Shown: positions 1 through 64,000 of the stretch, piece by piece | Layout: each line of letters opens with the position of its first letter | Position numbering within the stretch: position 1 is the stretch's first letter | Assembly (NCBI RefSeq): GCF_017569925.1 | Contig: NZ_CP050854.1 | Location: forward strand, 3,534,001 to 3,598,000 | Length of the DNA stretch: 64,000 nucleotides | Reading direction: 5' to 3' | Source of the DNA: Brenneria izadpanahii | GTDB lineage: Bacteria > Pseudomonadota > Gammaproteobacteria > Enterobacterales > Enterobacteriaceae | Notes under the pieces: model-generated | Seen by the model: the letters and a program-made list of their open reading frames with translations, nothing else | Database searches by the model: none | What the model was told of the DNA's origin: nothing | Translations under genes and position numbers: made by a program

Positions 1-518
1 CGCATCGCCATACGCAGCGTGGCGTCCAGATTGGACAGCGGTTCATCCAGCAACAGCAGCGACGGCTGCTTGACCAGCGCCCGCGCCAACGCCACCCGCT
101 GCTGCTGTCCGCCGGATAGCTGCGACGGTTTGCGATCCAGCAACTCATCCACCATGACCAGCTCCGCCGCCTCGCGGATGCGCCGCTCGCTCAGTTGCCG
201 ATCGACCGGCTTAAAACGCAGCGGGAAAGCGATGTTGTCATAGACATTCAGATGCGGGTACAGCGCGTAGGACTGAAAGACCACGCCGACATTGCGGTCG
301 CGGGCATCGACGCCGTTGACCGATTGACCGTCAAACAGGATGCGTCCCTGCGTCGGCGCATAAAGCCCGGCCAGCAGAAACAGCGTCGTGGATTTGCCGC
401 AGCCCGACGGACCGAGGATCGCCACAAATTCGCCATCGTCGATAGTCAGATCGACGGGATGCAGCACCTGTGTATCGCCCCAGGCTTTCGCCACCCCTTC
501 AAGAACAATTTCCGCCAT
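1..518 (-). CDS. Carbohydrate ABC transporter ATP-binding protein (MalK/UgpC type), C-terminus cut by window edge
   Basis: Cytoplasmic ATPase that powers the sugar importer encoded upstream in the same operon. The reverse strand from the ATG at 518 reads MAEIVLEGVAKAW, then Walker A GPSGCGKST, the Q-loop in VGVVFQSYALYPHLNVYD, signature [15 protein letters not shown] and Walker [13 protein letters not shown], after which the window ends. The C-terminal regulatory (MOI/TOBE) domain lies outside. The start sits 3 nt beyond the permease stop at 522, typical of an operon. Family assignment from the Walker A to Walker B order is secure. The transported sugar cannot be read from this protein. Confidence 0.93.
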   Translation of the reverse strand, partial: MAEIVLEGVAKAWGDTQVLHPVDLTIDDGEFVAILGPSGCGKSTTLFLLAGLYAPTQGRILFDGQSVNGVDARDRNVGVVFQSYALYPHLNVYDNIAFPLRFKPVDRQLSERRIREAAELVMVDELLDRKPSQLSGGQQQRVALARALVKQPSLLLLDEPLSNLDATLRMAM

Positions 519-521
519 GAT

Positions 522-1568
522 TCAACCCTTGATTCCACCGACGCTCATCTGCGTCAGATATTTTTGCGTAAACAGATACAGCACGATCACCGGCAGGATG
601 TAGATAATGCCGACGGCGGCGATCAGGCCGGAATCCGCCCCCATGCTGTCTTGCGATGTCCAGAACAGATACAGGCTCATGGTCATCCGGTTGCTGTCGA
701 TCAGCAGGGTGCGCACGAAGATGTACTCCTCCCACCCGCGCAGAAACGCGAAGGTGGCGATGGCAATCACGCCGCCGACCACCTGCGGCAGCACCACCAT
801 CCGAAAAGCCTGAAAACGGCTGGCGCCGTCGGTAATGGCGCTCATTTCGATGTTCCAGGAGACGCCGTCGAAGAAGCCCTTCATCACAAAGATGGCGAAC
901 GGCAGTTCCAGCGCGCACATCACCAGCATCACGCCGAACAGGCTGTTCAACATTCCCATCCAGTAAATCTGGATGAAAATAGCCACCGTCAGCGCCATCA
1001 CCGGAAAGGCGTGCAGCAGCAACAGCGTTTTCAACATGCCTTCACGCCGCCGGAATCCCAGGCGGGACAAGGCGTAAGCGGCGGGCACCGCCAGCAGCGT
1101 CACCAACAGCGTATGCCCGGCGGCGAACAGAAAGGAGTTGCCCAACGCGGCCCAGATCGACGGCAGCGTATTACTTTTCGCGCCCGCCGCCTGTATGTCC
1201 GGGTTCCATAAAAAACGGTAGTTGTGCAGCGTGAGCTGCGGCGCCACCAGTAGAACCAGCAGCAGCAGCGCCATCAGCCCGACCATCCAGCGCAGGCGCG
1301 CGATATGGGTTTCATTGCGCACCCGGCAGGCGATGACCATCAGCAGCGCAAACGCCAGCCCCGCGATGGCCAGCAACTGCCACAACACATGAAATTCGGC
1401 GCTGCCGTCGCGGTTGGTGAACGAGATCGCCAACAGCCACAGATAAGGCACAAACACCGGAATGGAAACCAGCGTCAGGAAGGCGATCACCCCGCTCATA
1501 AAACCCAGCCGGTTCCAGCGCGAACGCGCCGCCCGGCGCGCCCAGTCAATACGAACAACATCGGTCAT
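522..1568 (-). CDS. Carbohydrate ABC transporter permease, MalG type
   Basis: Inner-membrane permease, 348 aa, longer than the usual roughly 280 aa of MalG-type subunits. The extra length is an N-terminal portion with additional hydrophobic segments (about residues 25-50, 65-80 and 93-110) before the core domain. The cytoplasmic EAA loop that contacts the ATPase is visible near residue 240 (EMSAITDGASRFQAFRMVVL). The start overlaps the stop of the partner permease by 4 nt (ATGA), indicating translational coupling. It forms a heterodimer with the product at 1565-2482. Substrate unknown. Confidence 0.9.
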   Translation of the reverse strand: MTDVVRIDWARRAARSRWNRLGFMSGVIAFLTLVSIPVFVPYLWLLAISFTNRDGSAEFHVLWQLLAIAGLAFALLMVIACRVRNETHIARLRWMVGLMALLLLVLLVAPQLTLHNYRFLWNPDIQAAGAKSNTLPSIWAALGNSFLFAAGHTLLVTLLAVPAAYALSRLGFRRREGMLKTLLLLHAFPVMALTVAIFIQIYWMGMLNSLFGVMLVMCALELPFAIFVMKGFFDGVSWNIEMSAITDGASRFQAFRMVVLPQVVGGVIAIATFAFLRGWEEYIFVRTLLIDSNRMTMSLYLFWTSQDSMGADSGLIAAVGIIYILPVIVLYLFTQKYLTQMSVGGIKG

Positions 1569-2482
1569 CGCAGTACCTCAATACGCGGCGGAGCAAACTG
1601 ATCCCGCATGTTCATCATTCGCCATTGCAGCAGCGTCAGCAGCACGCCAAACAGCATCAGCCCCAGCGCCAGCATCGCGCCGTATCCATACGCCCCGGAC
1701 TCGAAGGCGCGGCGATAGATGTAAAGCGCATACGTCGTGGTGTCGTACACCGGCCCGCCGCCGGTCAGCAGCAGGATATATTCGTAGGTCACCATCAGCG
1801 ACAGCGCCTGATACATGGCGATAAAGCGCGCCGGACCGGCGATCGCCGGCAGCACCACATGGCGGATCACCGACCACTCCCCTGCGCCGTCCACGCGCGC
1901 GGCATGCCAGAGGTGCGCAGGAATGGCGCGAATAGTGGAAGTCAGGATCACCATGGCGAAAGACGCGCCCACCAGACCATTGGCGACCACAATCAGCAGC
2001 ATCGGATGATCATTACGGATATTCAGCGGCGGCAGCCCAAGCAGGTTGATCGTTATCTGGTTGAGCAAACCGTGCGGCGACGAATCCACCGCCCATATCC
2101 ACAGCAGCGCATACAGCACCGAGGGCGAAATGCGCGGCAGAAACCAGATGCCGCGAAACAGCGCGCCGAAGCGAGCAGGGATGGCGGTGGTGGCGATCGC
2201 CAGTACGATCCCCAACCCCAGATTGAACAGCAGCAGCGTGGCGCAGACATACGCCAGCGTGGTCAGCAGGATCGCGGGCATCCGCCTATCGGAGACCAAC
2301 AGCCGCGCCAGGTTATCGGCGCTGAAGCGGGCGATCTCTAGGTTGCTGCCCGTATCGCTGAAGGCGATGACCAGGTTAAGCAGGATCGGCGCGATAAAAA
2401 ACACCGCCAACACCGAAATGGCCGGCGCCATATAAAGCAAAGGCCGGGTTCTGGACGTACGCTGCGGAAGAATAACGGACAT
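1565..2482 (-). CDS. Carbohydrate ABC transporter permease, MalF type
   Basis: Inner-membrane permease of 305 aa with about six hydrophobic segments and an EAA loop (HLWHAARVDGAGEWSVIRHV). The open frame extends upstream to 2560, into the binding-protein gene. I place the start at the ATG at 2482 (MSVILPQRTSRT) because AAGG lies 7-10 nt before it and the protein then begins with a normal short cytoplasmic tail. It pairs with the MalG-type subunit downstream. The 49-nt gap after the binding-protein stop at 2532 is compatible with one transcript. Confidence 0.88.
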   Translation of the reverse strand: MSVILPQRTSRTRPLLYMAPAISVLAVFFIAPILLNLVIAFSDTGSNLEIARFSADNLARLLVSDRRMPAILLTTLAYVCATLLLFNLGLGIVLAIATTAIPARFGALFRGIWFLPRISPSVLYALLWIWAVDSSPHGLLNQITINLLGLPPLNIRNDHPMLLIVVANGLVGASFAMVILTSTIRAIPAHLWHAARVDGAGEWSVIRHVVLPAIAGPARFIAMYQALSLMVTYEYILLLTGGGPVYDTTTYALYIYRRAFESGAYGYGAMLALGLMLFGVLLTLLQWRMMNMRDQFAPPRIEVLR

Positions 2483-2531
2483 ATCTTGACCCTTACGGTA
2501 TGACCGGGAATCAGACCCTCCCGGCATGCTC

Positions 2532-3902
2532 TCAATGAAGGCTATCGACGATTTCCACATCCTTGCCCAACTGCATTTCCAGCTCGTCGGCGATGAACTC
2601 GACCGCCTGCGCCGGCGTCATCCGTTTGGTTTCCACCGCCTGCAACCCTTTGAACAACACCCGGTTGTAATCGCCGAACCGCACATGATTAGGCACAAAG
2701 GTCAGGTTCGTCATCATCTTGCCGGCCTCGGCCAACGCCCAGCTATCGGTATACTGCGGCATGGCGGTCTGCGCATGACTGATGGCGATATGATAGGAGG
2801 TCACGTCATGGCGGTTGTTGTAATAAGGCAGGCTGGCTATCGCCACCAGTTGGGCGGCCAGTTCCCGGTTTTTACTCTTGTTGCTGACGACATGGACGAT
2901 GGGATGGGAAAGGTTGGCCGGTTTGCCGCCTTTGACCGCCGCCGGAGCCGGGATCCAGCCGATTTTATGGGTATAACCCGCTTTATCGGCCGGCCAGGCG
3001 GGGCCGAAGTTGTCATTCACCTGCCAGGCCATCGCCCAGATCCCCTGATGGAAAATAAAGGCTTTTTCCTGTTTGAAATTGGCCTGAATGGCGTCCCAGC
3101 TCATTGAGGTATTATCGGTCGGCGTAACGCCCTCGCTGACGTTGCGGGCGTACCAGCTCAACGCGTTTTCGATCTCTTTTTTCGGGAACAGCAGTTTGCC
3201 GGTTTTTTCATCCATAAACTTCGCGCCGGACGACGAAAAAACCATCAGATAATCAATGCCGACGTTCGGCCGGTGCAGCATGCCAACCTGCGCGGCGCCG
3301 CCGTTCACCACCTCTTTGGACAGCGCGGTCAGGTCATCCAGGGTGAAATCGCCGCTTTCCACGCGCGCCGGCAAACTATCGATAAACGCCTCATCCTTGC
3401 CGATCTTGCGCAACATGTCCTTGTTGTAGAAGAACATGCGGATTTCCGCATCCTGCGGGATGCCGTAAATCTTGCCCTGATATTTGGCGGCGTCCCACAG
3501 CGTCGGCAAAATATCGCCGTACACCCACGGATTGGCCTTAATCTGATCGTCCATCTGCATGGCGTAGCCATTGCGGGCGAATTCGCCGATCCACTCGTGG
3601 GGCAGCAGCACGATATCCGGCCCTTGATTGACCGCGAAGGCTTTCATGGTGTCCAGCGCCAGATCGTCCCAGCCCTGCACCGCGCTGGCATGGGTATCAA
3701 TCACTATTTTCTTGTCCACGCCCGCCGCGGCGAACTGACGGTTCATCACCTCGGCCGCATCCTCGATGTTGGCGGTGCGCATCGGGGCGTTTCTGTCGTT
3801 CAGCGTCCAGAGTTTCAGAGCGATCGTTTCAGCCAGCGCGCTATGCGCCGCCATACTCAGCGCCACAGCCGCAGATAAAGACAACAATGTAAATTTACGC
3901 AT
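2532..3902 (-). CDS. Extracellular carbohydrate-binding protein of the ABC importer
   Basis: Periplasmic solute receptor, 456 aa, of the family-1 (MalE/UgpB-like) group. A Sec signal peptide is clear (MRKFTLLSLSAAVALSMAAHS, cleavage after ALA), then the mature protein starts ETIALKLWTLND. A second in-frame ATG two codons upstream (3908) is possible. First gene of the minus-strand operon binding protein-MalF-MalG-ATPase, and divergent from a ROK regulator at 4003 with a palindrome between them. The ROK partner argues for a sugar or aminosugar substrate, but no residue identifies which. Confidence 0.9.
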   Translation of the reverse strand: MRKFTLLSLSAAVALSMAAHSALAETIALKLWTLNDRNAPMRTANIEDAAEVMNRQFAAAGVDKKIVIDTHASAVQGWDDLALDTMKAFAVNQGPDIVLLPHEWIGEFARNGYAMQMDDQIKANPWVYGDILPTLWDAAKYQGKIYGIPQDAEIRMFFYNKDMLRKIGKDEAFIDSLPARVESGDFTLDDLTALSKEVVNGGAAQVGMLHRPNVGIDYLMVFSSSGAKFMDEKTGKLLFPKKEIENALSWYARNVSEGVTPTDNTSMSWDAIQANFKQEKAFIFHQGIWAMAWQVNDNFGPAWPADKAGYTHKIGWIPAPAAVKGGKPANLSHPIVHVVSNKSKNRELAAQLVAIASLPYYNNRHDVTSYHIAISHAQTAMPQYTDSWALAEAGKMMTNLTFVPNHVRFGDYNRVLFKGLQAVETKRMTPAQAVEFIADELEMQLGKDVEIVDSLH

Positions 3903-3933
3903 AGTCACTACCCTGCTATTTAAGTTGACGAAT

Positions 3934-3952
3934 TAATTAAGTAGCTTAATTA
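3934..3952. promoter_or_regulatory. Perfect palindrome in the divergent ROK / sugar-importer promoter region, probable operator
   Basis: TAATTAAG-TAG-CTTAATTA: 8-bp perfect arms around a 3-nt spacer, in the 100-bp region between the binding-protein start (3902) and the ROK start (4003). NagC/Mlc-type ROK repressors bind A/T-rich dyads, so this is the natural candidate operator for control of both directions. The palindrome is seen in the sequence; the binding is inferred. Confidence 0.55.
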
Positions 3953-4002
3953 TATTGCAGGCATATGACCGCCGGCGGGATATCAGGAGAAACCGAACCA
4001 TC

Positions 4003-5106
4003 ATGGATAAACGCGAACTCACCGCGACTCACCGTAAACTGGTGGCGCTATTACGCCGTTCCGGCTGCCTGTCCCGTCTCGCGCTCGCCGCCGCCAGCGG
4101 GCTGACCACCGCCGCCGTCAGCATGATGACGCGGGACATGCTCAACCTCGGCATTCTGGAAGAGAGCGACAGAGAACAGGGCCGGCGCGGCCCGCCCAAA
4201 ATCAATTTGCGGGTGGTGGCCCACACCGGTTATGTGTTGGGGGTATACGCGGAATACGATCTGATCTGTCTGCTGCTGATGGACTACGCCGGGCACTGCG
4301 TGGCGGAAAAAACGCTGCGGGGAGATTTCCGCTCCGTATTGACCGTGGCGGATACCCTCGCCGGGGCGGTCGCCGCGTTGATGGAGCAACAGCGTATCCC
4401 ACAGGACAAAATGTTAGCCGTCAATCTGGCGCTGCCCGCCCGCTTTGACGGCGGCGCGCTGCCGGTGTGGATTGCCCCCGGCCTGGTCGCCTGGCGGGGC
4501 GTGGATATCGCCAGCCAACTGAGCGAACGGCTGAACTGCCCGGTACTGGTGGAGAACGACGCCAACTGCGCCGCCATCGGCGAATTGAATTTTGGCGAGG
4601 CCGACCATCATGACAGTTTCTTTTACCTGTACATCGGTAAAGGCATCGGCGGCGCGCTGGTGCTAAACGGCGATCTCTATCACGGCCAGAATGGCAACGC
4701 CGGCGAAATCGGCGCGCTGCGCCCTCGTTCGCAGTCACGCCCTTCGTTTGATGATTTGCAGGATTGTCTGCGGGCGGCGGGAGTGGATATCCCCTCATCC
4801 CCGGACGATCCGCAGTGGGAAAGTCTGGCGAACTCACCGGCGGGCGGACGCTGGATCGAACGGGCGGCGGATGAGCTGTTCGACCTGATTTACACGGTAA
4901 CCGCCCTGCTCGACCCGCCCTGCGTCTACCTCGGCGGCACGCTGCCGCAGCCGTTTACGCGCCGGTTGAAAAGCGCGCTGGAAACGCCGCGCCCGCGGCC
5001 CAACGGCGAAGCGCCGTTGCCTTTGCCGCCGCTGAAAATCTCTTCCATCCCGGCGCAAAACAGCGCCGCGTTCGGCGCCGCGGCGCTGGCGCTCAGGCAA
5101 TGGTAG
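4003..5106 (+). CDS. ROK-family transcriptional regulator
   Basis: Likely repressor of the divergent sugar importer. Residues 1-60 form a winged helix-turn-helix (LALAAASGLTTAAVSMMTRDM), followed by the ROK sugar-kinase-like fold: VENDANCAAIGE near 185 and IGKGIGGALVLNGDLYHG near 210. The motif GNAGEIGALRP is present, but the zinc ligands of the usual ROK signature (CxCGxxGCxE) are not: the stretch after GEIG reads RPRSQSRPSFDD. The frame is open from 3955; the ATG at 4003 is chosen because AGGAGA lies 13 nt upstream and MDKRELT fits the family N-terminus. 367 aa. Confidence 0.88.
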   Translation: MDKRELTATHRKLVALLRRSGCLSRLALAAASGLTTAAVSMMTRDMLNLGILEESDREQGRRGPPKINLRVVAHTGYVLGVYAEYDLICLLLMDYAGHCVAEKTLRGDFRSVLTVADTLAGAVAALMEQQRIPQDKMLAVNLALPARFDGGALPVWIAPGLVAWRGVDIASQLSERLNCPVLVENDANCAAIGELNFGEADHHDSFFYLYIGKGIGGALVLNGDLYHGQNGNAGEIGALRPRSQSRPSFDDLQDCLRAAGVDIPSSPDDPQWESLANSPAGGRWIERAADELFDLIYTVTALLDPPCVYLGGTLPQPFTRRLKSALETPRPRPNGEAPLPLPPLKISSIPAQNSAAFGAAALALRQW

Positions 5107-5171
5107 ACGCGGCGGGCAAATCCGCATAACGCCCCTGCCAATGGGGCGGTTGAAGTCTGAAAGCGCTATGC

Positions 5172-5201
5172 ATTATGCTATTGTTAGCTTGCTAGCATAA
5201 T
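5172..5201. promoter_or_regulatory. Inverted repeat upstream of the GntR gene, possible operator
   Basis: ATTATGCTA and TAGCATAAT, perfect 9-bp arms 12 nt apart, with a nested GCTA-ttgt-TAGC, about 50 bp before the GntR start. It is the only strong dyad between the ROK gene and the GntR gene. Autoregulation by the GntR protein is an inference. Confidence 0.4.
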
Positions 5202-5248
5202 TTCCTGTTTCGTTGCGTTGCGCCGTCATTCATCTAAAGAAGGTTCCC

Positions 5249-5926
5249 ATGCTCAAAGGAATGTCCATTTCACGAAAAACGCTCCATAGCGAGATTGCGG
5301 ATCTGATTCGTGAAATGATTGTCAGCGGCGAACTGGAACCGGGCAGCAGGATCCCCGAAAAAGCGCTGTGCGAACAGTTTGAGATATCGCGCACCCCGCT
5401 GCGCGAGGCGCTTAAGGTGCTGGCCACCGAAGGGATGATCGTTCTGCTGCCCCAGCGCGGCGCCCGCGTCGCCACGCTGACGGACGACGAACTGTTTGAA
5501 ATTTTCCCCATTATCGCCAGTCTGGAAGGACTGGCCGGCGAAATAGCCTGCCAGCATATCACCAGCGACGAGCTAACCCATATTGAGCAACTGCATAACG
5601 CCATGCTACAGGCTTACCAGCAGCTCGACAGACTGGAGTATTCCAGACTGAACCGGGAAATTCATTTAGCCATATTCGCCGCGGCACGCAACCAATCGCT
5701 GATTGCGCTGTACCACAATCTTGAGCTGCGCATCAGAAATATCCGCCATACCATCCGGCAGCGCCCCAGCGACTGGCAGTTGGCGGTGCAGGAGCATGAA
5801 GAGATCCTACAGTGCCTGCGGGACAAAAATGCGCAGCAGCTGGCCGCCACGCTGCGCAGGCATGTCATGAGCACCGCAAACGCCGTGCGTAACGCCGTCA
5901 ACGCGTCCACCAGCAGCCATCACTGA
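5249..5926 (+). CDS. GntR-family regulator, FadR subfamily with FCD ligand domain
   Basis: 225 aa. Residues about 10-75 are the GntR winged helix (signature CEQFEISRTPLREALKVLA, then EGMIVLLPQRGARVA). Residues about 85-215 form the all-helical FCD domain, with candidate metal/ligand residues in LNREIHLAIFAAARN and QEHEEILQCL. The frame is open from 5213; the ATG at 5249 follows AAGAAGG at a good distance. It precedes the amino-acid importer on the same strand, so control of that importer and the PLP enzyme beyond it is likely. FCD regulators usually sense small carboxylic acids. Confidence 0.88.
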   Translation: MLKGMSISRKTLHSEIADLIREMIVSGELEPGSRIPEKALCEQFEISRTPLREALKVLATEGMIVLLPQRGARVATLTDDELFEIFPIIASLEGLAGEIACQHITSDELTHIEQLHNAMLQAYQQLDRLEYSRLNREIHLAIFAAARNQSLIALYHNLELRIRNIRHTIRQRPSDWQLAVQEHEEILQCLRDKNAQQLAATLRRHVMSTANAVRNAVNASTSSHH

Positions 5927-6023
5927 TGGTCATAACTTTTATCTATATTTCCCGCCATTAGCCATATCGCGGCATTTCAGAATAACCATATGAATTTAAA
6001 ATAAAAATACTCTCGTATGCCAG

Positions 6024-6052
6024 CCGAGAGCGCGGGTCTTTTTGCGTCTCGG
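6024..6052 (+). terminator. Hairpin between the GntR gene and the amino-acid importer
   Basis: CCGAGAGCGC pairs with GCGTCTCGG (one bulged G) around a loop containing TCTTTTT, about 100 nt after the GntR stop. There is no T tract directly after the stem, so terminator function is uncertain. The rest of 5927-6226 is A/T-rich, with no gene seen, and must hold the promoter of the importer. Confidence 0.35.
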
Positions 6053-6226
6053 TAAAATGAATTAATTATACATTATTATTTTTTATTGACCGCTGCTGCA
6101 AAATTGAACGATTATCGGCCAATCGAACTCCTGCTGCGCTGCGTTTTCCGCACTGACATTCGCGGCGCAACGCGGACCGGCCATCAGTATGAAAGCGTAA
6201 TTCATTCTATTTCCCGTGGAGCAACC

Positions 6227-7135
6227 ATGAAACGACAGATATTGGCTACATCCCTGTGCACGCTTATTCTGGCTACCGCATCGGCTGGCGCCGAGGAGTT
6301 GGAGGGAACATTAAAGAAAATCGCCGACAGCGGCCAGATCACCGTGGGCCACCGCGACGGCGCGGTCCCCTTCTCCTACTACGACGATAATCAGCAGCCG
6401 ATCGGCTACGCGATGGATATCTGCGCCGCGGTGGTCGACGCGGTAAAAACCAAGCTGAACAAGCCCGAGCTGGCGGTCAGCACTATGCCGGTCACCGGCA
6501 CGACGCGCATTCCGCTGCTGACCAACGGCACCATTGATATGGAGTGCGGCACCACCACCAACAACGCCGAACGCCAGAAGCAGGTTACCTTTTCCACCAC
6601 CTATTTCGTCGCAGCCGTGAGAATTCTTTCCAAAAAATCCGCGCCGGCGGCATCCATGGCGGATTTAAAGGGAAAAACCGTGGTTACGCTGGCAGGCACC
6701 ACCAGCGTCAGGATTATCAATGACGCCAACAACGCCGGGAAATTGGGCATGACCATTCTTTCCGCCAAAGATCTGGCCGAAGGCATGCTGACGCTGGAAA
6801 CCGGCCGGGCCGCCGCCTTTATTTTCGATGACGTTTCCTTAGCCGGCGCCAGAGCGACGTCCAAGAATCCCGACGATTACCAGATTTCAGACGAACCGCT
6901 GTCGGTAGAGCCGTATGGCGTCATGCTGCGCCGTAACGACGAGCAGTTTAAGACGCTGGTCAATACCACTATTGAAGGGTTGTACAGCAGCGGCGCCATT
7001 ACCGCGCTTTACGATAAATGGTTCACGCAGCCGATCCCGCCGAAAAACATCAATATGAATTTCCCGATGTCGGCGCAGTTGCAGAAAACGATCGCCCATC
7101 CGACCGACGATCCGAATCCTGAGCTTTACCGCTAA
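6227..7135 (+). CDS. Glutamate/aspartate-type amino-acid ABC transporter substrate-binding protein (GltI-like)
   Basis: Periplasmic receptor, 302 aa. Signal peptide MKRQILATSLCTLILATAS with cleavage near ASAGA. The mature part carries the GltI hallmarks: ITVGHRDGAVPFSYYDD, RIPLLTNGTIDMECGTTTNN, and PIPPKNINMNFPMS near the C-terminus. The open frame extends back to 6086, but the ATG at 6227 has the signal peptide and a GTGGAG element just upstream. Two permeases follow on the same strand, but no ATP-binding gene. Ligand probably an acidic or polar amino acid; the exact ligand is unknown. Confidence 0.85.
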   Translation: MKRQILATSLCTLILATASAGAEELEGTLKKIADSGQITVGHRDGAVPFSYYDDNQQPIGYAMDICAAVVDAVKTKLNKPELAVSTMPVTGTTRIPLLTNGTIDMECGTTTNNAERQKQVTFSTTYFVAAVRILSKKSAPAASMADLKGKTVVTLAGTTSVRIINDANNAGKLGMTILSAKDLAEGMLTLETGRAAAFIFDDVSLAGARATSKNPDDYQISDEPLSVEPYGVMLRRNDEQFKTLVNTTIEGLYSSGAITALYDKWFTQPIPPKNINMNFPMSAQLQKTIAHPTDDPNPELYR

Positions 7136-7258
7136 GAAACAGATCCATATTGCTTTGCTATCGACGCATGCGATTTAGCGCCATATCCAGGGAATCACGT
7201 CGGCGGCGCGTAGGCCGACAAACGCTGTAAATAATAAGAACGGCTAGTTTGAGAAACG

Positions 7259-8005
7259 ATGAACTATAATTGGAACTGGAACATATTTTTCGATATGTCG
7301 CTTGATGGGACCAACACTTACTGGCAAACGTTGGTGATGGGTCTCGGCTGGACGGCCGTTACGGCCGTCTGCGCCTTTAGCATCGCGCTATTGCTGGGTT
7401 CTTTGGCCGGCATCGCCCGCAATACGCCGTTTGCCGTTCTGAACCGCTGCGGCGGCGCCTTCGTCGAACTGTTCCGCAATATTCCGTTGTTAATGCAAAT
7501 GTTTCTCTGGTACTTCGTCTTACCGGAAGCGCTGCCGGAATCGGCGGGCGTCTGGTTGAAACAGTTGCCTAACGCGCAATTTTATACCGCGACGCTCTGT
7601 CTGGGCTGCTATCACGGCGCGCGCATGGCGGAAGTGGTGCGCGCCGGGCTGGAAAGCCTGTCCAAAGGACAGCGCATGGCCGGACAAGCCTTGGGGCTGA
7701 CGCTGCCGCAGACTTACCGTTTCGTGCTGCTGCCGGTGGCGTTTCGCATCGTAACGCCGGCTATCACCTCGGAATTTCTCAGCTGTACCAAAAACACCTC
7801 GGTGGCGCTGGCTATCGGGCTGGTGGAACTCACCGGCAGCGCCCGCGCCATGCAGGAAAACAGTTTTCAGGTGTTTGAGGCCTTTACCGCCGCCACCGTG
7901 CTTTACCTGCTGCTTAATCTGATTATCGTCTTTGTTATGCGCAACATGGAAAAACGAGCGGCGCTGCCGGGTTTCGGCATGGATCAGAACCGGAAGAAGG
8001 GGTGA
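7259..8005 (+). CDS. Amino-acid ABC transporter permease (GltJ-like)
   Basis: Inner-membrane subunit of 248 aa. It begins MNYNWNWNIFFD as GltJ proteins do, then has transmembrane segments near 25-50, 60-85, 95-115, 165-190 and 205-235. The EAA-type loop is GLESLSKGQRMAGQALGL. It lies 123 nt after the binding protein and 4 nt before the second permease, so the two permeases are translated together and should form a heterodimer. Well supported as a polar amino-acid (HisMQ-type) permease. Confidence 0.88.
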   Translation: MNYNWNWNIFFDMSLDGTNTYWQTLVMGLGWTAVTAVCAFSIALLLGSLAGIARNTPFAVLNRCGGAFVELFRNIPLLMQMFLWYFVLPEALPESAGVWLKQLPNAQFYTATLCLGCYHGARMAEVVRAGLESLSKGQRMAGQALGLTLPQTYRFVLLPVAFRIVTPAITSEFLSCTKNTSVALAIGLVELTGSARAMQENSFQVFEAFTAATVLYLLLNLIIVFVMRNMEKRAALPGFGMDQNRKKG

Positions 8006-8009
8006 AATC

Positions 8010-8702
8010 ATGCTGACGGGATTTGATTTTCAGACCATCGTCAACGCCTTGCCCTACCTGTTTCTGACCGGGATGAGCTTTACGCTGAAGTTAACCTTCT
8101 TCGCCACGGCGCTGGGCATTATTTTCGGCACGCTGCTGGCGATAATGCGCCTGTCCCGATTCAAGGCGCTGGCCATGCTGGCCGCGGGTTACGTCAACCT
8201 ATTGCGCTCGCTGCCGCTGGTTCTGGTGATCTTCTGGTTCTATTTTCTGGTGCCCTATATTCTGCAATGGATCACCGGCGCGTCTTTTCCGGTCAGGGTC
8301 GAGCCCTTCTGGTCATCGGTCATCACCTTTACGCTGTTCGAAGCCTGCTATTTTTGCGAAATCGTCCGTTCCGGCATTCAGTCGCTGCCCGCCGGCCAGT
8401 CTCAGGCGTCTCTGGCGCTGGGATTGACCGGAAGGCAAACCATGCTGTATGTCATTCTGCCGCAGGCCATGCGCAACATGCTGCCGCTGTTCCTGACCCA
8501 GACCATTATCCTGTTTCAGGACACCTCGCTGGTCTATGTCCTGTCGATTACCGATTTTCTCGGCGCGGCGGCCAAGGTCGCGCAACGCGACGGACGCTTG
8601 CTGGAAATGTATCTGTTCGCCGCCGCCGTCTATTTCATCATCTCTTATCTGGCATCCAATGCCGTGCGGCTGCTACAGAAGCGCACCGCCATTATCCGTT
8701 GA
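8010..8702 (+). CDS. Amino-acid ABC transporter permease (GltK-like)
   Basis: Inner-membrane subunit of 230 aa. The frame is open from 7932 inside the previous gene; the ATG at 8010 is chosen because GAAGAAGGGGTG precedes it and the protein then starts MLTGFDFQTIVNALPYL like GltK. The EAA loop reads GIQSLPAGQSQASLALGL. It is the last transporter gene: in E. coli an ATPase gene (gltL) comes next, but here the transcript runs into an intergenic repeat and then a PLP enzyme gene. The ATPase must come from elsewhere in the genome. Confidence 0.87.
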   Translation: MLTGFDFQTIVNALPYLFLTGMSFTLKLTFFATALGIIFGTLLAIMRLSRFKALAMLAAGYVNLLRSLPLVLVIFWFYFLVPYILQWITGASFPVRVEPFWSSVITFTLFEACYFCEIVRSGIQSLPAGQSQASLALGLTGRQTMLYVILPQAMRNMLPLFLTQTIILFQDTSLVYVLSITDFLGAAAKVAQRDGRLLEMYLFAAAVYFIISYLASNAVRLLQKRTAIIR

Positions 8703-8830
8703 GCCATGATGAAATCCGGGGAGCAGCGCATCCGATGCCGTACCGCATGAGATTTCCGGCGGCGATCTCCCTCTGCGGCCGGCAAAACGCAGAGTATCGG
8801 AGCGCCGACAAAATGCGAAACATTGCCACT

Positions 8831-8970
8831 AATTACCCCCTCCCGCCCTCCCCCTTGCCAGGGGGAGGAGATAACGCCGGATCTGCTCCCTCCCCTGCGA
8901 GGAGAGAACGCCGGATTTGCTCCCTCCCCTGCGAAGGGGAGGGCCGGGGTGGGGTCAGAAACACAGGGTA
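8831..8970. repeat. Intergenic palindromic repeat, copy 1
   Basis: C/G-rich composite: TTACCCCCTCCC, then the palindrome CCCCTTGCCAGGGG, two diverged CTCCCTCCCCTGCGA modules separated by near-identical GAACGCCGGAT stretches, ending CGAAGGGGAGGGCCGGGGTG. The same arrangement occurs at 22014-22205, 28586-28733 and 49915-50290. It fills most of the 299-nt gap between the permease at 8702 and the PLP enzyme at 9002 and may act as a transcription attenuator. No coding capacity. Confidence 0.8.
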
Positions 8971-9001
8971 ACGCTCTTTTTCAAACAGATTGGTGAATTA
9001 A

Positions 9002-10228
9002 ATGCCCATAACGCAACATAACAATCAGACCGGCCATGACGCTGCGGCCGCAGAAGACAACCACGCGCTGTTACGCCTTTGCGCCGCTCGCCTCGACGCC
9101 CTGAAGAACGATCGCATCGTACTCTACGCCGGCGCCAATTTACCCAGCGAAGCGGCTATCGCCGCCTACTCGCCGGCGCTGAGCGCCTATCCGGCCATGG
9201 GCCCCCGGTTCGCCAAGGAGCAGCCGGACACCGATCTGGTGTCGAAACTGGAAGCCGCCGTGGAAAACGAAATCAACGCCCTGTTCGGTTCGCTATGGGC
9301 GGAAACCCGGCTGGCGAACTGCACGACGGCGAATCTGGCGGTATTTCATGCATTTTCCCAACCCGGCGATCTGCTGCTGGCGCCGGCCGCGGCCCACGGC
9401 GGCCACTTGAGCCAGCGCCGCGGAGGAACGCCCGAACTGGCGGGGCTGAAAGTGATGGATTTGCCGTACGACGCGGAAAACGACGCTCTGGACGCCGCCG
9501 CGGCCGCCGAGATGGTCCTTGCCGAGAAGCCCAAACTGGTGATGCTGGGCCGTTCGGTGATGATCAAAGCCGACGATATCGCGCCGGTGGTCGCCAGCGC
9601 GCACCGGGTCGGCGGCAAAGTCATTTTCGATGCATCCCATGTGCTGGGGCTGATTGCCGGAGGAATGTTTCCCAATCCGCTGGCGTTGGGCGTCGATATC
9701 ATGACCAGTTCGACCTATAAAACCTTCCCTGGACGCCCGCACAGCATTATTGCCGGCCGTAATGCGCAGGATCGTCAGCGCCTGTCGCAGTTGATTGAAA
9801 GCCGGATGATCGCCAACTGCGATGCCGGTTGCCTTCCGTCGCTGCTGGTTACGCTGATGGAAACCCGGCGCAACGGCGGCGGCTATGCGCGGCAGATTTG
9901 CCGCAACACGGCCGCGATGGCCGCCGCGCTGCGGGCAATGAACGTGGCGGTGATCGCCGCGCCGCCGCATCAAACCGCCACCCACCAGCTATTGATCCCG
10001 ATGGACTCATCGCTGTCGCCGAAAGCGGCCATCACCGCCCTTGAACAGCACGGCATTCTGGTCGGCTCCTGCGCCGATCCGCGAGCGCCGAATGAATTCG
10101 CGCTGCGCGTCGGCACGCAATTTATGACGCGGCAGGGAAACAACGAAGAGGACTTTGCGGCTATCGCCCAAAAGCTGGCGCAATTGCTGGAGAAAACGGC
10201 GGCGGGCCGTATGCGCTATCGGGAATAA
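9002..10228 (+). CDS. SHMT-fold PLP-dependent enzyme, divergent from GlyA
   Basis: 408 aa, fold type I. SHMT hallmarks: HGGHLS (132-137), FDASHVLGLIAGG (209-221) with the Asp and His that contact the cofactor (D210, H213), PLP lysine K240 in TSSTYKTFPG, and ALRVGTQ (R369, the substrate-carboxylate arginine). Two features argue against true serine hydroxymethyltransferase: the stretch that is ASEN in GlyA is AGAN here, so the folate-handling Glu is Ala45, and the Tyr pair before GG is missing (AMGPRFAKEQ). A beta-hydroxy-amino-acid aldolase or racemase activity is plausible. It follows the amino-acid importer, so it may act on the imported compound. Confidence 0.75.
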   Translation: MPITQHNNQTGHDAAAAEDNHALLRLCAARLDALKNDRIVLYAGANLPSEAAIAAYSPALSAYPAMGPRFAKEQPDTDLVSKLEAAVENEINALFGSLWAETRLANCTTANLAVFHAFSQPGDLLLAPAAAHGGHLSQRRGGTPELAGLKVMDLPYDAENDALDAAAAAEMVLAEKPKLVMLGRSVMIKADDIAPVVASAHRVGGKVIFDASHVLGLIAGGMFPNPLALGVDIMTSSTYKTFPGRPHSIIAGRNAQDRQRLSQLIESRMIANCDAGCLPSLLVTLMETRRNGGGYARQICRNTAAMAAALRAMNVAVIAAPPHQTATHQLLIPMDSSLSPKAAITALEQHGILVGSCADPRAPNEFALRVGTQFMTRQGNNEEDFAAIAQKLAQLLEKTAAGRMRYRE

Positions 10229-10420
10229 CCGTCCGCCCTGGGAGGAGCCGAGCCGCCCGCGCGCGCGCGCAATAAAATGGTCATTATTGATCTATAGGCA
10301 ATTATCTTTCGCAATTATGCCACTATATCTACGATATCAGGCTGCCATAATGACTATCTCGTTGACGGTAAGCGTCACGTAGCCATATGGAATAATTGAG
10401 AAATTCAATATTGCTATTTT

Positions 10421-10427
10421 TCAGGAG
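10421..10427 (+). promoter_or_regulatory. Strong ribosome-binding site of dkgB
   Basis: A near-perfect Shine-Dalgarno AGGAGGT lies 8 nt before the ATG at 10436. The preceding gap from 10229 holds only a short GC dinucleotide run (about 10258-10270) and A/T-rich sequence with no further gene. Confidence 0.7.
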
Positions 10428-10435
10428 GTAAAGAT

Positions 10436-11242
10436 ATGACTATTCCTGCGTTTGGAGTGGGAACGTTCCGTTTGACCGGCCAGGTAGTTATCGATTCCGT
10501 CCGTAATGCGCTGGATGTGGGATACCGCGCGATCGACACCGCCCAGATTTACAATAATGAGGCGGAAGTGGGCCGGGCCGTGGCTGAATCCGGCATCGAT
10601 CGCGATTCGTTATTCATCACCACCAAAATCTGGGTGGATAATTACGCCAAAGACAAGCTGATCCCCAGTCTGCAAGAAAGTCTGAAAAAATTACGCACGG
10701 ATTATGTGGACCTGACGTTAATTCACTGGCCCGCCCCCGGCAACGGCGTCGGCGTGGATGAATTCATGACCGCGCTGGCCGAAGCCAAAGCGCAGGGCTT
10801 AAGCCGTCAGATCGGCATCTCCAATTTTCCCATCGCTGAAACGCAAGCGGCGATGGCAGCGGTAGGAAAAGATCAGATCGCCACCAATCAAATAGAATTA
10901 AGCCCTTATTTGCAAAGCCCCAAGCTGGTTTCTTTCCTGAAACAGCAAAATATCGCTATTACCTCATACATGACATTGGCGTATGGCAAGATACTGAAAG
11001 ACAAAGTCATTAACGCCATCGCCCAACGGCATCAGGCAACGGCGGCTCAGGTGGCGCTGGCCTGGGCGCTACAGTCCGGATTTTCGGTCATACCGTCATC
11101 AACCAAGCGGGAAAACCTGGCCAGCAATTTACTGGCGCAACAGCTCACGCTGACGCAGGCCGATATGGCGGAGATCGCCGCTCTGGATCGCGGCGGCCGC
11201 GAGGTCAGTCCCGATGGGCTGGCCGCTCGCTGGGACGATTAA
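10436..11242 (+). CDS. dkgB: 2,5-diketo-D-gluconate reductase B (aldo/keto reductase)
   Basis: Cytoplasmic NADPH-dependent reductase of small ketones and aldehydes, 268 aa against 267 in E. coli, similar along the whole length. The aldo/keto reductase tetrad is visible: Asp in [18 protein letters not shown], the following Tyr, Lys in [10 protein letters not shown], and His in [11 protein letters not shown]. The NADPH-binding [10 protein letters not shown] is near the C-terminus. Monocistronic by layout. Methylglyoxal and 2,5-diketogluconate reduction are known for the family. Whether it touches aldehydes made by neighbouring pathways is unknown. Confidence 0.95.
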
Positions 11243-11280
11243 TCGCTCGGAAACCAAGAAGAGACAGCCGCTTTTCCCTA

Positions 11281-11296
11281 CCCCTGTTATCAGGGG
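11281..11296 (+). terminator. Hairpin between dkgB and ydhP
   Basis: CCCCTG-TTAT-CAGGGG, perfect 6-bp arms, 39 nt after the dkgB stop. It lacks a T tract. The core resembles the CCCCTTGTCAGGGG palindrome of the longer intergenic repeats, so it may be a single-module relic of that family instead of a dedicated terminator. Confidence 0.35.
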
Positions 11297-11407
11297 CGGG
11301 GATACTGCTGTTCGTTCTCATTTATTTTTCCAGTCACTTGCGCCGATAACGAATTCCGCAAAAAAACCGGGACGGTTACGGCATTTTTCTATCAGGATCG
11401 GCTGTTG

Positions 11408-12565
11408 ATGAAACTCAATTTTCCACTGGTGGCCTTAGCCACAGGCGCATTCGCCATTGGTACTACAGAATTCTCTCCGATGGGATTATTACCGGTTATT
11501 GCTCGCGGCGTCGATGTCTCCATTCCCGCCGCCGGCATGTTAATCAGCGCCTATGCGATTGGCGTAATGGTTGGCGCGCCGATTATGACCCTATTGCTGT
11601 CGCGTTATTCTCATCGCAGCGCATTGATTTTCCTGATGAGCATTTTCACGCTGGGAAATCTGTTATCGGCCGTTGCGCCCAATTATACGGTGCTGTTGAT
11701 TTCACGGCTGATTACCAGCCTGAATCACGGCGCTTTCTTCGGCCTTGGCTCGGTGGTGGCCGCCAGCGTGGTCACCAAAGATAAGCAGGCCAGCGCCGTC
11801 GCCACTATGTTTATGGGGCTGACCATCGCCAATATCGGCGGCGTTCCGGCGGCGACCTGGCTTGGAGAAATGATCGGCTGGCGCATGTCTTTCGCCGCCA
11901 CATCGCTACTGGGACTGGCGGCGATGCTGAGCCTGTTGCTGTCGCTGCCGCCGGGCGGCAATAAGGGGAAACGTCCTCAGGTTCGTCAGGAATTAGCGGT
12001 ACTGACCCGCCCGGTCGTCGTGGTGTCGTTGCTGACCACCGTCCTGGGCGCCGGAGCCATGTTCACCCTGTATACCTATATTTCGCCGGTGCTGACGACC
12101 CTCACCCACGCGTCGCCGGGTTTCATCACCGCCATGTTGATATTAATCGGGATAGGGTTTTCTCTCGGCAACTATTTGGGCGGACGCCTGGCCGATCGAT
12201 CGCTGAACGGCACGCTGAAAGGCTTTTTTCTGCTGCTGATCGTAACGATGCTGGCAATCCCCTGGCTGGCCAGAAGTGAAATCGGCGCGGCATTCAGCAT
12301 GGTCGTGTGGGGGATGGCGACGTTCGGCGTCGTGCCGCCGCTACAGATGAATGTTATGCGGGTCGCTCATGAAGCGCCAGGATTGTCCTCATCGGTCAAT
12401 ATCGGGGCCTTCAATCTGGGCAATGCGTTAGGGGCCGCCGCGGGCGGCGCGGCGATCGCCGGAGGGCTGGGCTACGCCTACATCCCGGTAATCGGAGCGT
12501 TGGTCGCCGTCGTCGGGCTGCTGCTGGTGCTGTACTATACCCGCAGTCTGCGCCCGCAGACCTGA
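11408..12565 (+). CDS. ydhP: MFS transporter YdhP
   Basis: Twelve-helix inner-membrane major-facilitator protein of the drug:H+ antiporter group, 385 aa. The sequence follows E. coli YdhP closely, including IGTTEFSPMGLLPVIARGVD, SLNHGAFFGLGSVVAASVV, ATMFMGLTIANIGGVPAATW and SSSVNIGAFNLGNALGAAAG. I start at the ATG at 11408 (MKLNFP, matching the E. coli protein) and not at the TTG one codon earlier. Physiological substrate not known to me. It converges with the oxidoreductase operon that ends at 12590. Confidence 0.93.
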   Translation: MKLNFPLVALATGAFAIGTTEFSPMGLLPVIARGVDVSIPAAGMLISAYAIGVMVGAPIMTLLLSRYSHRSALIFLMSIFTLGNLLSAVAPNYTVLLISRLITSLNHGAFFGLGSVVAASVVTKDKQASAVATMFMGLTIANIGGVPAATWLGEMIGWRMSFAATSLLGLAAMLSLLLSLPPGGNKGKRPQVRQELAVLTRPVVVVSLLTTVLGAGAMFTLYTYISPVLTTLTHASPGFITAMLILIGIGFSLGNYLGGRLADRSLNGTLKGFFLLLIVTMLAIPWLARSEIGAAFSMVVWGMATFGVVPPLQMNVMRVAHEAPGLSSSVNIGAFNLGNALGAAAGGAAIAGGLGYAYIPVIGALVAVVGLLLVLYYTRSLRPQT

Positions 12566-12589
12566 GATCGGGGAAAGACCGCGGCGCAG

Positions 12590-13555
12590 CTACACCGGCG
12601 GCGCCGCGTTCGCCCAGGCTCTAAGCTCACGCCAGCGTTCATCGCGGGCGGCGGCCAGCGCGCTCAGCAGCTCGGGCTCCAGCGATTTAAACCGCCCCTG
12701 CTCCGAAAAATAACTTTCCAGCGGCGCAAACCGGTTAGGATTACGGTTAATGGTCAGCGCCCCTTGCTGGTATTCCAGCAGCGGCCAAAGTCCGGTATCC
12801 ACCACGCTTTTGCCCAGCGCGATGGTGCTGTCGCTGGCGCACCCCCAGCCGGTGGGACAAGGCGCAAACACATGCAGAAAGGCCGGGCCATCGACGGTGG
12901 CGGCCTTCTCCAGCTTTTTCAATAGATCGGACGGCTGCCCCACGCTGGCGGTGGCGGCATAGGGCACATGATGGGCCGCCGCGATCTGCAACAGGTCTTT
13001 TTTATGACTGCGCCATCCCTGCCGGGCCGTCGGCGGCGCGGCGTCAAGAACGTCGCCCGGACGTTTTTCGCCGTTGAGGTGGTAAGGCTTGAAACCGGAC
13101 GGCGACGTGGTGGTTTTCGCCCCCCAGGGGGTGGCGCCGCTCTTCTGAATGCCGGTGTTCATATAGGCTTCGTTGTCGTAGCAAATATAGATAATGCGCT
13201 CCTGGCGATCGAACGCCCCGGACAGGGATTGCAGACCAATATCCGCCGTGGCGCCGTCGCCGGCGAAGCCCACCACCGGAATATCGGTGATGCCTTTGGC
13301 GCGCAATGCCGCCGCCAGCCCTGAGAGCACTGCCCCGGTCGCCGCGAACGGCGCGATCATCGCATTCACGCCCACCGCCATTTGCGGATAGATAAAACCG
13401 ACCGCCGACATACAGCCCGCCGGGATCACCACATGGCTTTTCGGACCGAAAACCTTTAGCGCCAGACGCACCACCAGGCTGCCGCCGCAGCCCGCACAGG
13501 CTTTATGACCGACAAAATACTCCTCCGGCGGCAGGTTTTTAATCGATATGGACAT
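12590..13555 (-). CDS. 2-oxoacid:ferredoxin oxidoreductase, beta (TPP-binding) subunit
   Basis: 321 aa, catalytic thiamine-diphosphate subunit. GHKACAGCGGSLVVRL near residue 17 supplies Cys residues typical of the beta subunit. GFAGDGATADIGLQS (near 95) with YDNEAYMNTGIQKSG is the TPP/Mg motif, and FAPCPTGWG is conserved in the pyruvate/2-ketoacid group. The frame stays open to 13708, but the ATG at 13555 (MSISIKNLPPEEYF) has GCAGGAGAG upstream and overlaps the alpha gene by 17 nt. Last gene of the minus-strand operon. Acyl specificity not readable; the neighbouring aryl-CoA ligase suggests an aromatic 2-oxoacid. Confidence 0.9.
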   Translation of the reverse strand: MSISIKNLPPEEYFVGHKACAGCGGSLVVRLALKVFGPKSHVVIPAGCMSAVGFIYPQMAVGVNAMIAPFAATGAVLSGLAAALRAKGITDIPVVGFAGDGATADIGLQSLSGAFDRQERIIYICYDNEAYMNTGIQKSGATPWGAKTTTSPSGFKPYHLNGEKRPGDVLDAAPPTARQGWRSHKKDLLQIAAAHHVPYAATASVGQPSDLLKKLEKAATVDGPAFLHVFAPCPTGWGCASDSTIALGKSVVDTGLWPLLEYQQGALTINRNPNRFAPLESYFSEQGRFKSLEPELLSALAAARDERWRELRAWANAAPPV

Positions 13556-14888
13556 AGGAACTCTCCTGCTCATCAGAGGAAACGCCGGTCGCGTTCTGGC
13601 CGGGTGACGGCGGCTCAATGCCGAGAAAGCGCAGATCCGGCGCCTCAGCGGAGCGGACCGGCGGCCGCAATAATTCGCCATACAGCCGGACCACGTCTTC
13701 CAGCCCAATCTCCTGCCCCCCCAAACCGGCGATCTGGTTGATCACATAGGGCAGACGCCGGCCGGTCACGCTGGCATAGTCAAACAAGGCGGCTTTGACC
13801 TCCACCGCCACCGCGCCCTGCTGACCGAAAGAGATGTCTTTCTCCAGCACGGCGATAGCCTGCGCCGTCCGGGTTCGATGCCGGCCAAACAGCGCGTAGA
13901 GCAACGCCGCCTGCGGGAAAGGCCGCAGATAACGTAAACGCAGCAGCCCGACCGCTTCTCCCCGCGCGCGCAGCGTATCGACGGCGCTGCGCACCGTACC
14001 GGCGACGCTGCCGAGCGTAATGATGATCCGCTCGGCGTCATCAAGCCGGTAACGCTCAATAACGCCATCCGTCAGCCCCTCCTCGCCGCGGCCGAAATGG
14101 GATTGAAACCGCCGGCTGATGGCGGCGATTTCGCTCAACGCGCCGCGCATCGCCTGATGTTGCAGATACTTGAATTCGGTATATTCCCCCGGCCCGGCGG
14201 TAATCGCCAGGCTTTGCGGATCGCCAAGGCTGAAGGTTCCCGGCGCGCCGTCGGCAAAAAAACGCGCCGGTAGGAAGGCATCGACCAGCGCCTGAGCGGG
14301 CAATCGCACCGGCTCGTAGGTATGCGTCAGGACAAAGCCATCCAGATTAATCATCACCGGCGTACGAACGGCAGGATGCTCGGCCAACGCATAGGCTTGA
14401 ATAACCAGATCCAGACTTTCCTGCGCCGTTTCGGCGTAAACCTGGATCCAGCCGCTGGAAAGCTGGGAAAGGGAGTCGCTTTGATCGCCATAGATATTCC
14501 ACGGCAGCGCCAGCGCCCGGTTGGCATTCATCATCACCAGCGGGAAGCGTCCTCCCGCGCTGTACGGCAAACACTCGGCCATATACAGCAGCCCCTGCGA
14601 TGAGGTGGCGGTAAAGGTGCGCACGCCCATCGCGGCGCTGCCCATCACCAGCGACAGCGCCGAATGTTCCGACTCCACATGGACAAATTCGGCGTCAAGC
14701 TCTCCCTCCTCCACCATTTCCGCCAGGCGCTCCACCACCACCGTTTGCGGCGTGATGGGATAAGCGGCGATCACCGCGGGCCGGCACAAGCGCACGCCAT
14801 AAGCGACGGCTTCATCGCCAGACAGGAACAGACGTTCGCCATCGTGGCGCTCATGCGCATGCGGGTCGGCCGTTAAAGGTTTGCTCAT
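13539..14888 (-). CDS. 2-oxoacid:ferredoxin oxidoreductase, alpha subunit
   Basis: 449 aa. Domain I carries AAYPITPQTVVVERLAEM near residue 40 and EFVHVESEHSALSLVMGSA, the substrate/TPP interface of the pyruvate-ferredoxin oxidoreductase family. Domain II is the transketolase C-terminal-like part (IIITLGSVAGTVRSAVDTLR near 290). It pairs with the beta subunit to convert a 2-oxoacid plus CoA to acyl-CoA, CO2 and reduced ferredoxin. The C-terminal 30 residues after LRFLGIEPP are low-complexity. The gene overlaps beta by 17 nt and follows the ferredoxin subunit by 33 nt. Confidence 0.9.
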   Translation of the reverse strand: MSKPLTADPHAHERHDGERLFLSGDEAVAYGVRLCRPAVIAAYPITPQTVVVERLAEMVEEGELDAEFVHVESEHSALSLVMGSAAMGVRTFTATSSQGLLYMAECLPYSAGGRFPLVMMNANRALALPWNIYGDQSDSLSQLSSGWIQVYAETAQESLDLVIQAYALAEHPAVRTPVMINLDGFVLTHTYEPVRLPAQALVDAFLPARFFADGAPGTFSLGDPQSLAITAGPGEYTEFKYLQHQAMRGALSEIAAISRRFQSHFGRGEEGLTDGVIERYRLDDAERIIITLGSVAGTVRSAVDTLRARGEAVGLLRLRYLRPFPQAALLYALFGRHRTRTAQAIAVLEKDISFGQQGAVAVEVKAALFDYASVTGRRLPYVINQIAGLGGQEIGLEDVVRLYGELLRPPVRSAEAPDLRFLGIEPPSPGQNATGVSSDEQESSYVHID

Positions 14889-14921
14889 CGCTGTTCTCCC
14901 TTGCCGGCATGGCGCCGTGCG

Positions 14922-15368
14922 TTACTCATGATGTTGCGCCTCCGCCGATAGCGGTTCGAACTCGCTCGCCATGACGATGGCGTCCTTGGGGCATTCCCGC
15001 GCGCAGATGCCGCAGCCCTTGCACCACTCGGCCAGTAACCGCGGATAGTTGTCTCGGGTATTCGCCAGCGCGCCGTCCGGGCAGAGCAGCACGCACAGGT
15101 TGCAGCAAATACAGGCGCTGTCTTCGATTTTCGGCCGCAAGGTGCGCCAGCCGCTGTTTTCCGCCGCCAGATAACCCGAAGTAAGCTGCGGCGACGCGGG
15201 CCATTGCTGTAAGCCGGGCTTTTGATGAACCCGCAGCCGGCAGGGGCCCTGCAACGTCACGGGCCGCGGATCCTGACTGACTCCGCCTTTGCGGGCGCGG
15301 CGGGGACGTTCGCAAGCGGCCTCATCCGGCAATGCGCCGTCTCCCCGTCTTCCGGTAGAATCACGCAT
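14922..15368 (-). CDS. 2-oxoacid:ferredoxin oxidoreductase, delta (2[4Fe-4S] ferredoxin) subunit
   Basis: 148 aa. Two cluster motifs near the C-terminus: CICCNLCVLLCP and CKGCGICARECP, both CxxCxxCxxxCP, so an 8Fe ferredoxin that takes electrons from the TPP site. The frame is open up to 15722, but that part only mirrors the gamma gene. The ATG at 15368 overlaps the gamma stop by 8 nt and is the sensible start. The first 75 residues are basic and weakly conserved, longer than the typical 100-aa PorD. Confidence 0.85.
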   Translation of the reverse strand: MRDSTGRRGDGALPDEAACERPRRARKGGVSQDPRPVTLQGPCRLRVHQKPGLQQWPASPQLTSGYLAAENSGWRTLRPKIEDSACICCNLCVLLCPDGALANTRDNYPRLLAEWCKGCGICARECPKDAIVMASEFEPLSAEAQHHE

Positions 15369-16005
15369 GCGCCGTCTCCTGAAGCGCCGCCGTCCGATGA
15401 TGGGCGGCCAGCCACTCGGCCAGCGGCCTCGCGATATCTTTCTCCGTGCGGCCAAACCGCTCGGCGGCGTCAAACGCCGCCAGGTTGCGGCGGACCCGCT
15501 CCGGCAACGGCGCGGGAGAACGCCAGTGGGGGGCGAACTCGGAAATAACGGCGTTTTCCAGCGCGGAAGACGGAAGCAAGGAGAGCAGCCCGTTGAGTAT
15601 GCCGAGCAGCACGGTGTTGATATGCCGGCTCCCCAGATGGCGCTCGGCAAGCGCGCTCGCCGGAACGCGCCATTCCAGCCCATAAGGCCGTGGCTGAAAA
15701 CGCTGCTCATGCTTGCCGTCAATCAGAATCAACGATCCGGCGGCAAGCTGTTCGGCGCGTAGCTGCGGCAATAATGTGTCGTCCATCACCACCGCGATCT
15801 GGGCCTGACGCGCCGGACTGCGGTCGCGGATGGGCGAATGGGATAGCCGGGTGTAGGCATAGACCGGCGCGCCCCGGCGTTCAGGGCCGAAAGAGGGAAA
15901 GGCCATCGCCTCAAGATCGGCAAAACGGACCGCTCCCAGCCCCAGCAGTCGGGCCGCGGTAAAAGCGCCCTGGCCTCCCCGCCCCAGCCAAAGAATATCA
16001 AGCAT
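15361..16005 (-). CDS. 2-oxoacid:ferredoxin oxidoreductase, gamma subunit
   Basis: 214 aa. It begins MLDILWLGRGGQGAFTAARLLG, the glycine-rich signature of the gamma (CoA-interacting) domain, continues with SFGPERRGAPVYAYTRLS and ends in a region (residues 115-150, NTVLLGILNGLL) conserved in the family. A C-terminal extension of about 40 residues is rich in Arg and Ala. Gene order gamma-delta-alpha-beta is that of archaeal-type POR/VOR operons, unlike the single-chain NifJ/YdbK normally found in Enterobacterales. Confidence 0.88.
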   Translation of the reverse strand: MLDILWLGRGGQGAFTAARLLGLGAVRFADLEAMAFPSFGPERRGAPVYAYTRLSHSPIRDRSPARQAQIAVVMDDTLLPQLRAEQLAAGSLILIDGKHEQRFQPRPYGLEWRVPASALAERHLGSRHINTVLLGILNGLLSLLPSSALENAVISEFAPHWRSPAPLPERVRRNLAAFDAAERFGRTEKDIARPLAEWLAAHHRTAALQETAHA

Positions 16006-16044
16006 ATTGATGCTACGCCTCTTATGGTGTTTTATCGGTGAGAT

Positions 16045-17379
16045 CTAGAGCGCGCAGGCGCTACGAGTATCGATAACGCGTTTCGCTTTATGGGTGTGGC
16101 GGGGAAGAGTTTCCGGCGCCAGCAGCAGCACCCGTTTGGGACGAACGCCAAGCCGGGCTTTAATCTCCTGATGCAGACGCGCTTCCAGCAGGCCATCCTC
16201 TTCGCCCACATTGCCGTTACGTTCGACTTCGAGATCAAAACGCGTCAGGCGCTCTTCTTCATACAGCGTGATGCGGTATTCGCCATTGAGTTCCGGCGTA
16301 GCGCGCACTATCGCCTCCAGATCGCCAGGAAAGACATTCACGCCGGAGACGATAAACATATCGTCTTTGCGCCCGGTGACCGTGATGCGCACATGGGTGC
16401 GGCCGCAGGCGCAGGGCGAATGGTCGGCGATGATAATATCCCCGGTGCGAAAACGGATCATCGGACGCGCCCGTTTGGTCAGCGTGGTCAGCACCATTTC
16501 CCCCGGTTGGCCGTCCGGCACCGGCTCATCGGTTACCGGGTCCAGCACTTCCAGCAGAATATCGTCCTCCGCCAGATGCAGACCGTTCTTCTCTTCACAG
16601 GAGCCGGCGCAGGCGCCGTAAATATCGGAGATGCCATAAAAATCATAAACCTGAACGCCCCAGCGCGCTTCAATGGCCCGCCGGGTTTCCGGGATCGAGC
16701 CGCCAGGCTCGCCGCATACGATAATACGCTTAAGCGCCAGATCCCGGCGCGGATCGATCCCCTGATCAATCGCCGTTTCCCCCAGATGCCAGGCATAAGA
16801 CGGCGTGGTCCAGGTTATGGTGGGCCGGAAGGTTTTCATGATATACAGCAGACGATCGGATGGGATAGTGCCGGCCCAAAAGCAGAGCGCTCCCAGCTTT
16901 TGAGCGCCGATAACATCCGGCCCGCCGACGAAAAGCGTGAAATTGAGCGCGTGCACATAGCGATCGTCGGGACGCATGCCGATGGCCCAGAAAAGCCGGG
17001 CCTGAATATCCTGATAGCGTTCAAAATCGTCCGCGCTGAAAGGGCTCAGCGTCGGCGAGCCGGTACTGCCTGACGACGCGGAGACGAATACCACCTGCTC
17101 TTCAGGTATGGCCAGAATATCGCCCAGCAAGGGCGCGGCATCCTGCCTCTCCCGTTCAATCCGCTTATCGATAAAGGGGTAACGGCGCAGATCGTCAAGC
17201 CGGCGTAAATCTTCGGGATGTACCCCCGCCCGCTCAAACGCTTCCCGGTAGTAAAGGGAGTGCGCGTAAGCATGAGTGAGCGTGTTTTTTAACCGTTGCA
17301 GTTGCAGCGCCTCAAGATCCTGACGGGGCAGTATCTCCACCTCATCCCAATAACGCCGATAAGCTGTTGTGCTAGTCAT
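16045..17379 (-). CDS. Phenylacetate-CoA ligase family (PaaK-like) AMP-forming ligase
   Basis: 444 aa, the usual PaaK length. Visible: P-loop SASSGSTGSPTLSPFS near residue 100, core motif YDFYGISDIYGACAG near 245, ATP/hinge motifs MIRFRTGDIIIAD near 315 and ITVGRKDDM-like VTGRKDDMFIVSGVNVFP near 340, and a terminal lysine region (RHTHKAKRVIDTR). The reaction would be aryl- or arylacetic acid plus ATP and CoA to acyl-CoA. It is encoded 39 nt upstream of the oxidoreductase gamma gene, so ligase and oxidoreductase would make or use the same kind of acyl-CoA. Substrate unproven. Confidence 0.87.
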   Translation of the reverse strand: MTSTTAYRRYWDEVEILPRQDLEALQLQRLKNTLTHAYAHSLYYREAFERAGVHPEDLRRLDDLRRYPFIDKRIERERQDAAPLLGDILAIPEEQVVFVSASSGSTGSPTLSPFSADDFERYQDIQARLFWAIGMRPDDRYVHALNFTLFVGGPDVIGAQKLGALCFWAGTIPSDRLLYIMKTFRPTITWTTPSYAWHLGETAIDQGIDPRRDLALKRIIVCGEPGGSIPETRRAIEARWGVQVYDFYGISDIYGACAGSCEEKNGLHLAEDDILLEVLDPVTDEPVPDGQPGEMVLTTLTKRARPMIRFRTGDIIIADHSPCACGRTHVRITVTGRKDDMFIVSGVNVFPGDLEAIVRATPELNGEYRITLYEEERLTRFDLEVERNGNVGEEDGLLEARLHQEIKARLGVRPKRVLLLAPETLPRHTHKAKRVIDTRSACAL

Positions 17380-17388
17380 GACATGCCC

Positions 17389-18231
17389 TTATTTCTGCGC
17401 TAACTTCTCTTGTAGCCAGAGCGGTTTTTGGAAGTCGCGAAAGATGTATTGAGGATCCTGTATCACCGCAGCGAACTCAGGAGATTCGATAACCGCGTGA
17501 ATATCGGCGACGAACGGCTTGTTCACATCGTCGCTGCGCACCGCCACCACGTTCTTGAGCTCTTCATCAAGCGTTTCCAGCGCGATGGCGTCCGAGAGCT
17601 TGAGACCCGAAGCGATGGCGAAGTTGCCGTTCACCAGCGAAGCGGCGGAGCTATCCAGCGTTCTTGGCAGTTGCGCCGCCTCTAGCGGTTTGAATACCAG
17701 CCCCCGCGGATTGCCGCCGATATCTCTTTCCGTGGCTTTCGTCGCATCGATATTCCCTTTCAGAGTGACGAGCCCCAGACTGGCCAGAAAACGAATGCCG
17801 CGCGCCAGATTGGTCGGATCGTTCGACAGCGTCACAACATCGCCTTGCTTAAGTTCATCCAGGCTTTTAATTTCCTTGGAATAAAGCCCTAACCCGGCGG
17901 TGGGAACATTAATTAACGGCGACAGTTTCAATCCCTTGTCGGCGGAAAATTTCTTCAGGTAAGGAAGGTGCTGAAATAAATTGACGTCAATACTGCCATT
18001 CGCCAGCGCCAAATTTGGCTGCACATAATCGCTGAATTCCGTGATCTTGACTTGATGACCTTTCTGCTCAAGTCCTGGCTTGATGGCGAATTTAATCATG
18101 TCGCTATATGGGCCGGGAGCCACGCCGAATACAATCGTCTGCGCCTGCGCTGAATGAGAATGCATAAAAATAGCGCCCGCCAATAAAGCCAGCATCAAAT
18201 ATAAATATCTGGAATACTTTCCTGAAATCAT
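17389..18231 (-). CDS. MetQ/NlpA-family ABC substrate-binding protein
   Basis: 280 aa. N-terminal hydrophobic signal (YLMLALLAGAIFMHSH, cleavage near AQA-QT); no lipobox Cys, so soluble periplasmic and not a lipoprotein like MetQ. Family motifs: VAPGPYSDMIKFAIKPGLEQKG, SIDVNLFQHLPYL, and VTLSNDPTNLARGIRFLASLG. It starts at the ATG at 18231; the frame extends to 18267. It heads the operon with ligase and oxidoreductase, but no MetN or MetI partner is in the window. The ligand may be an aromatic acid related to the downstream enzymes. Inference only. Confidence 0.85.
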   Translation of the reverse strand: MISGKYSRYLYLMLALLAGAIFMHSHSAQAQTIVFGVAPGPYSDMIKFAIKPGLEQKGHQVKITEFSDYVQPNLALANGSIDVNLFQHLPYLKKFSADKGLKLSPLINVPTAGLGLYSKEIKSLDELKQGDVVTLSNDPTNLARGIRFLASLGLVTLKGNIDATKATERDIGGNPRGLVFKPLEAAQLPRTLDSSAASLVNGNFAIASGLKLSDAIALETLDEELKNVVAVRSDDVNKPFVADIHAVIESPEFAAVIQDPQYIFRDFQKPLWLQEKLAQK

Positions 18232-18618
18232 CTGATTATTTCCCACATAAATTAAACCCACACCCAATTACTGAGTGCAAACTTGAAATAATACCGTCAA
18301 TAAAAACGCTACCAACAAAGGCCGACAAAAATAAATCAAATAATCGGATATCATTATATGGAAAGCAGGATTAAATACCTTAGTTACTCTCTTGTTAAAA
18401 AATATTATATTTTTTAGCTACGCGGGTTAACGCTATTTTCTTATCCGAATTTCTTGGTTTCTCCAAAATAAAAAATCATAAAATATAAAAGGTTATTCAG
18501 CGCTATCCTGCTCCGGCGGCTGACGGCGTTTAAGAAATAAACTCTCTGTTCCGTTGTATAAATTGATCAATGTCATATTTTTAATTGCGATTAACGCAAC
18601 TTAATTTAATTTTAATTG

Positions 18619-18657
18619 ATTATCCCGCATCAGCCATTGCTGACTGGCGGGAATAAT
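18619..18657 (-). terminator. Long hairpin downstream of the creatininase-family gene
   Basis: ATTATCCCGC and GCGGGAATAAT (one bulge) enclose a second stem CAGC-catt-GCTG. It lies about 108 nt past the stop of the creatininase-family gene and ahead of the MetQ-like operon. No run of T follows the stem on the minus strand. The remaining 18232-18764 region is A/T-rich with no gene; it should hold the promoter of the MetQ-like operon. Confidence 0.4.
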
Positions 18658-18764
18658 TAGCAATAAAAATACTAACCCGTCGCTGCTGCTGCTCTACCCT
18701 ATTTTTCATAGTGAAACTTCATTGTGAAATAGCGCCGTTCAGATTCTGAATAACTGTTTTTCAG

Positions 18765-19667
18765 TTAATAATCGACGTTAAAGCGCGGTTCTTCAGGACG
18801 GACTTTAACATCGACGCCCGGTACTTCCGCGGGCGCATAATGGGTTTCCAAATCCCGAATCAGCGCCAGATATCTATCCGCCGCTTTGCTCAATATCTTC
18901 CGCCCTTTTTCCGCGCTGGCGGTCAGGATATCTTCGGTTCTTCCCAGCCCGCCGAGGCTTTTATGGCCGGCGTCGGGAATGGGAATCCATGTAGCGATAT
19001 CCATCACGCCAAACGTTTCTGTTTCATCATGGGTGACGGAACGTTTTAGCAGATTACGCTCAAGAAGCGGTTTTAATTCATGGCCTTTGACGGTATCCAG
19101 CTTCACCAGATCGGGCCGGACGAATAGGATGTTGCTCGTTTCTTCTTCGCCGGCATGGTAAAAGGGCGTATTCAGCTCTTCGCGCAGCGTTTGCGCCGCC
19201 AGTTCCCAATAGGTGGCGCCGCCAATGAAGATCGGCTTGCCTTCTCTGCGCAGTTCGGTTGCGACCTCATGGGCGATGACCTGAAAATTTGGTTCTTGTC
19301 CATGCCCTTGAATAATAATAACTTTACGAAACCCGGTGGCCCACAGTCCGCGCACGATATCCTTAATCAACGCATGCATGGTCGCGTGGCCGATGGCCAG
19401 CGTTCCTGGGATCGGATCGCCATTGACGTCGTAATGGAACGTCGGCGAGGCGCCGGCCCTTATCGGCGTCGGCAGTAGCGCCGGCAGGCCCGTTTTGCGG
19501 CTTAACTCCGCCGCAATCCATTCGGCGGTAAACGTATCCGTTCCCAACGGTAAATGGGTTCCATGCGCTTCGGTCGTCGCCACCGGAAGAATAATGATCC
19601 CGCGAGTTTCGGCGCTTTCAATCGCCTGATCCAACGAAAGCTGATCAAAATGAATAGCATCCGCCAT
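18765..19667 (-). CDS. Creatininase-family amidohydrolase
   Basis: 300 aa, metal-dependent hydrolase family (creatinine amidohydrolase, MftE and relatives). Metal and catalytic motifs: VATTEAHGTHLPLGTDTF near residue 27 (Glu, His, Asp), IIIQGHGQEPNF near 120, and FYHAGEEETSNILF near 170 (His-Ala-Gly-Glu-Glu). Start at 19667 because AAGGGGGTGATTTT precedes it; the frame is open to 19703. It stands alone, about 530 nt upstream of the MetQ-like operon on the same strand, so it might be related to it. The substrate is unknown; many members do not act on creatinine. Confidence 0.82.
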   Translation of the reverse strand: MADAIHFDQLSLDQAIESAETRGIIILPVATTEAHGTHLPLGTDTFTAEWIAAELSRKTGLPALLPTPIRAGASPTFHYDVNGDPIPGTLAIGHATMHALIKDIVRGLWATGFRKVIIIQGHGQEPNFQVIAHEVATELRREGKPIFIGGATYWELAAQTLREELNTPFYHAGEEETSNILFVRPDLVKLDTVKGHELKPLLERNLLKRSVTHDETETFGVMDIATWIPIPDAGHKSLGGLGRTEDILTASAEKGRKILSKAADRYLALIRDLETHYAPAEVPGVDVKVRPEEPRFNVDY

Positions 19668-20190
19668 AAAATCACCCCCTTGGTTATATTTATTTAATCG
19701 CATCCGGCGATTGCGCCGAATTTATTATTAGCCCATTTGGGAAAACGTAATGACTATGCAGAAACATGCCCCAAAACATAAATAACAATCCTTCATGACG
19801 TAATGAGGAAATTAATTATTTATTTTAAAACAAGGAAAAAAACTTTAGATAACAACAAGTCATTTATAATACCCGGCGGCCATGATATTTTGTGACGCAA
19901 ACGTATAGTGATAATAAATTGATCGGCGTCATATTTTGGCGGCGCTATATTTTTAGCGAAACATGATGCAATCTTGCTGCGGATATAAAAGCCGACAAGG
20001 GAAGGAAATATATATTCCCATCATCTCAACCATAATAGATATCCCATTAGCCATCTTCTTATAAGAAAAAGAACGGCCGTTATGGCTGGCGGAAGCGGAA
20101 AGTCGGCGCTTGAACGGCCTGCGCCGGATGCCGGCCACAATCGCCAGTATTCTAAAATAACCATACATAAGTATTTATATTTACATAACA

Positions 20191-20218
20191 TAAAGTTTAT
20201 CGGGGACGCCGACGATAA
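20191..20218 (+). promoter_or_regulatory. Sigma-28 (FliA) type promoter of the chemoreceptor gene
   Basis: TAAAGTTT (20191-20198), 12 nt, then GACGATAA (20211-20218), against the known consensus TAAAGTTT-N11-GCCGATAA: full match at -35, 7 of 8 at -10, spacer one nt longer. It lies 45 nt before the ATG of the chemoreceptor. The rest of 19668-20190 is A/T-rich, apart from a G/C-rich patch at about 20080-20150, and shows no gene. Confidence 0.65.
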
Positions 20219-20263
20219 CTATGTGTCGTACGCTTCATATGGTTATTTTTTAAAGGAAAAAAA

Positions 20264-21955
20264 ATGTTTAATCGTATAAAAGTAGTTACTGGATTGATTG
20301 CGGTGCTGTCGCTATTCTACCTATCGCAATTAGTTTCCGGCGGGTTGTTCTTTAACGCTCTAACCAACAGTAAAGAATCTTTTAGCACCGCGCAGTTGGT
20401 TAATCAGCAAAAATCGGAATTGGACGCCGCCTGGTCGTTACTGCTGCAAACCCGCATTACCTTGAACCGGGCGGGCACACGAGCGGTGCTGGAACTCAAT
20501 GGTCAGGGAGCCAGGGCGGACTCCAGCGGCCTGCTCGCCTCGGCGAAAACCTCGCTGAATGACGCCAACCAACGTTTTCTCCGCTATGAAAAAACGGCCA
20601 GCGGCATCAAGCGGGATCCCATACTGGCCAGCGAGGTAAAAAAACACTATCTTGCCTACCACGATGCGCTTATCGAACTGATTCAATTCCTCTCAACCAA
20701 CGAAATCCAAAAATTTCTCGATCAGCCGACCCAGGGCTTCCAAAACAACCTTGAAAAAGCCTACCAAACTTACCAGAACGACATTACGCGGATCTATCAA
20801 CAGATAGACGATCAAAACGACCGCAACTATCGGCTATCGCTGTGGACGATGGGGGCGGCGATCGCGCTGATCACGCTGCTGTCGCTACTGGCGTGGTTCG
20901 GCAGCAAGCGCCTGCTGATCCGCCCGTTGGCCGACATTATTGGCTATATCCGCCATATCGCCACCGGCAACCTGTCCTACACGCTGAACGTGCGCGGCAA
21001 GAATGAGATGGGCGTTCTGGCGGATAACCTGCGCCACATGCAGGATGAACTGGTCAGGCTGGTGAGCGGAGTGCGCAGCGGCGCGGAATCCATCCTGACC
21101 GGCGCCACGGAAATCAGCGCGGGCAACAACGATCTCTCTTCCCGTACCGAGCAGCAGGCATCGGCGCTGGAAGAAACGGCGGCCAGCATGGAACAATTGA
21201 CCGCCACGGTGAAACAGAACGCGGAAAACGCCCGCCAGGCCAGCCAGTTGGCGCTGAGCGCATCGGAAAGCGCGCAGAAAGGCGGCGAAGTGGTGAATAA
21301 CGTGGTGTTGACCATGCGCAACATCACCGACAGTTCACAGAAAATCGCCGATATTATCAGCGTGATAGACGGTATCGCGTTTCAGACCAACATTCTGGCG
21401 CTGAACGCGGCGGTGGAAGCCGCGCGCGCCGGAGAACAGGGCCGGGGCTTCGCCGTAGTGGCGGGCGAAGTGCGCAATCTGGCGCAACGCAGCGCGCAGG
21501 CGGCCAAAGAGATCACCGCCCTGATTGACGACTCCGTCAGCCGCGTCAACGAAGGTTCTTCGCTGGTGGAAAATGCCGGGGCGACCATGGAGGAGATCGT
21601 CTCCGGCGTGACGCGCGTGACCGATATTATGGGCGAAATCGCCTCCGCTTCCGACGAGCAAAGCAAGGGCATAGCACAGGTAGGCGTGGCGGTGAGCGAG
21701 ATGGACAGCGTAACCCAGCAGAACGCCGCGCTGGTGGAAGAGTCGGCCACCGCCGCCATCGCGCTGGAAGAACAGGCGCGCGCGCTGAACCAGGCCGTTG
21801 CCGCTTTTCGTCTGTCCGCTACGCAGCAGGCCGACGTTCATCCGGCCACCGAAAGGCGTAAAACGGAAAGCGCGGCGCGGCTGGCGCATAAAACCAACGT
21901 CGCGCTCCCCCGGCCCAAATCCTCCGGCGGCGAAAGCAACTGGGAGACCTTTTAA
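20264..21955 (+). CDS. Methyl-accepting chemotaxis protein, Tsr/Tar-like
   Basis: 563 aa membrane chemoreceptor. TM1 about 10-30, periplasmic four-helix domain about 35-185, TM2 about 190-212, HAMP about 215-268, then the cytoplasmic signalling hairpin with the conserved tip FQTNILALNAAVEAARAGEQ. The C-terminus NWETF is the CheR/CheB tether pentapeptide. In the ligand domain RITLNRAGTR keeps the Arg, Asn, Arg and Arg positions that Tsr and Tar use to bind amino acids, so an alpha-amino-acid-like ligand is likely. RBS AAGGA before the ATG. It faces the sulfonate island convergently. Confidence 0.92.
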   Translation: MFNRIKVVTGLIAVLSLFYLSQLVSGGLFFNALTNSKESFSTAQLVNQQKSELDAAWSLLLQTRITLNRAGTRAVLELNGQGARADSSGLLASAKTSLNDANQRFLRYEKTASGIKRDPILASEVKKHYLAYHDALIELIQFLSTNEIQKFLDQPTQGFQNNLEKAYQTYQNDITRIYQQIDDQNDRNYRLSLWTMGAAIALITLLSLLAWFGSKRLLIRPLADIIGYIRHIATGNLSYTLNVRGKNEMGVLADNLRHMQDELVRLVSGVRSGAESILTGATEISAGNNDLSSRTEQQASALEETAASMEQLTATVKQNAENARQASQLALSASESAQKGGEVVNNVVLTMRNITDSSQKIADIISVIDGIAFQTNILALNAAVEAARAGEQGRGFAVVAGEVRNLAQRSAQAAKEITALIDDSVSRVNEGSSLVENAGATMEEIVSGVTRVTDIMGEIASASDEQSKGIAQVGVAVSEMDSVTQQNAALVEESATAAIALEEQARALNQAVAAFRLSATQQADVHPATERRKTESAARLAHKTNVALPRPKSSGGESNWETF

Positions 21956-22013
21956 AGCGGCGCTCCACCGCCCGCTATGGCGGGGTGAAGACTACTGACA
22001 AACCTTCAGACTC

Positions 22014-22205
22014 CAACCCCACCCCGCCCTCCCCTTCACAGGGGAGGGCGAAAACCGGCGCTTTTAATCGGCTATCTTCTCCCCTTCACCGGGGAGGGCG
22101 AAAACCGGCGCTTTTAATCGGCTATCTTCCCCCTTCACCGGGGAGGGAGAAAACCGGCATCCTCTCCTCCCCTGACAAGGGGGAGGCCGGGAGGGGGTAG
22201 TTAAT
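22014..22205. repeat. Intergenic palindromic repeat, copy 2, with internal tandem duplication
   Basis: Reverse orientation relative to copies 1, 3 and 4: starts CAACCCCACCCCGCCCTCCC and ends GGAGGCCGGGAGGGGGTAGT. Inside, a unit of about 50 nt (GGGGAGGGCGAAAACCGGCG, CTTTTAATCGGCTATCTTC, CCCTTCACC) occurs in two nearly identical full copies and a third partial one. It fills the convergent gap between the chemoreceptor and the glycyl-radical activase and may serve as a bidirectional terminator. Confidence 0.8.
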
Positions 22206-22289
22206 TTATCATCGCTCTACGCGGCGACGGCTTTACACAAATGCAAGAGAGCTGACGGGGCCGCCCTTTCGCGGCGAAGAGGCCCATCG

Positions 22290-23228
22290 CTACCCGCCTG
22301 ATACCCCATAACGCGTACCGCATCGCGCCTTCGCCCGGCGGATGATGTCGTTCGCTAGTTGGGGCGGCAGCCGCCGCTCCGCCGGGAAATAGTCCCGCCC
22401 CAGCAGACGGTATTTGTCGCTGCCTAAACGGTGGTAGGGCAAAATTTCATAGCTGACCCGCGCCAGCGGAAGGATAAAGTCGATAATCGGGTTAATGTCA
22501 TCCCACGCGGCGTTAAACCCTGGGATCAGCGGCGTGCGGACATGAATGGGCAAATCGGGAAACGCACGACGCAGACGCAATAAATTGGTCAGAATGCGGC
22601 GATTGCCGCGTTGGGTAAACCGGCGGTGCCGTGCGTCGTTCAGGCTCTTAACATCAAAGTAAACCGCATCGGCGTAGCCGGCGATCTCGCGCAGAACCGG
22701 CCAGTTGCCGTCGCCGCAGGTTTCCAGCAGCGTATCGATATTTCTTCGCTTTGCTTCCTGCAACAGCGCCAGCGCAAACGCCCCTTGCATCAAGGGTTCG
22801 CCGCCGCTCAGCGTCAACCCGCCGCCGGAGCGGCGATAAAAAACCGCGTCGGACTCCACGATATCCAGCACCTGCGCCACCGTCATCCGTTCGCCAAAAT
22901 GATGCAAAGCCCGCGTAGGGCAACTGGCGACGCATTGCAAACAGTGAGCGCAACGGCTGCGGTCAATGCTTATCTCTCCCGACGGCGCGTAGCCTAGCGC
23001 CGCCGTCCGGCATTGGGGCGCGCACAGCCCGCAGATCGCGCCGCCCAGACATTTGCCGACATCAACGGCGATTTCCGGCGTGCCCGTCTGGGATTCGGGG
23101 TTACTGCACCACGCGCAGCGCAGCGGGCAGCCTTTCAAAAACACCACCGTGCGGATCCCCTCCCCGTCATGCAGAGAGTAACGCTGAGTATTAAATACCC
23201 AGCCGGTAGGCTGTTCGGCGCAAAGCGA
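22290..23228 (-). CDS. islB: Glycyl-radical enzyme activating enzyme (radical SAM), partner of the sulfite-lyase
   Basis: 312 aa. Radical SAM cluster KGCPLRCAWCSNPES (CxxxCxxC) near residue 30, then a ferredoxin-like insert with two Cys sets, CLGGAICGLCAPQC and CAHCLQCVASCP, typical of activases of non-pyruvate glycyl-radical enzymes. SAM contact GGEPLMQG follows. It would abstract hydrogen from the glycine of the enzyme encoded 74 nt upstream. The frame is open to 23282 without a ribosome site; I prefer MSLCAEQPTG at 23228, but the start is uncertain. Named islB by pairing with the adjacent lyase. Confidence 0.82.
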   Translation of the reverse strand, partial: SLCAEQPTGWVFNTQRYSLHDGEGIRTVVFLKGCPLRCAWCSNPESQTGTPEIAVDVGKCLGGAICGLCAPQCRTAALGYAPSGEISIDRSRCAHCLQCVASCPTRALHHFGERMTVAQVLDIVESDAVFYRRSGGGLTLSGGEPLMQGAFALALLQEAKRRNIDTLLETCGDGNWPVLREIAGYADAVYFDVKSLNDARHRRFTQRGNRRILTNLLRLRRAFPDLPIHVRTPLIPGFNAAWDDINPIIDFILPLARVSYEILPYHRLGSDKYRLLGRDYFPAERRLPPQLANDIIRRAKARCGTRYGVSGG

Positions 23229-23302
23229 CATGGCGGGTTTACCGTAACCGCAGGCCGTAACTAACGGTCGGCAGCAGAGCATTCGTTAATAACGACATCG
23301 GT

Positions 23303-25783
23303 CTAAAACATTTCGTGCCCGGTGCGGGCGATCAGGTCATCCTGCAAATCCGGCGACAAATCGGTGAAATAGGCGCTGTAACCGGCGATGCGCACAATCA
23401 GCCCGCGGTAACGCTCAGGATCGGCCTTGGCCGCCAGCAGGGTTTCGCGGTTAATGACGTTAAACTGCACATGCCACAATTTCAGATCGCACCAGGCTCG
23501 GATCAAATCGCACAGTTTGCGCGTTCCCGTCTCCCCCGCGACAATCGACGGCGTGAATTTAATATTCAGCAATCGCGCCGCCCGTTCGCGGAACTGGTAG
23601 TTCTTGGTCTGATAATTCGACAGCAGCACCGCCGTCGGCCCTTTGCTATCGCATCCCTGAGAGGCCGATGAACCATCGGACAGCGGCATCCAGGCCTTAC
23701 GGCCGTTTGGCGTGGCATGCACCACTTTGCCGAACGGCACGTGGGAAGTGAAAGGCACCAGCCGAAGATCAAGATGCACGCCAAGCGTGCGCGAATAGTT
23801 GCGGGTGAATTCCAGGCACGCTTTATCCAGCGCTTTGCCGATGTCATCGGCATAGGGATCGTTGTTGCCGTATTTAGGGGCATTCATCAGCAGGGCGCGC
23901 AGCACCTGATGATGCTCAAAATTGTTTTCCAATGCCTCCAGCAGTTGAGACATTGAAACGCGCCGCTCTTCGTAAACCAGTTTTTTGATCGCCGCCAGCG
24001 AATCAATCACCGTGCCGTAGCCCATAAATTCGAAGTAGCCTAAATCAATCCCGCCTTCGATCGCCGGCTGATGGATATCTTTGCAGGCCGTCATGGCTAA
24101 ATCATGCAAGGCCGAGCCCAGCGGCCAGGCAAAATGCCTGGCCCGTAAATCGATGATGATCTTTTGCTGGATAAAGGCGTGGCGCAGAAAATTAAGATGC
24201 TGCCTGATATAGGCCTGCCAAAAATCCTCCCATGAGGCGAAATTCAGCGCATCGCCGGTTTCCAGGCCGAGCCGTTCTGAACCGTAGCGTTTCATCCGCC
24301 CGTTATAGAGCGTCATTTCCAGCGCCGCCGGGAAATTGATATAGGCGCAGGGGCTGGTATAGGTATCGCGGTTCGGCATCCGGCACTCGGCGCAGCCGGA
24401 AACCGCATAGTCATAGGCCTGGGGAAATTCGGCGCCTTTGGATAGCAGCAAGGGAACGACTTCTTCATCATTAATCAGTTTAGGGAAGCCGGTTCCCTCT
24501 TTAATCGTCTCCGCGATATCGTGAAGAAAACGCGCGGGCGTGCGGTTGTGAATACGCGCGGCCAAATCGGGATAATGCAACGGAAACTCGCGTTTGGAGC
24601 GTAAAAACAGGTGCGACAACGCGTTGGTGGCATCCATACCGTCCGGCGTCTGCCCGCCGATGGTCACCGCTTCCCAGTGCGCATAGCCTTCGTTAAACGC
24701 GCCGCCGGTCGGGGATATATAGAGATCGACAAACTGCGCCATGGCGACCCACACGCAGGATAACCACTCCAGCGCCTGTTGGTCATTCAAGACGCCCCGT
24801 TCGATATCCCGCTGATAATAAGGGAAAAGGTACTGGTCCATCCGGCCATTGGAAATAATGGTGCCGGTTTTCTGCTCCAGGCGGGAAAAGAGCTGGGTAA
24901 ACCACTGCGCCTGAAGGGCGTCACGGAAGTCCCGCGCCGGATGTTCCGGCACTCGCTCGCAGCGCTCGGCTATCTCCAGCAGTTCCTGCCGCCGCCGGGG
25001 ATTGCTTTCTTTCTCCGCCAGCTCTCCGGCAAGCCGCGCGTGACGCTTCGCCCACAGCACGATCGCATCGGCGGCGATGATAATCGCCTGTAAGAACGGC
25101 GCTTTCTCCACGTTATCAACCGGATTAAACGGGTCCAACTGCGCCAGCCGCTGCTCGGCGTCCTGGCGGATGCCTTTAAACCCACGCTGCAACACCTTTT
25201 CATAATCATGCACCCATTGAATGGAAGAGCGGAAAGAGGAGGTTTCATTGACGATAAAGCGGGAAGTCTGCCGGTCTTTGGGATCATAAGTCAGACGCAA
25301 CGTCTCTTCCGGCAATGCCTGGGACAGGCTCTCATGATAGGTTTTGCCTTGCCAGTAGGGGGAAATTTCCTCACGAATAATCGCGCTGTCCCGTTCATCA
25401 ATAGTAAACGGCGACTCCAGCCGGGAAGGAAGCTGGCTGATGGCCGCATCAAGAAAATCGCCGTCCAGTTCGGGATACAAAATGCCGTAACGCCCCGGCT
25501 TACCGGCCCGGCCGACGATTAACTGCTCATCGTCGATATAAACCGTGATGTTGCGCGCAATGTGATACATCGCCTTCGCCCAGCGCAGGATCAATAACTG
25601 CCCTTCCGTTGCGCGCATCGACTCGGTGAAATAGCGGGCGCGCTCAACGTCAATGCCGGGTTTCCCCTGCTGAATGTCGGCCAATATCTTATCTGTTCTG
25701 CGCTGTTGCCTGACCTGCGGAGCCGCGTTGGCTTGCAAAATACGCGATTCCTGCGGACTCAATACCGGTGCATCCTGACTCAT
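23303..25783 (-). CDS. islA: Glycyl-radical C-S lyase, probable isethionate sulfite-lyase
   Basis: 826 aa, size of IslA/HpsG-type enzymes. Catalytic Cys464 and Glu466 lie in [12 protein letters not shown]; the glycyl radical site is Gly801 in [10 protein letters not shown]. By eye, R185, Q189, R674 and F678 fall at a constant offset from residues I recall as lining the isethionate pocket of Desulfovibrio/Bilophila IslA; one recalled Phe is Val676 here. Expected reaction: isethionate to acetaldehyde plus sulfite, anaerobic, cytoplasmic. It follows ssuB by 37 nt with GGGGAG before the ATG, so importer and lyase share an operon. Alternative: a 2,3-dihydroxypropanesulfonate lyase (HpsG). The glycyl-radical family is certain, the sulfonate role likely. 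Confidence 0.78.
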
Positions 25784-25820
25784 TGCTCGCTCCCCGTTCT
25801 ACGCGCAGCCGCCGATGCGC

Positions 25821-26615
25821 TTATTCGTTAACCTGTTGGCGGCCTATCTCCGCAATCTCCCCGGAACGCGCCTCATGGCGGTTAAAAATATGTTCCAGCA
25901 CTTCCTGCTCCAGCGCCGCCAGGCGGGGCGATCCCCGCTTTCGCGGCCGCGGCAGATCGATAGTCAAATCCAGGCCGATGGTTCCCTGCTCGATCAGAAT
26001 CACCCGATCGGCGATACCGACCGCCTCGCTGACATCGTGCGTCACCAGCAAGACGGTAAAACCCAGCTCCAGCCATAAACGTTCGATAAGCTGCTGCATT
26101 TCAATGCGGGTCAGCGCATCCAATGCGCCAAGCGGTTCATCAAGCAGCAGCAGACGCGGGCGATGGATCAGCGCGCGGGCTAACGCCACGCGCTGTTTTT
26201 GCCCGCCGGATAACGCCGCCGGCCAGTCGTTTTCCCGCCCGGCAAGCCCCACCTCTTCCAGCGCCTCCCGCGCTTTGGCTTTCCAGTCCCCCGTCAGGCC
26301 GATGCCCACATTTTCAATCACTTTCTTCCAGGGAAGCAGTCTGGCATCCTGAAACATCAGCCGGATATCCTGACGAAATTGATGCAACGGCTGATTCCCC
26401 GACAGCAGTTGCCCGGCGTTGGGCTTTTCCAGACCGGCGAACAAACGCAGCAGGGTGCTTTTGCCGCAGCCGCTGCGTCCGACCACCGCGACAAACTGCC
26501 CGGCGGGGATCTGCAAATCCAGGCTATGCAATACCGAACGCTGATTAAAATGCTTATCAAGCCGCTGTGTGGCCAGCGAAATTCCCTGATTAACGGAATA
26601 GATACGGGCGCTCAT
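25821..26615 (-). CDS. ssuB: Alkanesulfonate ABC transporter ATP-binding protein
   Basis: 264 aa ATPase. Walker [12 protein letters not shown], signature [15 protein letters not shown], Walker [18 protein letters not shown]-loop [11 protein letters not shown]; the [21 protein letters not shown] stretch and the [17 protein letters not shown]-terminus follow E. coli SsuB closely. It overlaps the permease gene by 4 nt. In E. coli ssuB ends the operon ssuEADCB; here it is followed by the glycyl-radical lyase gene. Confidence 0.93.
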
Positions 26616-27403
26616 GCCTCACCTCCGGTTGATTGATAGGAAGGATGCCAACGCAGCCAGCTTCGCTCCAGCAGACGGGCGGCGATATCCGCCAGTTTGC
26701 CAAGCACGGCATACAGGATAATGGCCATCACCACGACATCGGTTTGCAGAAATTCACGGGCATTCATCGCCAAATAGCCGATGCCGGCGCTGGCGGAAAT
26801 GGTTTCCGCCACAATCAGCGTCAGCCACATCAGGCCAAGCGCAAAACGCACGCCGACCAAAATGGAAGGCAACGCGCCGGGAAGAATAACCTGGCGAAAC
26901 AGCGCAAAGCCGGATAGCCCGTAATTACGCGCCATTTCCACCAGCCCGGCATCGACATGACGCACCCCGTGGTAGGTATTCAGATAGATAGGAAAGAAGG
27001 TGCCCAGCGCCACCAGGAAAATCTTGGCTGATTCATCAATCCCGAACCACAGAATAACCAGCGGGATCAACGCCAGATGCGGAACGTTGCGCACCATCTG
27101 CACCGTACTATCGATCAGCAGCGCGCCGAAGCGCGATAGCCCGGTAATCAATCCCAGCAATAAACCGATGCTTCCGCCGATGCCGAAGCCAACCGCCGCC
27201 CGCCAACTGCTGATCGCCAGGTGTTGCCATAGTTCGCCGCTGTAGGCCAGCGTCCAACCCGCCTTAAGCACCGCGCCCGGCGCCGGCAGTATTCGGGTGG
27301 ACAGCCAACCGGCCGTCACCGCCCCTTGCCAGGCGATAATCAGCAGCGTCGGTATCAGCCAGGGGATCAACCGCGTCAGCGTCTGTTTAACTATGATATT
27401 CAT
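26612..27403 (-). CDS. ssuC: Alkanesulfonate ABC transporter permease
   Basis: 263 aa inner-membrane permease, very like E. coli Ssu[62 protein letters not shown] (EAA loop) and [19 protein letters not shown]. It moves aliphatic sulfonates across the inner membrane with SsuB and SsuA. The gene lies 48 nt after ssuA. The monooxygenase gene ssuD, which sits between ssuA and ssuC in E. coli, is absent. Confidence 0.93.
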
Positions 27404-27451
27404 CGAATTCCTCTCCTGATAAAACGCGTTGACGGAGTAGTAAGTGATGGA

Positions 27452-28390
27452 TTACTGAGGCTGAGCCCACACCGCCTGCTTGATATCCAGCTTTTGCGGA
27501 ATGAGCTTTAAGTCTGTGAAGGTATCGGCGATACGCTGCTGGCCGGCTATCACCTCCGGCGAAATAAACTGCGCGTCATAGCCCTGCCGCTCGACGGCAA
27601 CCAGGGTAATATCCTCTGGCAACCCCAGCAGCGGCGCCACCTGCCGGGTGACCGCCTGCGGATCCTCGGTGGCTTTCTTGCCGATGAGACGTATCTCTTC
27701 GATCAGCGCGGTGATGACCTGCGGGTGTTTCGCCGCGAAATCGCGGGTAGCCAGATAAAACTGATAATTATCGACGATGCCGCGGCCGTCCCGCAGCACG
27801 CGGGCATGGATCTGTTTTTCCGCGGCGGCGCTGAAAGGATCCCAGATGACCCAGGCATCGACGCTGCCGTTTTCAAATGCCGCGCGGGCATCCGCCGGCG
27901 GTAAATACACCGGAGTAATATCGCCGTATTTCAACCCGGCTTCGTATAACGCCCGCACCAATAAATAGTGAACGTTAGACCCCTTATTTAACGCCACTTT
28001 CTTTCCTTTCAAATCCGCCACCGAGCGCAGCGCGGAGTTTTCGGGCACCAGAATCGCTTCCGCCGTTGGGGACGCCGGTTCATTGGCGACATAAACCAGA
28101 CTGGCTCCGGCGGCCTGGGCAAATACCGGCGGCGTTTCGCCGGTAAAGCCAAAATCGATGGAGCCGACATTTAATCCTTCAAGCAATTGCGGGCCGCCGG
28201 GGAACTCCGTCCACTTTACCGTGACCCCTTGCGGACGCAGTCGTTTTTCCAGCGCGCCGTCTCCCTTTAGCAACACCAGCGTAGTGGCGGATTTCTGATA
28301 GCCAATGCGTAAAACGTCTTCTGACCAGGCGGCGGCGGAAAACGCCATAGAAATAATGAAAAGAAGACCATAGCGGAGAAAGCCGAACAT
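27452..28390 (-). CDS. ssuA: Aliphatic sulfonate-binding protein
   Basis: 312 aa periplasmic receptor. Signal peptide MFGFLRYGLLFIISMAFSA with cleavage near AWS/E; mature start EDVLRIGYQKSATTLVLLKG. SsuA features: FPGGPQLLEGLNVGSIDFGF, PPVFAQAAGASLVYVANEP, and TPVYLPPADARAAFENGSVD. The frame begins at 28414, but the ATG at 28390 gives the clean signal peptide. First gene of ssuA-ssuC-ssuB-islA-islB, so its ligand is probably the lyase substrate or its precursor. Confidence 0.9.
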   Translation of the reverse strand: MFGFLRYGLLFIISMAFSAAAWSEDVLRIGYQKSATTLVLLKGDGALEKRLRPQGVTVKWTEFPGGPQLLEGLNVGSIDFGFTGETPPVFAQAAGASLVYVANEPASPTAEAILVPENSALRSVADLKGKKVALNKGSNVHYLLVRALYEAGLKYGDITPVYLPPADARAAFENGSVDAWVIWDPFSAAAEKQIHARVLRDGRGIVDNYQFYLATRDFAAKHPQVITALIEEIRLIGKKATEDPQAVTRQVAPLLGLPEDITLVAVERQGYDAQFISPEVIAGQQRIADTFTDLKLIPQKLDIKQAVWAQPQ

Positions 28391-28585
28391 AAATGCACCG
28401 TAAAATAGAAACAATAATATTGCATCCTAGCCCCTATCAACCGGCGGTATGAAACATCAGTTATTGATAAGGATATCGATTATTTATCTAATGGGTTATT
28501 TAAGAGGAAATATATTTTCACCCATCCATTAATATACGTTTTCTATTAACGCGTTTGATGACAACGTTTGACGTTGCTGTTAATT

Positions 28586-28733
28586 ACCCCCTCCCTATCT
28601 CCCCCTTGTCAGGGGGAGGAGCAACACATAAAAACGCTAGGTTTCTCCTTCTTCTGCGACGGGGAGCGACACATGAAAGCGCCGGTTTCTCCCTCCCCTG
28701 CGAAGGGGAGGGCCGGGGTGGGGTTAGATCCAA
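28586..28733. repeat. Intergenic palindromic repeat, copy 3
   Basis: Starts TACCCCCTCCCTATCTCCC, palindrome CCCCCTTGTCAGGGGG, a central GCAACACATAAAAACGC stretch, then CTCCCTCCCCTGCGAAGGGG and AGGGCCGGGGTGGGGTTAGA. Same design as the other copies. It lies in the roughly 600-nt divergent region between ssuA (28390) and the second ssuA-like gene (28986). The sequence on both sides of it is strongly A/T-rich and should hold the two promoters; no further gene is visible. Confidence 0.8.
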
Positions 28734-28985
28734 AAGGCGTGTTAGCGATTTCTATTAAATAGCCCAAATGTTAATATCAACGGTGATAAATGATTTAAAA
28801 TCCGCACCATTATTTTCCATTTATTTTACTCTATAATTAATATCGTATTTACTTTGCTTAAAATAGCATTAAGGCATATCCAATAGTGAAAAACCGGCAA
28901 TAAAAAGACAACTATCGTCTTTGACAGTTTTTATTTTTTTATCAAGCATACCCCTTTATTTTATCTATTTTATGGGATGCCTGTT

Positions 28986-29975
28986 ATGCCACTATTATAT
29001 TGGGCTAATCGCCGATTCATCGCCATGCCGCTGTTTTTATTTATTTTCCTATTCTCAATATTCACGCTTTCCCCGGTTCAGGCAGAATCGACGTTGCGCA
29101 TCGGTTACCAAAAGTCGTCTACGCTGCTCACCATCCTGAAATCGCAGGGGTTGCTGGAAAAAACGCTCAATGAACAAGGGGTACAGGTGAGCTGGCATGA
29201 GTTCTCCAGCGGATTGCCGCTACTGGAGGCGCTTAATTTGGGCAATGTGGATATTTCCGCCGACGTGGCGGATACCGTACCGGTGTTCGCACAGGCGGCG
29301 GGGGCAAAGCTGACCTATCTGGCGCTGGAAACCCCCTCCCCCGCGGCGCAGGCGATTCTGGTGCCGGAACATTCGCCGCTTAAAAGCCTGGCGGAGCTGA
29401 AAGGCAAACGCATTGCCGTCACCAAGGCGGCAGGCAGCCACTTCTTACTGATTGCCGCGCTCGCCAAGGCCAATCTCTCTTTTAAAGATATTACGCCGGC
29501 CTACCTGACGCCGGCCGACGGCCGCGCGGCGCTGGAGAACGGCAACGTCGACGCCTGGGTAACCTGGGAACCCTTCGTCTCCAGCGCCATCGTTCAGCAA
29601 AAAGCCAGAGTGCTGGCCGATGGCGAAGGGCTGGCGAGCTATCAGCGTTATTATCTTGCCTCAACGGACTACGCCCGCCAACATCCTGAAATTCTGAACA
29701 TTATTTTTCAACAATTGGAAAAAACCGGCCAGTGGGTGAAGGCGAATCCTGACCAGGCGGCGGCGTTGCTGGGGCCGCAGTGGGGCAATCTGGATAGCGA
29801 TACGGTCAAGCTGGCTAACGCCAACCGCACCTATCAGGTCAGGCCGGTCACGCAGCAAAGTTTAAGCGAGCAACAGCATATCGCCGACGCATTTTTCAAT
29901 GAAGGACTGCTGCCTAACCATATCAACGCGCTGGACGTCGCGATCTGGCATCCCACGACGGGGCAGAGCCAATGA
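28986..29975 (+). CDS. Second SsuA-like sulfonate-binding protein
   Basis: 329 aa periplasmic receptor, clearly homologous to the SsuA encoded divergently (LRIGYQKSSTLLTILKSQG, LPLLEALNLGNVDISADV, VPVFAQAAGAKLTYLALE, ITPAYLTPADGRAALENGNV). Signal segment MPLFLFIFLFSIFTLSPVQA. ATGs at 28977, 28986 and 29025 are possible; 28986 has GGGAT 8-12 nt upstream. It overlaps the SauS-like gene by 4 nt and has no dedicated permease or ATPase, so it probably docks onto SsuBC. Its partners suggest sulfoacetate as ligand, by inference. Confidence 0.85.
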   Translation: MPLLYWANRRFIAMPLFLFIFLFSIFTLSPVQAESTLRIGYQKSSTLLTILKSQGLLEKTLNEQGVQVSWHEFSSGLPLLEALNLGNVDISADVADTVPVFAQAAGAKLTYLALETPSPAAQAILVPEHSPLKSLAELKGKRIAVTKAAGSHFLLIAALAKANLSFKDITPAYLTPADGRAALENGNVDAWVTWEPFVSSAIVQQKARVLADGEGLASYQRYYLASTDYARQHPEILNIIFQQLEKTGQWVKANPDQAAALLGPQWGNLDSDTVKLANANRTYQVRPVTQQSLSEQQHIADAFFNEGLLPNHINALDVAIWHPTTGQSQ

Positions 29976-31396
29976 CGGCTGGCGGCGATCGCTGCCGGGC
30001 GACGCATCGTTCGGCGGTAAGCAGGTTGGTTGAACAGGCCCGCCATGCTCAGCAAAGTATTGAACATTACCCTCAGCAGCAAATCGATCGGGTGGTTGAC
30101 GCGGCGGCCTGGGCGATTATTCATCCTGAGAATAACCGGGCGTTGGCCATCCAGGCCGTCGCCGATACCGGTCTGGGCGACGTCGAAGATAAAGTGGCGA
30201 AGAATTACCGCAAAACCATCGGCCTGCTGCGCGATCTTCAGGGGAAACGCACCGTCGGGGTCATTAATGAAATTCCCGACCAAGGCATTATTGAAATCGC
30301 GCGGCCGGTGGGGGTGGTCGCGGCGGTCACGCCCTCCACCAACCCGGTCGCCACGGTGATCAATAACATTATCAATGCGCTAAAATGCCGCAACGCCATT
30401 ATTCTTGCGCCTTCCCCCGCCGCGGCAAAGGTGTGCGCCCGGATGCTGGAGTACATCCATCATGAGCTGGACTTCGTGCAGGCCCCGCGCGAGCTGGCGC
30501 AGATGCTGCCGATCCCGGCGAATCGCGAACAAACGGACGAGTTACTGCAACAGGCCGATCTGATCATCGCCACCGGTTCGCAAAAAAATATCGCTGCCGC
30601 GGCGCAAAGCGGCGCCCCGGCCTTCGGCGTCGGCGCCGGCAATGTCGCCAGCATCATCAGTGAAACCGCGGATATTGCGGCCGCCGCCGCCCGCATCGCC
30701 GCATCCAAAACCTTTGACAACGCCACTAGCTGTTCTTCTGAAAATAGCCTGATTATTCCCGTTTCCCGCTATCAGCAAACCATTGCGGCGTTGCAGGATC
30801 AGGGCGGCGTGTTATTAACGCCGGCGGAGAAACAGCATCTGCGGCAAGCGCTCTGGCGGGAGGGAAAGCTGGCCCGCCACAGTATCGCGCGCCCCGCCGG
30901 CCAGTTGGCGGAGATCGCCGGCTTGACGCGCCAGGCGTGTCATAAAGCGCGTTTTCTGCTGGTGGAAGAGCAAGGAATCGGTCCGCAATTCCCCTTTTCC
31001 GGCGAAAAGCTCTCACCGGTATTGACTCTGTACCAGGTGAAAGATTTCCGCCATGCCTGTGAGACGGTGCGGCGGATTTACCGCTGGCAAGGGGCCGGAC
31101 ATTCGGTCGGCCTGCATACCCGCGACAGCAACGAGGCCGTGCAGGCCGGGCTGTCGCTGCCCGCCAGCCGGATCATCGTCAATCAGGCGCACTGTTTCGC
31201 CGCCGGCGGCAATTTCAATAACGGTCTGCCCTTTACCCTGACGCTCGGCTGCGGCACCTGGGGGAAAAACCATTTCACGGACAATCTCAATTACCGTCAT
31301 TTTTTTAATCTGGTTAGAGTTTCGTCGCCGATACCCGAAAACGAACCTGCGTTGGAAGAGGTTCTGGGCGGCTATTTGCAGAGGCGCTACCCATGA
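29972..31396 (+). CDS. sauS: CoA-acylating aldehyde dehydrogenase, probable sulfoacetaldehyde dehydrogenase (SauS-like)
   Basis: 474 aa, acylating aldehyde dehydrogenase superfamily (AdhE N-domain, PduP, SauS). Nucleotide-site region RPVGVVAAVTPSTNPVATV near 111-129, PAFGVGAGNVAS near 216-227, catalytic Cys254 in NATSCSSENSLI, and the C-terminal GHSVGLHTRD. Expected reaction: sulfoacetyl-CoA plus NAD(P)H to or from sulfoacetaldehyde plus CoA. Coupled by overlapping ATGA to the binding-protein gene and to the ligase gene. Alternative: acetaldehyde dehydrogenase that removes the lyase product as acetyl-CoA. The family is sure, the substrate is inferred from context. Confidence 0.72.
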   Translation: MTAGGDRCRATHRSAVSRLVEQARHAQQSIEHYPQQQIDRVVDAAAWAIIHPENNRALAIQAVADTGLGDVEDKVAKNYRKTIGLLRDLQGKRTVGVINEIPDQGIIEIARPVGVVAAVTPSTNPVATVINNIINALKCRNAIILAPSPAAAKVCARMLEYIHHELDFVQAPRELAQMLPIPANREQTDELLQQADLIIATGSQKNIAAAAQSGAPAFGVGAGNVASIISETADIAAAAARIAASKTFDNATSCSSENSLIIPVSRYQQTIAALQDQGGVLLTPAEKQHLRQALWREGKLARHSIARPAGQLAEIAGLTRQACHKARFLLVEEQGIGPQFPFSGEKLSPVLTLYQVKDFRHACETVRRIYRWQGAGHSVGLHTRDSNEAVQAGLSLPASRIIVNQAHCFAAGGNFNNGLPFTLTLGCGTWGKNHFTDNLNYRHFFNLVRVSSPIPENEPALEEVLGGYLQRRYP

Positions 31397-32937
31397 GCGC
31401 GCTACCGGCAACGCTACAGGACATCTTGTTGCGGCATACCGCTGAACGCCCGGACGCGCCGTTTATTATCGCCGGCGATTCGCCTGACGTTCTGAATTTC
31501 GCCCAACTATTGCAAAGTACAACCGCCACCGCGGCATGGCTGCGCCGGCAAGGTTGCCAGCCGGGAGATAAAATCGCTTTTCTGTCGCAAGGCGGTTTTC
31601 ATACCGTCAAACTGGCGCTCTCTTTGATGCTGGCCGGCTATGTGGCGACGCCGCTCAACCTGCTGGCGACCGACGAGGCGCTGGAGCGAATTATTCCCCA
31701 CAGCGACGCGCGGATTATTTTCACCACGCGCCGACTTGCGCCCCGCTTGCAGGGCATACTGCAACGGCTTCCCGCACAGCAAAGACCGTTGATGATAACC
31801 CGCGATCGCTGGCCTGCCGACGAACAATTATTATCCGAACGCGCAGCCCCGCTCTATCGGCCGGCGCCGTCGCACCCCGCGTTACTGATGTACACCTCCG
31901 GCACCACCGGAAACCCGAAGGGCGTGCTGCTCAGCCATGCCAATCTGCTCGCCGCCGCGGGTGAAATCAGCCGCTGGCACCGGCTTGGCCCGCAGGATCG
32001 GTTGCTGAGCACGCTGCCGGTTTACCACATTAACGGCTGGGTTATCGGCGTGCTGGTTCCACTCTTTTCAGGCGGCAGCCTGGTCGCCATGCGGCGTTTC
32101 TCCGTCTCCGCCTGGTGGAAAATGGTTGAGGATCATCGTTGCACCTGGCTGAATCTGGTGCCCACCATGATCGCGTTTTTATTAAATGCCGATGACGGCG
32201 GTGCACGGCGCTATCCGCGGATAAGGTTTGCCCGTTCGGCCTCCGCACCGTTGCCTCAAACCCACCACGAACAGTTTGAACAGCGTTTCGGCATCCCGGT
32301 GATTGAAGGCATGGGAATGACGGAGGCCAGCTCGCTGGTTTTCTGTAATCCTCATGCGCAACGGGTATTCGGCAGCGTCGGGCTGCCCTGCGGCGTCGAG
32401 GCGGCGGTCATCGATAAGCAGGGAGAACGGCTGGCGGATAACCGCGTGGGGGAAATCATGCTGCGCGGCGCCGGCGTAATGAACGGCTACTACAAAGACG
32501 CCGTGCAGACGGCTTCCGCCATCGATCGGGACGGATGGTTGCGCACCGGCGATTTGGGCTATCGCAACGACGAGGGGTTCTATTTTATTACCGGCAGGTT
32601 GAAGGAGCTGATTATTAAAGGAGGCGAGAATATCGCGCCGCGGGAAATCGATGACGTGCTGGTCGGCTACCCGGCGATTATGGAGGCCGCCGCTTTCGCC
32701 ATTGCCGACGCCGACTACGGACAGGAAATCGCCGCCGCCATCGTCCTTAAGGCCGGTTGCCGGTTGGATGAAAACGCGCTGCGGGAATGGTGCCGGGAGA
32801 AACTGGGGAAATACAAAACGCCGCGCTATTTCTATGCGGTGACCAGCCTGCCGCGCGGCGCCTCAGGCAAAATTCAGCGTCTTAGGCTGGGTGAACTGCT
32901 AACGGTTAATCCGGCGGATACCCATGCCCGAACCTAG
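31393..32937 (+). CDS. sauT: AMP-forming acyl-CoA synthetase, probable sulfoacetate-CoA ligase (SauT-like)
   Basis: 514 aa adenylate-forming ligase. P-loop MYTSGTTGNPKG (166-177), VIEGMGMTEAS near 307, RTGDLGYRNDEGFYFITGR near 390, IIKGGENIAPREID, and the catalytic Lys motif RGASGKIQRL near the end. With the SauS-like enzyme it would activate sulfoacetate to sulfoacetyl-CoA and reduce it to sulfoacetaldehyde, the gene pair known from Cupriavidus necator. It overlaps sauS by 4 nt and converges with tauC across a 92-nt gap. Other short carboxylic acids cannot be excluded. Confidence 0.7.
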   Translation: MSALPATLQDILLRHTAERPDAPFIIAGDSPDVLNFAQLLQSTTATAAWLRRQGCQPGDKIAFLSQGGFHTVKLALSLMLAGYVATPLNLLATDEALERIIPHSDARIIFTTRRLAPRLQGILQRLPAQQRPLMITRDRWPADEQLLSERAAPLYRPAPSHPALLMYTSGTTGNPKGVLLSHANLLAAAGEISRWHRLGPQDRLLSTLPVYHINGWVIGVLVPLFSGGSLVAMRRFSVSAWWKMVEDHRCTWLNLVPTMIAFLLNADDGGARRYPRIRFARSASAPLPQTHHEQFEQRFGIPVIEGMGMTEASSLVFCNPHAQRVFGSVGLPCGVEAAVIDKQGERLADNRVGEIMLRGAGVMNGYYKDAVQTASAIDRDGWLRTGDLGYRNDEGFYFITGRLKELIIKGGENIAPREIDDVLVGYPAIMEAAAFAIADADYGQEIAAAIVLKAGCRLDENALREWCREKLGKYKTPRYFYAVTSLPRGASGKIQRLRLGELLTVNPADTHART

Positions 32938-33029
32938 CCAGCTAACGAGCGAGTGGCGGAAATGGGGTTGCGCCGATAGTTTTGAGTTTTTGCCAACCGC
33001 GCCATGAGCAAATCTCAACGCAATCACCG

Positions 33030-33863
33030 CTACGGCGTTTGACCATGCCAGGGAGCCAGTTTGCGTTGCAGGTAGCGCAGCCCGATTTCCATCACAAACG
33101 CGATGCAGGCAATCACCAGGATCCCCAGAATCACCACCTCCGTCACCAAAAACTGCGAGGCGGCCTGCACCATAAACCCTAACCCTTGCGTCGCCGCCAC
33201 CAGTTCCGCCGCCACCAGCGTTGACCAGCCAACCCCCAGCCCAATACGAACCCCGACCAGAATATCCGGCAGCGCGCCGGGGAAAATAACATAGCGGATA
33301 AGCTGTAACGGCGTCGCGCCCAACGTCTGGGCCGCCAGCAGTCTGGCCGGATCCGCACTGCGCACGCCATCGGCGGTCGCAATCACAATAGGAGCCAGAA
33401 TAGCCAGATAAATCAGCAATACCTTGGAAAACTCGCCGATGCCGAACCAGATAACGATCAGCGGAAGATAGGCCAACGGCGGGATCGGTCGATAGAACTC
33501 GATTATCGGATCAAATATGCCGCGGGCGATCCGGCTGCGCCCGATCGCGACGCCCAGGGGGATCGCCGTCAATAGCGCCGCCAGCAGCGCCAATCCGATA
33601 CGTTGCAGGCTGGCGGACAAATGGTGCCATAACGTGGCGTCCATATACCCTATGGTCGCCAACTGCCATAACCGCCGTAATACCGCGCCGGGCGAAGGAA
33701 GAAATAACGGCTCGATGAGGCTGAACCGGGTCAACAGCCACCATGCCAGCAACAGCGCGCTGATGCTGATGGCGCTGATGAAAATGAGCGGCAGCGGTTT
33801 TTTAACCGCTGGCCGTCTCTGGGGGCTATTTTGCTGTGTTGCTGGGTTATCGACGACGCTCAT
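33030..33863 (-). CDS. tauC: Taurine ABC transporter permease
   Basis: 277 aa inner-membrane permease matching E. coli TauC in the segments [36 protein letters not shown], and [20 protein letters not shown]. The EAA loop is [20 protein letters not shown]. It overlaps tauB by 4 nt. In E. coli tauD (taurine dioxygenase) follows directly; here the operon stops and the opposite-strand SauT-like gene ends 92 nt away. Confidence 0.93.
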
Positions 33864-34666
33864 GACGAACTATCCTCATCGTGATTTGAAAACTGTTCGC
33901 GTTCGGCAAACACGCGGGAGAGAACATGCTCGCGCGTTTCAATAAACACCGGATCGGATTTTATGGCCCGCGCGCTTTCCCCATCCGCATAGCGTAAGCT
34001 GAAGCCAAGTTTTAAATGCTCGATAATGCGTCCGGGATGCGGCGACATCACGATCAGATCGGTTGCGAGGAAGATGGCTTCTTCAATATCGTGGGTGATC
34101 AAAAAAACCGGCTTAGCCGCTTTTTGCCACACCGTAAGCAGCAGTTCCTGCATCTGTTCGCGCGTGAACGCATCCAGCGCGCCAAAAGGTTCATCCAACA
34201 GTAAAATTCGCGGATCGGCCGCCAGCGCTCTGGCGATCCCCACGCGCTGCCGTTGACCGCCGGAAAGCTGCCACACCGCCCGACGCTCATAGCCGCTCAG
34301 CCCAACCTGCGCCAGTAGCTTGCGGGCTTTCCGTTCGCGCTCCGCTTTCGGCGCGCCGGCCAGTTCCAGCCCGAAAGCCACATTGCCCAGCACGTCCTGC
34401 CACGGCAGCAGCACATCATGCTGAAAAACGACGCCGCGTTCCGGCCCCGGTCCGGCCACGGCCTCGCCATCAAGCGAGATTGCGCCCGCCTCAGGGTGAA
34501 TAAACCCGGCGATCAAATTGAGCAGCGTGGTTTTCCCGCTGCCCGACGGCCCCAGCGCCACCATCAGTTGTCTGGCTGATAGCGTAAGAGAGATATCTTC
34601 CAGCACCGGCCGTTCGCTATCGGGATAGCGCGCGCTAACCCGTTCCAGTTTCAATAATGTCATCAT
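33860..34666 (-). CDS. tauB: Taurine ABC transporter ATP-binding protein
   Basis: 268 aa ATPase, TauB type: [21 protein letters not shown] (Walker A), [56 protein letters not shown] and [20 protein letters not shown]. The C-terminus [20 protein letters not shown] matches E. coli TauB. Start at 34666 or one codon later (two ATGs in tandem). 53 nt after tauA. Confidence 0.93.
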
Positions 34667-34719
34667 GTATCCGCTGGCAAATTATCCCGCGCTCCGCTAA
34701 GAGCGCGAAAACTCACGCA

Positions 34720-35697
34720 TCATTCAGGAACATATTTGGCGGTAACATATGGCGAATAATCAGGCAAAACGGCGTCTATACGCCCCTGCTCCTTGAGAAA
34801 CGCCGCCGTATCGGAAATGGCCTTCACCGTTGGCGCGCCAAGCGATTCCCGCTGTTCATCGGCCAGAGGATAGGTATTCCCCTGCAGCAAGCCGGGGATA
34901 TCTTCCGCTTTGGCACCGGTGATCTTCACCAACTTATCGATGTTGCTTTTATCCGCCAGCCAGGCTTGCGGATCCTGGCGATAGCTGGCGTAGGCATCCT
35001 GGGTGACTTTGGCAAACGCTTTCGCCGCCTGCGGATGCTTCTCGGCAAAATCCTTGCGCACCAGCCAGACATCAAATGTCGGCGCGCCGAGCTTTGCCAA
35101 ATCCCCGGAGGAGATCAGAACGTCGCCGCTCGACTTCGCCACGCCGAGCGCCGGATCCCAGGTATAGGCGGCATCGATATCGCCGCGTTGCCAGGCGGCG
35201 CTGATGGCCGGTGGATTGAGATTCAGAATCCGCACCGTTTTCGCGTCAATATTCCAGTGCTTAAGCGCAGCCAACAGGCTGTAATGGCTGGTGGAAACAA
35301 ACGGAGTCGCGACTTTTTTGCCGACTAAATCTTCAGGCTTTTCAATACCGGCCCCATTGCGCACCACCAGCGCTTCGCTGGTTCCCAGTTTGGAGGCGAT
35401 CAGCAATGTTTCAACCGGCACTTTCTGACTCACCGCGGCGGCATAAGGGCTGGACCCCAGATAGGCGATCTGCACGTCGCCGGAGGCCACCGCGGCGATC
35501 ACTTCCGCCCCGGCATCAAATTTGCGCCAGTCTATTTTCAAACCGGTGGCGTTTTCATACGCGCCATCCGCCTGCGCCACCTGCGAAGGATCCGGAATAG
35601 TTTGGTACGCCACGGTAAAATCGGTGGCGTTCGCTATAAAACTCAGGCTGATTAACACGCTTGCGGCTAACGCCGGACGAAAAAACGAATATTTCAT
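34720..35697 (-). CDS. tauA: Taurine-binding periplasmic protein
   Basis: 325 aa. Signal peptide MKYSFFRPALAASVLISLS, cleavage after NA-T; the mature protein starts TDFTVAYQTIPDPSQVAQAD. Taurine-receptor features as in E. coli TauA: WRKFDAGAEVIAAVASGDVQ, STSHYSLLAALKHWNI, PPAISAAWQRGDIDAAYTWD, and DYSPYVTAKYVPE at the end. Leads tauA-tauB-tauC. The 248-nt region before it (35698-35945) is A/T-rich, holds its promoter and shows no gene. A Cbl/CysB site is expected from E. coli but I could not define one. Confidence 0.93.
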   Translation of the reverse strand: MKYSFFRPALAASVLISLSFIANATDFTVAYQTIPDPSQVAQADGAYENATGLKIDWRKFDAGAEVIAAVASGDVQIAYLGSSPYAAAVSQKVPVETLLIASKLGTSEALVVRNGAGIEKPEDLVGKKVATPFVSTSHYSLLAALKHWNIDAKTVRILNLNPPAISAAWQRGDIDAAYTWDPALGVAKSSGDVLISSGDLAKLGAPTFDVWLVRKDFAEKHPQAAKAFAKVTQDAYASYRQDPQAWLADKSNIDKLVKITGAKAEDIPGLLQGNTYPLADEQRESLGAPTVKAISDTAAFLKEQGRIDAVLPDYSPYVTAKYVPE

Positions 35698-35945
35698 CGC
35701 TATCCCCTATTAAATAGAAATATTGCTTCCCTTTCTTTATGTCAGCACAATATACGATGAAATCAATGAATATAAACACGTTGCCTATATAACTTATAAG
35801 ACTAATATTTTCTAAAAAATGGCTATAAAACGGCATGATGCAAAAAACGGAAAATTAATAGGCGATGGGGAAATTACGGATAAAAAATGGCGAATCCAAT
35901 TTTCCGGTATCCCGCTTAATACAGAGGTAAATAAACGAATTAGCG

Positions 35946-37517
35946 TTAAACGTTATCGCCAGCCTTATCACGGTAATATTGTTTGAAATAGACGCCGTTC
36001 ATCGGTTTACCAAAAAACCAGCCCTGCCCGACCGAATTCAAACAGTGTTCGCCGGCATAAACCGCCTGTTCATAAGTTTCAATCCCTTCAACCACCACTT
36101 TGGCATTAAACATTGCCATCATATTAAAAAGATACTCCACCATTTTGGCATTAACGGAGTCGGTGCCGATGGCCTCGGTAAACATTCTATCTATTTTAAT
36201 GAAATCAAAAGGCATAACCGCAAGATAGGATAAATTGGAATAACCGGTGCCAAAATCATCCAGCGCAATTTTATAACCTGCGTCATGCAATACCTTAAGC
36301 CTTTCAGACATCACGCCATGATTCGCCGTGGAGCGCTCGGTTATTTCCAGCATAATCTGTTCTCTGGCGATACCGAACCGATCAACAAGTTCATCAAGAT
36401 AGGACTGATAGCCAGGCTCCAGTACATCGCTAATATCGAGATTGATGCTTAGGTAAAAGTCCCTATTCAGAACCAGAATATCTTTTAACTCTTCCAACGC
36501 CATATGCGTTACCTGGCGGGTAATCTGCCCGATGATTCCCAGTCTCTCCGCTATCGGAATAAAAACATCCGGCGGAATATTCTCCCCTTTATTATTCGTC
36601 CAACGAGCCAGAACTTCGGCGCCGACCACTCTATGATTATGCAGGCAGACCAGGGGTTGATAATTCGCGTGAAGCTGTTTGCCGCATACGGCGCTATAGA
36701 CCTGTTTGCTCAACGACCTATTGCGCTCAATAAGTAAAACGGTCGCCAAAGATAAAGAGCCGCCTAACGCTCCGCCAAACAGCGCAAGCATAATGACGGC
36801 GTACGGCGGCAGAGAAAGGATGCCGGACGAATTGAGCCGGACATAGATGCAGATATTATAAAGTTTGCTGCACTGATACCCCAGCCGATACTGGCTGTAC
36901 CATGCGCTCTTCTGACGTGAATACTTTCCGTTTTCAGCGCCAAAAGACTGATAAATATGACTTTCGTCCTTTGTGGTCATTAACGCGCTATAACCGGGCG
37001 CAGGCAGGGAAAAATCGAGGAAGGCATAAGGCGAGGTGAAAACGGCGACATCGCCTTGATTGGAGATATCCATTTCTATTCTGGGATCGAACAATCCTTT
37101 TACCGCGCGCCACAGCCTGGTGTTATTTTCCACAATATCCGGCTTCGGCAAGGCAACCGGGGGAGAGATAACCCCCCGCTCGGCGGAACAAATCAGTTTA
37201 CCATCGCGCAGACGGGCGATATCCAGCGCATAACGGTATTTATAGACCAGAAAACGCAGTTGAAACAGATCGTCATCAGAGCAGGGAGGCGGCGAAATAT
37301 ATCCGGCGTCACGCATCGCCTGCTCTGACTGCATCGCCACATCATTGGCCCGGCGCATGAGAGCGTCGCCATAATTATTCAGCTTGTCCTGATCCGTCCT
37401 GGCAATCACAACCTGGCCGATAACCAGCAGGCATAAGACTCCGATCGCTATATTAAAAGCTATGACGCCTTTTGCTATTCTGCTAACCGATCTCATCGTT
37501 TCTGATTCTCTGATCAT
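35946..37517 (-). CDS. CSS-motif EAL-domain c-di-GMP phosphodiesterase
   Basis: 523 aa membrane protein. TM1 about 15-38; periplasmic redox-type CSS domain with Cys79 (PPPCSDDD) and Cys110 (KLICSAER); TM2 about 233-258; cytoplasmic EAL domain from about 275. EAL residues: AEVLARW (Val for Ala in EAL), INLDISDV, LEITERST, ALDDFGTGYSNLSYL, IKIDRMFT, VVEGIET. All catalytic acids appear present, so hydrolysis of c-di-GMP is likely. The pair of periplasmic Cys suggests regulation by the DsbA/DsbB state as in PdeB/PdeC-type proteins. Start at 37517 preceded by AGGGAGCAG. Confidence 0.9.
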   Translation of the reverse strand: MIRESETMRSVSRIAKGVIAFNIAIGVLCLLVIGQVVIARTDQDKLNNYGDALMRRANDVAMQSEQAMRDAGYISPPPCSDDDLFQLRFLVYKYRYALDIARLRDGKLICSAERGVISPPVALPKPDIVENNTRLWRAVKGLFDPRIEMDISNQGDVAVFTSPYAFLDFSLPAPGYSALMTTKDESHIYQSFGAENGKYSRQKSAWYSQYRLGYQCSKLYNICIYVRLNSSGILSLPPYAVIMLALFGGALGGSLSLATVLLIERNRSLSKQVYSAVCGKQLHANYQPLVCLHNHRVVGAEVLARWTNNKGENIPPDVFIPIAERLGIIGQITRQVTHMALEELKDILVLNRDFYLSINLDISDVLEPGYQSYLDELVDRFGIAREQIMLEITERSTANHGVMSERLKVLHDAGYKIALDDFGTGYSNLSYLAVMPFDFIKIDRMFTEAIGTDSVNAKMVEYLFNMMAMFNAKVVVEGIETYEQAVYAGEHCLNSVGQGWFFGKPMNGVYFKQYYRDKAGDNV

Positions 37518-37880
37518 GATAAAACTGCTCCCTGATGCTCAAACAATCGGCATATGCGCTAATAAGTTTATCTATTTGAACGTAATATGAGCGATGGACT
37601 CCAATCTACATCACCCTATCGCAACCGGCATAGCGCCTTCGTCACACCGTTTTCTCACCGAGATCGCGTTCGCGCGCTTTACCCACTCGTGCCTAAACAG
37701 GATGTAAATATAAATATGAAGAGATAATAGGAATAAAAAACTAAATATCTCTTTTTTTTATAATAAAATTGTGGATGAGTACGCCCTGATGTTTCATATG
37801 CCTCAGCGGAACACGCCTGAGACTTGAAAGATATCGAGTTTTAAGTGGTTTCATCATCCTTAAGAATTACTAGAAGGTAA

Positions 37881-38030
37881 ATGAAAATACGTACGAAAAT
37901 GGCCGTGAAGTCGCCGGTGCGGCCGCTGACGCTGAAAGCCGGTTATCGCTATATCTGCATGGATGGTAAAAACGAGCGTCCCAATCAACGCCTGGTGGAA
38001 GGCCCGTACGTCGGCGAGGTGAGTTTCTAA
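37881..38030 (+). pseudogene. Remnant of an outer-membrane beta-barrel protein (C-terminal strands)
   Basis: A 49-codon frame with a good ribosome site (AGAAGGTAA) whose product contains RPLTLKAGYRYICMDGKN and ends LVEGPYVGEVSF. Alternating hydrophobic residues and a terminal Phe are typical of the last two strands of a small outer-membrane barrel; YfaZ-type proteins come to mind, but I cannot be sure. The rest of the barrel is missing. A perfect hairpin (GCTATCC-GCAA-GGATAGC, 38049-38066) follows. The upstream stretch 37518-37880 is A/T-rich and shows no gene. Confidence 0.4.
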
Positions 38031-38158
38031 AATCGCCGCTTAACTCACGCTATCCGCAAGGATAGCCGCCAATATATTCACAACAATGGTCATAAGACTA
38101 TTTTGTTGATAATCCGACGCGCTCGTCCGGGCGCATTCATTTAAATCAGGACGTAACG

Positions 38159-38441
38159 ATGAGTCGCAGAAAATGTTTTTTTCTGGCTATTTATGGCGGT
38201 ACTGCTGGAAGTCGCCGGCACCAGCCTGCTATTAAAAACCCGGAATTTTAGCAAAGCGATGCCGTCATTGCTCGTGGTGGGATCTTATCTGCTGTGTTTC
38301 TACGCGATGGCGCAGGCCATGCCGCTTATTTCTCCCGGATTGGCTTACGCGTTGTGGTGCGGTCCGGGCATCATATTTATTGCCTTTTCCGGGTTTATTT
38401 TTTATCAGCAAAAACCGGACAAAGCACCACCTATTGAATAG
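38159..38441 (+). pseudogene. Frameshifted and truncated small multidrug resistance (SMR) transporter
   Basis: From the ATG at 38159 the frame reads MSRRKCFFLAIYGG and soon stops. The SMR sequence continues one frame over from 38193: MAVLLEVAGTSLLLKT, then LLVVGSYLLCFYAMAQAM and GLAYALWCGPGIIFIAFSG. Removing one T from the T7 run at 38176-38182 would join them into MSRRKCFFWLFMAVLLEVAG, with Glu in TM1 as in EmrE-type pumps. The product also stops after TM3 (FYQQKPDKAPPIE), lacking TM4. So two lesions, or a slippage-prone run plus a truncation. Confidence 0.65.
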
Positions 38442-38560
38442 AGAAAATCAACGATTCTCCACCGCAGTGGCGCGAAAACGGCGCGCAATGGATCGGCATG
38501 CGCGCCGCCGGCGAATACTCCTCTGCCGATAACGATGCGCCGGAGCAGGAAAACGTCGCA

Positions 38561-39199
38561 TCAAATAGCGACAAACAACAGACGAATCGCAAAACCAATT
38601 AATATCACCCCCATAAACCGCTCAAACCAGTATCCTCGCCGCACAAATCGCTGACGAACCGACGGACTGGAAAAAAGCACGCCGACCAACACAAACCATA
38701 GCGCGTTGACCGAGCACATCCACAGGCCATACAGCATTTGTATCGGCACTGGCGTCGTGCCGCTCACTACCGTAGTAAAGACGGCCAGGAAAAACAGCGT
38801 CGCTTTAGGATTGGTGGCATTGGTCATAAATCCCATCAGAAAGGCTTTTCGCCTGCCCTGCGGCAGCGGCGCGGCAGTTCCCGTATCCAGGTCTTGCATG
38901 CTGGCCGGCTCGCTCTTTACGAAATGAATGCCCAGATAGATGATGTACGCCCCGCCGGCAAATTTTGCGATAGACATCAGCCAAGGGGTGGCATGCATCA
39001 GCGCGCTAATGCCGACCAACGTATAAATGATATGAACCGACATCCCCGCGCCGATCCCTATCGCCGTGTAGATGCCGGCCCGGCGGCCGAATTTCACGCT
39101 CTGCCGGATCGTCACCGCGAAATCCGGCCCTGGCGCAACAACGGCCAGAAAGTGAATCAACGCCAGTCCGAGAAACTCACTCCAGTAGCTATGCAACAT
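38561..39199 (-). CDS. LysE/RhtB-family amino-acid exporter
   Basis: 212 aa inner-membrane protein, about six helices. Family hallmarks: FLAVVAPGPDFAVTIRQSV near residue 18, and GFMTNATNPKATLFFLAVFT near 125. Start at the ATG at 39199 with GGGGGAG upstream; the frame opens at 39241. Divergent from a LysR regulator across 171 nt, a typical exporter/regulator pair. Exported amino acid not determinable. Confidence 0.87.
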   Translation of the reverse strand: MLHSYWSEFLGLALIHFLAVVAPGPDFAVTIRQSVKFGRRAGIYTAIGIGAGMSVHIIYTLVGISALMHATPWLMSIAKFAGGAYIIYLGIHFVKSEPASMQDLDTGTAAPLPQGRRKAFLMGFMTNATNPKATLFFLAVFTTVVSGTTPVPIQMLYGLWMCSVNALWFVLVGVLFSSPSVRQRFVRRGYWFERFMGVILIGFAIRLLFVAI

Positions 39200-39370
39200 A
39201 TCGACTCCCCCGCGGCCGGCGCTCAATATCTTCGGCTCCACCGGCCAGGCTACGGCCGGAAAGCGATAAACAATCCGTCATCTTTCATTTCCTTTATCGT
39301 GGTTTTCATTCATTGTATGGAATGCGGGTAGCCGCGATAATCCATTACAAAACCAAATAACTTTTTCCTC

Positions 39371-40366
39371 ATGAGCACAAATAAAACGTTGACCCTGATG
39401 GGTGAGATGGCCGTTTTTGTAAAGGTGGTGGAAACCGGCAGCTTTTCAGCGGCGGCGCGCCAGTTGGCGGCGACGCCTTCGGCAGTCAGCCGTTCCGTAT
39501 CAAGGCTGGAAAAAGCGCTGGGCACGCGGCTTTTACAGAGGACGACGCGTAAACTGCGTCTGAGCGAGAGCGGGCAAGAGGTCTATATCCACAGTCTGGC
39601 GATGGTGAACGCCGCCCAGGCGGCGATGGAGGTATCAGGGAGATTGAACACTGAGCCGCAGGGCATCGTGCGCCTCAGCGTTCCCAAGGCGGTGGGGCGT
39701 TTCGTGATCCATCCCCATATGCCGGATTTCCTCGCCCGCTACCCGAAAATAGATGTAAACCTGCTGCTTGACGATCGCTATGTCGATCTGATTGACGACC
39801 GGGTCGATCTTGCTATCCGCATCACCGATCGGCCGCCACCGGGATTGATGGGCCGCAGTTTGCTGAATATAGAACATATGCTGTGCGCGACGCCGCAATA
39901 TCTTGAGCAGCACGGAACGCCGCAACACCCGCACGATCTGAAAGCCCACAGTTGCATCTACCTTGGCGAAGAGCCGGGCGATTCGCGCTGGAAATTCCGC
40001 AAAGGAAGTAAACAGATCAGCGTCGATGTGCATGGCCGCTATGCGGCCAATCACACCGGCGTCAGGCTGGATGCGGTATTGCACCACATCGGCATCGGCA
40101 GCCTGCCCTATTTCACCGCCAGACATGCGCTCCAGCAGGGACTGGTGGTTCAGGTGCTGCCTGACTGGTTATTCAGAAACAATTACTGCGGCGAACTGTG
40201 GATACTTTATCCTCCGACACGGCACCTTCCGTCCAAACTCAGCGTACTGATTCAATTTCTGGCTGAACGCCTGAGCAAAGAACCCACGCTGGGGAAGACG
40301 GGCGCGATGGGCAAAGAGAAAATGCCGCCGGCGGATCCTTATGAATTTCCGGAAGCCGATCGATGA
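39371..40366 (+). CDS. LysR-family transcriptional regulator
   Basis: 331 aa. N-terminal helix-turn-helix FVKVVETGSFSAAARQLAAT and PSAVSRSVSRLEKALGTRLL, effector domain from about residue 95 (GIVRLSVPKAVGRFVIHP, DRYVDLIDDRVDLAIRI). Most similar in style to the AaeR/DmlR-like subgroup with two Arg-Thr residues (QRTTRKLRLSESG). Likely controls the divergent LysE-type exporter. The C-terminal tail of about 30 residues is longer than usual. Co-inducer unknown. Confidence 0.88.
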   Translation: MSTNKTLTLMGEMAVFVKVVETGSFSAAARQLAATPSAVSRSVSRLEKALGTRLLQRTTRKLRLSESGQEVYIHSLAMVNAAQAAMEVSGRLNTEPQGIVRLSVPKAVGRFVIHPHMPDFLARYPKIDVNLLLDDRYVDLIDDRVDLAIRITDRPPPGLMGRSLLNIEHMLCATPQYLEQHGTPQHPHDLKAHSCIYLGEEPGDSRWKFRKGSKQISVDVHGRYAANHTGVRLDAVLHHIGIGSLPYFTARHALQQGLVVQVLPDWLFRNNYCGELWILYPPTRHLPSKLSVLIQFLAERLSKEPTLGKTGAMGKEKMPPADPYEFPEADR

Positions 40367-40477
40367 CCCCGGCGCAGCCGTCTGATCATCGGCAGCCCGT
40401 CCAGGCCGCATCTATTTCATGGCGATAACGGCGGCGGCGCGCCAGATCCAGACCGCCGCAGCAAGAACGCAATGCGC

Positions 40478-41620
40478 CTATTGCGCGATAAACAACCGGC
40501 GCGGCGCCTGGGTTAGGCGGATGTGTCCCTGATCAGTGACGGCAATAGTTTCACTGAATGCGATCCCTTGCGCATAAATATACATATGGAACACCATTCC
40601 CGGTTTCAGTACCCATTCGGCGTTTGGTAAAAATACCCGGCTAAAGTCGCTGGTATGAGGGGTATGCAGTGAGTAATAACCTAACACATATCCAGTAATG
40701 CCAACGTAGTCTTCCCGCAATCCCGCTTCAAGTACCGCATTGCGGGCCAGCGCATCAATATCTTTCGCCACCGCGCCTGGGCGCATCGCCGCAAGCTGGG
40801 CGTCCTGTATGGCGATCAGTTGCTCGGCGATATCTTTTTGCCGTTGCGATGCCTTGCCGACGATCGCCGGACGCATCAACCGGGCGCTGTAGCCATGCAG
40901 AATGGGCACCAACTCCATATGGACGATTTCTCCCTCGGCTAAAGGCGTATTATGCAAATTGCCGTGTAAAAAGCTGTTCCCGTCGCCGGTGGTGATAATG
41001 CCGTAGCGAGCCGAGTCCAAACCGTTTTGCATAAAGACCTGATGCACAACGGCCGCCGCATCTCGTTCGCTCTTCCCTACGCCTAATTCCGCAACAGCGG
41101 CCGACAGTGCGACGTCGCCCACTTTTGCCGCTCTGGCAATATACTCAATCTCCCGTGGCGTTTTGCACTCTCTTAGCAGTTCCAGTACGCCGGAAAAGTC
41201 ACGGAAGGGCCGGTCAGGGAAATAGCTTTGCAAGCGATTAAAACGGTTCACCGTCATGCAGTAAGAATCGAAATCGAAGCCAATGTTCAGTCGCTCCCAA
41301 CCACGTTCGACAATCGTTCCGACCAGCACCTCAATGGGGTCTTGCCAGTCGGCAAAGGTTACCGTATCCGTTATCCAGCTATTTTCCCGAAAGGTGTGCG
41401 CATCCATAGCCCGGAAGATCATGACCGGATCGCCGTCCAGCGGTAATAAACACGCCCGGTACATATTTTCGGAAATACCGAATCCGGTCAGATAAAACAG
41501 AAACTCCGTCTGATCGATCACCAATAGGCCAATATTTTTGTCGCGCATATAAGCGCGAATTTTTTCCGCCCGCTGATGATACTCGGCCAGTGTAAAAACA
41601 AGATTTTTATGATTACCCAT
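40478..41620 (-). CDS. M24-fold hydrolase (pita-bread), creatinase/ectoine-hydrolase-like, not a typical aminopeptidase
   Basis: 380 aa. N-terminal creatinase_N domain (about 1-150) and C-terminal pita-bread domain. The five metal ligands of M24 peptidases (Asp, Asp, His, Glu, Glu) are poorly kept: where VLIDLGA is expected it reads VHMELVP (Glu236), the second Asp (GYxSDxTR) is GYSARLMR, and after GMVF there is HMYIY in place of TxEPG. His220 (FLHGNLHN) and Glu357 remain. Loss of metal sites is known for creatinase. Last gene after a polyamine-type importer, so it likely splits the imported compound. Confidence 0.72.
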   Translation of the reverse strand: MGNHKNLVFTLAEYHQRAEKIRAYMRDKNIGLLVIDQTEFLFYLTGFGISENMYRACLLPLDGDPVMIFRAMDAHTFRENSWITDTVTFADWQDPIEVLVGTIVERGWERLNIGFDFDSYCMTVNRFNRLQSYFPDRPFRDFSGVLELLRECKTPREIEYIARAAKVGDVALSAAVAELGVGKSERDAAAVVHQVFMQNGLDSARYGIITTGDGNSFLHGNLHNTPLAEGEIVHMELVPILHGYSARLMRPAIVGKASQRQKDIAEQLIAIQDAQLAAMRPGAVAKDIDALARNAVLEAGLREDYVGITGYVLGYYSLHTPHTSDFSRVFLPNAEWVLKPGMVFHMYIYAQGIAFSETIAVTDQGHIRLTQAPRRLFIAQ

Positions 41621-41665
41621 AGTTTCCCCGTAAAAATTACAACTTTATTATTATCGCTGTTTTGT

Positions 41666-42445
41666 TTATCGCTGTTTTGTTAAAAAATTAGCCGTCAGTA
41701 AAAATACAATGGTAATCAGCACCAACAATACGCTTACCGCCGCAATCGTCGGATCAAGCTCAAACTGCACGCTATTCCATATTCGTACGGATAGCGTCTG
41801 CACACTGTTGCCGGCCATAAACAATGCGATTAACAGCTCATCAAAAGAGCTAAGAAACGAAAAAAGCGCGGCGGTTACCATGCCTGGCGCCGCCAGAGGA
41901 AACGTAATCCGCCGAAATACGGTGAAGTTGCTGGCGCCAAGGCTCATCGCGGAATACTCAAGCTGGCTGTCTATCCCCTGCAGGGTAGACGAAATAATGA
42001 TCGTCGCCACCGGCAGGGCAATAATTGTATGGCCGATAATAATCGCGCTGATGCTGTTAAAAATATCGACATCAGAAAAGAAAAAAAACAATGAGAGCGC
42101 CGAAATAATATTCGGCACGATCATCGGAAGTAATATCAGCACATAAATGATTTTCTTACCGCTAAAACGGTAGCGAACTAATGCTATCGCCATCGACAGG
42201 CTTAATATCATCGCCAGCAGCGTTGATACCACAGAAATACGAAAGCTCAGCCACAGCGAATCCAGCCAGTCTGGATTGGTCAGCACTTTTTCCACCCAGC
42301 GCAGGGAAAATCCGCTGGGAGGGAAGCTCAAATAGGCCGTCTGACTCAATGCCAGCGGAAAAATAACGATAATGGGCAACGCCAGAAATAACAGCACCAG
42401 TATCGCCACCGCCAGCGAGAATAGCCCCGGTTTGATGGTGTTCAT
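41666..42445 (-). CDS. ABC transporter permease, PotC type
   Basis: 259 aa, six transmembrane segments, spermidine/putrescine family. EAA loop EYSAMSLGASNFTVFRRITF near residue 165; N-terminal segment LFSLAVAILVLLFLALPIIV. Overlaps the PotB-type gene by 4 nt. Works with the product at 42442-43293. Confidence 0.9.
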   Translation of the reverse strand: MNTIKPGLFSLAVAILVLLFLALPIIVIFPLALSQTAYLSFPPSGFSLRWVEKVLTNPDWLDSLWLSFRISVVSTLLAMILSLSMAIALVRYRFSGKKIIYVLILLPMIVPNIISALSLFFFFSDVDIFNSISAIIIGHTIIALPVATIIISSTLQGIDSQLEYSAMSLGASNFTVFRRITFPLAAPGMVTAALFSFLSSFDELLIALFMAGNSVQTLSVRIWNSVQFELDPTIAAVSVLLVLITIVFLLTANFLTKQR

Positions 42446-43293
42446 CGCTTGGCCTCAAACAGCTGTTCCAGTCCAACCAATCGTTGATAAAACCAGAATA
42501 ACAATAGCGTACAGACCAGCAGCACCGTGGATAGCGCGGAACCGAAGCCCCAGTCGAAATAGATTTCAATCTGGCTTTCAATCACCATCGAAATCATCGT
42601 CTGCTGCGGGCCGCCCATCAGCGCGGGCGTGATGAAAAAACCCAGCGAGAGAATAAACACCAGCAATCCGCCCGCCGCGACGCCCGGCAAAGAGAGCGGA
42701 ACGATAATCCGCCAGAAAGCGCGGCTGCGCGACGCCCCCAGGCTTTCCGCCACATTCAGCAAGCTAAGGTCAATCCCCCGCATCACGCTATAGAGCGCCA
42801 GAATCATGTAAGGCAGCAGGATATAGGTCATCCCGATCAGCACGCCCGTTTCGGTATACATCAGCTTTAGCGGTTCGGTAATGAAACCGGCGGCGATCAA
42901 GAGCTGGTTCAGCACGCCTTCCGTTCCCAGCAGCACCATCCAGGCGTAGGTGCGCACCAGTACGCTGGTAAAATAGGGAATAATCACCAAAATCAGAAAG
43001 ATATTCGCCGTGCGGGGTTTCAGCCTTGCCAGTACCCAGGCCAGCGGATAGCCCAGCAATAAGGTGCTTAACGTCACCCACAGCGAGATGCGCAGAGTGA
43101 TCCACAGTACGTTTATCCAGACCGGTTCCTGAACGATGCGCAAATAGTGTTTCCAGGTAAAATCCGGGCTGTAGAAGCTGAAACTCAGCATTTTTATTAA
43201 TGGACAGATAAAAAATATCAGCAGAGCCAGCAACGATGGCGCCAGCAGCAGCCAAAGCTTCCAGTTGCGCCGGATCGGCATTGATAAACTCAT
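42442..43293 (-). CDS. ABC transporter permease, PotB type
   Basis: 283 aa inner-membrane protein. N-terminal TM LWLLLAPSLLALLIFFICPL, EAA loop LLNVAESLGASRSRAFWRII near 195. The ATG at 43293 (MSLSMPIRRNWKL) overlaps the ATPase stop by 4 nt; the frame opens at 43320. Forms a heterodimer with the PotC-type subunit. Confidence 0.9.
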   Translation of the reverse strand: MSLSMPIRRNWKLWLLLAPSLLALLIFFICPLIKMLSFSFYSPDFTWKHYLRIVQEPVWINVLWITLRISLWVTLSTLLLGYPLAWVLARLKPRTANIFLILVIIPYFTSVLVRTYAWMVLLGTEGVLNQLLIAAGFITEPLKLMYTETGVLIGMTYILLPYMILALYSVMRGIDLSLLNVAESLGASRSRAFWRIIVPLSLPGVAAGGLLVFILSLGFFITPALMGGPQQTMISMVIESQIEIYFDWGFGSALSTVLLVCTLLLFWFYQRLVGLEQLFEAKR

Positions 43294-44411
43294 CGCCCTT
43301 GCTCCGCGGCGATAAACCACAGGCTCTCCGACTGCCAGCCGAGCGAAACGCTCATGCCTGGGGTTATCTCTTTTTTCAGATCGATATTCTGCGCCTGAAC
43401 CAGTAATTCCGTACCGTCGTTAAGCCGCACGGTGACTTTTACCGTATGGCCCAGATACAACACCTCGCGGATAACCGCGGCGATCGGTAGCTGACCGGCC
43501 TCCGCCAGACGAATTTTCTCCGGCCGCAATACCGCGCAAACCCGCTGCCCGCAAGTCAGATGGCTGACGCCCCGCCCGCTGACCCGCTCGCCGCTATCCA
43601 GCCTGACGTCATAGCCCGTTGAATGAACCGCATCGATATGGCCGCCAATAAAATTGGATTGCCCGATAAATTCGGCGACCCAGCGGTTCTCCGGCTTTTC
43701 ATAAACGGATTGAGGCGTATCGATTTGCGCAATCCGGCCGTCCTGCATTACCGCAATACGATCGGAAAGCGTGAGGGCCTCCTCCTGATCGTGGGTAACA
43801 AACAGCACGGTAGAGCCGCTCGATAGATGCAGACGCTTCAGTTCCAACTGCATATGTTCACGTAGTTTTTTATCCAGCGCCCCCAGCGGTTCATCCATTA
43901 ACAGCGCCTGAGGTTCGAATATCAACGCCCTCGCCAGGGCGATCCGCTGCTGCTGTCCGCCGGATAATTCACGCGGCAGCCGCTGGCCTTTATCCGCCAG
44001 TTGCACCATCTCCAGAGCTTTCGCCACCTTTTGCTTGATAACGCCGCCTGACACGCCGCGCATTTCCAGCGGGAACGCCAGATTGCGAAAGACGGAAAGA
44101 TGGGGAAACAGCGAGTAGTTCTGGAAGACCACCCCCAGATTGCGTTTGGCGGGCGGGAAATCGGTGACGTTCTCACCGCCGATCAGTACCCGGCCGGCGG
44201 TTGGCGCGGTAAAGCCGCCAACCATCATCAGCGTGGTGGTTTTTCCCGAGCCGCTAGCCCCCAGCAGCGTGACAAACTCGCCGGGTTCGACCGTCAAATG
44301 CAGATTATCTACCGCGGCCGTGCGGCCAAAACGCCGGGTTAAGCCTTCCAGGCGAAGTTCCGTTCCCACCGTTGAACGCCGGGAACGGCGTGACAAGTCA
44401 GCAACACCCAT
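43290..44411 (-). CDS. ABC transporter ATP-binding protein, PotA type
   Basis: 373 aa. Walker A LLGASGSGKTTTLMMVGGF, Q-loop VVFQNYSLFPHLSVFRNLAF, signature LSGGQQQRIALARAL, Walker [22 protein letters not shown]-loop LFVTHDQEEALTLSD, then a C-terminal TOBE domain (from about 290: CAVLRPEKIRLAE). The start ATG at 44411 shares its A with the TAA stop of the binding protein (TAATG), a tight coupling. The frame opens at 44441. Confidence 0.92.
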   Translation of the reverse strand: MGVADLSRRSRRSTVGTELRLEGLTRRFGRTAAVDNLHLTVEPGEFVTLLGASGSGKTTTLMMVGGFTAPTAGRVLIGGENVTDFPPAKRNLGVVFQNYSLFPHLSVFRNLAFPLEMRGVSGGVIKQKVAKALEMVQLADKGQRLPRELSGGQQQRIALARALIFEPQALLMDEPLGALDKKLREHMQLELKRLHLSSGSTVLFVTHDQEEALTLSDRIAVMQDGRIAQIDTPQSVYEKPENRWVAEFIGQSNFIGGHIDAVHSTGYDVRLDSGERVSGRGVSHLTCGQRVCAVLRPEKIRLAEAGQLPIAAVIREVLYLGHTVKVTVRLNDGTELLVQAQNIDLKKEITPGMSVSLGWQSESLWFIAAEQGR

Positions 44412-45541
44412 TAAGCCTGACCTAAAATCCAGGACTGCCAAACTTTACCCACCTGATCCAAATTATCAGCCCACCACTGTGCATCCTGTACAAAAGTGTT
44501 TGCGAAATACGCTGGGTTAGAAGACAGTTTCGCCAGATCTTCCGGCCGAACAAAATCAAAGGCCTTTTTATTGGTCGGCCCATAGGCGATATATTGAGTA
44601 AGTTTGGCCTGAACCTCTGGCTGCAGGGCAAAATCGATAAGCAATTGAGCATTTTCCGGGTTAGGCGCGCCTTTAACCACGCTCCAGTACTGTACCTGTT
44701 GTTTTGCCTGATTCCACTCAATAGCCAGTGGTGCGCCCTGATCGATCAATGTCTGCGCCCTGCCATTCCATACTGCGCCAAGTACCGCATCTTTACGTTC
44801 CAGCAGCTGTGCTGAAATCGCTCCGGTATCCCACCATTTTGAAATATAAGGCTTAATTTTATCCATGGAGCGAAAGGCTCGTTGAATATCGATAGGGTAA
44901 ATATGCGCCATATCGACGCCATCAGCCAACAGTGGAAATTCCAGTTCGACTACGCCAGAACGCATATCCGCTAACGTTCTGGGACCAGGGAAGCGTTCAG
45001 CGTTCCAAAACTCGGTCCAATTTTTTGGATGCGAATCCGCGCTAAAGACATCCGTGTTATAGACCATCACGGACGCATATAACAAATTCCCGACCATATT
45101 GGGATGGCGAAGCTCTGGCATAATATCATTCGGATCGCTGTATTTCATTGCCGAATAATTAATGGGTTCAAGTGCACCGGCTTTATCCAAATTAAATTGA
45201 ATAATATCGCCTAAATCCAGAACATCAATACTGACCCGACCCGCTTTCACCATAGCCAACACTTGTGAACCTGTGGCCGGGATGATTTTCACATTAATAC
45301 CCGTTGCCTCGGTAAAAGGCTTATAGATAGCGATATCCATCGCCTCCTGATAAGCCCCGCCTAATCCCCGAACAATGACTTCCTTACTCCCTTTAGCAAA
45401 GACTAAAGGCGAAGAAAAAGCACTAAGCGCAACTCCGGCACCAAGAATAGAGCTTTGTTTTATTAACCGACGACGCGCAACATCAATACTTTCACTCATA
45501 GGAATTTGAGAAGAAAGCATATGTTCCTTTTTATCACTCAT
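44411..45541 (-). CDS. Polyamine-type (PotD/YdcS-like) extracellular solute-binding protein with Tat-like signal
   Basis: 376 aa. The N-terminus has a twin-arginine motif, ARRRLIKQSSILGAGVALSA, with the hydrophobic core ending at PLVFA. Mature part: VIVRGLGGAYQEAMDIAIYK, PFTEATGINVKIIPATGSQ, and LVDFALQPEVQ-like LLIDFALQPEVQAKL. The ATG at 45541 has AAGGGA 8 nt upstream; a GTG two codons earlier is possible. It heads the importer operon below the RpiR gene. Ligand unknown; family members bind polyamines, opines, GABA or thiamine. Confidence 0.87.
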   Translation of the reverse strand: MSDKKEHMLSSQIPMSESIDVARRRLIKQSSILGAGVALSAFSSPLVFAKGSKEVIVRGLGGAYQEAMDIAIYKPFTEATGINVKIIPATGSQVLAMVKAGRVSIDVLDLGDIIQFNLDKAGALEPINYSAMKYSDPNDIMPELRHPNMVGNLLYASVMVYNTDVFSADSHPKNWTEFWNAERFPGPRTLADMRSGVVELEFPLLADGVDMAHIYPIDIQRAFRSMDKIKPYISKWWDTGAISAQLLERKDAVLGAVWNGRAQTLIDQGAPLAIEWNQAKQQVQYWSVVKGAPNPENAQLLIDFALQPEVQAKLTQYIAYGPTNKKAFDFVRPEDLAKLSSNPAYFANTFVQDAQWWADNLDQVGKVWQSWILGQA

Positions 45542-45612
45542 ACCCACTGTCCCTTATTGATAGATAAAGAAATGGCTCTTCTCTGGTATCAATATTATAT
45601 TTAAAATAAATA

Positions 45613-46503
45613 TTATTTTTTATTTAATCTTTTATTTATAAGTGTTTCCCTGGTGCTGTCATTTTTCCAATGGCCAAGTAATTCCCAAGCCTTATCAGAT
45701 TCTTCTAACTTCTCTTTGACATTATCTTTATTTAAAACAACCATTTGAGACATTAGCCAGTCGGCTATAACCAGCGTGCCTATCTGTGACCACCAAGCAA
45801 CCTGCGATTTGCTATGGGCAACGTAAATAGATTCATTAGCCTCACGAACCAGGGGCGATGACGGACGGTCGGTCACTGCAACCATATAGGCTCCACGCAA
45901 ACGGGCAAGATGCATTAATTCAATGGTATAAGGGAGATATCTTTCATAACCGATGCCGATAAAAGCATCTTCGTCACTTACCTGCCTTATACGATCGGCA
46001 ACGTCGCCCACGCCAATATTAAATACCTCTGCATTCTTCAGCACATTGAGCTGCATTGCCAGATAAACCGCCATTGCATGTGTTGTTCCATGCGCCGTCA
46101 CCCATATTCGCCTGACCGATGCCAGTTTTTCAGCGATACGAACAATAGTATCAGGTTGATTCAAACCGATAGTCTGGGTTATTAGCAAACTGCTATTCGA
46201 CAATATCTGTTCTTTTAATTCAGTTTCACTGGATGACATTGGCGCCCATTGGAATACGCCACTCAAACCAGTATTCTCAATCAGCGCTTCGCCCAAATCC
46301 TCGCGTAAATGCGTATAACCTCGGTAACCCAGTGCGCGAGCAAATCTAACAATCGCGGCGTCGCTAACATTTATCGCACCGGCTAATTGCTTGGCCGTCA
46401 TAAACGCTACTCGCTCCTTATTCCTTTCAATATAACGCGCAATAAGCTGCTGTGCTGGAGTAAGTTTAGAAAAGCGTTCGCCGACCAATGCTGAAAAATT
46501 CAT
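45613..46503 (-). CDS. RpiR/MurR-family transcriptional regulator
   Basis: 296 aa. N-terminal HTH_6 domain (LTPAQQLIARYIERNKERVA, then MTAKQLAGAINVSDAAIVRF), C-terminal SIS domain (VRRIWVTAHGTTHAMAVYLA near 130, IGIGYERYLPYTIELMHLAR near 190). First gene of the minus-strand set; the 71 nt between it and the binding protein contain an A/T-rich tract. SIS domains normally bind phosphosugars, which is unexpected beside a polyamine-type importer. Likely regulates the downstream importer and M24-fold protein. Confidence 0.88.
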   Translation of the reverse strand: MNFSALVGERFSKLTPAQQLIARYIERNKERVAFMTAKQLAGAINVSDAAIVRFARALGYRGYTHLREDLGEALIENTGLSGVFQWAPMSSSETELKEQILSNSSLLITQTIGLNQPDTIVRIAEKLASVRRIWVTAHGTTHAMAVYLAMQLNVLKNAEVFNIGVGDVADRIRQVSDEDAFIGIGYERYLPYTIELMHLARLRGAYMVAVTDRPSSPLVREANESIYVAHSKSQVAWWSQIGTLVIADWLMSQMVVLNKDNVKEKLEESDKAWELLGHWKNDSTRETLINKRLNKK

Positions 46504-46538
46504 ATAAAATCCCGAATGACTCAGTTGCTACAGTAAAA

Positions 46539-46559
46539 TGCAAACATGTTGTGTTTGCA
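46539..46559. promoter_or_regulatory. Perfect palindrome upstream of the RpiR gene, possible operator
   Basis: TGCAAACA-TGTTG-TGTTTGCA, 8-bp perfect arms with a 5-nt spacer, 35 nt before the RpiR start. A dyad of this size fits an RpiR dimer site. The rest of 46560-46843 is strongly A/T-rich with no gene seen. Confidence 0.5.
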
Positions 46560-46843
46560 ACAATAAAATTAAACTTTTTGAGAAAAGATTCATAAAACCC
46601 AAGTAAATCATGGGGATAAATTTAATTCAAATATGCATTACTATAAATAATAATAATTCATGAGCTTTAATATATAAATAGCACGTTAATAATTTCATGA
46701 GAATAATAGCAACCGTTTGATTGAAGTTTAAAATAGATAATATATTAATTATTATCCACTAATCCTTTTACTCAATATCCCGTTTAACAGGATAGAACAG
46801 ATATGAAAATTTGGGAAAAATAAACGTATTATCGACAAAATAG

Positions 46844-46865
46844 CCCCCTCGCCGATGCGAGGGGG
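46844..46865 (-). terminator. Terminator hairpin at the end of the cob operon
   Basis: CCCCCTCGC-CGAT-GCGAGGGGG, perfect 9-bp stem with a 4-nt loop, 21 nt past the cobT stop on the minus strand, followed by CTATTTTGT. Position and stem strength fit a Rho-independent terminator for the long cobalamin transcript, though the T tract is short. Confidence 0.7.
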
Positions 46866-46885
46866 AGAAAGGGAATCACGCAAGA

Positions 46886-47950
46886 TTATGATGGCAGGAC
46901 AATATTGCTGTCGGACAGTTGTCCCATATTGTTGTGCATCGCGCAGGCCGCATCAAGCAGATGCATGGCAATCGCCGCCCCGCTGCCTTCGCCAAGGCGC
47001 ATGCCTAATTGCAGATAAGGTTCCAGTTGCAAATGCCGCAGCGCAATCGTCGCGCCCTTCTCCGCCGAAAAATGGGAGGGGATCAGGTAATCCCGCACCT
47101 GCGGCGCAATACGACAGGCCGCCAGCGCCGAGGCATAGGAAAGAAAACCATCCAACACCACGGGCAATCCGACCGACGCCGCCCCCAGCATCACGCCCGC
47201 CATCCCCGCCAAATCAAAACCGCCGACTTTGGCCAACACGTCAACGCCGTTCTGGGCGTTGGGTTGGTTAACGCTAATCGCCTGGCGCACCACCGCCACT
47301 TTATGATGCAGACGCTCGCTGGGAAAATTCGCGCCGATACCGACCACCTGATTAGGGTCATGATCGGTCAGCACGCTGATCATCGCCGCAGCCGGCGTGG
47401 TATTCGCCATTCCCAGTTCGCCGACGCCAAAAACTCGGACGCCCTCCTCAGCCTGCCGTATGGTTAACCGCGCGCTGGCAAGCAGCAAATCTTCCGCCTG
47501 CCGATAGGTCATCGCCGCCTCCCGGGCGATATTGCCGCTGCCGCGCCGTACTTTCATATTCAGCACGCCGGGCAGCGGATCGCCGTCGATGCCGACATCC
47601 ACCACTTTCACTTCCGTATCCGCATTGGCGGCCAGCACGCAGACGCCGGTAATGCCCGTAACCATATTCGCCGCCTGGATGGCGGTAACCGCACGTGGGG
47701 AAATCGCCACCCCTTCCTCATAGACGCCATGATCGGCGGCCATTACGATAATCTGCTTACGCGCCACCCGATGCCCGGAAAGCCCGCGCATTCCCGCCAG
47801 TTGAATAGCCAGTTGTTCCAGCCGCCCCAAACTGCCCGGCGGTTTCAGCAGGCTATCCAGCCTGACGGCGGTTTGCTGCATGGCGTATTGATCCAACGGC
47901 TGGATCGCGTCAACCAGCGATGAAAGCGTGGATGATGAGTCTGTTTGCAT
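46886..47950 (-). CDS. cobT: Nicotinate-nucleotide-dimethylbenzimidazole phosphoribosyltransferase
   Basis: 354 aa. Makes alpha-ribazole phosphate, the lower-ligand precursor of cobalamin. Key stretches: [20 protein letters not shown] near 28-47, [20 protein letters not shown] near 75-95 and the C-terminal [18 protein letters not shown] with the catalytic Glu. Last gene of the operon, 23 nt after cobC. Length matches the Salmonella enzyme. Confidence 0.95.
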
Positions 47951-47973
47951 CGCGTTATTCTCGCTATTCGTTA

Positions 47974-48579
47974 TCAGGACTGCCAGTAAGCCCGATTATT
48001 CAATGCCCGCAGCGTGGCGAATCCGTCCTGTATATCCAACACGCTGTATGCCCCTTGCTCAAAATGAAAGTGCCACATATCGCTGGCCGGCATGGTCAGC
48101 AGCGTTGCCAACAACAGGCTCAATACGCCCTGATGCGCCACGATCAGTTGATTATCCGTACTACGTTGTTTTAACAATGTCCGGGTTAATTGCGCCACGC
48201 GCTCCGAAAACTCGGGAAACGACTCCCCCCCGGTCGGACGCGCCGTTTGCCAGTCCGCGATCCAGGCGGCCCAGGCATCGGCATCCTCATGCTGTAAATC
48301 GTAGTGATGGCGCATTTCCCAGTCGCCGAAAGACATTTCGTTTAACGCCTCATCCGCGACGGCGCTGACGGGGTGCCGCGCCAGCACAATCTCCGCCGTA
48401 TGGCGCGCGCGCAGCAGCGCGCTGCTGGCGGCAGAAGCGAAAGTCACGTCCGCCAGCCAGCCGGAAATCAACCGCGCCTGGGCGATGCCCGCCTCCGTCA
48501 GCTCGACATCCGTCGTACCGCAAAAAACGCCGCTAAGATTGGCCTCCGTCTGACCGTGTCTGACCAGAAACAACCGCAT
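47974..48579 (-). CDS. cobC: Alpha-ribazole phosphatase (histidine phosphatase)
   Basis: 201 aa, phosphoglycerate-mutase fold: catalytic [17 protein letters not shown] at the N-terminus, [10 protein letters not shown] near 57, second His in [11 protein letters not shown] near 145. Removes phosphate from alpha-ribazole 5-phosphate or cobalamin 5-phosphate. In Salmonella cobC lies away from the cob operon; here it is between cobS and cobT, which supports the assignment over a general phosphatase. Confidence 0.9.
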
Positions 48580-48601
48580 GGTTTACCCTCACTCTTTTCC
48601 G

Positions 48602-49348
48602 TCACAACATCGCCAGTAAAAATACCAGTTCGCCCACTTCCTCGGCCGCCCCCAGCGTATCGCCGGTTTGTCCTCCCAGCCGCCGCCGCAGATATTGCCC
48701 CATCAGCCAAACGACAATCAGGGTGACGGCGAATGCCGACAGCGCGGGCCAATGCCCCAGCAATCCCGTTAATATGGCCCCGCCGGCCAGCGTGATCAGC
48801 GTTTCCACGCCGCTGACCTGGCCGATGTACAGGTTTCCCAGCCCCTGCCCTTCACGGGCGTAGCGCTGACGGTACATCAGCAACACGATGGCGCTGCGGC
48901 TGACTACCGAAGCCGCCGCCAGTATCGCCAGCATCGATGTGCCGCGCAGCGCCAGTTCGCTCACCACCAGCATTTTCGCCACCACGATGAAAATCAGCGC
49001 CAGCCCGCCGTTGGTGCCCAGACGGCTGTCGCGCATAATTTCCAGCATTTTTTCCCGTTTGCGGGCGGAAAACACGCCATCGCAGGTATCCGCCAGTCCG
49101 TCCAGATGAAATGCGCCGGTAATCAGCGCCAGCGCCAGCACATAGGCCAACGCCGCCAGCGGTACGCCGCACCAGGGTAAAAGCGCCACAAACGCCGCGC
49201 CGGCAATCCCGCCCACGATCAGACCGATAAATGGAAAGCCGACAATCCCGCGCACGTACTGGCTCATCTCCAGCCCCTGCGTCCAACGCGCCGGCACCGG
49301 AATACGCGTCATAAATTGCAACGTGGCGAGAAATAAACGCAGATTCAT
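48602..49348 (-). CDS. cobS: Adenosylcobinamide-GDP ribazoletransferase (cobalamin synthase)
   Basis: 248 aa polytopic inner-membrane enzyme joining adenosylcobinamide-GDP and alpha-ribazole (phosphate). Typical sequence: [16 protein letters not shown] at the start, [20 protein letters not shown] near 75-95, and [16 protein letters not shown] near 105. Overlaps cobU by 4 nt. Confidence 0.95.
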
Positions 49349-49890
49349 TTAATTTTGACCTCAATTCCCGATACCACCAGATAGACCGACTCGGCCGCCG
49401 CCGCCAGACGCTGATTGACGCGCCCGGCGATATCGCGAAAATGCCGCGCCAGCCGGTTTTCCGGCACAATGCCCATCCCCAGCTCGTTGGTCACCAGATA
49501 TGCCGGCGACGCGCGGCGCGAACAGGCAGCGATAAGTTCATCGATCTGCCGTTCGATCACCGCTTCAATGGCCGGGAAATCCATCTGCTCTACCGGGATG
49601 TCGCCCGCCTGATCGAACAGCAGATTGGCGATCATCGTGGTAATGCATTCAAGAATGACGGTTTCGTCCGCCGCCGTTTCGTCCGCGATCGCCGTTCCCA
49701 ACTCCCGATACCCTTCCCAAGTGCGCCAGTGCGCCGGCCGGCTCTCCCGATGCCGTTTCACCCGCCGGGCCATTTCGTCGTCGGTGACGACCGACGTGGC
49801 GATATACAGCACGTTATCGCCGTGCCGCGCCGCCAACCGCTCCGCCAGCGCGCTTTTGCCGCTTCTGGCTCCGCCCGTAATCAATATCAC
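49345..49890 (-). CDS. cobU: Adenosylcobinamide kinase / guanylyltransferase
   Basis: 181 aa. P-loop [17 protein letters not shown] at the N-terminus, the guanylylated-histidine region [18 protein letters not shown] near 42-58, and [19 protein letters not shown] near 135-155. Phosphorylates adenosylcobinamide and activates it with GTP. First gene after the repeat array; it may therefore depend on a promoter or read-through across that array. Confidence 0.95.
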
Positions 49891-49914
49891 CCGATAAACT
49901 CCTGTTTAATATAT

Positions 49915-50290
49915 ATTTCCCCTTTCCCGCGAAGATGAGATTCGGGGTGGGTCAATCAGAACACAAGTGATGCCTGCCGCTACCCCTCCCTGCCTCCCCC
50001 TTGTCAGGGGGAGGAGCTAACCCCTCCCCACGAAGATGAGGGTCGGGGTGGGGTCAATCAGAACACAAGTGATGCCCGCCGCTACCCCCTCCCTGCCTCC
50101 CCCTTGTCAGGGGGAGGAGCTAAACGTCCTCCTTGCTTCCCCCTTGTCAGGGGCGCCCTCCCCTGCGAAGGGGAGGGTCGGGGTGGGGTCGATCAGAACA
50201 CACGTGATGCCTGACGCTACCCCCTCCTTGCTTCCCCCTTGTCAGGGGCTCCCTCCCCTGCGAAGGGGAGGGTCGGGGTGGGGTCGAAAA
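49915..50290. repeat. Array of intergenic palindromic repeats, copy 4 (about three tandem units)
   Basis: Units beginning near 49952, 50054 and 50190 each start ATCAGAACACAAGTGATGCC (last one CACGTGATG), run through CTACCCCCTCC, the palindrome CCCCTTGTCAGGGG, usually CCCTCCCCTGCGAAGGGG, and end GGGTCGGGGTGGGGT. Unit length varies (about 95-135 nt) by insertion or loss of the inner modules. A partial unit precedes. The array abuts the cbiP stop and occupies the whole cbiP-cobU gap; no spacer diversity or cas gene, so not CRISPR. Confidence 0.85.
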
Positions 50291-51817
50291 CTAGCACCTA
50301 CCCGCCCCCATAAATCCATATATCGCTGCGATATCGATATGCTCGCGCATCGCCGCGGCCAGAATATCGAACTGCCGCTGCTTGTGGCGGGCATAATCGA
50401 AAACCTCGCCGTCAAAGGCGGTCAGCCCTTTACGCCGGCGTAATGTATCCAGCAGCGCGCGGGTAAAGCGGTCGTTATCAAACAGGCCGTGAATGTAACT
50501 GCCGATCACGCTGCCGTCCGCATTAACCGCCCCGTCTTGCCGGGCGGCCGGCTGGCCGTTGCTCTGCGTCAGGCGGATAAAGGGCGTGGCCTGCTCGCCA
50601 AGGCGCGACGTTCCCATATGGATTTCATAGCCCGCAATCGGCATCTCAGAACCGGCCAGCGCCATGCCCGGCAGCGCCGAACGACAACGGCCGGCGACGC
50701 GCGTGGTGATTTTTTCCGCCGCGAATTCGGTTTCGACATCCAGCAGCCCCAGGCCGTCCATGCGGGCCACGCCCGACTCCACGCCATCAATAATCCGCCG
50801 ACCCAGCATCTGATAACCGCCGCAGATGCCGATAACCGGCACGCCGGCCCGATGGCGCGCCTGTAGCGCCGCGGCCAGCCCGTTTTGCTGTAACCACTGC
50901 AAATCGCCCAGCGTATTTTTACTGCCGGGCAGAATGATCAAATCGGCGCCCGCCAACGCCGACGGCTCGGCGATATAACGCAGACGCACATCCGGCTGAG
51001 CCGCCAGCGCGTTAAAGTCGGTAAAGTTGGCGATATGCGGCAAGCGCACCACCGCGATATCCAGCGTTTTTTGCGCGCTGGCGTCATATTTGCCGGTTTG
51101 CAGCGCCACGCCGTCTTCATCTTCCAGCTCGACGTTCAGCCAGGGCATCACCCCGATCACCGGCACGCCGGTCAGCGCTTCGATCTGCTCCAGCCCCGGT
51201 TTGAGCAACGCCACATCGCCGCGGAATTTGTTGATGATCACCCCTTTTACCCGCGCTTTCTCTTCAGGACGCAACAGCGCCAGCGTACCGTAGATGGCGG
51301 CGAACACCCCGCCGCGATCGATATCGGCCACCAGCAACACCGGGCAGTCCGCCATTGCCGCCATGCCCATATTGACGATGTCCCGATCGCGCAGATTGAT
51401 TTCCGCCGGGCTGCCCGCCCCTTCCAGCACCATTACGTCATATTCGGCGGCCAGGCTGTGGTAAACCTCGCCGATCTGCCGCTGTAACTGCGGCTTGTAC
51501 TGATGATAAGTCTGCGCATCCATATTGCAGAACGCTTTGCCCATCAGTACCACCTGCGACTTGCAATCGCTGGTTGGCTTGAGCAACACCGGATTCATGC
51601 GTACATCCGCTTCAATCCCCGCCGCTTCGGCCTGAAATATCTGCGCCCGCCCCATCTCTTCGCCCCGAGGCGTAATCCCCGAATTCAACGCCATGTTTTG
51701 CGATTTAAACGGCGCGCAGCGATAGCCATCCTGGGTAAAAATCCGGCACAGACCGGCCACCAGCACGCTTTTCCCCACATCGGACGCCGTTCCCTGCAAC
51801 ATGATGGACAGGCTCAT
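50291..51817 (-). CDS. cbiP: Cobyric acid synthase
   Basis: 508 aa. N-terminal ATP-dependent amidoligase part starts [20 protein letters not shown] (P-loop-like), with [20 protein letters not shown] near 120; C-terminal glutaminase-like domain has the Cys in [17 protein letters not shown] near 330 and the His in YIHGLFDND. Amidates adenosylcobyrinic acid a,c-diamide at four positions using glutamine. The start overlaps the cbiO stop by 4 nt; the longer frame to 51877 is inside cbiO. Confidence 0.95.
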
Positions 51818-52629
51818 GAGTTTTCTCCCGCGCCGCGCTCGCGCAGCAGCGCAAATAGCTGTTGTTCGGTTTTGCACAGCGGCAGCCCCAGTTCGCTGTG
51901 CAGCTTAACCAGCCAGGGCTGCGTCAGGGAGGCCGTCTGCAACTGTTCCCGTTGCAAAAACACCTCGCCGCTTTCCCCTTCGCTCACCAGCCGCCCGTGC
52001 GACAGCACATACACATAGCCGCACACCGCGTAGATCAGGTCGATATCGTGGCTGGAGATAATGACCCGTTTCCCCTGCGCCACAATGCGTTCGATGATGG
52101 CGATCATCTGCTCGCGCCCGGCGGGATCGAGCCCGGCGGTCGGTTCGTCCAGCAGCAGATAGGGCGCTTCCATCACCAGCGCCCCGGCGACGGCGACGCG
52201 CTTTTTCTGGCCGTGGCTGAGGTACTGAATCGGCTTATGGCGAAACGCCTGCGCATCCACCAGCGTTAACGCCTGCTCCACCCGCTGGGCGATAACCGTT
52301 TCATCCATACCGAGATTACGCAGGCTGAACGCGATATCGCTGTCGATATCGGTATAAAAAATCTGCTGCTCCGGATCCTGAAACACCGTCGCAATACGCT
52401 GACGCAGCGTGCGCAGCCCCGCTTTGCTGTAATCGATCGGCCGGTTGTCCCACAATACCGCGCCGCTCTGCGGACGCAGAATGCCGGTCAGGTTCATAAA
52501 CAGCGTCGATTTACCGCAGCCGTTCGCCCCTATCACCCCGGTGACGGCATGGCGTCCGAAATCCAGCGACAGATCGCGCAACACCGGTTCATCCTGATAG
52601 CGGAAATTCAATTGTCGGGTTGCCAGCAT
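51814..52629 (-). CDS. cbiO: Cobalt ECF transporter ATPase
   Basis: 271 aa. Walker [22 protein letters not shown]-loop [20 protein letters not shown], signature [15 protein letters not shown], Walker [19 protein letters not shown]. Energises cobalt uptake by CbiMNQ for corrin synthesis. The gene lies 13 nt after cbiQ and overlaps cbiP. Confidence 0.95.
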
Positions 52630-52642
52630 GGTTATTCTCTTC

Positions 52643-53320
52643 TCACAGATGGAACTCTCCCTGGTACAGTTTGATCTCCAACGAAATCACCATCTGCTGG
52701 TAACGCATCATCACCCGCATGAACAGCATTCCGATCAGCATGGAGAGCGAGCGATAGCTGCTGCCCAGCGACGAATAGCCAAAACGCAGCGACTGCGCGC
52801 GGCGGATAGCCAGCGCTTCATCGAGAAAAATAAAGATAAAGCGCCAGGTCAGCAGGATCTGTTCCGTCAGCAGCTTCGGCGCCCGGCAGCGTTGCAGGAT
52901 CTGAATCAACTGCGGAAACGGCGTATTCAGCACGAACCAGAAGGTCGCCGCCAGCGACGCCAAACTGCGCCAGAAGGTCTGATTCGCCGTATGCAATCCC
53001 TGCGCATCGATGCCCAGCCAAAACGATCCCAGAGGTATTCCCCACCACAGCGTTTCCGGCTGGCGTGACGCCGACAGCACTATCGCCGCCACGCCCACCG
53101 ACAAGAACCCCAGCGGCACCGATAGCCATTTCAGATAACGCAGCGGGCCGACCCGCAGCAGCCAGCAGGTCAGCGCGGCGATAAACACCAGCAACAGCGC
53201 CTGATACAGCGGCGGGCAGGTCATCGCCAGCAGCAGAAACAGCCCATACAGAGCCAGCTTGCGCATCGGATCGACCTGCCGCCAGCGCCCCTGATAGCTT
53301 AGTTTGTCAATTCCCAGCAT
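52643..53320 (-). CDS. cbiQ: Cobalt ECF transporter transmembrane subunit
   Basis: 225 aa, the Salmonella length. Starts MLGIDKLSYQGRWRQVDPMR; hydrophobic segments follow, then the coupling region RCRAPKLLTEQILLTWRFIF and RRAQSLRFGYSS. T-component linking CbiM to CbiO. The ATG at 53320 overlaps the cbiN end by 14 nt and matches the family start; the frame is open to 53350. Confidence 0.93.
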   Translation of the reverse strand: MLGIDKLSYQGRWRQVDPMRKLALYGLFLLLAMTCPPLYQALLLVFIAALTCWLLRVGPLRYLKWLSVPLGFLSVGVAAIVLSASRQPETLWWGIPLGSFWLGIDAQGLHTANQTFWRSLASLAATFWFVLNTPFPQLIQILQRCRAPKLLTEQILLTWRFIFIFLDEALAIRRAQSLRFGYSSLGSSYRSLSMLIGMLFMRVMMRYQQMVISLEIKLYQGEFHL

Positions 53321-53588
53321 GGCCGCTGCGCTTACCCCGGTAATAACCAAGAATGTAAAAAATCACCGCCGCGCCTAGCGATCCCTGCAAAGTAAACAGC
53401 AGGCTTTCAATCTCGCTGCTGGCGGGTTCATACAGCGGCTGGAACCAGGGCCGGTAATCCGGCGCGGTTTGGCTAATCAGCGTTTCCGCTTCCCCATCGG
53501 AACCGCCGTATTCGCCGCCGTGATTGATAAAAAACGGCAGGATCACCAGCGCGATAACCAGTGATAACAGGATTAAATTCTTTTTCAT
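53307..53588 (-). CDS. cbiN: Cobalt transport accessory protein
   Basis: 93 aa, exactly the expected size. Two transmembrane segments (LILLSLVIALVILPFF and SLLFTLQGSLGAAVIFYILG) around a periplasmic loop with EYGGSDGEAETLI and YRPWFQPLYEPASSEIESLL. Auxiliary subunit that loads metal into CbiM. The frame is open to 53810 as a shadow of cbiM; the ATG at 53588 (MKKNLILL) lies 2 nt past the cbiM stop. Confidence 0.93.
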   Translation of the reverse strand: MKKNLILLSLVIALVILPFFINHGGEYGGSDGEAETLISQTAPDYRPWFQPLYEPASSEIESLLFTLQGSLGAAVIFYILGYYRGKRSGHAGN

Positions 53589-53590
53589 AT

Positions 53591-54322
53591 TTAGTGACTC
53601 CCGGCATGAATCAGCTGGCGTTTCGTCAACTGGTCGTAAATCATCACGGTAAGCAGCCCTTCGGCGATGGCGATCGGCACCTGCGTCAGACAGAAGATGC
53701 CCATGAATTTCAGCATCGACGCGGCGACGCCCAGTTGCGGATCGGGAAAGGCCGCGCCCAGTTGAAGCGACGTCACCAGATAGGTCGCCAGGTCGGCCAG
53801 CATGGCGCACAGAAATACCCCGACATCACGGCGGACCCCGGCTTTACATGCCAATTTCCATACCAGATAGCCGACAACCGGCCCGATGACCGCCATCGAC
53901 ATGCCGTTGGCGCCGAGCGTCGTCAGACCGCCGTGCGCCAGCAACAGCGCCTGAAACAGCAGGACGATCGCCCCCAGCACCGCCACCACGGTGGGACCGA
54001 ACAGAATGACCGCCAGACCGACGCCGGTCGGATGCGAGCAGCTTCCGGTCACCGACGGAATTTTCAGGGCGGAAAGGACAAAGATAAACGCGCCGCACAG
54101 CGCCAGCAGGACTTTCTGGTTGCTGTCTTCACTCACGATCCTGCGCAAACGCACCAGCCCGGCGAACAAGCACGGCAGAAACAGCGCCCACCAGGCCAGC
54201 GCCCACAGCGGCGGCAAAAAGCCTTCCATGATGTGCATGGCGAACGCTTCCTGCGGCGCCGACATCAGCAGCAGCGCCGCCGCCAGACCGGATAGCGAGA
54301 GTTTCTTTAATTGTTGTTCCAT
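53591..54322 (-). CDS. cbiM: Cobalt ECF transporter substrate-specific subunit
   Basis: 243 aa. A leading signal-like segment ([20 protein letters not shown], cleavage near AFA) exposes the mature N-terminal Met-His-Ile ([10 protein letters not shown]), whose amine and His bind cobalt in this family. [20 protein letters not shown] is the family signature. It lies 166 nt after cbiL, a larger gap than elsewhere in the operon. Confidence 0.95.
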
Positions 54323-54488
54323 TGATTACCCCTTAACAGGCTATCGTTTATTGCATTTTATTGCGGAATTACCCATTTTTTGCTTCCGCTCTCCCCATGA
54401 AGGTTCTCCATAAGTGGGATATGCCGCATCGGAGAATATTGCGTGCGCGATAAAGCCGTCATTGCCCCCTGCAAGCGGGTTGCGGCCG
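54323..54488 (-). other. 166-nt gap between cbiL and cbiM
   Basis: The only sizeable gap inside the otherwise overlapping cbiA-cbiP set. I looked for a B12 box or a cobalamin-riboswitch fold and for a gene on either strand and found none. A GGGG element and the cbiM ATG close it. It may carry an internal promoter for the cobalt transporter genes or an RNA processing site, but no motif proves this. Confidence 0.4.
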
Positions 54489-55199
54489 TCATTCGCTGCG
54501 CCACTGCTTATTCACTAGGATCGTGGAGAAATAGGGCAGCGGCTGGTCATCGGTTACCTGATCCAGCCGCCGCCAGCACTGTTCGCCCGGCAGCGAGGCA
54601 TCGGCCATCAGCAGAGCGTGTTCAAACAGATCCAGACGCGCCAGCAGCGAACGCACCTCGGCGAAACGGCCATAGACCTTCATCAGCACCACGCAGTCGT
54701 GGGTCAACAGCGCTTGCTCCAGATCCGCTTGCGGCGCGGTACAGGGCATTACCGCCAGCGACTGCTGTTCCATCGCCAGCGGCATTGCCGAACGCGCGGC
54801 GATCGCCGCAAACGAGGTCACGCCCGGCACAATTTCCAGCCACGGCTGGCGGCCGATGCGCGCCAACAGAAAAACCCAGGTGCTGAATAACATCGCGTCG
54901 CCGAGGGTAATAAACCCGACCTGCTTGCCGTTTGCGACCTCATCCGTCAGTTGCCGGGCGATATCATCCCAGACCGCTTCTTTCTCCGCGTTATCGGCGC
55001 TCATGGGGAAGTGATTGGTGCGGATCTCCGTCTTTGGCGACAAATATTCCCGGATGATGGAGAGCGCCAGACTATCGCCGCCTTTGCGCCCAGCCGGCGC
55101 ATAAAGAATATCGAGCTTGCCGATCAAACGGGCGGCGCGCACGGTGATCAAATCGCTGGCGCCGGGGCCGACGCCCAACGCATACAGTCTGCCGGTCAT
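54489..55199 (-). CDS. cbiL: Precorrin-2 / cobalt-factor II C20-methyltransferase
   Basis: 236 aa, SAM-dependent tetrapyrrole methylase. MTGRLYALGVGPGASDLITV at the N-terminus, FITLGDAMLFSTW near 97, EIVPGVTSFAAIAARSAMPL near 122. Adds the C20 methyl in the anaerobic (cobalt-early) route. Its ATG overlaps the cbiK stop by one base. Confidence 0.94.
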   Translation of the reverse strand: MTGRLYALGVGPGASDLITVRAARLIGKLDILYAPAGRKGGDSLALSIIREYLSPKTEIRTNHFPMSADNAEKEAVWDDIARQLTDEVANGKQVGFITLGDAMLFSTWVFLLARIGRQPWLEIVPGVTSFAAIAARSAMPLAMEQQSLAVMPCTAPQADLEQALLTHDCVVLMKVYGRFAEVRSLLARLDLFEHALLMADASLPGEQCWRRLDQVTDDQPLPYFSTILVNKQWRSE

Positions 55200-55993
55200 T
55201 ACGCCGCCTCCTGCTGTTTATCATTCAGCGCCGCGTCAAGATGACGGGCGAACATCTGGCGGATTTGCGGGTTCTCTCCCAGCCCTTGCAGCCAGCAACA
55301 GGTTTCGATTCCCGCCGCTTCCAACTGCGATTTCCACGAGCCCTCGTCGTCCGAGGCCATATCGTTGATGGCATGATCGCCGGCCACCAGCATCAGCGGC
55401 ATCAGGTGAACCTTGCGTATGCCCTGCCGTTGCAGACGCTGAACGATGTGACCGACTTCCGGGTAGCTTTCCACCGCGCCCACCAGCGCCGGAAAGTTGC
55501 GCGAGGCCATCAGGTGATCGAGACAGGCATAGGCGGAAAACGCGTGATGACTGGCGCCGTGCCCCATAAACACCACCCGTTCATCGGCGGCCAGCGGCGG
55601 CATCTGCGCCTGAAGCGCGTTCATCAACTGCTGGTAGTCATCAAAGCTGCTGAGCAACGGCGCGCCTAGCGCCAGCCGTTGAAAACGCGAACGATAGGCG
55701 CGCACTTCCGCCGCCACTTTTTCGTATTCATCGCCATTAATCACATGCAGCGATTGGATAGCCACATCCTGATAGCCTTCATCCGCCAGCCGTTGCAAAG
55801 CCTGAGCGGGGTTGTCAATCCGCACATCGTCGCGCTCGCGCAGCTTGCGGATAATCATTTCCGACGTAAAAGCCCGGAACAGGCGGCGATCGCCGTAACA
55901 GGACGACAAAAACCGTTCGCAGGCATCGATATTCTTTTCCCGCGTTTGCGGGTAACTGGTGCCAAAGCTAATAATCAACAGTGCTTTTTTCAT
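55199..55993 (-). CDS. cbiK: Sirohydrochlorin cobaltochelatase (anaerobic)
   Basis: 264 aa as in Salmonella. ALLIISFGTSYPQTREKNID at the N-terminus, the metal-binding His in VFMGHGASHHAFSAYACLD near 145, and LMLVAGDHAINDM near 205. Inserts Co2+ into sirohydrochlorin, marking the early-cobalt anaerobic pathway. The ATG at 55993 overlaps the cbiJ stop region; the longer frame to 56044 lies inside cbiJ. Confidence 0.95.
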   Translation of the reverse strand: MKKALLIISFGTSYPQTREKNIDACERFLSSCYGDRRLFRAFTSEMIIRKLRERDDVRIDNPAQALQRLADEGYQDVAIQSLHVINGDEYEKVAAEVRAYRSRFQRLALGAPLLSSFDDYQQLMNALQAQMPPLAADERVVFMGHGASHHAFSAYACLDHLMASRNFPALVGAVESYPEVGHIVQRLQRQGIRKVHLMPLMLVAGDHAINDMASDDEGSWKSQLEAAGIETCCWLQGLGENPQIRQMFARHLDAALNDKQQEAA

Positions 55994-55994
55994 T

Positions 55995-56792
55995 TTATGA
56001 TCCTCGTTGCGCCCGCCAGCAGGACAACTGCTCAAGGAACGCATCCAGCGAAGCGATGCGTTCCGCTGGCGCGGCGTCGTCTGTTATGACCGGGCGGCAT
56101 ATCACGATGCAGGGAATATTCAACGCCAGACAAGGAGCGACCTTTTGTTGATAGCCACCCGGCGCGCCGGATTCTTTGGTGATCATCGCATCGGGCCGGC
56201 AGTGCTCGTACAGCGCCTGATTAAACGCCGCGCCAAACGGCCCGCACTGGGCGATAATCTGCTCCACGCCCAGCCCCAGCGCTTCGCACTGCGCCAATAC
56301 CGCGGAGGTCGGCAATACCCGAACCAGCAGATACTTATCCGGCAAATTCCGCCGGTACTGCGCCAGATCTTTACTGCCGGTGGTCAACAGCACCCGCGGC
56401 CCAAGCCGGCGGGCGATCGCGCAGGCCGCGTCAAGGCTATCCACCTTATGCAGCAGCGGATGATCGATGGCGTCAATGTCGCTGGGGCGCTGATAGCGGG
56501 TCAGCCGCAGCCGCAGCCGGCTACAAGCGGCGGCCACGTTGTGATGCAGCACATCGGCGTAAGGATGGGAGGCGTCAATCACCCAGCGAATCCGATGCGC
56601 GGCGAGGTACTCCGCCATCGCGTCCTGATCCATGCGTCCGACCACCACTTCGCCGGCGATGTCGCCCGCCAGTTGTTTTCCCGTTTCCGTGGCGACGGAC
56701 AGGCGATAGGCTTCGCCCGCCGCATCCAGCGCCTGACAAATCAGCCGGGCATCGCTGGTGCCGCCGAAAACATGGATAGCCGGGCCGCTCAC
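55995..56792 (-). CDS. cbiJ: Cobalt-precorrin-6A reductase
   Basis: 265 aa from a GTG start at 56792 that overlaps the cbiH stop as GTGA; an ATG at 56834 would add 14 residues inside cbiH and is less likely. Motifs: AIHVFGGTSDARLICQALDA (nucleotide site), WVIDASHPYADVLHHNVAAA near 75, and DAMITKESGAPGGYQQKV near 205. NADH-dependent reduction of the corrin macrocycle. Confidence 0.9.
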   Translation of the reverse strand: MSGPAIHVFGGTSDARLICQALDAAGEAYRLSVATETGKQLAGDIAGEVVVGRMDQDAMAEYLAAHRIRWVIDASHPYADVLHHNVAAACSRLRLRLTRYQRPSDIDAIDHPLLHKVDSLDAACAIARRLGPRVLLTTGSKDLAQYRRNLPDKYLLVRVLPTSAVLAQCEALGLGVEQIIAQCGPFGAAFNQALYEHCRPDAMITKESGAPGGYQQKVAPCLALNIPCIVICRPVITDDAAPAERIASLDAFLEQLSCWRAQRGS

Positions 56793-57514
56793 AGCGCATA
56801 GCCTCTCGGGGTGATCATCAGTCCGTCGCGGCAATAGGTGGTTTTATTGCCGACGATCACCAGACTGGTCATATCCACCGGCGTGAAATCCATTTCGCCG
56901 AACGTGGTGATCCATTTTTCCTCTTTCTTACGTCCGGCGGCCTTAACCACGCCAACCGGCGTCTGCGGCGCGGTCCAGGGACTCATCAGCTCGAACGCCC
57001 GCGCCAGATGCCCTTCGCGGCCGCGGCTGCGCGGATTATAGAAACAGATAACAAAATCGGCCTGCGCGGCGGCAACGACGCGTTTTTCAATCACCGGCCA
57101 CGGCGTCAGCAAATCGCTCAGGCTGATATGGCAAAAATCGTGCATTAATGGCGCGCCCAGCAATGACGCCGCGGCGATGCTGGCGGTGATGCCGGCCACC
57201 AGTCGGACTTCCAGATCCAACTGTTGCTGGCTGACCAGTTCCAGCACCAGCCCGGCCATGCCGTAAATGCCGGCGTCGCCGCTGCTGATCAGCGCCACAT
57301 TTTGGCCGGCCTGCGCCAGATCGATAGCCGTCTGGCAGCGTTCGATCTCCTTGCACATGCCGGTTTTGATCACTTGCTTATCGCCGGTTAACGGCTTCAC
57401 CAGATGGGTATAGGTTTTGTAGCCCACCACGATGTCCGCCTCGCGGATGGCGGCAATGGCCTCCTGCGTCATCATAGATTCACTGCCCGGCCCAATGCCG
57501 ATTACGGTTAACAT
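56789..57514 (-). CDS. cbiH: Cobalt-precorrin-3B C17-methyltransferase
   Basis: 241 aa tetrapyrrole methylase. [20 protein letters not shown] at the start, LISSGDAGIYGMAGLVLEL near 76, and FVICFYNPRSRGREGHLARA near 155. Ring contraction and C17 methylation. The start shares one base with the cbiG stop. Confidence 0.95.
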   Translation of the reverse strand: MLTVIGIGPGSESMMTQEAIAAIREADIVVGYKTYTHLVKPLTGDKQVIKTGMCKEIERCQTAIDLAQAGQNVALISSGDAGIYGMAGLVLELVSQQQLDLEVRLVAGITASIAAASLLGAPLMHDFCHISLSDLLTPWPVIEKRVVAAAQADFVICFYNPRSRGREGHLARAFELMSPWTAPQTPVGVVKAAGRKKEEKWITTFGEMDFTPVDMTSLVIVGNKTTYCRDGLMITPRGYAL

Positions 57515-58569
57515 TAATGCGATACTCCCAGGGTAATGGTGACCCCCTGCTGACGCAGGGTATTGCCGACCAGCTTGCCGTCGCTCATCAGCCAGGCGAC
57601 CGGTTGTGAAACGCTGCCGACGCCGACGGTTCGGCGTACAAATTCAGAAGCGGGAAAGCGTTGTTCATGCGGGCTGAGCTCATCAACGCTGAACAACTCG
57701 AAGGGAACCCGCCAGCGCTGCGCCAACTGGTTCAACGCGGGTTCATCCCGCTTGATGGCGGCGCTGCCGATGGCGCGCAACGCCAGCGGATCAAAATGGT
57801 TTTCCGCCAGCTGCTGCGACAGCAGCGCAACCAGCGTCTGCAACGAGGTCGCCCGGCGGCAGCCGATGCCCGCCACCACGCGCTTCGGCACCAGCTTGAA
57901 AGTCGGCAGGGGAAGTTCGGGCAAGGCGTCGCGCAGCGTAACGCACACCAGCGCATCCAGCGGCGGCAACGACTCCAGACTCTCCACCGAAATAAAACCG
58001 CGCACATCGCAGCTTGACCGCGCTTCACGCAAGGGCTCATCCCACCACAGGCCGACCTTGCGATCGCTGACCAGCATGTGATTCACCACTTTCACCGCAT
58101 GGCGAAAATCCTGCATTTCCGCATCCAGCCGCACCGCCAGCGTATCCAGCGCCGCCATCTGATTGACATCCGTGGCGGTGGTGATCACCGGATCGGCGCC
58201 CAGCACCCCCGCCAGATAGCGGGTCAACGCGTTGGCGCCGCCGACATGACCGGAGAGCAGGCTGATAACATGCCGTCCCTGCTCGTCAATCACCACCACG
58301 GCCGGATCGGTCATCTTATCGCTGACCAGCGGCGCGATGGCTCGCACCGTGATGCCGGTAGCGCCCACCACAATCAGCGCGCTATAGCTTTTGAACGCTT
58401 CGCGCAGCGTGTCGCCGAAGCTGCCGTTAAACGCCGTGAAACCGGGCTCCAGCAGCTTTTCGCTGGTGAAACAGGTCAGCGGCAAATGCGTTTGCAAGCG
58501 CCGGGCCAAACGCACGCCGCCGGGCGTCAGACAGAAAACGGCGATCGATTCAGGCTTGACGGTATTCAT
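57514..58569 (-). CDS. cbiG: Cobalt-precorrin-5A hydrolase
   Basis: 351 aa, same as Salmonella, whose start [10 protein letters not shown] it matches. N-terminal [20 protein letters not shown], middle [20 protein letters not shown], and C-terminal [16 protein letters not shown] plus [20 protein letters not shown]. Opens the delta-lactone and releases acetaldehyde from C20. The frame is open to 58611; the ATG at 58569 overlaps cbiF by 20 nt. Confidence 0.95.
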
Positions 58570-59359
58570 GGCTAAACTCCGCGTCATAGAGTCTGGAATA
58601 GTGGTATTCATCGCCCAGGAAGGCGCCGACCAGAATCAGCGCCGTTTTACGAATGGCCGCGGCCTGCACCCGTTCCGCGATGTCGGCCAGCGTGCCGCGT
58701 ACCGTGCGGCTTTCCGGCCAAGTGGCTTTGTACACCACCGCAACCGGCGTGGTAGCCGGATAACCGCCGGCGGTCAGCCGCTCCACCACCCCGCCGATAT
58801 TCTGTACCGACAGGAAAATCGCCATTGATGTCTGGTGTGCGGCAAAGGCTTCCAGCTGTTCCAGCGGCGGCATCGGCGTACGCCCTTCGATACGGGTGAT
58901 CACCAGACTCTGCGCCACTTCCGGCACGGTGTACTCCACGCCGAGCTGCGCCGCCGCGCCCAGAAACGCGCTCACGCCGGGAACGGAAACGAAGCCGATA
59001 TTCTGTTGCGCCAGCGCTTCGCTCTGCTCGCGGATCGATCCGTACAGCGAAAGATCGCCGGTTTGCAGTCTCACCACCAGCTTGCCCGCGCGCGAACTAT
59101 CCGCCATCAGCGATACAATCTGCTCCAGCGTCATCCCGGCGCTGTCGTAACACGCCGCCTGCGGCCGGCAGTAGTCGAGTAGCTCGGTGTTAATCAACGA
59201 TCCGGCGTAGATCACTACGTCGGCCTGCTGCAATAAACGGTAGCCTTTAAGCGTAATCAGCTCGCGGTCGCCCGGCCCCGCGCCCACAAACCAGATTTTG
59301 CGGGGATCAAACGTGCGCTGTTGTGTAGCCTGTTGCTGTGTCTCTTCATACTCAGACAT
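58550..59359 (-). CDS. cbiF: Cobalt-precorrin-4 C11-methyltransferase
   Basis: 269 aa tetrapyrrole methylase: [20 protein letters not shown] near 22, [13 protein letters not shown] near 50, [16 protein letters not shown] near 103. Its N-terminal tail of about 18 Gln/Thr-rich residues is longer than in Salmonella. Overlaps cbiT by 8 nt. Confidence 0.94.
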
Positions 59360-59921
59360 GTGTTCCCTCCTTGCAGCAGGAAATAAGATAGGTAGGATTA
59401 TTCGGTTTAAAATAATGACCGCCGCCGAGCGGCGTCAGAGACGAAACCTGGAGTTGCATACACGCCAGCGACGCGACATTCAGCGACTGCAAATGCGTCA
59501 GCGCCGTATTGAGGTTATCCAGCAGAATAAAGGTCAGCGCCAGTCGGCCGCCGGGATGTAAATGCGCCAAAGACCAGTCGATAAGTTCCGTCAGCTGTCC
59601 GCCGCTGCCGCCGATAAATACCGCATCCGCCATCAGTTCCAGCGGTAACGGCGCCGCGCCGGCGATAATCTCCACATTGCCGCAATCGAACCGCCGGCGA
59701 TTCTCTTCAATCAGCGCCAGCGCCGCCGGATTGCGTTCAATCGCGGTCACCTGAAGATGCGGAAAACGCAGCGCCGCTTCCAGCGACACGCTGCCGGTGC
59801 CCGCGCCGACGTCAATCAGGCGCTGAGCGCCCGTCAGTTCCAGCCGTTCCAGCGCCAGCAGCCGCACCGCTTCTTTGGTCATCGGCACCCGCTGGCCGCG
59901 CAAAAATTCATCGTCATTCAT
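59352..59921 (-). CDS. cbiT: Cobalt-precorrin-6B C15-methyltransferase (decarboxylating)
   Basis: 189 aa class I SAM methyltransferase: [16 protein letters not shown], motif [19 protein letters not shown] near 36, [17 protein letters not shown], and [19 protein letters not shown] near 98. C15 methylation and C12 decarboxylation; CbiE performs the C5 step. Overlaps cbiE by 8 nt. Confidence 0.94.
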
Positions 59922-60513
59922 TGAGGATCACCACCACATTCATGTCATAGCGTTGCGCCACCTTCTCCGGCGGCAGGCGATGGATACGTTCATCCGGCAG
60001 CGACAGGTTTTCGCCGATAATCAGCGTGCGCGTCAGGTTTCGTTGCAGGATGGCGTCGGCGATGGCCCGCGGCCCGATAGTTTTGTCGGTCACCATCGCC
60101 ACCTTGTCGTGTTGCAGGATCCAATCGAAATCCGGCGTGCGTCCGTGGCTGCTGGCGAGATAAATATCATTCATATCCAGCGCGACGCGGGCGCACAGAT
60201 ACTGCACGGCGCTGATGCCGGGCACGATCAGCAGTTCATCCGCGGCGAAATGGGCGGACAGACGCTTGCCGATGCCGTACAGCAAGGGATCGCCGGAGGC
60301 GAGCACCGCCACCTGACGGGATTTATGCTCTTCAAGCCACGCCAGCAGCCCGTCGATATCGGCATCCAGTTTGCGGGTCCGGCCGGTAAAGTCAGGAAAC
60401 AGCGCCAGATGACGCGCCCCGCCGACCAGGATGTCGGCGGCGGCGATCGCCTGCCGCGCTTGCGGCGTCAGATGCGCCAGAGAACCGGGGCCAATGCCCA
60501 CCACCACAATCAT
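59914..60513 (-). CDS. cbiE: Cobalt-precorrin-7 C5-methyltransferase
   Basis: 199 aa tetrapyrrole methylase: [40 protein letters not shown] near 68, and [18 protein letters not shown] near 94. Overlaps cbiD by 4 nt (ATGA). Confidence 0.94.
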
Positions 60514-61661
60514 CGCAGCGCCTCCACGATATCGGCCAGCGGCCGGTTGGCTCCCAGCACCTGGTTATCAAACGAGAACAGAATGGCGTCGACGCACGGC
60601 GGATCGTTGGAGAAGCGCATCATCTCGTTTACCCGTTCGCAAATGCGCCCGGCGATGCGGTGATACACCGCCTGCAGGCCGTGTTGCGCAATCACTTCCA
60701 TCGCCGCTTCGGTGGTATCGCACTGATTGACCGCCAGCAAAACATCCTGGGAGGCGCCCATCAGCGCCAGATTGGCGATCAGGGTTTCCATGCGCCCGTC
60801 GGCGATATGGCTGTGGGTGTGGAAAATCCCCGCCGCCACCTTGACCAGCTTGCCGGGATGGCCGATCAACGCCACATGGCGGAATTTAAGCCGCACGGTT
60901 TCCTGCAACATGTAGCCGACAAAGTTGCTCATGGTCACCACCCGCTGTCCATCCAGCCCAAGCTGTTCGCGCACGAACCGCTCGCCGTGATTGCCGGGCA
61001 CCAGAATGACCCGATCTTCGCCGTCGGCGCGCTTCATTTCCAACTCCAGCGCCAGCGAGCGTTTCCAGCTCTCTTCCGACATCGGCGTCACGATGCCGGT
61101 AGTGCCGATGATGGAGATCCCGCCGAGGATCCCCAGGCGTCCGTTGTAGGTTTTCTTCGCCCGCTCTTCGCCTTCCGGGGCGAAAATTTCTATTTCCGCG
61201 CCGCGCGTCGGGCCGATCGCCTCGCGCACCGCCGCTTCAATGGTTTGCAACGGCGTGCGATTAATCGCCGGGCCGCCGACCGGCAGGCCAATGCCTTTAC
61301 GCGTGACGGTGCCCACGCCTTCCCCGCCGCGAATATGAATATCGCCGTGATCGCACAGGGTGACGCGGGCGAAAATCAGCATGCCGTGCGTGGCGTCCAC
61401 ATCGTCCCCGCCGTCTTTGCGGATCGCCGCCGTCGCCTGCCGGCCTTCAATCAACGGTTGTTCGACGTTGAGATACAGCGTCACGCCGGAGGGAGTGACG
61501 ATGGAAACCTGATCGATCACCTGCTGGCGCAGCGCCATCAGCGCCGCCACCTTGGCCGCGGCGGTCGCGCATGAGCCGGTGGTGTAGCCTTTACGGTACT
61601 GCTTGCCGTTGCGCCAGACGCTGTCCAGCGTCATTGCCGGCTTTTGCGAATCGGCGTTCAC
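60510..61661 (-). CDS. cbiD: Cobalt-precorrin-5B C1-methyltransferase
   Basis: 383 aa from a GTG at 61661 that overlaps the cbiC stop as GTGA and has GGGAGG four nt upstream; an ATG nine codons downstream (61634) is the alternative. Typical [20 protein letters not shown] near 24, [20 protein letters not shown] near 178, and [13 protein letters not shown] near 215. SAM-dependent methylation at C1. Confidence 0.93.
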
Positions 61662-62302
61662 CGTTCCTCCCGCATGCGATACAAAACGGCATTGACGATG
61701 GCGGCCGCCACATTGCTGCCGCCCTTGCGGCCGCGCGCGGCAATGCACGGCAGCGCACTATTGATCAGCGCCTCCTTCGACTCCGCCGCCCCGACAAACC
61801 CTACCGGCACGCCGATAACCGCCAGCGCCGAGGCCGGTTTTTCCGCGGAATGTTCCAACAGCCGGAACAGCGCGGTAGGCGCATTGCCGAACACAAACAG
61901 CTTGCTGCCCGGCTCTTCCAGCGCCACATCCACCGCCGCCATCGAGCGCGTCATATTCCCGGCCTTCGCCCGCTCGACCACGCGCGCATCGCTGATAAAG
62001 CAGCGGCACTCGCAGCCCAGTTTCGCCAGCAGCGTTTTATTGATGCCCGACAGCGCCATAGTGGTATCGGTGTACAGCGTGCAGCCGGCGCGCAGGCCGT
62101 CGGCGATCCGCGTCACCACCTCCGGCGAGAAATGCAGGGTGTCCAGCCAGTCGAAATCCGCCGTGGTGTGGATCACCCGCTTAACGATCGCTTCGCGATC
62201 CGCATCGGCGAAACGGTAATCGGGCCGCTCGCTGGCGATGATGTCGCCGATAATGACAAAACTTTGCCGTTCGATGTCCTGCGGCTGCTGAAGATAGTTC
62301 AT
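61658..62302 (-). CDS. cbiC: Cobalt-precorrin-8 methylmutase
   Basis: 214 aa. Moves the methyl from C11 to C12 to form cobyrinic acid. Catalytic His in [20 protein letters not shown] near 45, [12 protein letters not shown] near 82, [13 protein letters not shown] near 140. The gene lies 11 nt after cbiB. Confidence 0.94.
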
Positions 62303-62313
62303 GTGTCCGTTCC

Positions 62314-63282
62314 TTATGCCGTCATGACCGACAGCAGAAAATACGCGGCGCTAAACAGCATCAAGGCCAGTAAGGAAGCGACCTTCATCAAATTGATGCT
62401 GCGCGGGATATCGTTCAGGGTAATCTCCCGGCGTTCATCGCCGATCCAGGGTTTCTCCACCCGCTCGCCGAAATAGTTGTTCGGCCCGCCAAGCCGTACC
62501 CCCAACGCGCCGGCTACCGTGGCTTCCGACCAGGCGCAGTTGGGGCTGGAGTGCTGATAACGATCGCGCCAGCCGATGCGCCATGCCTGCCGGTAATCAT
62601 CCTTCAGCAGCCAGGCCGCCGCGCTCAGCAGCAGCCACCCCAACCGGGCGGGGATATAGTTCGCCAGATCGTCCATCCGGGCGGAAACATAGCCGATCGA
62701 CCGGTACTTCGAATTTTTGTAACCCACCATCGAATCCAGGGTATTCACCGCTTTGTAGGCCATCGCCAACGGCGCGCCGCCCAGCAGCAGGAAAAACAGC
62801 GGCGCAATCACGCCGTCGATACTGTTCTCCGCCACGGTTTCCACCACCGCCCGGGTGATTTGCGGTTTTTCAAGCTGCGAAGTATCGCGCCCGACGATCC
62901 ATGAGAGCTGTCGGCGGCTCTCTTCCAGCGTTCCGTGCCGCAATGCCTGATGAACCGCCAGCGCCGCATCGCTCAGGCAACGCCCCGCCAGACAGGTGTA
63001 AATCATCCACACTTCCGCCAGCCAGCCGAGCCACGGCTGGATCGCCGTCAGCAGCGCCAAAACGCCCCAGCTGACTCCCCAGGCGATGCCCACCACGGCC
63101 AGCCACAGCAATCCGCCGCCCAGCTTAAGCGCCCGTTCGCTGCGGCAGCAGGCGCGAATGCCCCGTTGCAGCCAGGCGATCAGATTGCCGATCCAGCGCA
63201 CCGGATGCGGCCAATGCGGGGGATCGCCCAGCCAATAATCAAGTAAAAAAGCGACGAGCCAGGCCGCCAGCGTCAAGGTCAT
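62314..63282 (-). CDS. cbiB: Adenosylcobinamide-phosphate synthase
   Basis: 322 aa membrane protein attaching the aminopropanol (phosphate) arm to cobyric acid. Starts MTLTLAAWLVAFLLDYWLGD, PVRWIGNLIAWLQRG, then AVVETVAENSIDGVIAPLFF near 137 and the terminal GGPNNYFGERVEKPWIGDER. The ATG at 63282 overlaps the cbiA stop (ATGA); the longer frame lies inside cbiA. Confidence 0.94.
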   Translation of the reverse strand: MTLTLAAWLVAFLLDYWLGDPPHWPHPVRWIGNLIAWLQRGIRACCRSERALKLGGGLLWLAVVGIAWGVSWGVLALLTAIQPWLGWLAEVWMIYTCLAGRCLSDAALAVHQALRHGTLEESRRQLSWIVGRDTSQLEKPQITRAVVETVAENSIDGVIAPLFFLLLGGAPLAMAYKAVNTLDSMVGYKNSKYRSIGYVSARMDDLANYIPARLGWLLLSAAAWLLKDDYRQAWRIGWRDRYQHSSPNCAWSEATVAGALGVRLGGPNNYFGERVEKPWIGDERREITLNDIPRSINLMKVASLLALMLFSAAYFLLSVMTA

Positions 63283-64000
63283 AGCGGCCTCCGGGCGGCG
63301 GAAAGCCAGCGATCGAGCACGCCGGGACGCTGGGCGAAATGAATATGCAGATAGCCGGCATAGGTCTGATCGAGCTGATAACCGCCCTGCCACTGCTGGA
63401 TCACGGCGCCGTCGCGGGATTTGGCGCAGTCGAAGACGGGAGATAGCGACGTGGAAAAATCGGAGTAATGGAATTCATGACCGCGCAGGATCTCGCCCGC
63501 CGCCGCCAGCAGCGTATCCTGCTTCGCCTGCGCCTGACAGTAGCCAAAGCGGGTCAGCCGTTTTCCCATCCGGCTTTCGCCGGGCAGAATCCCCGTCATG
63601 GCATGACGCTGTCCATCAGGGGTAGTCAGCCCCGATCCCAGATACATCAGGCCGCCGCATTCGGCATACAGCGGGATCCGGCGCTGATGCGCCCGATGCA
63701 GGGCGCGGTGCATCGCGGTATTGGCCGCCAGCTGCGGCGCGTAGATTTCCGGATAGCCGCCGCCGATATAAATCATCCGGCAGTCGGGAAGCTGGCGATC
63801 GTAAAGCGGGCTGAAACGCTGAATACGTACCCCGGCCTGCTCCAGCAGATCCAGATTGTCCGGATAGTAAAAGTTGAAGGCTTCGTCATCGGCCAGCGCC
63901 AGCGTCAGACCGTCGGCCAGTTCGGGCGCCGGCAAAGCGGGCGCTTCGCCGTCGGGGAATACCGTGTTGCCGCACAGCGCCAGCAGACGGTCTACTTCGA
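63279..64000 (-). CDS. cbiA: Cobyrinic acid a,c-diamide synthase, N-terminus cut by window edge
   Basis: The last 239 residues of an enzyme that is about 460 aa in Salmonella. The glutaminase-like domain is visible: LALADDEAFNFYYPDNLDLL, MIYIGGGYPEIYAPQLAAN, and the catalytic Cys in IPLYAECGGLMYLGSG. It amidates the a and c side chains of cobyrinic acid. First gene of the operon in Salmonella; the cobalamin riboswitch expected before it would lie outside this window. Confidence 0.93.
   Translation of the reverse strand, partial: EVDRLLALCGNTVFPDGEAPALPAPELADGLTLALADDEAFNFYYPDNLDLLEQAGVRIQRFSPLYDRQLPDCRMIYIGGGYPEIYAPQLAANTAMHRALHRAHQRRIPLYAECGGLMYLGSGLTTPDGQRHAMTGILPGESRMGKRLTRFGYCQAQAKQDTLLAAAGEILRGHEFHYSDFSTSLSPVFDCAKSRDGAVIQQWQGGYQLDQTYAGYLHIHFAQRPGVLDRWLSAARRPL

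Follow-up and report, generated by a model that had tools for sequence, protein, structure and literature searches.

In Escherichia coli, the ssuEADCB genes encode an importer (SsuA, SsuB, and SsuC) and the monooxygenase SsuD, and the well-known enterobacterial enzymes for sulfonate sulfur, SsuD and TauD, both require oxygen. The glycyl-radical enzymes IslA and IseG of Bilophila wadsworthia and Desulfovibrio vulgaris, whose genes adjoin those of their activases (islAB, iseGH), are reported as proven isethionate sulfite-lyases (PMC6453916; PMC6386719), and activity was reported as undetectable in IslA mutants of R189, Q193, C468, E470, R678, and G805 (PMC8473560). According to review PMC12890257, which describes work by Liu X. 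et al. (2023), Bilophila also channels sulfoacetate through SauCD-SauS-TauF-IseG. In Rhodobacter capsulatus, a nitrogenase-like isethionate reductase, IsrBHDK, is described together with SsuCAB, and Bilophila islAB can substitute for NflDK in that organism (PMC11423573).

The locus analyzed here lies in a 64-kb stretch of Brenneria izadpanahii DNA (hereafter, the window). Each of the 11 genes of the locus is an open reading frame at the coordinates given and matches the family expected for it, which bears out the original prediction of two sulfonate importers, an extra SsuA-like receptor, a SauS/SauT-like pair, and a glycyl-radical enzyme with its activase. The prediction of an enteric-type host fits as well: among named genomes, Brenneria sp. 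hezel4-2-4 comes closest, at 96% protein identity. Likewise, the putative lyase does lie within an ssu gene set: ssuA-ssuC-ssuB-glycyl-radical enzyme-activase form one apparent operon on the minus strand, from which ssuD is absent. This operon encodes SsuA1 (27452..28414; PRK11553, score 331 against a cut-off of 299), the permease SsuC (26612..27403; PRK11365, 452 against 347), the ATPase SsuB (25821..26615; PRK11247, 435 against 395), the glycyl-radical enzyme (23303..25783), and an IslB/IseH-like radical-SAM activase (22290..23282), which passes the PFLE_PFLC model (313 against 174), falls below the HpsH cut-off (399 against 430), and carries a CX3CX2C motif and eight ferredoxin-type cysteines. 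The listed start of SsuA1 is a TTG, and its true start is probably an in-frame ATG at about 28390, which agrees better with relatives. Diverging from this operon across an intergenic region (28415..28976, or a 586-bp gap with the start at 28390), ssuA2-sauS-sauT lie on the plus strand. SsuA2 (28977..29975) passes TIGR01728 (231 against 163.5) and falls below PRK11553 (270.5 against 299); it is 45% identical to SsuA1, and its gene overlaps sauS by 4 bp. Further out, on the minus strand, are TauC (33030..33863; Pfam BPD_transp_1 and its place within tauABC), TauB (33860..34666; PRK11248, 427 against 357), and TauA (34720..35697), which passes TIGR01729 (450 against 304) and falls below PRK11480 (406 against 490). 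Spacing within the units ranges from -4 to +53 bp. Neither the divergent region nor the vicinity of the operon contains an FNR-like site with at most one mismatch; the whole window holds one match, at 11405, against a chance expectation of 1.74.

The 826-residue glycyl-radical enzyme is 67% identical to IseG, 62% to IslA, and 60% to HpsG, and scores 1262, 1221, and 1142 bits against the solved structures 5YMR, 7KQ3, and 6LON, respectively. It retains an intact glycyl-radical motif, IVRIAGYSA, and has the catalytic cysteine at 464, E466, and G801, together with the sulfonate-binding residues R185, Q189, and R674, all three of which are also found in HpsG. The alignment check that accompanied the original prediction, carried out as a comparison with the active sites of IslA and HpsG, showed the residue of IslA at every one of the 11 positions compared, which cover all six of the IslA residues whose mutants are cited above. 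The enzyme is thus probably an isethionate sulfite-lyase of the IslA/IseG type, judging from its sequence. Like islAB and iseGH, it has the activase gene adjacent and shares the same 11 residues; in contrast to them, it stands behind ssuACB in an enterobacterial host and on a separate tree branch, and no microcompartment or TRAP gene occurs among the 11 island genes. SsuA, SsuB, and SsuC are common to the window and E. coli, but in the window operon islAB occupies the place of SsuD, and neither ssuD nor ssuE, which belong to the classical ssu operon, is among the 11 genes.

The aldehyde dehydrogenase (29972..31396) passes the SauS model NF047625 (716 against 600) and fails the acetaldehyde-dehydrogenase model (322 against 620), whereas three control dehydrogenases from other islA loci gave the opposite pattern; on this contrast, the idea of a mere remover of product acetaldehyde was rejected, and the enzyme is assigned as a SauS-type CoA-acylating sulfoacetaldehyde dehydrogenase. 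Directly behind it, with a 4-bp overlap, is an AMP-forming acyl-CoA ligase with an AMP-binding domain (31393..32937). Since this ligase passes no curated NCBIfam cut-off among the best 25 of 105 families, its SauT label derives from synteny and from 43-49% identity to three ligases adjoining other SauS genes; it is probably a SauT-like sulfoacetate-CoA ligase. Hence, for the predicted SauS/SauT-like pair, SauS is supported by its model and SauT by position and identity. The order of SauS followed by an AMP-forming ligase is shared with plasmid loci of Caballeronia NK8, Paracoccus TOH, and others (SauS and ligase of the former two are 53-54% and 43-45% identical to those of the window). Among seven annotated plasmid sauS stretches examined out of 35 records, the ligase after SauS is AMP-forming in four and ADP-forming in three, and none contains a glycyl-radical enzyme; unlike the window island, these plasmid loci encode carriers of the MFS or tripartite tricarboxylate type, and that of Paracoccus TOH has Xsc close by. 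In the Bilophila route, as the review presents it, a CoA ligase and SauS similarly feed a glycyl-radical isethionate lyase, but that ligase is the ADP-forming SauCD.

The islAB genes were found in seven enterobacterial genomes, including B. izadpanahii, and the recurrence of the same arrangement indicates that the island is not a chance assembly. Within the stretches retrieved, five of the seven islands carry ssuA2 together with sauST, and the other two carry neither; neighboring genes of relatives were labeled by BLAST to window genes or by eye, with HMM scans for some. Three alphaproteobacterial loci also have sauS and a CoA ligase adjoining islA; since that islA lies on another tree branch, the sauS-islA coupling probably arose more than once, although kinship between enterobacterial and alphaproteobacterial SauS is settled for one of the three. 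Close copies of the glycyl-radical gene were found neither on plasmids (30 records) nor in phages (4 records), all matches being below 60% identity, and the gene is present in none of 5,426 E. coli genomes at 80% query coverage.

It is reasonably probable, on the strength of these sequence comparisons, that the island serves oxygen-independent scavenging of sulfur from C2 sulfonates, namely isethionate and, less surely, sulfoacetate. Isethionate would be taken up by SsuA1 with SsuCB and split into acetaldehyde and sulfite by the glycyl-radical enzyme, whose active site matches those of the proven enzymes, after activation by the neighboring activase. In the less certain branch, SsuA2 may share SsuCB to import sulfoacetate, which the SauT-like ligase would convert into sulfoacetyl-CoA and SauS into sulfoacetaldehyde; a reductase encoded outside the island would then yield isethionate. 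The sulfite would enter cysteine by the ordinary assimilatory route, and the radical enzyme would be an oxygen-free counterpart of SsuD behind the same type of importer. Isethionate-dependent anaerobic sulfur assimilation through an Ssu-type importer is likewise described for IsrBHDK with SsuCAB, but that enzyme works without a glycyl radical. The predicted chain from sulfoacetate through isethionate to acetaldehyde and sulfite is supported by sequence for the lyase and SauS, but not for its middle step: no sulfoacetaldehyde reductase is encoded in the island, and no SarD match above cut-off was found in the whole genome. This departs from the Bilophila route as described, as does the likely assimilatory role. 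Xsc gave no match above cut-off in the genome and the TauD family gave none, whereas the genome does encode a classical SsuD at another locus (C1:26612-27649). A YiaY-like alcohol dehydrogenase, below the YiaY cut-off, lies 326 bp past sauT in Serratia and is the only alcohol dehydrogenase recognized adjoining an enterobacterial island of a relative; it may be unrelated to the island. Its best match in the B. izadpanahii genome (46%) is FucO-like, lies amid rhamnose-type genes (by eye), and was not adopted as the reductase. A highly improbable alternative dispenses with the reductase: this enzyme branch would split hydrated sulfoacetaldehyde into acetate and sulfite, besides cleaving isethionate. 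Such cleavage would account for the (probably) repeated joining of sauS and islAB with no recognizable adjoining reductase in the loci examined, Serratia apart. If true, it would add a new reaction to those of glycyl-radical enzymes and shorten the anaerobic desulfonation of sulfoacetate.

The preferred assignment to isethionate must be weighed against another hydroxy-sulfonate, either dihydroxypropanesulfonate, as for HpsG, or a hydroxyalkanesulfonate delivered by Ssu. The identity to HpsG is little below that to IslA, and the enzyme passes the NCBIfam HpsG model NF048011 (1546 against 1000); however, true IslA and HpsG score 1504 and 1508, so that the model is not diagnostic for substrate and was dropped as a guide. 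HpsG departs from IslA at three of the 11 active-site positions, where the window enzyme has I188, T308, and F678, as in IslA and IseG, and HpsG has L, A, and I; one of these positions (312 in IslA) makes no substrate contact in IslA, and the HpsG letter at another (192 in IslA, I188 in the window) occurs in 15 of 80 fetched relatives. IslA and IseG share a residue that HpsG lacks at 146 alignment columns; of these, 79 carry the IslA/IseG letter in the window enzyme, 23 carry the HpsG letter, and 44 carry neither. In a tree from a short search with a distant outgroup and 22 of 94 inner branches open, the enzyme belongs to the same radiation as the proven isethionate lyases but falls outside a set of 70 sequences (SH-aLRT 95) that holds the tested IslA, IseG, and HpsG, and thus the tree leaves the substrate unfixed; nine HpsG-like sequences form one long-stemmed clade that does not include it. 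A different substrate seems unlikely.

The sauST pair could instead run oxidatively, unconnected with the radical enzyme, and turn taurine-derived sulfoacetaldehyde into sulfoacetate for excretion, as the related SqwD/SqwKL pair is reported to do in that direction (review PMC12890257). The adjoining tauABC suits this idea, as does the taurine aminotransferase adjoining the island in Samsonia, Sodalis dw_96, and two further genomes; yet the window island lacks this aminotransferase, Samsonia and the genome G368 have it without sauST in the fetched stretches, and AMP-forming ligases favor acyl-CoA synthesis, so that we regard this direction as decidedly unlikely. The closest homolog of the Samsonia aminotransferase in the B. 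izadpanahii genome is 43% identical and adjoins LysR-like genes (by eye), and the predicted taurine branch has tauABC but lacks, in the island, the aminotransferase that it would need. Respiratory use of sulfite, reduced to H2S as an electron acceptor in the manner of Bilophila and Desulfovibrio, is the proven role of IslA/IseG there (PMC6453916; PMC6386719), but enterobacteria are facultative and the window importers are ABC-type, whereas IseG loci are described with TRAP or MFS carriers (PMC6453916). A dissimilatory role is very improbable for the island; the predicted supply of sulfite for cysteine synthesis without oxygen is the probable one from sequence.

The components of the island are known, whereas this combination and host appear new. 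It is suggested that a few enterobacterial lineages solved sulfonate-sulfur acquisition for anoxic conditions by coupling an ordinary ssu importer to a radical enzyme known from strict anaerobes. If so, isethionate lyases would serve sulfur nutrition as well as sulfite respiration, and sulfoacetate would be tied to isethionate-lyase chemistry in genetically testable hosts. The NCBI HpsG model, which admits true isethionate lyases, can misname them. Of 43 loci in five clades, 27 have genes for Ssu/Tau-type importers no more than 8 kb away, as against 2 of the 39 remaining loci, which are mostly named as sulfate reducers, in a count at a loose E-value with clade groups drawn after the neighborhoods were seen and with full 8-kb flanks for 39 of the 82 loci, many contigs stopping near the gene. 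In two genomes (Sodalis dw_96 and G364), ssuD is kept adjoining islAB, after islB and in the same direction.

The block of organosulfonate genes postulated in the original prediction (22290..35697) was recovered in full from the ORF list and family scans. The minus-strand unit comprises, in order, ssuA1 (27452-28414), ssuC, ssuB, the gene for an 826-aa glycyl-radical enzyme, probably of the IslA/IseG type (23303-25783), and its activase gene (22290-23282), with gaps of 48, -4, 37 and 20 bp. Divergent from this unit are ssuA2, sauS and the AMP-forming ligase gene sauT (28977-32937, plus strand), which overlap by 4 bp at each junction, and past sauT lies tauABC (33030-35697, minus strand), convergent to it. 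The ORF list and family scans identified no ssuD, ssuE or tauD among the island genes; elsewhere in the genome, SsuD is encoded (630 bits vs. a cut-off of 518), no match to the TauD family was found, and nothing exceeded the cut-off for Xsc (344 vs. 676) or the sulfoacetaldehyde reductase SarD (270 vs. 700). A Tar-type chemoreceptor gene (20264-21955, plus strand) is convergent to the activase gene, and its region has no similarity in the corresponding locus of Brenneria sp. hezel4-2-4.

The top solved relatives of the glycyl-radical enzyme are 5YMR (1262 bits, 66.8% identity), 7KQ3 (1221 bits, 62.4%) and 6LON (1142 bits, 60.0%), the last of which we take to be the dihydroxypropanesulfonate sulfolyase HpsG. 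The NCBIfam HpsG model NF048011 (cut-off, 1000) is unable to separate the window enzyme, IslA and HpsG, because it gives 1546 bits to the window enzyme, 1504 to 7KQ3 and 1508 to HpsG; since 7KQ3 is a solved isethionate lyase, annotation by this model can misname such enzymes. In the portions of the sources consulted, 5YMR is described as IseG with isethionate (PMC6453916) and 7KQ3 as IslA with isethionate; substitutions in IslA at G805, C468, E470, Q193, R189, R678 and V680 are said to make activity undetectable, and those at F682, W374 and I192 to reduce turnover (PMC8473560). These 10 mutated positions were compared together with T312, a set of our own choosing; according to the same portions, T312 makes no substrate contact in IslA, and its IseG counterpart makes van der Waals contact (PMC6453916). 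At each of these 11 positions, the window enzyme has the same residue as IslA and IseG; HpsG departs from them at 192, 312 and 682. The compared residues favor isethionate as the substrate.

The islA tree (97 rows, short search, LG+G4, SH-aLRT supports only) leaves the substrate open; 22 of its 94 inner branches are drawn open, row L062 is attached through long branches and the tree is rooted on a distant outgroup. The seven enterobacterial rows form a single clade (SH-aLRT 100), which groups with rows from Sporomusa, Selenomonadales and Nitrospiraceae and with a few more (98). The window enzyme falls outside a 70-row set (95) that contains IseG, IslA and the nine HpsG-like rows, which constitute a single long-stemmed clade. 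On sequence grounds, the window enzyme is likely an isethionate lyase.

The window dehydrogenase exceeds the cut-off of the SauS model (716 vs. 600) and falls short of that of the acetylating acetaldehyde-dehydrogenase model (322 vs. 620), the reverse of three control dehydrogenases from other islA loci (332-339 and 646-655, respectively). Of 35 plasmid records that carry a SauS relative, eight were opened; in all seven annotated ones a CoA ligase follows SauS (AMP-forming in four, ADP-forming in three). Telmatospirillum siberiense has ssuA-ssuC-ssuB-sauS-sauT-islA-islB in one direction, and a short Rhodospirillaceae MAG contig has sauS-sauT-islA, SauS being labelled in both by BLAST only (54 and 56%); in an Acetobacteraceae MAG, SauS (743 bits) and an ATP-grasp CoA-ligase subunit adjoin islAB. 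Because alphaproteobacterial islA lies within the IseG/IslA group, apart from enterobacterial islA, the same pathway was probably assembled more than once. This reading is firm from the islA tree and partial from the SauS tree, in which the Acetobacteraceae SauS groups with Azospirillum and Indioceanicola (99/99) and it is not settled how the enterobacterial clade, the Telmatospirillum pair and two Burkholderiaceae branch relative to one another.

Sulfoacetate is degraded via isethionate in Bilophila, according to the part consulted of a review (PMC12890257). Of the route originally proposed, from sulfoacetate or taurine-like C2 sulfonates to isethionate, acetaldehyde and sulfite, the isethionate lyase is likely and the branch from sulfoacetate probable; the one from taurine is weak for this genome. 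The missing step of the sulfoacetate branch is sulfoacetaldehyde reduction, for which a putative housekeeping reductase is the simplest answer. The island plausibly represents a novel version of the sulfoacetate pathway.

The enzyme was found at 80-100% identity in 6 of 392 genomes of the family sample, this one included, and was absent from the four other genomes of the genus in that sample; the order sample (394 genomes, E<=1e-250) and the phylum sample (398, E<=1e-200) each gave this genome only. A named-genome scan (80 of 273 loci kept) added Brenneria sp. hezel4-2-4 (96% identity) and also gave Serratia marcescens 1001295B_180824_A7, Samsonia erythrinae and Sodalis sp. dw_96, the latter three being among the six of the family sample, so that seven enterobacterial genomes were counted. 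Nucleotide similarity to the hezel4-2-4 locus, compared at the activase-side end, stops directly past the activase (22289), and the flank on that side therefore differs. The hezel4-2-4 locus (L005) also contains a 645-aa open frame (14413-16350, minus strand) with a sigma-54 activator domain (~1-264) and an NMT1-type binding domain (~351-572), which may be a one-component sensor of sulfonates. Close to it lie an FMN-reductase-like gene and a gene that resembles, by eye, one for SsuD.

Gene content varies among these islands. sauS, sauT and ssuA2 are present in the window, Brenneria, Serratia, Sodalis and a further enterobacterial genome (G364); within the fetched stretches of Samsonia and another relative (G368), none of the three was found, nor ssuCB in front of islA. 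No ssuA1 was found at the Sodalis island, and that of G364 is a 179-residue piece. In both of the latter genomes SsuD, 81% identical to that of the window genome, follows islB in the same direction, and the two genes may share a transcript. Samsonia and Sodalis each have, next to islAB, an omega-aminotransferase that exceeds the AptA cut-off (560 and 589 vs. 500), with homologs in G368 (90%) and G364 (71%). In Serratia, an iron alcohol dehydrogenase gene 326 bp beyond sauT encodes a protein closest to YiaY, below cut-off (533 vs. 581; SarD model, 268 vs. 700).

IseG and IslA are presented as respiratory enzymes (PMC6453916; PMC6386719), held mainly by Deltaproteobacteria, Clostridia and Negativicutes (PMC6386719), and a nitrogenase-like enzyme with SsuCAB is described as carrying out anaerobic isethionate assimilation (PMC11423573), as far as the consulted parts of these papers go. 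Binding-protein, permease and ATPase genes like those of the window's importers were counted within 8 kb of islA (loose E<=1e-10), in locus groups that we drew after viewing the loci. They occur in 5/6 enterobacterial (window excluded), 4/5 Paenibacillaceae, 13/21 clostridial, 3/8 Sporomusa/Nitrospira-type and 2/3 alphaproteobacterial loci, and in 2/39 of the remainder, mostly named as sulfate reducers; full flanks are available in just 39 of 82 loci, so that missing importers partly reflect contig ends. This distribution fits a role in sulfur nutrition. Among the titles and abstract openings listed from the open-licence literature, none described islA within an ssu operon of an enterobacterium. 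The chemistry of the island is known; its host and its genomic setting are new.

Elsewhere in the window, a cluster that looks anaerobic (12590-17379, minus strand) encodes two 2-oxoacid:ferredoxin-oxidoreductase-type subunits (top-scoring models are VorB/PorB and archaeal PorA, none reaching its cut-off), a Fer4 protein and a PaaK-like AMP ligase, with a MetQ-like binding protein just past its end. A serine hydroxymethyltransferase relative (9002-10225, plus strand) scores below the family cut-off (199 vs. 335), and a long stretch (46886-63998, minus strand) resembles, by eye, cobalamin biosynthesis genes.
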